From a virus, in the IMG/VR virus record IMGVR_UViG_3300040810_001094, positions 1 through 20,906 of that record: a stretch of DNA of 20,906 nucleotides. One strand, written 5' to 3'. Shown here piece by piece: positions 1 to 20,906 of the stretch (its first letter is position 1; each line of letters opens with the position of its first letter). Position numbers and translations under genes: made by a program. The notes under the pieces are model-generated. The model searched no databases, was not told the DNA's origin, and saw nothing but the letters and a program-made list of their open reading frames with translations.

Positions 1-425
1 CCATTGACACAGTCATTTTCTTTGCACACATCCATAAAGTAGTGCAAAAATTTCCACAGTTTTTCTGGTCCATTTGGGAACAGTCTATTCCATTGCTCTA
101 TCTCTCCAGCCAAGTAATTTGTGTAGGATGTATTCATTATATCCAATTCCTGCATTCTTTCCACAAGATATTTGTGTATGTCTATGTTTTGGTAATGATC
201 AGGCATCGTCCAGTTTTCATTTTTTGTTTTGTGATAATCATACACATCTGCATTTGGCAATACTGGTATTTCTAACTCATCTAATCCAAACAACTTAGAG
301 TTTTCGTTGTATAGTTGGATTTCTTTATCATCTAGAGAATATCTGCAGAGATCAATATTTTGATAAAGACTGTCGATCACCTCTCTAGTATCAAATGCCA
401 CTTGGCCATATTCATTCGTTATCAT
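1..425 (-). CDS. Partial protein, possible phage DNA polymerase III alpha-like N-terminus
   Basis: The minus frame runs open from an ATG at 425 to the window edge, so about 141 N-terminal residues are visible and the rest lies outside. The start overlaps the TGA of the upstream gene as ATGA, which shows translational coupling. The visible part is acidic and rich in Tyr, Asn and Trp, with segments such as WTMPDHYQNIDIHKYLVE and LWKFLHYFMDVCKENDCVNG. From memory, these resemble the region just before the catalytic Gly-Arg-Gly-Ser-Ser segment of DnaE-like proteins in marine T4-like phages; that segment itself would fall outside the window. The coding call is firm. The polymerase assignment is a tentative recollection, and an unrelated hypothetical protein is possible. 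Confidence 0.55.
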   Translation of the reverse strand, partial: MITNEYGQVAFDTREVIDSLYQNIDLCRYSLDDKEIQLYNENSKLFGLDELEIPVLPNADVYDYHKTKNENWTMPDHYQNIDIHKYLVERMQELDIMNTSYTNYLAGEIEQWNRLFPNGPEKLWKFLHYFMDVCKENDCVN

Positions 426-985
426 TTAGTACCGCCGTTGATCACTGTAAATTTCTTATCATCTTTAATTGTAAAACCTAATTCGTCCCAAGTCAACTGA
501 TTTTTTCCAAAACTGGTAAAGATGGCTTCTGGATCTGTCCACCAACAATATACGTCATTGTTTGATTGGATCAACTCCCATTCCGGAGCATTAGAATTGA
601 TTATGAATCTTAAGTTCTCTCCTTGCCAAGACTCGATTTCAACTTGGTTGATCTTAAAATAATCGCCACCTATGGCTTCTAATTTGGAAAAGATTGTGAC
701 ACCTACAATTTGATCAACTGGTTTATTTGCAAAGTCAATAACTTTATCGTTGTATTCTGAAAATGTTTCATAATCTTTTTGGTTGTTAGCGATAAACATT
801 GAATTTTGTAGTACACGTGATAGGACATACTTAAATTTTTCGAACACAAGATTTTGCGTTGATGCATCGTTGGTTTTAGGAGTGAAGGTAATTTTTATGT
901 CTGTATCGTTTGGATACATTTTTTTGCCCACCAAGACTATGTTGGTAAACTTGGTACGCCATTGCATTCCGTCGTCAATCGACAT
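422..985 (-). CDS. Hypothetical phage protein, 187 aa
   Basis: This frame starts at an ATG that overlaps the end of the preceding 80-residue gene by 11 bases and ends in an ATGA overlap with the next gene, so it sits in a tightly coupled operon. I do not recognise a family. The protein is soluble, with mixed alpha/beta character, no signal peptide and no membrane segment. It contains Trp-rich stretches (WQGEN, CWWTDPEA) and a basic beta-like N-terminal part (FTNIVLVGKKMYPND). Its position between small helical and structural genes and a possible replication gene does not settle its role. Confidence 0.8.
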   Translation of the reverse strand: MSIDDGMQWRTKFTNIVLVGKKMYPNDTDIKITFTPKTNDASTQNLVFEKFKYVLSRVLQNSMFIANNQKDYETFSEYNDKVIDFANKPVDQIVGVTIFSKLEAIGGDYFKINQVEIESWQGENLRFIINSNAPEWELIQSNNDVYCWWTDPEAIFTSFGKNQLTWDELGFTIKDDKKFTVINGGTK

Positions 986-1217
986 TTATCAAATCGTTGA
1001 ATTGATCGCCTTGATCGGAATCTCTCTTTTTCCTATCAGCGATCATCTTTCTTCTTTCTTTCTCTAGCATCAAAGTGTTATTAATTGCCAGGAGTTGTTG
1101 ATACAAATCATCATTCCGCATCCTAACGGATTGATTTATCTTTATTGTACATTCTTTTATCTTTGATTCCAACTCAGCATCAGATATCCCTTTAGGGTCG
1201 TAAGTTGGATGGAACAT
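975..1217 (-). CDS. Small helical hypothetical protein, 80 aa
   Basis: This 80-residue protein begins two bases after the stop of the fibre-like gene and overlaps the following gene by 11 bases, which fits a translationally coupled late operon. Most of it (about residues 12-70) should be a long charged amphipathic helix, possibly a coiled coil: ISDAELESKIKE, then LLAINNTLMLEKERRKMIAD. The start is an ATG without a clear Shine-Dalgarno sequence, so coupling is likely. No family was recognised. A small structural, chaperone or assembly protein would suit the neighbourhood, but that is only inference. Confidence 0.75.
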   Translation of the reverse strand: MFHPTYDPKGISDAELESKIKECTIKINQSVRMRNDDLYQQLLAINNTLMLEKERRKMIADRKKRDSDQGDQFNDLINVD

Positions 1218-1219
1218 TA

Positions 1220-1798
1220 TTAACTAGATGCGTCGTACTCTTGTGGATTGCTCATATAAATGTTTGAGCCGCCATCTGCACTGAAACATTCAAAAACAAA
1301 CACTGATTTCCTTGCAGGAAATGAAAACGCTGTGCTGTCATCACCGGAAATGTCCATTGGTAATGTTACACCAGTCAATGTGATTGTATCTGAACCTGTG
1401 CCTTTTGTAAGGATGAATTTCACTGTTGCATATGTATTAGTTGTACCATCATCTTCTTTTGGCCAATTTGTAAATGAAATAGTTGTGGCACCACTTGTTG
1501 TAAGGGTAACAACATTGCCATCATTTAGATCAATGCTCTGTGCACCACTGACTGTTCCTAAAGCATTAACTCTTTGGTGCCAATCTCTGAGGTTGATCTG
1601 TGTTACATCGTGACCATTAAAACTTGTTGAGGCATTAGTGGCCGCTCTGTTTGCCTGTAAACTTGTGATTTCTGTGTTTGCAGTATCAAACTGTGTTTTG
1701 ATTTGAGAGAAGTTATCTCTAAAACCCTGTGAGTCGTTGTCTTGTCCAGCTACTGGAAATGTAGCGTCTATTGATGATGTTGTAATTGAACTTGCCAT
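1220..1798 (-). CDS. Tail-fibre or baseplate-type structural protein with N-terminal anchor module
   Basis: The first 50 residues carry a marine-phage fibre signature: an inverted hydrophobic start (FPVAGQDNDSQGFRDNFSQI) followed by a short helix. It matches in style the modules (INIG..., GTGD, NFxExYD) in the two fibre genes at 9494 and 11071. The rest is Thr/Ser/Gly/Asp-rich and predicted beta (VVTLTTSGATTISFTNWP, LTKGTGSDTITLTG), as in trimeric fibre shafts and tips. It is probably a virion protein fixed to the tail or baseplate by its N-terminus. An exact TATAAATA late promoter lies 20 bases upstream, and AGGAT serves as a ribosome site before the CATATG start. The exact structural role is unknown. 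Confidence 0.75.
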   Translation of the reverse strand: MASSITTSSIDATFPVAGQDNDSQGFRDNFSQIKTQFDTANTEITSLQANRAATNASTSFNGHDVTQINLRDWHQRVNALGTVSGAQSIDLNDGNVVTLTTSGATTISFTNWPKEDDGTTNTYATVKFILTKGTGSDTITLTGVTLPMDISGDDSTAFSFPARKSVFVFECFSADGGSNIYMSNPQEYDASS

Positions 1799-1817
1799 AT
1801 GTTTCTTATCCTACTTG

Positions 1818-1825
1818 TATTTATA
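1818..1825 (-). promoter_or_regulatory. T4-type late promoter TATAAATA
   Basis: On the minus strand this reads TATAAATA, the exact T4 late-promoter octamer. It lies inside the 3' end of the upstream gene and 19 bases before the ATG at 1798, which leaves a short leader containing AGGAT. It is the one exact octamer found next to a start in this window and supports the T4-like assignment. Confidence 0.7.
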
Positions 1826-3371
1826 TTGGAGTCCTGATTAATTCACGCTGTTTTGAAGTATGAATTATATTATCCATGATATCATTTCTAACCAGCAATA
1901 ATTGTGTATCTTCAGGCTGTTTATTATCGAAGGTAATAGTTTGGTTGTTAAATCTTGTGCCTTTGTTATCAAAAGTTGTGGTTGCAGAGTCAAAAGACAC
2001 AAACTCCTTCATTCCAAAAGTTGTTTTTTTACGCTTGAAAAGTATGTTTTTTCCGTCAGCAGGGGCGTTGTTAAATGTTAGGACAGTGTTTGTTGCATTC
2101 CATTTCAGATCAGCGGTGTAAACCGTGCCATCAGCAGTATATGACGTTCTATCAGCTCTGATGTCTATATACAGTTCTGATGTTGGTGTTTCTGTGATAC
2201 TATACTGAGATGCATCCAATCCTACGCCGTCAATAGTAACCAGCACTGATTTAGAGTTGGTAACCCGTTGAGTTAACACAAAATCTTTGGTTGATCCGTC
2301 TCCGGTAGCAGTCTGTGATATCCTGTTTTCATCTATGGTAGTTCCATTGTGTTTGGTCACATAAAATCTATCAATGACCACAGGAACTTTTTTTAAATCA
2401 AATGTGGTCTCGTTTTTAATTTTAAACAGTACCTTGTCGGCCTCTCCTGGTTTTACATACTTCAGTGGCAAAACTAATCTGAACCCAGGGGCAATGTTAT
2501 CACCTTGTGGAGATTTCATCCAATGCGGCAAATATTCGTATGATTGAACTGTTAGACCGTTTGTCAGATCTTCTCGCATATTGTTGATGCTGTTGACATA
2601 GACCTGTTCTATAGTGCCACTTGCCCTTATAGGTGAACTCGCAAGAATCTTAGTGGATGAAGCGTAGTAAGTGAAACTGATGTTGTTTAAATTTTGTGTC
2701 CTAAAAATTATTTCATTAGGTGATTTTGCATAGGGATCTATGAGTTCTGCATACACAATTTCGTAAATGGTATTACCTTTTGGATCTTTTGCTTTTGCAG
2801 ATTTTATTTCTCCTAGTTGTAGAGTTGCATTGTAAAAATTCTCATTCATATAACTGTAAATGGTTGTTAGATCTGGAGAAGTGATGCCTGGCAGTATCAA
2901 CACCGCTAGGTCGTCAGTTCTAAAATTCAACGCACCTTTTCGATATATAGATTCATCTGGAAATAGATCCGGATCTGCGATAAAATCCTTGATGCTGACT
3001 CTGGTTGCTTTTGTTGGTCTGAGTTTGGCATATAGATTAGCAATTTCGCCTTTGGTTGTTTGAGTTTCTGTTATAGAAAATTCTTGCTGATCTTTGACAA
3101 CACCGTTCTTGTTTTTTGCCTCAACAGTGAAATGAAATTTTCTATCGATGGTTGTTGTACCTGCGTCAACGGTTGTCACACCCTCATCAAGGTCAAAAAT
3201 CATTGGATCGGTTCTTCCGTAAATTTCTCCTGATGGATCCACTGATAATCCCTGAGGCAACCGTCCTTTGACCAGTCTATACTCCAAAGATTTGCCAGTT
3301 GATGATACCGCCGACACTTTGAATAGGCTGTCCTTGTTCGTTGAAATAGAACCAAGATGAATAGTTGCCAT
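1821..3371 (-). CDS. Large structural protein with Ig-like (He_PIG-type) repeat, 516 aa
   Basis: The N-terminal 110 residues contain a putative-Ig repeat of the He_PIG/cadherin-like kind: a Leu-Pro-x-Gly-Leu core (GRLPQGLSVDPSGEIYG), then a beta strand ending FHFTVEAKN. The middle is beta-rich, with a motif (TATGDGSTKDFVLTQ, followed by VLVTIDGVGLD) recalling phage fibre beta-domains. The C-terminus has short Phe-Asp-Asn repeats (TTTFDNKGTRFNNQTITFDN), a type I associate with marine T4-like virion proteins. The ATG overlaps the stop of the preceding Ig-repeat gene by one base (TAATG), with GGGAG upstream. The two genes were probably expressed and assembled together, likely as tail-fibre or baseplate parts. 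No enzymatic motif was seen. Confidence 0.75.
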   Translation of the reverse strand: MATIHLGSISTNKDSLFKVSAVSSTGKSLEYRLVKGRLPQGLSVDPSGEIYGRTDPMIFDLDEGVTTVDAGTTTIDRKFHFTVEAKNKNGVVKDQQEFSITETQTTKGEIANLYAKLRPTKATRVSIKDFIADPDLFPDESIYRKGALNFRTDDLAVLILPGITSPDLTTIYSYMNENFYNATLQLGEIKSAKAKDPKGNTIYEIVYAELIDPYAKSPNEIIFRTQNLNNISFTYYASSTKILASSPIRASGTIEQVYVNSINNMREDLTNGLTVQSYEYLPHWMKSPQGDNIAPGFRLVLPLKYVKPGEADKVLFKIKNETTFDLKKVPVVIDRFYVTKHNGTTIDENRISQTATGDGSTKDFVLTQRVTNSKSVLVTIDGVGLDASQYSITETPTSELYIDIRADRTSYTADGTVYTADLKWNATNTVLTFNNAPADGKNILFKRKKTTFGMKEFVSFDSATTTFDNKGTRFNNQTITFDNKQPEDTQLLLVRNDIMDNIIHTSKQRELIRTPI

Positions 3372-4468
3372 TATATTTCCATCTCCCTTACATCAGTGGT
3401 CCAGGATATGTCGTTGTAACTTTCTCCCAACACAGTGATGCTGTAATTCCTGCTGTATGCACTGTCTATGAATAGACTTGACGATTTAGTTGCTGTCACT
3501 GTAAAAGTATATGCAGTTTCAACTGCTTGGCTGTAAGCAATGGTACCGTAGATCTCACCTGTCGTTGAATTGATGGACATTCCTGGTGGCAATGATCCAC
3601 TAGTGATTGCGTATGACACAGTGGTATCACCGGAATATTCTAAATAATCACCTGGATCTATGGCATCAATGTGTATGATCTGATAGTTTTGATGTCTGTA
3701 TTGGCCTAACGATCCTGCAGGTTGTACAAAATACAGTGCTCTGACTTCATCCGAATCGGCAAACACAGTATCTGAATCTGCTGTTACATCAGTGGTGTCA
3801 CCGCGTGGTAAAGATGCCAGTGCTTCAACAAATATTTTAAACTTCCTATCTGCGTGGCTGATACCATCTGAAACTCTCACTGTGAATTCATAAAATTTAT
3901 CTATGGCACCACTTCTAGTTGCTTGGTCATAAACCACAGTGTCGTATGGTTGTCCGTCGTGGCCGATTTGAGACGAATCAAAATCTTGTTGTTGTACTGG
4001 CAAGGTCACGCCTGAAATAAATCCAGTGTTCTCATCTATGGTCATGGCCGGAGGAAGTATGCCGTCTATGATTTTATAAGATTTTATATCTGAATCAGAA
4101 TCAGAAGCAAGTAACTGATAAGAAAAATAATCACCATCCCTGGCTGTGCCTATCTGTCCTTCTGCTGTCGTCCAGGTAGGAGCATCCGAACCTTCAACTA
4201 TAATTTTAAATGTTCTATCAGCAACATCGGATGTATCTGAGGCCCTGACCACAAATTGATACTCAGTCCTTTTTGCCACTTCTAAAGGAAATCCGCTGAT
4301 CACTCCACCTGTAGATAGAATCAAACCTTTGGGCAATGATCCAGCTATCACACTGAACGAAAGAGAATCGCCGTCACCGTCGGAAGCACTCAGACTTCTG
4401 GTGTATGCAACACGTTCGTCCACTGTGTCTAAAAGACCAGCCGATGTGTGCCATTTTGGTGTTGCCAT
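3371..4468 (-). CDS. Ig-like repeat structural protein (three He_PIG/cadherin-type repeats), 365 aa
   Basis: Three similar repeats of roughly 90-130 residues fill the protein. Each has a Ser-Leu-Pro-x-Gly core (AGSLPKGLILSTGGVISG; DGILPPAMTIDENTGFISG; SGSLPPGMSINSTTGEIYG) and ends in a strand such as YQFVVRASD or YEFTVRVSDG. These are hallmarks of He_PIG or cadherin-like Ig folds. In phages such domains decorate virion surfaces or fibres and may bind host glycans. The start is well supported: AAGGAG at 4474-4479 lies inside the end of the Cys-rich peptide gene, five bases before the ATG. It is coupled to the next Ig-repeat gene by TAATG. The role as a virion surface or fibre protein is inferred. 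Confidence 0.78.
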   Translation of the reverse strand: MATPKWHTSAGLLDTVDERVAYTRSLSASDGDGDSLSFSVIAGSLPKGLILSTGGVISGFPLEVAKRTEYQFVVRASDTSDVADRTFKIIVEGSDAPTWTTAEGQIGTARDGDYFSYQLLASDSDSDIKSYKIIDGILPPAMTIDENTGFISGVTLPVQQQDFDSSQIGHDGQPYDTVVYDQATRSGAIDKFYEFTVRVSDGISHADRKFKIFVEALASLPRGDTTDVTADSDTVFADSDEVRALYFVQPAGSLGQYRHQNYQIIHIDAIDPGDYLEYSGDTTVSYAITSGSLPPGMSINSTTGEIYGTIAYSQAVETAYTFTVTATKSSSLFIDSAYSRNYSITVLGESYNDISWTTDVREMEI

Positions 4469-4470
4469 TC

Positions 4471-4575
4471 TTACTCCTTACAGCATTTGCAAGAGCAATC
4501 TGGACAATCTCTGCATTCTGCACAACTGCTTCCGCAGTGATGCTCGCATCCACAATCGCATTTACATTCTATCAT
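4471..4575 (-). CDS. Cys-rich 34-aa peptide (metallothionein-like or modified-peptide candidate)
   Basis: A short frame encodes 34 residues, 12 of them cysteine (positions 4, 6, 8, 10, 14, 18, 21, 24, 27, 29, 31, 32), mostly in CxC or CxxC spacing, plus two adjacent His. The peptide begins MIECKCDCGCEHHC and ends CSCKCCKE. Such density is typical of metal-thiolate peptides (metallothionein-like) and is also seen in some Cys-rich precursors modified by radical SAM enzymes. The end of the gene contains the AAGGAG ribosome site of the following Ig-repeat gene. A late-type octamer (AATAAATA) ends exactly five bases before the ATG, so the message may be leaderless. A functional role is unproven, but the orderly Cys spacing argues against chance. 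Confidence 0.6.
   Translation of the reverse strand: MIECKCDCGCEHHCGSSCAECRDCPDCSCKCCKE
4474..4479 (-). promoter_or_regulatory. Shine-Dalgarno AAGGAG for the Ig-repeat gene
   Basis: AAGGAG on the minus strand ends five bases before the ATG at 4468. It lies within the last codons of the Cys-rich peptide, so translation of the peptide and of the Ig-repeat gene may be coupled. Confidence 0.7.
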
Positions 4576-4580
4576 ACTAA

Positions 4581-4588
4581 TATTTATT
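4581..4588 (-). promoter_or_regulatory. Late-type promoter variant AATAAATA
   Basis: The minus strand reads AATAAATA, followed by five bases (TTAGT) and the ATG of the Cys-rich peptide. By T4 late-promoter geometry (octamer at about -13 to -6), transcription would start at the A of the AUG. It lies just after the hairpin at 4593-4618 in the direction of transcription. Confidence 0.5.
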
Positions 4589-4592
4589 TGAG

Positions 4593-4618
4593 TTAGTGGG
4601 CGCCTAAACGCCCACTAA
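4593..4618 (-). terminator. 10-bp GC-rich hairpin after the structural gene
   Basis: A perfect inverted repeat (TTAGTGGGCG, six-base loop, CGCCCACTAA) lies seven bases past the stop of the 158-residue gene. In the minus direction it is followed by AACTCAAATAAA, so there is no U-tract and it is not a classical intrinsic terminator. It may still terminate or stabilise the 3' end of that mRNA, and it separates the gene from the promoter of the Cys-rich peptide. Confidence 0.5.
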
Positions 4619-4625
4619 AGTTGGA

Positions 4626-5102
4626 TTACACTGCGTCAATAGTAACGTGACTTGCTAGAACGCCATCGTCACCGCTTTCTGAAGCATTTAATTCGTAACC
4701 AGTACCAGATGTAATTACATTATTGATTGGTGCTGATCCTGTGTTGCCTGAAACATCAACATAGTGTACAGTTCTTTTGTAGAACCTTGTGATGAACACC
4801 ACTGTTGAATCATCCAAAACACCTCTAACACAGAAAGTGCCATTTTCGTCTAAATCAGAAGGTGCTGTAAGAGCTGTTCCTGAAGAGTCATAACCTTTCA
4901 ATGTGTACACTGCTTCTGTCGAATCTTCTAAGTGGATCTTGAATCTGTTTGATCCTCTTTGATTAACAATATAAGCAATTGTTGATGAAGTGGTTGAACC
5001 ACCTGTTCTATAGCCTGATACAGCTATTTTACTCTGTGTTCCAATTCCACCGGCTGGATAGTTGCTACCTACGAAGTAGGATTTTGATATAGGTCTTCCC
5101 AT
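4626..5102 (-). CDS. Small phage structural-type protein, 158 aa
   Basis: The protein begins MGRPISKSYFVGSNYPAGGI and is Gly/Ser/Thr-rich and beta-like, ending DDGVLASHVTIDAV. From memory, small proteins starting MGRPI and rich in Gly recur among the virion genes of marine T4-like phages. A strong ribosome site (AAGGAG at 5109-5114) precedes the ATG. A late-type octamer at 5198-5205 would give a leader of about 90 bases, and a GC-rich hairpin follows the gene. These features fit a highly expressed, independently transcribed late structural gene. The precise function is unknown. Confidence 0.75.
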   Translation of the reverse strand: MGRPISKSYFVGSNYPAGGIGTQSKIAVSGYRTGGSTTSSTIAYIVNQRGSNRFKIHLEDSTEAVYTLKGYDSSGTALTAPSDLDENGTFCVRGVLDDSTVVFITRFYKRTVHYVDVSGNTGSAPINNVITSGTGYELNASESGDDGVLASHVTIDAV

Positions 5103-5213
5103 TTTTTTCTCCTTTTGTTTTGTCCAACGTGGGTTCTAGCCACTACGCGGAGGATAATACCGCATAAGCCTTGCCAAGCAAGTTCTATTAGACAGTGTAT
5201 TTATTGGTTTTTA
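5103..5213 (-). promoter_or_regulatory. Late-type promoter and structured 5' leader
   Basis: This 111-base gap lies between radical SAM gene 1 and the structural gene. On the minus strand it holds AATAAATA (5198-5205), then a leader with small inverted repeats (CTTGC-TTG-GCAAG and a GCGG...CCGC pair), then AAGGAG before the ATG. It is the longest leader in the window, in contrast with the very short or absent leaders elsewhere. Stabilising stem-loops are plausible; no known riboswitch was recognised. Confidence 0.5.
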
Positions 5214-6275
5214 CTAGTGAATTTCTGTCAGTTTATATCTCTGTCTGATGCCTTGGTTACCACACATTTCAAAACAAATTGGATTATGGTATTTGGCATC
5301 TAATTGCCAAGATTTTTGTAGTAGTTCTACGAAATATTGATGCTGTAGAATATTTGATAAACTGTTTTTGTTAAGATCGTTCCATTCTATTCCAAAATCT
5401 CTTTCGAATTCTGCAAAGATATCTAGTTTATCAATTGGTCTGCCAAATCCGTATTGATTTGCAAACCAACAGCACGGCCATAATTTTTTGTTCCAACTCA
5501 CAAAAATTTCCTTCTGATGTAAAATCACACAATTAATTTCTTTGTAGTCTTCCTTGGATTCTTTGATTAAATTATTCCGTTTTTGTTTGAGTGCTTTTGG
5601 TTCAAATTTTGGATTGTAGGAAGGTTGGATCATATGAGTTGATAATACCATTTTTCCGTCGACCTTTTTGTATTCATAGGCAGGATATGGATCCGGGTTA
5701 CGCATATTTTGTCTAACAACAAACGGAATATTGAGAGAGTCTGCCAGTAGGCTTGCTCTATCTATGTCTTTCTCATTGTGCTTGAACACAAGGTACTGCC
5801 ATTCACACTTGCCACCTTGTGTGGCATATGCAGTCATATTCTCTATCACTTTTTTCCACTGCACATTGATTCTGTACAGATGATTGGTCTCCTCCAATCC
5901 GTCCACGCTGAAAAACAGTTTCAACATTTCTGTCTGCGTAGATAACTCCGCCAATCTAGTAAAAGTGTCTGCCGTGTTGCAACCGGTGTTTGTATAAATC
6001 TCTACATATCCTCCGTTGTCTATGAGGAACTTGACAACAGCATATATGTTTGAGTGCATCATTGGTTCATCTACGGTACCACCCAATGTAAATGTCTTTC
6101 CTGCAATACTACTTTTTGGAAAAACACTTTTTATGTCCTCTATGGACCACTCTGTCAAATTGCCTGCGATGTTGGGATGAGTTTTGCCCTTAGAAGTCCT
6201 TGCACAACCTGGACATCTTGCATTGCATTTGTTTGTGATTTCTAAATGAACACATTTGACATCATCTATGTTCAT
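5214..6275 (-). CDS. Radical SAM protein with C-terminal SPASM/twitch-like cysteines (paralogue 1)
   Basis: The radical SAM cluster motif CNARCPGC (Cys17, Cys21, Cys24; CX3CX2C) lies near the N-terminus, preceded by the typical strand HLEITNKCN. Cys17-24 should bind a 4Fe-4S cluster that cleaves S-adenosylmethionine to a 5'-deoxyadenosyl radical. The C-terminal part has further cysteines (Cys249, Cys268-269, Cys334, Cys338) in a SPASM/twitch-like arrangement, suggesting an auxiliary Fe-S cluster, as in peptide- or protein-modifying enzymes. The start overlaps the stop of radical SAM gene 2 (ATGA). The protein is closely related to the one at 7520; one 30-residue block differs at a single position. 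The substrate is unknown. It is too large, and its extra cysteines are wrong, for QueE. Confidence 0.85.
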   Translation of the reverse strand: MNIDDVKCVHLEITNKCNARCPGCARTSKGKTHPNIAGNLTEWSIEDIKSVFPKSSIAGKTFTLGGTVDEPMMHSNIYAVVKFLIDNGGYVEIYTNTGCNTADTFTRLAELSTQTEMLKLFFSVDGLEETNHLYRINVQWKKVIENMTAYATQGGKCEWQYLVFKHNEKDIDRASLLADSLNIPFVVRQNMRNPDPYPAYEYKKVDGKMVLSTHMIQPSYNPKFEPKALKQKRNNLIKESKEDYKEINCVILHQKEIFVSWNKKLWPCCWFANQYGFGRPIDKLDIFAEFERDFGIEWNDLNKNSLSNILQHQYFVELLQKSWQLDAKYHNPICFEMCGNQGIRQRYKLTEIH

Positions 6276-7498
6276 AACAGATACTCCAATTCTGGATACA
6301 CTGCAAAAAATTTAGTTGTCCTTGTTGCGTCAAAATATTGTATCATATGTTTGAAGTAGGTTCTATCTCTTGGACTTAATTTTCGTTGAGGTTCGCTGTT
6401 TACCCAATTGAGCCATCCTGCATCATCCAGCAAATTATTATCAATCAAACTGTTGACATCATCTTGTATTTGAGAAACTATCTCATTCCTATATTGTAGG
6501 TCTGTGTTTGCGAAATGCAGTGGTGTTGGAGTGTCCAAAAATGTGGGATTGATCTTGATAGAGTTTTTTTTAACGAATTCGATGAATAGTGGTAAACCTT
6601 TCAGATTAAGCATCTGAATTGTTGGCTCTAGGTTAACCGTGATGTTACTGTGTTTCTTAGAAATGGATTTTAGATTAATGATCTTTTTTTCTAATACCGG
6701 CCAATTGCTTGGGTACCTAACATATTCTAATATATCTCCGGTTGCATCTAAGCTGATACCGAGAAAAACTTTTTTAAATTTTGTAAGGTATTTTTCGATC
6801 CAAGATTCTTTGATCACTGTGCCATTGGTGGTCACTGTGAGTGCTATGTGAGAACTCTTGCCAAGATCAACTATTTCTTCGATCAAACTTTGGAAACCTT
6901 TCATCACAAAAGGTTCACCGCCCACTGCACAAATTTCTTTTGTGTGATCTATATTATCAATTATGAAATGAGAAAAATCGTCACTGTAATTGCTTTCGCT
7001 GGTAAGGTACTGTTCAACATTCCACTCGTGTGTGTATGAATTATCTTTGTCTTTTTTATTATACAATGACATATTTTTAGCAATCTGATTGCTGAGTTGT
7101 GGTCTACACATCACACACTGCAAGTTACATTCATTGCTCATCCTTAAACTAAAGATTGGTGGGGAAGGCACAACGGTGGTAGGATTATGGTAATAGAAAT
7201 CTGTTAGTTCTTTTGACCTTGCATTTTCATACTGCCTTTGGGATGGAATGCCCTGACGTTCATTTTCTATGCAAATCCTACACACGTCTTCAGGGACCTT
7301 CCTATCGTTAAATGATTTCCTTATCTGTTGGAAGGTTTCGCCGTTCCATACGTTTTGTATTTCGTTATCAACTATGCTGATATCTTTGGATAAAGGTTGC
7401 TGAGCATAACAACAGGCACGCATCTGACCTTGTGTAGATACAAACATTTTTACAAAGGGATGGACGCAAAAATTTTCGTATGGATCTTTATCTTTCAT
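6272..7498 (-). CDS. Twitch/SPASM-type radical SAM protein, 408 aa (gene 2)
   Basis: This radical SAM protein carries its auxiliary cysteines at the N-terminus: FCVHPF (Cys11), then MRACCYA (Cys29, Cys30), then CRIC (Cys73, Cys76). The radical SAM core follows with CNLQCVMC (Cys124, Cys128, Cys131) and a GGEPF motif that contacts S-adenosylmethionine. The layout matches the phage proteins usually annotated as twitch-domain radical SAM. Its family differs from the paralogous pair around it. It lies between them, overlapping the next gene as ATGA, and AATAAATA sits eight bases before the ATG. The three enzymes probably act in one pathway, but the substrate is not evident. Confidence 0.85.
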   Translation of the reverse strand: MKDKDPYENFCVHPFVKMFVSTQGQMRACCYAQQPLSKDISIVDNEIQNVWNGETFQQIRKSFNDRKVPEDVCRICIENERQGIPSQRQYENARSKELTDFYYHNPTTVVPSPPIFSLRMSNECNLQCVMCRPQLSNQIAKNMSLYNKKDKDNSYTHEWNVEQYLTSESNYSDDFSHFIIDNIDHTKEICAVGGEPFVMKGFQSLIEEIVDLGKSSHIALTVTTNGTVIKESWIEKYLTKFKKVFLGISLDATGDILEYVRYPSNWPVLEKKIINLKSISKKHSNITVNLEPTIQMLNLKGLPLFIEFVKKNSIKINPTFLDTPTPLHFANTDLQYRNEIVSQIQDDVNSLIDNNLLDDAGWLNWVNSEPQRKLSPRDRTYFKHMIQYFDATRTTKFFAVYPELEYLL

Positions 7499-7506
7499 TA
7501 TAGTAG

Positions 7507-7514
7507 TATTTATT
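7507..7514 (-). promoter_or_regulatory. Late-type promoter variant AATAAATA upstream of radical SAM gene 2
   Basis: AATAAATA on the minus strand is followed by eight bases (CTACTATA) and the ATG at 7498. T4 late geometry puts the start site within a few bases of the AUG, leaving no room for a ribosome-binding site. It lies between radical SAM genes 3 and 2, so genes 2 and 1 may also be expressed late. Confidence 0.5.
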
Positions 7515-7519
7515 GAAAG

Positions 7520-8578
7520 TTAAAGGGTAGTGTATTGATAAGATTGCCTTGCACCCTTATCGCCACACTTTTTAAAACAATCAGAACTGTAAAATTTGGA
7601 TCCTCTCTGCCAAGATTTTTGAAGTAGTATGGCATAATATTCGTGTGCCATTATTTCTTCCAGTGTGTGTAAATGCAGGCTGTTCCACCCATCGCCATAT
7701 TCTATGTCAACTTCTTTGAGATGATGATCAGCGTCGAAAAAATAATCACTGGCGAACCAGCAACAAGGAAACACTCGGCCACTCCAATCAACAAATATTT
7801 CTTTTTCGTGGAACATCTTGCAACGTATAGATTTTGCTTTGTCTTGTTCGCTTATCTCAAAGTTTTCTTTCCAATTGGCCACCTTGTCTGTGTCTGGATG
7901 CTCGAGAGATTTGTTTTTGGTCGGATTCACAGTGAATGTTTCTTCAACTATTTTGCCATCAATTTTTTTCTTTGCCACAGCGGTCCAGGGAGCAATGTTT
8001 CTCACATTTTGTCTCAGTACAAACGGAACGCCAAGAGAATCTGCTATATTTTTTGCGTCGTCTATGTCTTTCTCATTGTGTTCGAACACGAGATATTGCC
8101 ATTCGCACTTGCCTCCTTGGGTTGCGTAGGCAGTCATGTTTTCAATCACTTTATGCCAATCTACGTTGACCCTGTACAGATGATTTGTGTCCTCAAGCCC
8201 ATCAACAGAAAATTTGACATCCAATCTGCCTGTTTGCTTTGACCATTTACCAAATGTTTCAAACACTTCTTTGGTATTTGCTCCTGTGTTGGTGAATATT
8301 TCTATGTAGCCGTTGCACTTAAGAATATAGTCCACGATGTCTACTATGTGTGTGTTCATAAAAGGTTCGTCTACTACTCCACCAAATGTAAAAAGTTTAT
8401 TGTCTATGAATTTGGGATCGAAAAATTTTTGGAAGTCGTTCAGACTCCATTGCATCATATGAGGTTTTAACAGTGGATGGGTATCTCCATCGAGGGTCCT
8501 TGCACATCCAGGACACCTAGAATTACACTTGTTGGTAATCTCGAGATGTATGTTCTGTAACAGTGTTGGATGAAGCAT
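7520..8578 (-). CDS. Radical SAM protein (paralogue of gene 1), 352 aa
   Basis: The sequence has the same plan as the protein at 5214: HLEITNKCNSRCPGCART with cluster cysteines 18, 22 and 25, a conserved VDEPF-type segment, and C-terminal cysteines including a CCWFA motif. It should generate a 5'-deoxyadenosyl radical and carry an auxiliary Fe-S cluster. I chose the ATG at 8578 over a TTG two codons upstream because it aligns with the paralogue's start. A perfect sigma-70 promoter has its -10 box ending eight bases before this ATG, so the mRNA would have almost no leader. This is the first gene of the cluster and is divergent from the nitroreductase gene. The substrate is unknown. Confidence 0.85.
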   Translation of the reverse strand: MLHPTLLQNIHLEITNKCNSRCPGCARTLDGDTHPLLKPHMMQWSLNDFQKFFDPKFIDNKLFTFGGVVDEPFMNTHIVDIVDYILKCNGYIEIFTNTGANTKEVFETFGKWSKQTGRLDVKFSVDGLEDTNHLYRVNVDWHKVIENMTAYATQGGKCEWQYLVFEHNEKDIDDAKNIADSLGVPFVLRQNVRNIAPWTAVAKKKIDGKIVEETFTVNPTKNKSLEHPDTDKVANWKENFEISEQDKAKSIRCKMFHEKEIFVDWSGRVFPCCWFASDYFFDADHHLKEVDIEYGDGWNSLHLHTLEEIMAHEYYAILLQKSWQRGSKFYSSDCFKKCGDKGARQSYQYTTL

Positions 8579-8586
8579 TTTCAATA

Positions 8587-8615
8587 ATTATACCTAAATT
8601 TCACTTGATTGTCAA
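8587..8615 (-). promoter_or_regulatory. Perfect sigma-70 promoter for the radical SAM cluster
   Basis: The minus strand reads TTGACA (8615-8610), 17 bases, then TATAAT (8592-8587). The predicted start site is near 8580, two bases before the ATG at 8578. Its -35 box overlaps by one base a weaker divergent promoter serving the nitroreductase gene. Confidence 0.8.
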
Positions 8616-8633
8616 TTGCTGATAGTGTAGAAT
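8605..8633 (+). promoter_or_regulatory. Divergent sigma-70-like promoter for the nitroreductase gene
   Basis: TTGATT, a 17-base spacer, then TAGAAT on the plus strand; the predicted start near 8640 is about four bases before the ATG at 8644. It overlaps the divergent, stronger radical SAM promoter, so the two probably compete for polymerase. Confidence 0.5.
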
Positions 8634-8643
8634 AATTATTGAT

Positions 8644-9492
8644 ATGGATAATTCTTTTAATTTCGAGCATCATTTATCAAGAGTAAAAGCAACCAGGAAA
8701 GCACAGCGTAACTGGGATCATTCCAAACAGTTACCAGACGAAACAGTCCAAAGACTCATCGACGTGGCCGTAAATGCTCCGGCAAAACAGGATGAGGCAT
8801 TCTTTGATCTATATGTGCTTACCAATAGAGATACCATCAGAGAAATGTATCTAAATCATTCATGGGGGTTTAATCAAGACAACAACATCAATTACCGTAA
8901 TCCCCAAATTGATGCTCACGCTGTATTTGTTTTTGCTAGGGCAGTGCCACAAACTAATAGAAATGATTGGATCGACGGCAGTCAAAAAGTCACCCAACCA
9001 TTTAGCCGTTCCTGGGTGAACACCCTGGAAGCCATAGGCATAGCATCAGGATATGTAACACTTACAGCATCGTTGATGGGATTGACCATTGGGTACTGCA
9101 AGAACTTTTTCTTCCAACCTCAATCTCAGGACAGATGGTGTGAAGTTTTAGGACACAAGGAACCTTGCCATCCGGATGCGGATCCAAACTCATACACATA
9201 TGGCCAAAGTGATCCTCCTTGGCAAGATCCAGTATCAGGTGGAAACTCCACTATTTTGCATATGATAGGTGTTGGTTATCCCGACGAAAGTTTAAAATGG
9301 TATCAAAGCAGAGACACCCAATATATGACCAGTGATCCCAATGATAAAATTTTTGGAGAAGTTGATTCACTGTCTATGCCCGGCATAGTAAAAGAAATAG
9401 ACAAGGATGTGATCGAATTTTCAACTTACAGTCACGATCCTGCTACAAACAAATCTATAGATAGACCACACAATGTGAAGTGGATCAAATAG
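8644..9492 (+). CDS. Nitroreductase-family flavoprotein, 282 aa
   Basis: The N-terminal part fits the nitroreductase/FMN-reductase family: an Arg-rich start (RVKATRKAQRNWD), LPDETVQRLIDVAVNAPAKQDEA where FMN contacts usually lie, then a helix-rich middle (LEAIGIASGYVTLTASLMGL) matching the second conserved block. Such enzymes reduce nitro groups, quinones or enoyl-type substrates using NAD(P)H and FMN; some act on peptides or cobalamin precursors. The residues between about 180 and 205 (PDADPNSYTYGQ) and the C-terminal tail are unusual. It is one of only two plus-strand genes and is divergent from the radical SAM cluster, so a linked redox step is possible. The substrate is unknown. Confidence 0.75.
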   Translation: MDNSFNFEHHLSRVKATRKAQRNWDHSKQLPDETVQRLIDVAVNAPAKQDEAFFDLYVLTNRDTIREMYLNHSWGFNQDNNINYRNPQIDAHAVFVFARAVPQTNRNDWIDGSQKVTQPFSRSWVNTLEAIGIASGYVTLTASLMGLTIGYCKNFFFQPQSQDRWCEVLGHKEPCHPDADPNSYTYGQSDPPWQDPVSGGNSTILHMIGVGYPDESLKWYQSRDTQYMTSDPNDKIFGEVDSLSMPGIVKEIDKDVIEFSTYSHDPATNKSIDRPHNVKWIK

Positions 9493-9493
9493 A

Positions 9494-10735
9494 TTAACTT
9501 GTAAACAAGTCTAAGTTCCAAGCACCGTCGTTGAATATGGCAGTAGCCATCAGTCTAGCAACCTTCGTTGAATCACTTCCAAAGATAGGAGCATTGAACG
9601 GAAGCCATTCATAGTTTTCTATGATTTCACCGGTAGTATCTCTGACCTTGGCCACAGTTACTTTAGTTTCATTGACAGGATTATTTGTAGAGTCTGCTGA
9701 ACTTCCGTGGCCTACTGTGAAATAGATCAACAATCCGTTGGCCGCAACCGGAGCTGACAATGTGTAACCTTGCTCACCTGCCTTTAGGTAATGGATGGCA
9801 GTTGAAAGATCAAGGTCCACGGTAGAGTTATCTGTGAGATCATCAACACCATAAGTGATGGAACCGTTTATCACAGCAAATCCATCAACAGTAAGACTGT
9901 TTTCAATTTTGATCTGCGGTAAGAAAGTCATTTCAGATGAGTCATTGGATTCAATCCTTGCACAGGTAAGTGTGCCATTGACATCAAGTCCATCATTTAT
10001 CGTTAGTGCTGTAGAGTCAGGTGAACTAATGTTGTTGACCGACAGCGATCCTCCCGCAACAGCCAATGATCCACTGATGTTTACATCTTCTTGTATCTGT
10101 ATGGCTGATGAATCTTCCGAACTGATGATGTTCACATCGATTGTGTCCACGCTCAGTGCACCGGATATATTAACAGCATCGTTGATTTGCACAGCAGTCG
10201 AATCACCGGAAGATATAGAATTTACTTGTAGTGTATCGCCTTCGATGTTTGCAACAATGGTTGATGTAGAGTTGAGTGACACAGCCGATGAGTCAGATGA
10301 TCCAGCTAGTCCAGCCTTCCATTTGTCATCACCTTCATCCCAATAAAAGAATGCGGCATCTGTGCCTGATCCTCTGTTGACAAATATACCAGCGTCAACA
10401 TCAGCACCAGAAGAGTTTCTGTTGAGTTCTAATAGATTGTCCTCTATCTGTAAAGAGGTTGTGTCGATTTGTGTTGCTGAGCCTTTAAATTCTATTGGGC
10501 CATTGATAAACACTGTGCCTGTGCCGTTTGGGTCAATCGTGATGTTGCCGTTTGTTGTTCTGTTTGTGATTGTGGAACCCTGAAAATATAGATCAGACAG
10601 TGACGAAGCACTTGGTCCACCTAGTGTGTCGTAGATTTCATTGAAATTGTCGTTGATTTTATCGAACGCCGTTCTTAGCGGATCACCTGTGCCGTCATTG
10701 GCCGCTGATCCTATGTTAATTGCTTGTTTTGACAT
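9494..10735 (-). CDS. Tail-fibre protein with N-terminal anchor module and beta repeats, 413 aa
   Basis: Residues 1-38 hold the anchor motif INIGSAANDGTGDPLRTAFD followed by NFNEIYDTLG, shared with the gene at 11071. The middle contains four or five repeats of about 25-30 residues with the pattern ISSxDSTAxxIxDxxxxxG (for example SSGDSTAVQINDAVNISGAL and SSPDSTALTINDGLDVNGTL), typical of beta-solenoid or trimeric fibre shafts. The C-terminal 120 residues form a distinct beta domain, probably the tip. It likely acts in host recognition or tail attachment. GAGGAGT precedes the CATATG start, and a late-type ATTAAATA lies upstream. It ends one base from the convergent nitroreductase gene. Confidence 0.8.
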   Translation of the reverse strand: MSKQAINIGSAANDGTGDPLRTAFDKINDNFNEIYDTLGGPSASSLSDLYFQGSTITNRTTNGNITIDPNGTGTVFINGPIEFKGSATQIDTTSLQIEDNLLELNRNSSGADVDAGIFVNRGSGTDAAFFYWDEGDDKWKAGLAGSSDSSAVSLNSTSTIVANIEGDTLQVNSISSGDSTAVQINDAVNISGALSVDTIDVNIISSEDSSAIQIQEDVNISGSLAVAGGSLSVNNISSPDSTALTINDGLDVNGTLTCARIESNDSSEMTFLPQIKIENSLTVDGFAVINGSITYGVDDLTDNSTVDLDLSTAIHYLKAGEQGYTLSAPVAANGLLIYFTVGHGSSADSTNNPVNETKVTVAKVRDTTGEIIENYEWLPFNAPIFGSDSTKVARLMATAIFNDGAWNLDLFTS

Positions 10736-10759
10736 ATGTTAAAACTCCTCTGGTAAGTG

Positions 10760-10772
10760 TATTTAATAAATA
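10760..10772. promoter_or_regulatory. Overlapping divergent late-type octamers between fibre and zinc-ribbon genes
   Basis: The minus strand reads ATTAAATA (10767-10760) facing the fibre gene; the plus strand reads AATAAATA (10765-10772) facing the zinc-ribbon gene. Each is one mismatch or so from TATAAATA. The fibre side has a leader with GAGGAGT; the plus-strand gene has no clear ribosome site. AT-rich chance matches are possible. Confidence 0.4.
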
Positions 10773-10792
10773 TTTTTATAAACCTAAAGTAA

Positions 10793-11074
10793 ATGTTCAT
10801 CAAAGAAACCACAGAAATACACCTACATCAGCGTGAATCCAAACTGGGCAATGTCCACAACTTCAAACGACGTCGAACAGTCTACCATTTTCGCTGTGAT
10901 TCTTGTGACAAAGAATTCCTCAGAGACAAAGCCAAAGTTTCACCCAAGCGAGCAACCAATGATTATCATCATGTGTGTGCTTCGTGTGATGTCCACAGAT
11001 ATGCTCAACAAGTGGGTGTTGAAATGAGAAAAGTTTGGCAGTTGGATGCCAGTTCTACTGAAGTGAAACTTTAA
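10793..11074 (+). CDS. Small zinc-ribbon/treble-clef protein, 93 aa
   Basis: The protein has two CxxC knuckles (Cys35/Cys38 in FRCDSCDKEF and Cys62/Cys65 in HVCASCD), separated by a basic loop with two His just before the second knuckle. This looks like a zinc-binding treble-clef or ribbon of the kind found in small phage nucleic-acid-binding proteins. No HNH catalytic residues are evident after the second knuckle, so I do not call it a nuclease. The N-terminal part is basic (KRRRTVYHF). It is transcribed against both surrounding fibre genes and overlaps the end of the gene at 11071 by four bases, which suggests an inserted accessory gene. The function is unknown. Confidence 0.75.
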   Translation: MFIKETTEIHLHQRESKLGNVHNFKRRRTVYHFRCDSCDKEFLRDKAKVSPKRATNDYHHVCASCDVHRYAQQVGVEMRKVWQLDASSTEVKL

Positions 11075-11472
11075 CCTTGAGATATTTTTAGTGTGCCTGA
11101 ATCGTTCCACAGTTGGCCCGCGTTGTTTGGATTTACTGTTGGCAGATTAGACAGCATAACCACAGCACCATTGACTGTGAGTCCATCTTCCACAGTGACC
11201 TGAGCAGAATCATCTGACTTGATTGTGTTTACCACTAGATCAGCATCAATCACTACATCGCCTGTGCCGTTGGGTGATATGTTGATGTCTGTGTTGGTGA
11301 ATGTGGATGATATCACGTTACCTGAAATATCAATGGACTTGCCTGTGGAATCTTGCCCAATTAGATCGTATAATTCATCGAAGTTATTGTTTACTTTCTG
11401 CATTGCAGAACGCAGTGTATCGCCTGTACCTGTGTTTACAGCGGTTCCTATGTTAATTCGTTGCTTTGGCAT
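11071..11472 (-). CDS. Short fibre-like protein sharing the fibre anchor module, 133 aa
   Basis: The N-terminus (INIGTAVNTGTGDTLRSAMQ, then NNNFDELYDLIG) is a clear homologue of the start of the 413-residue fibre protein. Its middle contains one copy of the same shaft unit (KSDDSAQVTVEDGLTVNGAV). The last 25 residues include a QLWNDSGTLKIS ending common in short fibre proteins. It may be a short accessory fibre, a fibre-tip adaptor, or a duplicate that lost the shaft. A late-type AATAAATA ends exactly five bases before the ATG, and there is no obvious ribosome site, so the mRNA may be leaderless. Confidence 0.75.
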   Translation of the reverse strand: MPKQRINIGTAVNTGTGDTLRSAMQKVNNNFDELYDLIGQDSTGKSIDISGNVISSTFTNTDINISPNGTGDVVIDADLVVNTIKSDDSAQVTVEDGLTVNGAVVMLSNLPTVNPNNAGQLWNDSGTLKISQG

Positions 11473-11477
11473 ACTGT

Positions 11478-11485
11478 TATTTATT
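11478..11485 (-). promoter_or_regulatory. Late-type promoter variant AATAAATA abutting a start codon
   Basis: AATAAATA on the minus strand, five bases (ACAGT), then the ATG at 11472. T4-type geometry would start transcription at the A of AUG. It lies in the 18-base gap after the IscA-like gene. Confidence 0.5.
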
Positions 11486-11490
11486 GCAGT

Positions 11491-11811
11491 TTACTTAACA
11501 GAGAATGATGTACCACAACCACACTGGGAACCAGCGTTTGGATTGTTGTAGGTAAAATAAGATCCGAAGACCTCTTTTTTGTAGTCAACTTGAGTGCCTA
11601 AGAGATAGAATTCGCACACGGGATCGATCAAGATTTTGACATCGCCGTACTCTAGTACTTGATCCTTGTCGGTCTTTTCTGCTTCGACATCCATCTTGTA
11701 TTCGAATCCAGCACATCCGCCTCCTTTGACTCCGAATCGTATGTAAGGTTTGTTGTGTTCCTTCATTACTTCACGCATCTTATCAACGGCTGTTTCTGTA
11801 AAAGTGAGCAT
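11491..11811 (-). CDS. iscA: A-type Fe-S cluster carrier (IscA/ErpA/HesB family), 106 aa
   Basis: The length and the three family cysteines fit an A-type carrier: Cys33 in GGGCAGFEY, and Cys97 and Cys99 in QCGCGTSFSV. Such proteins are usually dimeric and carry or deliver Fe-S clusters or iron to target enzymes. It starts LTFTETAVDKMREVM, typical of HesB-like domains. It follows the Nfu and SufT-like genes after an 11-base gap, so three Fe-S delivery factors are clustered. It also has a late-type octamer (AGTAAATA) five bases before its CATATG start, which could allow separate late expression. Whether it acts as IscA, ErpA or SufA cannot be told from sequence alone. Confidence 0.88.
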   Translation of the reverse strand: MLTFTETAVDKMREVMKEHNKPYIRFGVKGGGCAGFEYKMDVEAEKTDKDQVLEYGDVKILIDPVCEFYLLGTQVDYKKEVFGSYFTYNNPNAGSQCGCGTSFSVK

Positions 11812-11816
11812 ATGTG

Positions 11817-11824
11817 TATTTACT
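11817..11824 (-). promoter_or_regulatory. Late-type promoter variant AGTAAATA abutting the IscA-like start
   Basis: AGTAAATA on the minus strand, five bases (CACAT), then the ATG at 11811. It overlaps the stop codon of the SufT-like gene. It has two mismatches to TATAAATA and is supported mainly by having the same five-base spacing as two other sites. Confidence 0.38.
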
Positions 11825-12128
11825 ATATTCCTAAAATCAGTCTTGCTTCCTCTGACATCTTGTCTGGCCCAAAAGGAGGGTCGAATGTGGTGATAACCTC
11901 ACAATTGTCTATACCTTCTATGGTTTCTGCCGCCCCTTTGATATCTGAAATAATCTGATCGGCCATGGGGCAAAATGCTGAGGTCAGAGTGTGTGTAACT
12001 TTTGCTTTTGGCAGTTCATTCAAATCAATGTCATAGATCAATCCAAGGTCGTACACATTAATCGATATCTCAGGATCATATACATTCCTAAGGTTCGTTA
12101 TTAATTGTTCTCTAATTTCGTGGCTCAT
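11823..12128 (-). CDS. sufT: SufT/MIP18-type (DUF59) Fe-S maturation protein, 101 aa
   Basis: This is a stand-alone DUF59 domain with the family core: DPEISINVYDLGLIYDIDL, then TLTSAFCP containing Cys53, and a C-terminal DPPFGPDKMSEEARLIL close to the usual W/FGPxxMSxExRxxLG ending. Relatives include SufT, PaaD and the eukaryotic CIA2/MIP18 proteins, which help deliver Fe-S clusters to target enzymes. It is the full length of the domain. It overlaps the Nfu gene stop as ATGA and is therefore translationally coupled. A role in loading clusters on phage or host radical SAM enzymes is an inference. Confidence 0.88.
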   Translation of the reverse strand: MSHEIREQLITNLRNVYDPEISINVYDLGLIYDIDLNELPKAKVTHTLTSAFCPMADQIISDIKGAAETIEGIDNCEVITTFDPPFGPDKMSEEARLILGI

Positions 12129-12646
12129 AATATTTTAACCTGTTTTATTTCGGGCACGGCTGAGTGCAGTTTATTATACATTGCTCCCAATGTGGCTTCA
12201 TTGTTGGGGCATCCCCAACAGGAACCGTGCATTTCTAGTTCGACCACACCATTTTCGAACTTGATGAATTTGATATCTCCCCCATCTAATTGTATGGATG
12301 GACGGATATCTTCTTTGATAATTTTCCTTACAGCACAACAAATTTCATCGGTGCAGTAGCGGTCTGTCTCACCTTGTTCTATGTATACAGTATGGTTTTC
12401 CATCACTTCTTTGATCCTTGGTGATATTTCCGTCCAAGGCCATTGTGAAAACTTGGTTACTGTCAGTTCATCATTCTGAAGCAGAGCAAATCTAACTCCA
12501 GCAATTCGGAAAATATTTTTGATGAACTCGTTGCCTTGCAAGGCGAGATCTATGTCATACCAAACAGAACCTTGTCCTACCACAGTTCTTCCAAACTTGT
12601 ATTTGAGAGCCTCTGGATTGGGTGTTGGTTCTGTTTGTATGAACAT
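12125..12646 (-). CDS. nfuA: Nfu-type Fe-S cluster carrier with N-terminal Nfu domain, 173 aa
   Basis: Residues 1-85 match the Nfu N-terminal domain (starts MFIQTEPTPNPEALKY, as in alphaproteobacterial and mitochondrial Nfu). Residues 100-173 are the NifU-like C-terminal domain with DGGDIKF and the cluster-binding CxxC (Cys143, Cys146 in GSCWGCPN). It usually forms a dimer holding a 4Fe-4S cluster for transfer to target proteins. The family typically has CSGCP; here the x residues are Trp-Gly. The sequence also has extra cysteines (RYCTDEICC near residues 97-104), which is unusual. It starts on the final base of the SOD stop (TAATG) and couples to the SufT-like gene. Confidence 0.88.
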   Translation of the reverse strand: MFIQTEPTPNPEALKYKFGRTVVGQGSVWYDIDLALQGNEFIKNIFRIAGVRFALLQNDELTVTKFSQWPWTEISPRIKEVMENHTVYIEQGETDRYCTDEICCAVRKIIKEDIRPSIQLDGGDIKFIKFENGVVELEMHGSCWGCPNNEATLGAMYNKLHSAVPEIKQVKIL

Positions 12647-13278
12647 TACAATTCTAGCAACTTAGACTCAATGAACTTGTAGTTGACGAGATGATCGATC
12701 CAATTTTCTAGATATTTTTTCCTGTCGTTCTTGAAATCTAAGTAATATGAATGTTCCCAAATGTCACAGGACAATAGAACTTCGACTTCATCACCTATGG
12801 GATTATCTGCATTAGATGTTGTCTTCCATCTAAGTTGATCATCTTCAAACACAAGGAATATCCATCCTGACCCAAATCTCTTCATACCTGCATCGACAAA
12901 TTGTGATTTGAATCCTTCCATAGAACCAAAGTCTTTTTCAATCCTATTTTGCAGTTCCTCGCTAGGATCTTCATATTTGGGTGTCATTGACTGCCAAAAA
13001 ATGATGTGATTGTAATTTTGTCCAGCATTGTTGAATATGCCGTCATTGTCATCACGCGACTGTGTTATGATTTCCTTTAGGCTTTTGCTTTCATATTCGG
13101 TGCCTGATATCAAATCATTTAGTTTGTCTATGTATGTTTGATGATGTTTTCCGTGATGGGTCCTCAGTGTTTCTCTCCCCATATATGGTTCCAATGCACT
13201 TTCTGAATAAGGCAACTCCATCAGTGTGAATTTTTTACCCGCAACATTAATATCGTCTGCTACTTGGTCTACTTTCAT
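12646..13278 (-). CDS. sodB: Fe-type superoxide dismutase, 210 aa
   Basis: The sequence is a complete Fe/Mn superoxide dismutase. The metal ligands are visible as His41 (THHGKHHQTY), His91 (NHIIFW), Asp172 and His176 (DIWEHSYYLDF). Gln87, four residues before His91 (AGQNYNH), is the position where Fe-type enzymes carry Gln, and TSNADNP lacks the Mn-type Gln, so an iron enzyme is most likely. The protein converts superoxide to hydrogen peroxide and oxygen. It has an N-terminal extension of about 18 residues with no signal peptide features, so it is probably cytoplasmic. It follows the AT-hook gene by one base and leads the Nfu-SufT-IscA run. Confidence 0.92.
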   Translation of the reverse strand: MKVDQVADDINVAGKKFTLMELPYSESALEPYMGRETLRTHHGKHHQTYIDKLNDLISGTEYESKSLKEIITQSRDDNDGIFNNAGQNYNHIIFWQSMTPKYEDPSEELQNRIEKDFGSMEGFKSQFVDAGMKRFGSGWIFLVFEDDQLRWKTTSNADNPIGDEVEVLLSCDIWEHSYYLDFKNDRKKYLENWIDHLVNYKFIESKLLEL

Positions 13279-13279
13279 A

Positions 13280-13459
13280 TTATTTCTTTCTTGGTCTACC
13301 GCGACCTTTTTTCTTTACTATTTTTTTAGTCGAACTTTTTTTTGTGGTTGACTTTTTTGTTTTTTCTTTTGGTGAAGAAACCGTTGTGGCTTTTGCCGTA
13401 GAGGCTGTAGATGCCGTTGGTTCCGTGTGTCCACCAAATAACCATTTTAATATTTTCAT
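13280..13459 (-). CDS. AT-hook microprotein, 59 aa
   Basis: A short frame encodes a very basic 59-residue protein. It begins with a hydrophobic stretch (MKILKWLFGG), continues through a Thr/Ala/Ser linker (TEPTASTASTAKATT) and a Lys/Ser/Thr-rich tail, and ends KKGRGRPRKK. The core RGRP flanked by basic residues is the classical AT-hook, which binds the minor groove of AT-rich DNA. AAAGGAG lies 10 bases before the ATG, and a perfect sigma-70 promoter sits upstream. It is the first gene of the transcript carrying the SOD and Fe-S genes. A DNA-binding or nucleoid-modulating role is inferred. The Trp/Leu-rich N-terminus might instead contact membrane or protein. Confidence 0.7.
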   Translation of the reverse strand: MKILKWLFGGHTEPTASTASTAKATTVSSPKEKTKKSTTKKSSTKKIVKKKGRGRPRKK

Positions 13460-13482
13460 TTGTATGGTACTCCTTTTATTTT

Positions 13483-13511
13483 ATTATATGTATTTTGTGA
13501 CAGTTTGTCAA
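13483..13511 (-). promoter_or_regulatory. Perfect sigma-70 promoter for the AT-hook/SOD/Fe-S operon
   Basis: TTGACA (13511-13506), 17 bases, TATAAT (13488-13483) on the minus strand. The -35 box directly follows the stop codon of the UV-endonuclease gene. The predicted start near 13476 leaves a leader of about 17 bases, just enough for AAAGGAG, unlike the other five consensus promoters. Confidence 0.82.
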
Positions 13512-14543
13512 TCAATAGACTGGATCACCTATGGTAATCCATCCATATTCTGTTGCGAGCAATGAAGATGCAAGGTTTTTCGCTTTAGATTCGCATTGAA
13601 TATCGAAGTGCTCTGAAAACGGTTTCACCCAAGCATTGGTTGGTTTGTGCCAATAAAAATCTGAATGTGCTCTGATTGTGGATTTGTTTTCACCATTTTC
13701 CAGCAAGTAGTCTCTGTCGAACATCACATCTTGGCTGATTTTTCCTTGCAATATTTCACGTGGTTGTGAATAATGCATCACAGGTCTTACACCCCTCCAA
13801 CTATCTATCACTCTCTTGATTCTATCATCGGTATGAGTTATCCATTCGCCTGTGTTTACCCAATGGTGATGAATGTCGAACACTAATGCAAGATGTTTTT
13901 CTAATTTAAGAATGTCTTGTAATCCCCATTTCATTTCCTCGTTCTCGATTGTAATGGTGTTTCTTGCTTCTGGCGAAAGTCTTGGCAACACATCAATGAT
14001 TCCTTGTGGACCACGAGCACCGGATATGTGTACATTAATTTTAAAATCCTGGAATGTTTTGCCATATCCCATCCAACGTGCCATATTGACGTGGTATTCA
14101 AATTCTTCTATGCTTCTATCGATTATATCGTCGGACGCCGATGCTAACACAGTAAACTGTCCTGGATGGAACGATACCCTTACTCCAAGTCGTCTGGCTG
14201 TGTCGCCAACTTCCGCAAAATGTTTCTCGCAGTAGGCAACAACATCTGGTTTGCTCCAGAAATATTTCCAGGTTGCTTCAGTGGCCACTGGCAGTATTGG
14301 GGAACTTAATCTGCACATTCTCAATGGTTCGGGTAATGCACCTGTCCATTTAATGAGTTCGTGGATTGAAGAGATGTTGTGTCGCATCAAGTCCCACAGT
14401 CTTTCTTCTGCTTCTGACTTGTGTTCATTGAGCCAACGCACCGTGGTCGCTCTGCAATTAAGGGGTTGCTCTGCTTCTTTGAGCAGTTTGGGTTTCAGTG
14501 TTCTATCAGGATGAACATATTTGCAACAAAAGCCTAACCTCAT
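13512..14543 (-). CDS. uvsE: UV damage endonuclease (UvdE/UvsE family), 343 aa
   Basis: The protein matches UV damage endonucleases along its length: an MRLGFCCKYV start, RLGVRVSFHPGQFTVLAS in the middle, TIENEE, and LVFDIHHHW with metal-binding residues of a TIM-barrel. These enzymes use divalent metal ions to nick DNA 5' of UV photoproducts and some other lesions, starting an alternative excision repair. About 300-350 residues is usual. In a sunlit-water phage this would protect viral DNA. The ATG lies five bases after a perfect -10 box, so the message is probably leaderless. The gene is followed by the promoter of the AT-hook operon. Confidence 0.92.
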   Translation of the reverse strand: MRLGFCCKYVHPDRTLKPKLLKEAEQPLNCRATTVRWLNEHKSEAEERLWDLMRHNISSIHELIKWTGALPEPLRMCRLSSPILPVATEATWKYFWSKPDVVAYCEKHFAEVGDTARRLGVRVSFHPGQFTVLASASDDIIDRSIEEFEYHVNMARWMGYGKTFQDFKINVHISGARGPQGIIDVLPRLSPEARNTITIENEEMKWGLQDILKLEKHLALVFDIHHHWVNTGEWITHTDDRIKRVIDSWRGVRPVMHYSQPREILQGKISQDVMFDRDYLLENGENKSTIRAHSDFYWHKPTNAWVKPFSEHFDIQCESKAKNLASSLLATEYGWITIGDPVY

Positions 14544-14548
14544 ACTTT

Positions 14549-14576
14549 ATTATAACTTGTGTTATGCTTTTGTCAA
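14549..14576 (-). promoter_or_regulatory. Perfect sigma-70 promoter abutting the UV-endonuclease start
   Basis: TTGACA (14576-14571), 16 bases, TATAAT (14554-14549), then AAAGT and the ATG at 14543. The -35 hexamer doubles as the Leu-Thr codons near the end of the carbamoyltransferase gene. The predicted transcription start coincides with the AUG. Confidence 0.82.
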
Positions 14577-16052
14577 CACAGTGATGCCATACTTTTCTGT
14601 CCATTCTGCGGCATCTTTTTCATCATTGACCATTGGTTTTCCTTTGATGTTCAATGAAGTGTTCAGCAACATAGGACAGCCTGTCTTTGCATACCAATTC
14701 TCTAATAAATTTCTAAATCCAGGTGATCCGTCGTTCTTGCCCACTGTTTGAACTCTAGAAGTGTTGTCCACGTGTACGATAGCAGGAAATTCCTCTGGTT
14801 TCAAACATCTAGCAGTGTATTGCATATATGGACTTTTATCTCCCATCAAAGATGTGTCAAAATATTCTGACACGTGTTCTTCTAGAATAGCAGGAGCAAA
14901 TGGTCTAAACTCTTGTCTTTTCTTAATTGCATTAACTTTGTCTTTGATATCTGGTCCTCTAGGATCAGCAAGTAGGCTTCTATGTCCTAGTGCTCTAGGG
15001 CCAAACTCAGCACGACCGTTGGCGACACCAACAATTTGGTTTTTTTCTAAATGTTTGATCACATCAAACACAGGATAGTCACCTTCTATGTCATAACCTA
15101 GGTATGGTCCGGGCCAATCAATGCGTCCTATCTCGTCTAACACACATCCAACAGATGATCCTGCATCTCCAGGATTTGGGATAATCCATACATTGTTGTA
15201 ATATTTTTTTGCTAGTGGATTCGCTACACAGTTTAATGCACATCCTCCTACCAACACAAGATTTTTTGACGGCAGTATGTCTTTGGCGTGGTTGATTATC
15301 CTTTCGAAATTTTCTTCATATAGTGCTTGAGTAGAAGCCGCAAGATCACATAGATCCTGGATGGTGTTTGCTTCTGGCAACCAACCTTGACATCCTCTGT
15401 GCAGATTGATATTGAATTTTGTTTCAAACCCCTTGTTTTCCTGTCTAAAAAAATTCCGCTTCATTTCGCCATGGTATTTGTTAGGATTTCCCAAAGCACT
15501 CATCCCCATAAGAATATATTCTTCTTCGTTAGGTTTGAAATGCACTCTTTGGGTCATTGCTGAATACCAAAGTCCCACAGAATGCGGATATGATTGCGAA
15601 TATACTTTTTTTAATTTTTCACCTTGACCCTGCCAAACAGTCAAACATTCCCATTCTCCTATGCTGTCTATCACAACAACTGTTGCGTCATCAAACTTGG
15701 ATGTAAAATAGCCAGCCGCCGCGTGTGATTTGTGGTGGGAGTGCATTTTAATCTTTGTCTTGTTGATGCCAAACTTTGAAAGATGTGATTTTATAGAGGG
15801 TTTGTTTAGCACAATGTCCCATTGGCCTGAATACATTTGTCTGGTTTTTTTGATCCAGGTGTTTTCATAGAAATGTATCTCCCATGGGAGACCACCTACC
15901 AGTTTTGCATCATCTATTAATTTTTGATTTAGCCACTTGTCATTTTTGACACCAGAGTATCTTTCTGCGTGACTGGCAAACAACAATTTGTCGTTATCAA
16001 AGACTGCTAGGCTGGCATCGTGTGCCAGTGCGGATATACCCCATCTAATCAT
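14562..16052 (-). CDS. NodU/TobZ/CmcH-family O-carbamoyltransferase, 496 aa
   Basis: Both family domains are visible. The N-terminal YrdC-related catalytic part has HDAS near residue 11, HHKSHAAAGYF (His106 and His110) and Asp129 in VVVIDSIG; this spacing fits the metal site of TobZ-like enzymes. GGCALNCVANPLAK follows, and the C-terminal half has GRAEFGPRALGHRSLLADPR, FRPFAPAILEE and PMLLNTSLN. The family transfers a carbamoyl group from carbamoyl phosphate, through carbamoyl adenylate, to a hydroxyl group of sugars, antibiotics or nodulation factors. In phages it could modify a nucleobase, glycan or small molecule; the acceptor is not evident. The start overlaps the TGA of the 38-residue gene. 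Confidence 0.9.
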   Translation of the reverse strand: MIRWGISALAHDASLAVFDNDKLLFASHAERYSGVKNDKWLNQKLIDDAKLVGGLPWEIHFYENTWIKKTRQMYSGQWDIVLNKPSIKSHLSKFGINKTKIKMHSHHKSHAAAGYFTSKFDDATVVVIDSIGEWECLTVWQGQGEKLKKVYSQSYPHSVGLWYSAMTQRVHFKPNEEEYILMGMSALGNPNKYHGEMKRNFFRQENKGFETKFNINLHRGCQGWLPEANTIQDLCDLAASTQALYEENFERIINHAKDILPSKNLVLVGGCALNCVANPLAKKYYNNVWIIPNPGDAGSSVGCVLDEIGRIDWPGPYLGYDIEGDYPVFDVIKHLEKNQIVGVANGRAEFGPRALGHRSLLADPRGPDIKDKVNAIKKRQEFRPFAPAILEEHVSEYFDTSLMGDKSPYMQYTARCLKPEEFPAIVHVDNTSRVQTVGKNDGSPGFRNLLENWYAKTGCPMLLNTSLNIKGKPMVNDEKDAAEWTEKYGITVLTKA

Positions 16053-16165
16053 TCGTAGATAAAAGGATCTCTCTTACGCAATTCTTTGATTTTACGTCTA
16101 AATTGTATTTCCCTTTTGATTCTTGTGTAGGGCCACAGTATGATATTAATTATTTTCTTGAACAT
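16049..16165 (-). CDS. Small basic conserved-type phage protein, 38 aa
   Basis: The 38-residue frame begins MFKKIINIILWPYTRI and ends RKIKELRKRDPFIYE. A short hydrophobic N-terminal helix is followed by a strongly basic helix. From memory, small phage proteins with the ending KELRKRDPFIY recur in marine T4-like genomes, which supports it being real. It overlaps the end of the QueD-like gene by 20 bases and its TGA overlaps the ATG of the carbamoyltransferase (ATGA), so it is embedded in a coupled operon. It may associate with membrane or DNA. The function is unknown. Confidence 0.65.
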   Translation of the reverse strand: MFKKIINIILWPYTRIKREIQFRRKIKELRKRDPFIYE

Positions 16166-16613
16166 TATATTCGTATATAGCAGAATTTAGGTCGTGTTCC
16201 CAAATTTCTATCTTTGTGACCTGTACTCTACCATTGGTTTTTTCTGCAATAATTGGTTGCACATTATCATATACGAATTTGCAAGATGCTTCGATACCAG
16301 GACCCCAACCTTTTTCCACATCCATTACATTAATGTTCATTGTTCCAAGATCGTGCATCTTTTTGAAGTCTTCTAGATGCGGATCATCTGATGCCAACAA
16401 GAGTCTGTGATCCCATTGTTGTTCGATCCATTTTTTGATGTCTTTGAGATCTCCAAAGTCCATCACCCATTGACGATGATCCAGTTCACCACTGAATGTA
16501 AATTGCACATATCTTCCATAACCGTGAACAAACCTGCAATGGCCATCATCTCTCCATTGCCTGTGTCCTACGGAAATAGGCCCAAGTTTTTTTGTAGATT
16601 TAAATTTATTCAT
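16146..16613 (-). CDS. queD: QueD/6-pyruvoyl-tetrahydropterin synthase-family protein, 155 aa
   Basis: The order of motifs fits the QueD/PTPS family: His17 in SVGHRQW, Cys26 and His30 in CRFVHGYGRY, ELDHRQWVMDFGDLK, WDHRLLLASDDP with Asp68-His69, and Glu139 in EIWEHDLNSAIY. QueD converts dihydroneopterin triphosphate to 6-carboxytetrahydropterin, a step toward 7-deazaguanine. The family's third zinc ligand in HGH is replaced by Tyr32 (HGY), a variant also seen in other relatives. The catalytic Cys26, Asp68, His69 and Glu139 remain. It lies six bases after the DUF4384 gene and overlaps the next gene. A QueC-like gene lies at 18971, but no FolE or QueE is seen here. Confidence 0.8.
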   Translation of the reverse strand: MNKFKSTKKLGPISVGHRQWRDDGHCRFVHGYGRYVQFTFSGELDHRQWVMDFGDLKDIKKWIEQQWDHRLLLASDDPHLEDFKKMHDLGTMNINVMDVEKGWGPGIEASCKFVYDNVQPIIAEKTNGRVQVTKIEIWEHDLNSAIYEYNVQENN

Positions 16614-16619
16614 ATGCTG

Positions 16620-17354
16620 TTATTGTACAACAAAATCATACATTCGTAAACGAAAACCTTTGGATTTCATATCCATTAATTTTTCAACAAAATCTTTGAT
16701 GTTATAGACGCTGTTCATTTCAAATTCTTTTTTAGATGAAATTACCATTAATAATTCATTGGGGTTGTCTTCTTTTTTAACTTTTATAGAATAGTTTGTG
16801 TTAGGAATAGTGAGATGTTGTACCTTCCTATCTGGTTGGTAATTGTTAGGATATATCATTTGAGCCTTTTCATTGACAATAAAAATTTTGTAGTGCTGTT
16901 CGCTTAACCCAAAAAGATCAACTTGCATAAAATCATTTGTATGATACCATCCATTCTTGTTCATTAAGATACTGAAATCGTGATCATTGTCATAGATCTT
17001 GTCTAGTCGTACAACATCACCTGTTACTTTAGCAATGCAGAATCTACGACCATCACGTTCCTCAATATACGTTTCGAATTTAGACTTTTTGATAATGCCT
17101 GGAAACGATACCCACTTGAATGAGTTGAAATCACAGTTGCCGTTCACACAGGATTTCAAATCATTGACCTGTATTACTTGTCCTATTTCATTTTCTATCA
17201 ACTGCTTGGTTGCTTTTAATTTAGCAATTTCGCAAGATTGATTTTCTGTTATATCAGCACCAAAGTCGTGTATGCCTACAGCCTCTCCAGCATAAACCTT
17301 AAAGGCAAGTAGACATACAACTAGTGTGGTGGTTAATTTACTCAATGTTCTCAC
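16620..17354 (-). CDS. Secreted DUF4384-type envelope protein, 244 aa
   Basis: A signal peptide spans roughly residues 1-22 (LTTTLVVCLLAFKVYA), so the mature protein should be periplasmic or cell-surface. The C-terminal half (YKIFIVNEKAQMIYPN, then LTIPNTNYSIKV) resembles DUF4384, which often accompanies LPP20-like lipoproteins and flagellar-assembly factors such as FlgT. The N-terminal part contains paired cysteines (SCVNGNC) that could form a disulphide. It overlaps the lipoprotein gene by 17 bases. The start is uncertain: GTG at 17354, or a TTG three codons later that also gives a good signal peptide. A role altering the host envelope during infection is inferred. Confidence 0.75.
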   Translation of the reverse strand: MRTLSKLTTTLVVCLLAFKVYAGEAVGIHDFGADITENQSCEIAKLKATKQLIENEIGQVIQVNDLKSCVNGNCDFNSFKWVSFPGIIKKSKFETYIEERDGRRFCIAKVTGDVVRLDKIYDNDHDFSILMNKNGWYHTNDFMQVDLFGLSEQHYKIFIVNEKAQMIYPNNYQPDRKVQHLTIPNTNYSIKVKKEDNPNELLMVISSKKEFEMNSVYNIKDFVEKLMDMKSKGFRLRMYDFVVQ

Positions 17355-17886
17355 TTTGAGTAAATGCTTTTTCGATGTCGTCCTTGTTGATCGCTACCAC
17401 TTTCTGTGGCGGAAACCATTCCGAACGATCGAATTTCATCATTATAAAGGATCTGTAATACGGTCCTTCATTAACGACCACTTTGTTTACAATCACGTAA
17501 CCACCCATATCCAACTCATCAATCACTGCCTGTGACATCTTAGTTGTTTGTTGGATTGTGTTACCTGCAACTACAGATCCGGAATCCTCTATGTATCTCT
17601 TAAAGTCTCCGTTGATATAGTTCTGTAGTTTATCTGCAATCATGACCTTGGCGTCATGGATGCCCTTGTCGACAGCGAACTGCATATCTTCACTATGACC
17701 AGTGGCAACTCCATAGACCCATTTGTCATCCTTAGGATAATCAAAGAACCATTCAGGAACTTCACTGCCACCACGCAGTTTTACCGTGTCAACATCGATA
17801 CCCTTGTTGATGTTCTTGTTGAACGGACCGCTCGAACAAGCACCAAGCATTAAAGCAAGGATAGATATTGCTATTATGTTTTTCAT
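17338..17886 (-). CDS. LPP20-like outer-membrane lipoprotein, 182 aa
   Basis: The N-terminus is a textbook lipoprotein signal: MKNIIAISILALMLGACSSG, with lipobox Leu-Gly-Ala-Cys and acylated Cys17 followed by Ser, which favours the outer membrane. The mature part has PEWFFDYPKDDKWVYGVATG, then an alternating helix (AVDKGIHDAKVMIADKLQ) and a C-terminal strand, as in LPP20/FlgP-type proteins. The gene pairs with the downstream DUF4384-type gene, a bacterial combination. A perfect sigma-70 promoter ends six bases before the ATG, predicting transcription from the A of AUG. It may act in superinfection exclusion or host surface change; that is inference. Confidence 0.8.
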   Translation of the reverse strand: MKNIIAISILALMLGACSSGPFNKNINKGIDVDTVKLRGGSEVPEWFFDYPKDDKWVYGVATGHSEDMQFAVDKGIHDAKVMIADKLQNYINGDFKRYIEDSGSVVAGNTIQQTTKMSQAVIDELDMGGYVIVNKVVVNEGPYYRSFIMMKFDRSEWFPPQKVVAINKDDIEKAFTQSENIE

Positions 17887-17892
17887 ACTTTT

Positions 17893-17920
17893 ATTATACT
17901 ATAGATTGGTATAGTGTCAA
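17893..17920 (-). promoter_or_regulatory. Perfect sigma-70 promoter abutting the lipoprotein start
   Basis: TTGACA (17920-17915), 16 bases, TATAAT (17898-17893), six bases (AAAAGT), then the ATG at 17886. With the usual six-base discriminator the first transcribed base is the A of AUG. It lies in a 62-base gap with no other recognisable element. Confidence 0.85.
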
Positions 17921-17948
17921 CCACCTAAAAAATGGCGTAAAATAAAGA

Positions 17949-18221
17949 TTAATATGTAAAGGTTTGCCAAGCACCGTCGGGTAATTGGCATTTTCTTGCT
18001 GGCATTAATACATCACCAACATAAATTTGGTACACTGCATTCTTGCAAGTCAACCCATTAGGTGATAGATAGGTGTCACCTATGTCTTTAGGTTTGGTAT
18101 TAGGATCTATCCAATCAACCTGTGGATCGTTATATTTAGGAACTAGTTCAACTCCTGCTCTTGTATCGGTGGCAATGGCCACTAGTGCTATAAAAAATAA
18201 TAAAGCAAATAACAATCTCAT
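17949..18221 (-). CDS. Small exported protein, 90 aa, with 17-kDa-antigen-like C-terminus
   Basis: A signal peptide (LLFALLFFIALVAIATDTRA) precedes a mature part of about 68 residues. It has two cysteines (Cys59 in LTCKNAVYQIYVGD and Cys78 in KCQLPDGAWQTF), which could be disulphide-linked. The C-terminal pattern Cys...Gly...Cys-x-x-Pro-Asp-Gly-x-Trp recalls the C-terminal segment of the rickettsial 17-kDa surface antigen family, a short periplasmic module. The start overlaps the previous stop as ATGA, so it is coupled. Together with the lipoprotein and DUF4384 genes it forms an envelope-directed cluster. The family resemblance is modest. Confidence 0.7.
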   Translation of the reverse strand: MRLLFALLFFIALVAIATDTRAGVELVPKYNDPQVDWIDPNTKPKDIGDTYLSPNGLTCKNAVYQIYVGDVLMPARKCQLPDGAWQTFTY

Positions 18222-18625
18222 ACTTTTTTACCTGCTGTCTTAAGATCTTCTCTAGCCACTACCATATACGGACCTTTGTTGTATGCTGGTGCGATAGAAT
18301 ATTGTTTGCTCACTTCTAGACGTTCTTGCACTTCTTTCCAACTCCTATTAATCACTGGTGCCATTTTCTTTTTAGGGGTAGGGAGTGTTTTGTTGGAATG
18401 ATTGTAGTAAGGAGTGTTTCTTGGCTCAGCATATTGAGATTGTCTTGTATCATTGAAAATGCCTATATCTTTTTTGCGAATCTTCTTGTCAGGATCAACT
18501 CCGAGTGATTGCAAGAATTTTTTATGCTGTTCTTGGGCATCACGATCTCGCTGTGTGAGGCCTTTTGTTTTGCGTCTCTTAGTTGAATTTGTGCTCAACC
18601 ATGGACCTACCAAATGCATTGTCAT
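18218..18625 (-). CDS. Hypothetical phage protein, 135 aa
   Basis: The protein starts MTMHLVGPWLSTNSTKRRK and is basic, Gln-rich and probably disordered in its first 80 residues. It ends with a conserved-looking segment (YNKGPYMVVAREDLKTAGKK). From memory, small phage proteins beginning with VGPWLSTTSTKK and carrying an NKGPYMVV-like stretch occur in alphaproteobacterial and marine phages, but no function is known. A perfect sigma-70 promoter ends six bases before the first ATG, favouring this start over the second ATG two codons later. It overlaps the following exported-protein gene as ATGA. Confidence 0.72.
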   Translation of the reverse strand: MTMHLVGPWLSTNSTKRRKTKGLTQRDRDAQEQHKKFLQSLGVDPDKKIRKKDIGIFNDTRQSQYAEPRNTPYYNHSNKTLPTPKKKMAPVINRSWKEVQERLEVSKQYSIAPAYNKGPYMVVAREDLKTAGKKV

Positions 18626-18631
18626 AGTTTT

Positions 18632-18659
18632 ATTATAAACTATTCTTCTGATTTGTCAA
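18632..18659 (-). promoter_or_regulatory. Perfect sigma-70 promoter abutting the 135-aa gene start
   Basis: TTGACA (18659-18654), 16 bases, TATAAT (18637-18632), six bases (AAAACT), then the ATG at 18625. The -35 box is within the final codons of the preceding gene. The predicted mRNA begins at the A of AUG. Confidence 0.85.
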
Positions 18660-18939
18660 CATTGTTCAAAAAACCTTGATTATCGTATAGTTTTGCTAGA
18701 TCCATTTTATGACTAATGTCTAAATCTTCTTGAGACATTCCATTCATTTTACCAAACATCACGTGTAAAGATCTTACTACTTCAGCAAGTTCTCTCGAAT
18801 TAACAATTGGCTCTATGTCGTTTTGGCATTCGTAGGCATATTCCATTAAAAGTTCTACAGAATCTATGACTTGTCTATCAGTTTTTGTATATGAATTTTC
18901 AGGCTTAGGTTTTTGTTTAAATTGTAATATTTTTCCCAT
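18640..18939 (-). CDS. Hypothetical phage protein, 99 aa
   Basis: The soluble 99-residue protein is mostly helical and acidic, with a short basic N-terminus (GKILQFKQKPKPENS) and a helical core (DSVELLMEYAYECQNDIE; LAEVVRSLHVMFGKM). No family was recognised, and no signal peptide or metal motif is seen. It is preceded by a perfect sigma-70 promoter whose -10 box ends seven bases before the ATG, and its 3' end contains the promoter of the next gene. An early regulatory or host-take-over protein would suit this setting but is not shown. Confidence 0.72.
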   Translation of the reverse strand: MGKILQFKQKPKPENSYTKTDRQVIDSVELLMEYAYECQNDIEPIVNSRELAEVVRSLHVMFGKMNGMSQEDLDISHKMDLAKLYDNQGFLNNVDKSEE

Positions 18940-18946
18940 AATACAA

Positions 18947-18974
18947 ATTATAGTGCTAATTTAAAATCTGTCAA
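18947..18974 (-). promoter_or_regulatory. Perfect sigma-70 promoter upstream of the 99-aa gene
   Basis: TTGACA (18974-18969), 16 bases, TATAAT (18952-18947), seven bases (TTGTATT), then the ATG at 18939. The TGA stop of the QueC-like gene lies inside the -35 hexamer. The predicted mRNA starts at, or one base from, the AUG. Confidence 0.83.
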
Positions 18975-19651
18975 CAGTCAGACCAATCTCTGGCTATGCC
19001 TCTGGGAAGATCTATGTATCTACCAATGTTGTCCTCAGTTTCTAGTTCACCAAAACATTCTATTCTCTGTTTACATTTGTGGCATTCGCCACAATGATGG
19101 TTATTTTGAGAAGTTCTGTTTTTACAACTGGTAGTGTGTTGGTACAATTTGTGTAGATCATATGACTCAAAGAATCCTGCAATCTGTTGTTTATCTAGTT
19201 GAACCAAAGGATAAAATACGGAAGTAGTTTTATTTTGTTTGAAATATTCAGATTGATAATCGTTCTTATTCAATCCTATGAAATGTGCATCGGCACCTTG
19301 ATATTTGTAGATATTCTTTGTGAACACATCAAGTGATTCTTTGAACTGTATCTGATTGGTTACTGTGGCCTGCATTTTTTCAAATTTTGTGTTGCATAGA
19401 AACTCTACTAACTCAATAATGTGTTTAGCATAATGCACATCGAATGGTGTGTCATTGATCAACATTGTGACAGGAGTGATGCTGATCTCTGGTCTGATCA
19501 AACTTTTGTACTGTGCCAAAGCATATGCCATCAATGCACTATTGACTCCACCACTTATTTGCACTAGGATTTTGTTGAAGTTTTTAGGAATTTCGACAAA
19601 AAAACTGTCACTTCCTGAAGAAAATATGATTGTATTGTCTTTGATGATCAT
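18971..19651 (-). CDS. queC: QueC-like PP-loop ATPase, 226 aa, with Asn-substituted PP-loop
   Basis: The PP-loop lies at residues 33-38 (SGGVNS) and the C-terminus carries the four zinc cysteines typical of QueC (Cys176, then CGECHKC with Cys187, Cys190, Cys193). QueC makes 7-cyano-7-deazaguanine from 7-carboxy-7-deazaguanine with ammonia and ATP. The usual signature is SGGxDS; here Asp is Asn (codon AAT), which might change nucleotide handling or signal a different substrate. The length fits the family. The ATG overlaps the stop of the infA gene by four bases. With the QueD-like gene it hints at a 7-deazaguanine pathway for DNA or tRNA modification, though other PP-loop activities are possible. 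Confidence 0.72.
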
Positions 19652-19881
19652 TCTCTAGGCTTACGTTTTCCTCTGTAAGTGATTCTACCTTTTGTAAGAT
19701 CATATGGTGTCATCTCCACAGTCACTTGATCACCGACCAGCATTCTTATCTTGTGTTTTTTTAATTTTCCTGCTGTATAACAGAGGACAATATGACCGTT
19801 CTCTAATTGCACTTTGCATCTAGATTCTGGTAAAAGATCAGTCACCACGCCTTGAAATTCTATTACGTCTTGTTTACTCAT
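19648..19881 (-). CDS. infA: Translation initiation factor IF-1, 77 aa
   Basis: The sequence is a complete IF-1: [20 protein letters not shown] (the OB-fold entry), [36 protein letters not shown] and [17 protein letters not shown]-1 binds the ribosomal A-site region of the 30S subunit and works with IF-2 and IF-3 in start-codon selection. [14 protein letters not shown] is close to alphaproteobacterial IF-1, suggesting host origin. The C-terminus has extra basic residues (GKRKPRE). A strong AAGGAG, inside the SGNH gene, sits five bases before the ATG. The ends overlap the genes on both sides. A phage copy may replace or supplement the host factor during infection. Confidence 0.93.
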
Positions 19882-20458
19882 TTATCTCCTTAGTATAATA
19901 TCTATATATTTGTTTTGCAAATTCTTTGTGTGCCTGTGGACCAGGATGATGATTGTCATTGGCCAAAGGATATTTTTTCCTGATGATTGACATATCAATG
20001 GGTGCAATATCACAATTATTCCAAGCAAAATCAGTCTCCATTGGTTTTGCTGTCATATGGATTTGTTTTACTCCTAATGTATCTAGATACATTTTTGTAT
20101 GATTCATCATTAACAGACTTTGTGTTGTCATATCAAAATCATTGTGTAGGTGAGTATAAAATTCTTTTGCGATCACATTCTTATCTGTTTCCCATTGGTT
20201 TATCACAGTGATATCATCGGGTTTTATCACACACCACCTGTCAAGGTGTGACCACAACACGCATACCACGTCACTTTTGATAAAATTATAGTTGACTATT
20301 TTCCACCAAATGTGCTTGTTGGAAGCACCGTTTACTGCCTGATTATCACAGAATAGGTCAAGTTTGTTGCTTAACTGTGCCGGCCAAGACTCTGAGTGCC
20401 TATCATTCAGATGTTGTCCATAAGTAAGACTACAACCAAAAGTTACCAGTCTACTCAT
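19874..20458 (-). CDS. SGNH/GDSL-family hydrolase, 194 aa
   Basis: The protein has the SGNH layout: nucleophile Ser10 in TFGCSLTYG (block I), Gly44 and Asn47 in [16 protein letters not shown] in the middle, and the catalytic Asp168/His171 in [13 protein letters not shown]. Such enzymes hydrolyse esters or acetyl groups on glycans, lipids or other acyl substrates. No signal peptide is present, so it acts in the cytoplasm or on the virion. It overlaps the preceding 61-residue gene by eight bases, and its 3' end carries the ribosome site of infA. Homologues are familiar in marine phages. The substrate is unknown; deacetylation or deacylation of a host or virion glycan is one possibility. Confidence 0.82.
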
Positions 20459-20636
20459 ATGTGTCGTGTTCTTTGATTACTTGTTTGATGTCACGTTGTG
20501 TGAATAGAAATCCACTACTGCTGAGTCGTGGTCTTGTTTGTTTTAATATCTTGTCAGTTTGTATTTTAATCAATCTTTCGAAAATCATTTTCGAAAGAGA
20601 TTCGGCATAGTTATTCGTGTTCGCCACCTGGATCAC
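20451..20636 (-). CDS. Small hypothetical protein, 61 aa
   Basis: The frame starts at a GTG that lies inside the preceding membrane-protein gene; a second GTG three codons later and an ATG at codon 17 are alternatives, and no clear ribosome site decides between them. The protein is charged and mainly helical (ESLSKMIFERLIKIQTDKIL), ending [17 protein letters not shown]. No family was recognised. It overlaps the SGNH hydrolase start by eight bases. A perfect 12-base-arm palindrome at 20574-20598 lies within the codons around MIFERL. That the frame is coding is supported mainly by operon packing. Confidence 0.5.
   Translation of the reverse strand: MIQVANTNNYAESLSKMIFERLIKIQTDKILKQTRPRLSSSGFLFTQRDIKQVIKEHDTYE
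20574..20598. repeat. Perfect palindrome, 12-bp arms with one-base centre
   Basis: The plus strand reads TCTTTCGAAAAT, C, ATTTTCGAAAGA: exact inverted arms around one central base, each with an internal TTCGAA. It falls inside the 61-residue gene. It could be a protein-binding operator or simply coding bias in an AT-rich gene; as RNA the loop would be formed from the inner bases. Confidence 0.6.
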
Positions 20637-20886
20637 CTTTCGCTAATGGAACCTTGTAAGGCATACCATTTTTGTCTCTGTACATCACATAGTCTCTGCT
20701 TCTGCCATATGAATGATAGCCTTTGATGAACTTGAACGCACTTGGATTACGTTTTGCTGTTTCGAATGTTGCGACAGTAATGAATATCGCCGCCACAAAA
20801 ATTAAGTGTGCAATCGCTGTGTATCCAAACACTGTCCAACTGCCTACCAATATTGAAAACACAATACACCACATCCAACACAACAC
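20611..20886 (-). CDS. Small membrane protein, 91 aa or longer (possibly partial)
   Basis: Residues about 5-45 contain two hydrophobic membrane-spanning stretches (CIVFSILVGSWTVFGY; AHLIFVAAIFITVATF). A soluble, basic tail follows with YHSYGRSRDYVMYRDKNGMP and ends DPGGEHE. The frame is open to the window edge, so the true start may lie outside; GTG at 20886 and ATG at 20874 are internal candidates. No family was recognised. The stop overlaps the start of the next small gene. A host-membrane-modifying function is possible but unsupported. Confidence 0.6.
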   Translation of the reverse strand: MLCWMWCIVFSILVGSWTVFGYTAIAHLIFVAAIFITVATFETAKRNPSAFKFIKGYHSYGRSRDYVMYRDKNGMPYKVPLAKGDPGGEHE

Positions 20887-20906
20887 CTGTGTGACAAAAT
20901 GTCGGG

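Follow-up and report, generated by a model that had tools for sequence, protein, structure and literature searches.

The stretch analysed here (the window, 20,906 nt) comes from the genome of a marine jumbo phage, uncultured and akin to Pseudomonas phage PA5oct, of which it is a fragment. Its late-type octamers ending in TAAATA are, very probably, T4-type (gp55-like) late promoters that yield leaderless mRNAs, alongside others that are leadered. Across the lineage of the window, TAAATA peaks sharply at exactly 5 nt before start codons. The 20.9 kb of the window make up the entire record of an incomplete genome, hence genome-wide tests were moved to relatives: eight related contigs (452 kb in total) or, for some tests, ten.

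Late-type octamers in the window are of two kinds

The first-pass annotation had reported three octamers separated from an ATG by five bases and a fourth, with eight bases, before radical SAM gene 2. All four are present as described, on the minus strand (Table 1), yet that list omitted three leadered octamers on the same strand. Because of these three, the late-type octamers of the window are mixed and not uniformly leaderless.

Table 1. Promoter-like elements and associated genes in the window (gap, nucleotides between box and ATG; SD, Shine-Dalgarno).
Feature	Positions	Strand	Details
Leadered octamer TATAAATA	1825-1818	minus	upstream of gene 1220-1798 (p192); gap 19, SD present
Ig-like (He_PIG) structural/tail gene	3371-4468	minus	PF05345, 3e-30; phrog_8763 (tail)
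Cys-rich ORF, 34 codons (MIECKCDCGCEHHCGSSCAECRDCPDCSCKCCKE)	4472-4575	minus	first codon is the predicted transcript 5' end
Late-type octamer AATAAATA	4588-4581	minus	N5, then ATG 4575
Octamer AATAAATA	5205-5198	minus	95 nt upstream of ATG 5102; SD AAAAGGAG
Radical SAM gene 2	6272-7498	minus	phrog_14086, 1e-13
Octamer AATAAATA	7514-7507	minus	N8, then ATG 7498; without SD
Leadered octamer ATTAAATA	10767-10760	minus	gap 24, SD AGGAG; before gene 9494-10735
Short fibre-like gene	11071-11472	minus	T4 gp9/10 N-terminal domain, PF07880, 1e-9; phrog_677
Late-type octamer AATAAATA	11485-11478	minus	N5, then ATG 11472
IscA-like Fe-S protein gene	11491-11811	minus	PF01521, 1e-18
Octamer AGTAAATA	11822-11815	minus	N5, then ATG 11811; overlaps upstream stop codon
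Early-type promoter TTGACA-N16-TATAAT	14549-14576	minus	ends 5 nt before ATG 14543 (UvdE)
Early-type promoter TTGACA-N16-TATAAT	17893-17920	minus	ends 6 nt before ATG 17886
Early-type promoter TTGACA-N16-TATAAT	18632-18659	minus	ends 6 nt before ATG 18625
Phage translation initiation factor IF-1 gene	19648-19881	minus	PF01176, 2e-23

The Cys-rich ORF has relatives in the near-identical contig G001 only, and a Pfam search gave no match for its peptide. An AAGGAG at its end serves the next gene (ATG 4468), the Ig-like structural gene, which would be served by the same predicted promoter. The ortholog of this Ig-like gene in G003 and in L095 (G012) is preceded by TAAATA at a gap of 6 nt.

TAAATA is placed precisely against start codons

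As a mere count the octamer is uninformative: WWTAAATA occurs 7 times in the window against 6.6 expected, and is therefore not enriched. Its position is another matter. The arrangement TAAATAN5ATG was found 3 times anywhere in the window against 0.46 expected (4 of 100 shuffles reach 3), and the expectation falls to 0.10 for the same 3 occurrences when only ORF starts are considered (0 of 200 Markov simulations).

The first-pass annotation had proposed looking for a peak in all upstream regions of the genome; run on the eight contigs, this analysis gave 0 boxes at gap 4, 58 at gap 5, 21 at gap 6 and 16 at gap 7 before start ATGs, counts that are not independent given the kinship of the contigs. 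Permuted hexamers yielded about 5 at gap 5, and the Markov null about 2 (maximum of 5 in 60 simulations). Further upstream there are at most 2 boxes at gaps 11-14, then a low plateau at 15-24, making for a two-class distribution. With ten contigs, 69 matches were obtained against 10 for the reversed pattern. In the window lineage, an unbiased scan of hexamers by offset also ranked TAAATA at gap 5 first of all signals (n=14, p=1.4e-10). Gaps of 6-8 are common in the lineage too, and would need leaders of 1-3 nt or some wobble of the start site.

Features of the sites point to transcription start at the A of AUG

The 58 gap-5 sites define a consensus [A/T][A/G/T]TAAATA, with C at 2% in both positions preceding TAAATA, so that, as far as sequence goes, the octamers are close to the T4 octamer TATAAATA. 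A pyrimidine occupies position -1 in 47 of them (81%), compared to 1125 of 2522 background positions (45%, p=2.6e-8). Where a late promoter has a leader, a purine stands 6 nt past TAAATA in 70% of cases in L097-156 and in 91% in Syn9. This purine matches T4, whose late box begins at -13 (PMC2988020), and both observations agree with a start at the A of AUG. From spacing, pyrimidine, purine position and T4 geometry, transcripts are predicted, as proposed earlier, to start at this A, which would be the 5' end of the message. A Shine-Dalgarno is found at 1 of the 58 gap-5 sites, as opposed to 10 of 27 sites with gaps of 15-30, as befits leaderless messages. The proposal that the late promoters give leaderless transcripts is thus supported for the gap-5 class, but a leadered class exists as well.

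These boxes could instead belong to ordinary early genes with leaderless messages, as -10 elements (TANAAT-like) recognised by the host sigma. TAAATA does look like a -10 box, and early promoters of sigma70 type in the lineage form a leaderless set of their own, in which TATAAT stands at gap 6. Yet -35 elements accompany 19 of 24 TATAAT gap-6 starts (79%) and only 14 of 58 TAAATA gap-5 sites (24%), with no excess over background (746 of 2522, 30%), as in T4-type promoters. The gap also differs (5 versus 6), the octamer extension is present, and the boxes associate with virion genes and with gp55-encoding genomes. We consequently regard a host-sigma origin as unlikely.

The boxes are conserved and probably act as promoters

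Gap-5 boxes persist at orthologous genes despite diverged flanks. Of the 35 distinct sequences found upstream of the virion gene p116, 33 have a gap of 5, and all 33 carry a pyrimidine at -1. The octamer before the IscA-like gene retains its gap of 5 in the orthologs of G002, G003, G012, G027, G030 and G031, while that of the short fibre-like gene has a gap of 5 in G002 and of 9 in G003. Virion structural families are found among the gap-5 genes of G012 and G003, and in the Pelagibacter phage HTVC008M the genes with gap-5 sites bear late annotations (head completion, wedge, tape measure, DNA end protector and tail completion). The HTVC008M start codons predicted to begin transcripts are at 6280, 7562, 11972, 18943, 19456, 31132, 49760, 75559 and 75830 and, on the minus strand, at 16007 and 18916. 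From these families and annotations, the boxes appear to drive late and virion genes, as T4-type promoters do.

A second alternative is that TAAATA 5 nt before ATG is no promoter but a translation signal, such as an A/U-rich ribosome standby site or a non-SD initiation element. It would sit in the position of the Shine-Dalgarno where the latter is absent, and A+T-rich upstream regions are found in many SD-poor genomes. The gene p192 argues otherwise: the hexamer is kept upstream of most orthologs in the clade, mostly at gaps of 18-34 and mostly with a Shine-Dalgarno, whereas in L095 it is found at gap 5 without one. That a box mostly leadered in the clade is at gap 5 in one relative suggests that TAAATA behaves as a promoter. 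Likewise, permuted A4T2 hexamers show no such peak, except those overlapping TAAATA or TATAAT, the -1 pyrimidine is a feature of transcription starts, and in Syn9 and T4 TAAATA lies mainly 20-29 nt out. A translation signal is, in our view, likewise unlikely. Chance, through A+T-rich sequence and TAA stop codons at gene junctions, would fit the unremarkable octamer total of the window and the third site, which starts inside the upstream stop codon, but is extremely improbable given that, for the lineage and for two Pelagibacter phages, the exact spacing far exceeds the controls (shuffled sequence, permuted hexamers, reversed pattern and Markov null), and that boxes are conserved at orthologs with diverged flanks.

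A late sigma factor is found in complete relatives

The first-pass annotation had made its case depend on gp55- and gp33-type genes. Homologs of gp55 were found in G011, G010, PA5oct and HTVC008M, that is, for the clade, in complete relatives only. PHROG and custom HMM searches of the lineage contigs, which miss the gp55 neighbourhood of G011, gave none, and blastn of the gp55 contigs against the lineage showed no overlap. The gp33 family (PF16805) matches only T4, Syn9, HTVC008M and Melnitz; it was not detected in G011, PA5oct or relatives, where a diverged gp33 is possible. The sliding clamp system of T4-type late transcription is represented by the gp44 clamp loader (phrog_168, E 3e-81).

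Early promoters are placed likewise

The claim that the late set mirrors an early set is borne out across the eight contigs, in which TATAAT at gap 6 (n=24) and TTGACA at gap 28 (n=29) are enriched. The UvdE promoter is arranged similarly in the G003 ortholog. The phage IF-1, with orthologs in G003 (88%) and G031 (80%), is possibly relevant to leaderless translation.

We propose that a gp55-like late sigma of the phage directs the host RNA polymerase to a single A+T-rich -10-like box, with no -35. A start some 6 nt past the box would place +1 on the A of AUG at gap 5, and a large share of the late genes of the lineage, including virion genes, would be made as leaderless mRNA, translated through direct ribosome recognition of the 5'-terminal AUG. 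The remaining late genes would retain a leader of at least 10 nt, often with a Shine-Dalgarno, and early sigma70-type promoters would be placed likewise against the ATG. A genome-wide leaderless programme is a more tentative reading, which we hold possible but rather doubtful: promoters of both sets, the early one read by the host sigma and the late one of gp55 type, would put +1 on the A of AUG, the phage's own IF-1 would favour initiation at 5'-terminal AUGs, and the late half would have arisen separately here and in Pelagibacter phages through a late promoter moved onto the start codon.

Comparison with known systems

Among isolates, jumbo phages of the PA5oct kind come nearest to the window, and the label of classical T4-like phage was dropped for it. 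PA5oct is the closest isolate group by gp44 (56% identity), shares the gene order DnaJ/ClpA/PhoH/gp44 and has a gp55 homolog; replication and virion genes and their order in common ally the lineage informally with the PA5oct group (Arenbergviridae). PA5oct differs in having no gap-5 peak (4 versus 2.5 expected), and at its p116 ortholog the box stands at gap 22, accompanied by an SD-like AGAGG.

In the textbook case of late transcription, that of T4, the mRNAs are leadered and SD-translated. T4 and Syn9 resemble the lineage in the octamer class, the lack of a -35, the location upstream of virion genes, the start about 6 nt past the box and gp55, present in complete relatives. They differ in that their box lies some 20-30 nt before the ATG, while the main class of the lineage is at 5 nt without Shine-Dalgarno; no gap-5 peak of TAAATA was found in T4, Syn9 or PA5oct. 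The T4-type system also comprises gp33 besides gp55 and gp45, and gp33 was not detected in the PA5oct-like clade. In the Thermus phage phiYS40, most middle and late mRNAs are leaderless (reviewed in PMC3594737), as is predicted here for a large share of late genes; its host is another, and the window lineage has both early and late promoter sets abutting the ATG.

The Pelagibacter phages HTVC008M and Mosig (Kyanoviridae) share the placement: at their late genes, too, exactly 5 nt separate TAAATA from the ATG. In the hexamer scan, TAAATA at gap 5 ranks second in HTVC008M (n=11, 1.8e-9), and G011 prefers gap 4, its top signal (n=11, 7.8e-8). HTVC008M and Mosig are, unlike the window lineage, true T4-like phages with another spacer consensus (TAAATAGTAAT-ATG), and HTVC008M has both gp55 and gp33. 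We found no report of the 5-nt spacing in the literature on this group, and such strongly conserved placement against the start codon is apparently undescribed until now for T4-type late promoters. A published search for late promoters in pelagimyophages failed (PMC7029224), which this placement may account for. With a probable T4-type promoter joined to the start codon throughout a marine lineage, and also in Pelagibacter phages available in culture, start codons and transcription start sites can be predicted precisely, and the cultured hosts offer a way to ask if phages steer ribosomes to leaderless messages.

A late-type box five bases before start codons

The window comprises a whole IMG/VR record of 20,906 bases, a genome fragment, and we compared it with its relatives G001, G002, G003 and G012 and with ten further contigs, G022-G031 (ClpA 75-84% identity). 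The gp44 clamp loader encoded by the near-identical G001 and by G003 is related to its counterpart in PA5oct, a jumbo phage of Pseudomonas (at 56% identity in the case of G003); the gene order around gp44 is common to this neighbourhood and PA5oct. The first-pass annotation had described three late-type octamers five bases before an ATG and a fourth at eight bases, and their sequences and spacing proved exact (see table). The octamer count alone was at chance level (7 vs 6.6 expected), while TAAATA ending five bases before the ATG (gap 5) occurred at 3 ORF starts against 0.10 expected (0/200 simulations). Three more minus-strand octamers are leadered, at gaps 19 and 24, each with a Shine-Dalgarno (SD) sequence, and 95 nt upstream. 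Between divergent genes, at 10760-10772, a minus-strand octamer (ATTAAATA) overlaps one on the plus strand (AATAAATA); G002 and G003 have a comparable TAAATA pair.

Features in the window
Feature	Position	Strand	Basis or remark
Late-type octamer AATAAATA-TTAGT-ATG	4588-4573	minus	sequence
Late-type octamer AATAAATA-ACAGT-ATG	11485-11470	minus	sequence
Late-type octamer AGTAAATA-CACAT-ATG	11822-11809	minus	sequence
Octamer AATAAATA-N8-ATG, upstream of radical SAM gene 2		minus	sequence
Predicted 34-codon Cys-rich ORF	4472-4575	minus	14 Cys/34 residues
TTGACA-N16-TATAAT, end 5-6 nt before ATG	starts 18625, 17886, 14543
Translation initiation factor IF-1 (PF01176)	19648-19881	minus	orthologs in G003, G031

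Across eight lineage contigs (452 kb), whose relatedness makes the counts non-independent and ortholog comparisons the better evidence, TAAATA-to-ATG gaps of 0-10 occurred 3, 0, 2, 0, 0, 58, 21, 16, 7, 5 and 4 times, with at most 2 at each gap of 11-14 and a low plateau at 15-24. The enrichment that the annotation proposed to test for appeared in these related contigs as a peak at exactly gap 5: 58 sites against a mean of about 5 for permuted hexamers, the highest of which overlap TAAATA or are ATAATA (overlapping TATAAT), and 2.2 (maximum 5) under a Markov null. An unbiased scan covering every hexamer at every offset placed TAAATA at gap 5 first in the lineage. The exact TAAATA-N5-ATG pattern was present in 10/10 of G022-G031, with 69 matches vs 10 for the reversed pattern (summed over contigs, some also among the eight).

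Promoter or ribosome signal

Sequence comparisons argue that the gap-5 box acts as a promoter, not a ribosome signal. Only 1/58 gap-5 sites has an SD; the base at -1 is a pyrimidine in 81%, vs 45% elsewhere (p=2.6e-8), C is almost excluded from the two bases preceding TAAATA, and a -35 element shows no excess at these 58 sites. For the virion gene p116, the gap is exactly 5 in 33/35 distinct upstream sequences; the spacers of these 33 vary, and all of them carry a pyrimidine at -1. The gap at p116 is 4 in G011 and 22 in PA5oct. Gap 5 is kept before IscA in the window, G002, G003, G012, G027, G030 and G031, with gap 25 at locus L117. Upstream of p192 (window 1220-1798), TAAATA is kept in most orthologs at gaps of 18-34, mostly with an SD; the L095 ortholog has it at gap 5 without one. 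Leadered sites mostly carry a purine 6 nt past the box (91% in Syn9, 70% in the wider PA5oct-like clade), consistent with the T4 late box of 8 bp starting at -13 (PMC2988020), so that gap 5 predicts transcription starting at the A of AUG.

The suggested mirroring of early and late promoters also held, both classes being placed at the start codon: in the lineage, TATAAT is enriched at gap 6 (24 sites) and TTGACA at gap 28 (29 sites), and in the wider clade (L097-L156) TTGACA is enriched at gap 29 (27). The wider-clade signal marks an enrichment of leaderless-type early promoters at loci where most late promoters are leadered.

Late factors and neighbouring genes

Homologs of the late sigma gp55 were found in G011, G010, PA5oct, HTVC008M and other large relatives, and none in the lineage contigs, which cover none of the genes flanking gp55 in G011. 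Matches to the co-activator gp33 (PF16805) were confined to true T4-like phages. Leaderless translation is reported to be stimulated by IF1 and IF2 and inhibited by IF3 (review, PMC9031893); the phage IF-1 may be linked to the leaderless-type promoters.

The Cys-rich ORF, metallothionein-like in composition and present only in the window and G001, possibly encodes a small metal-binding protein. It lies between octamer and Ig-like gene, its end providing AAGGAG for the next ATG, whereas in G003 and L095 the box directly abuts the Ig-like gene (gap 6); the window octamer may therefore serve both a small acquired candidate gene and a structural gene. Fe-S assembly genes (IscA-like, FeS_assembly_P, NifU/Nfu) adjoin superoxide dismutase (SOD) at 11491-13278 (minus), and three radical SAM genes occupy 5214-8584; together they are perhaps a phage Fe-S supply module. 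SOD and IscA matches in records named as Staphylococcus, Listeria or Salmonella phages (e.g. OR850395, AFYI01000005) appear to be bacterial sequence included among the phage records.

Comparison with other phages

Thermus phage phiYS40 is a known case of leaderless phage mRNAs (PMC3594737), so such mRNAs are not new as a kind; in the literature searched we found no description of their combination with a T4-type late promoter. Late-promoter prediction has been attempted in pelagimyophages and failed (PMC7029224). The Pelagibacter phages HTVC008M and Mosig have 12 gap-5 sites vs 1.0 expected, many at annotated late genes, and 9 vs 0.9, respectively. Sixty clade loci fall into two classes, gap 5 (21 vs 4.6 in the control) and gap 18-24. 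G011 (L024-L036) prefers gap 4 over 5 (12 sites at gap 4; T at -1 in 92%), and the distance from box to start site may vary by a single base with the type of gp55. T4, Syn9 and PA5oct have no gap-5 peak; in T4 and Syn9 the box lies mainly 20-29 nt before the ATG.
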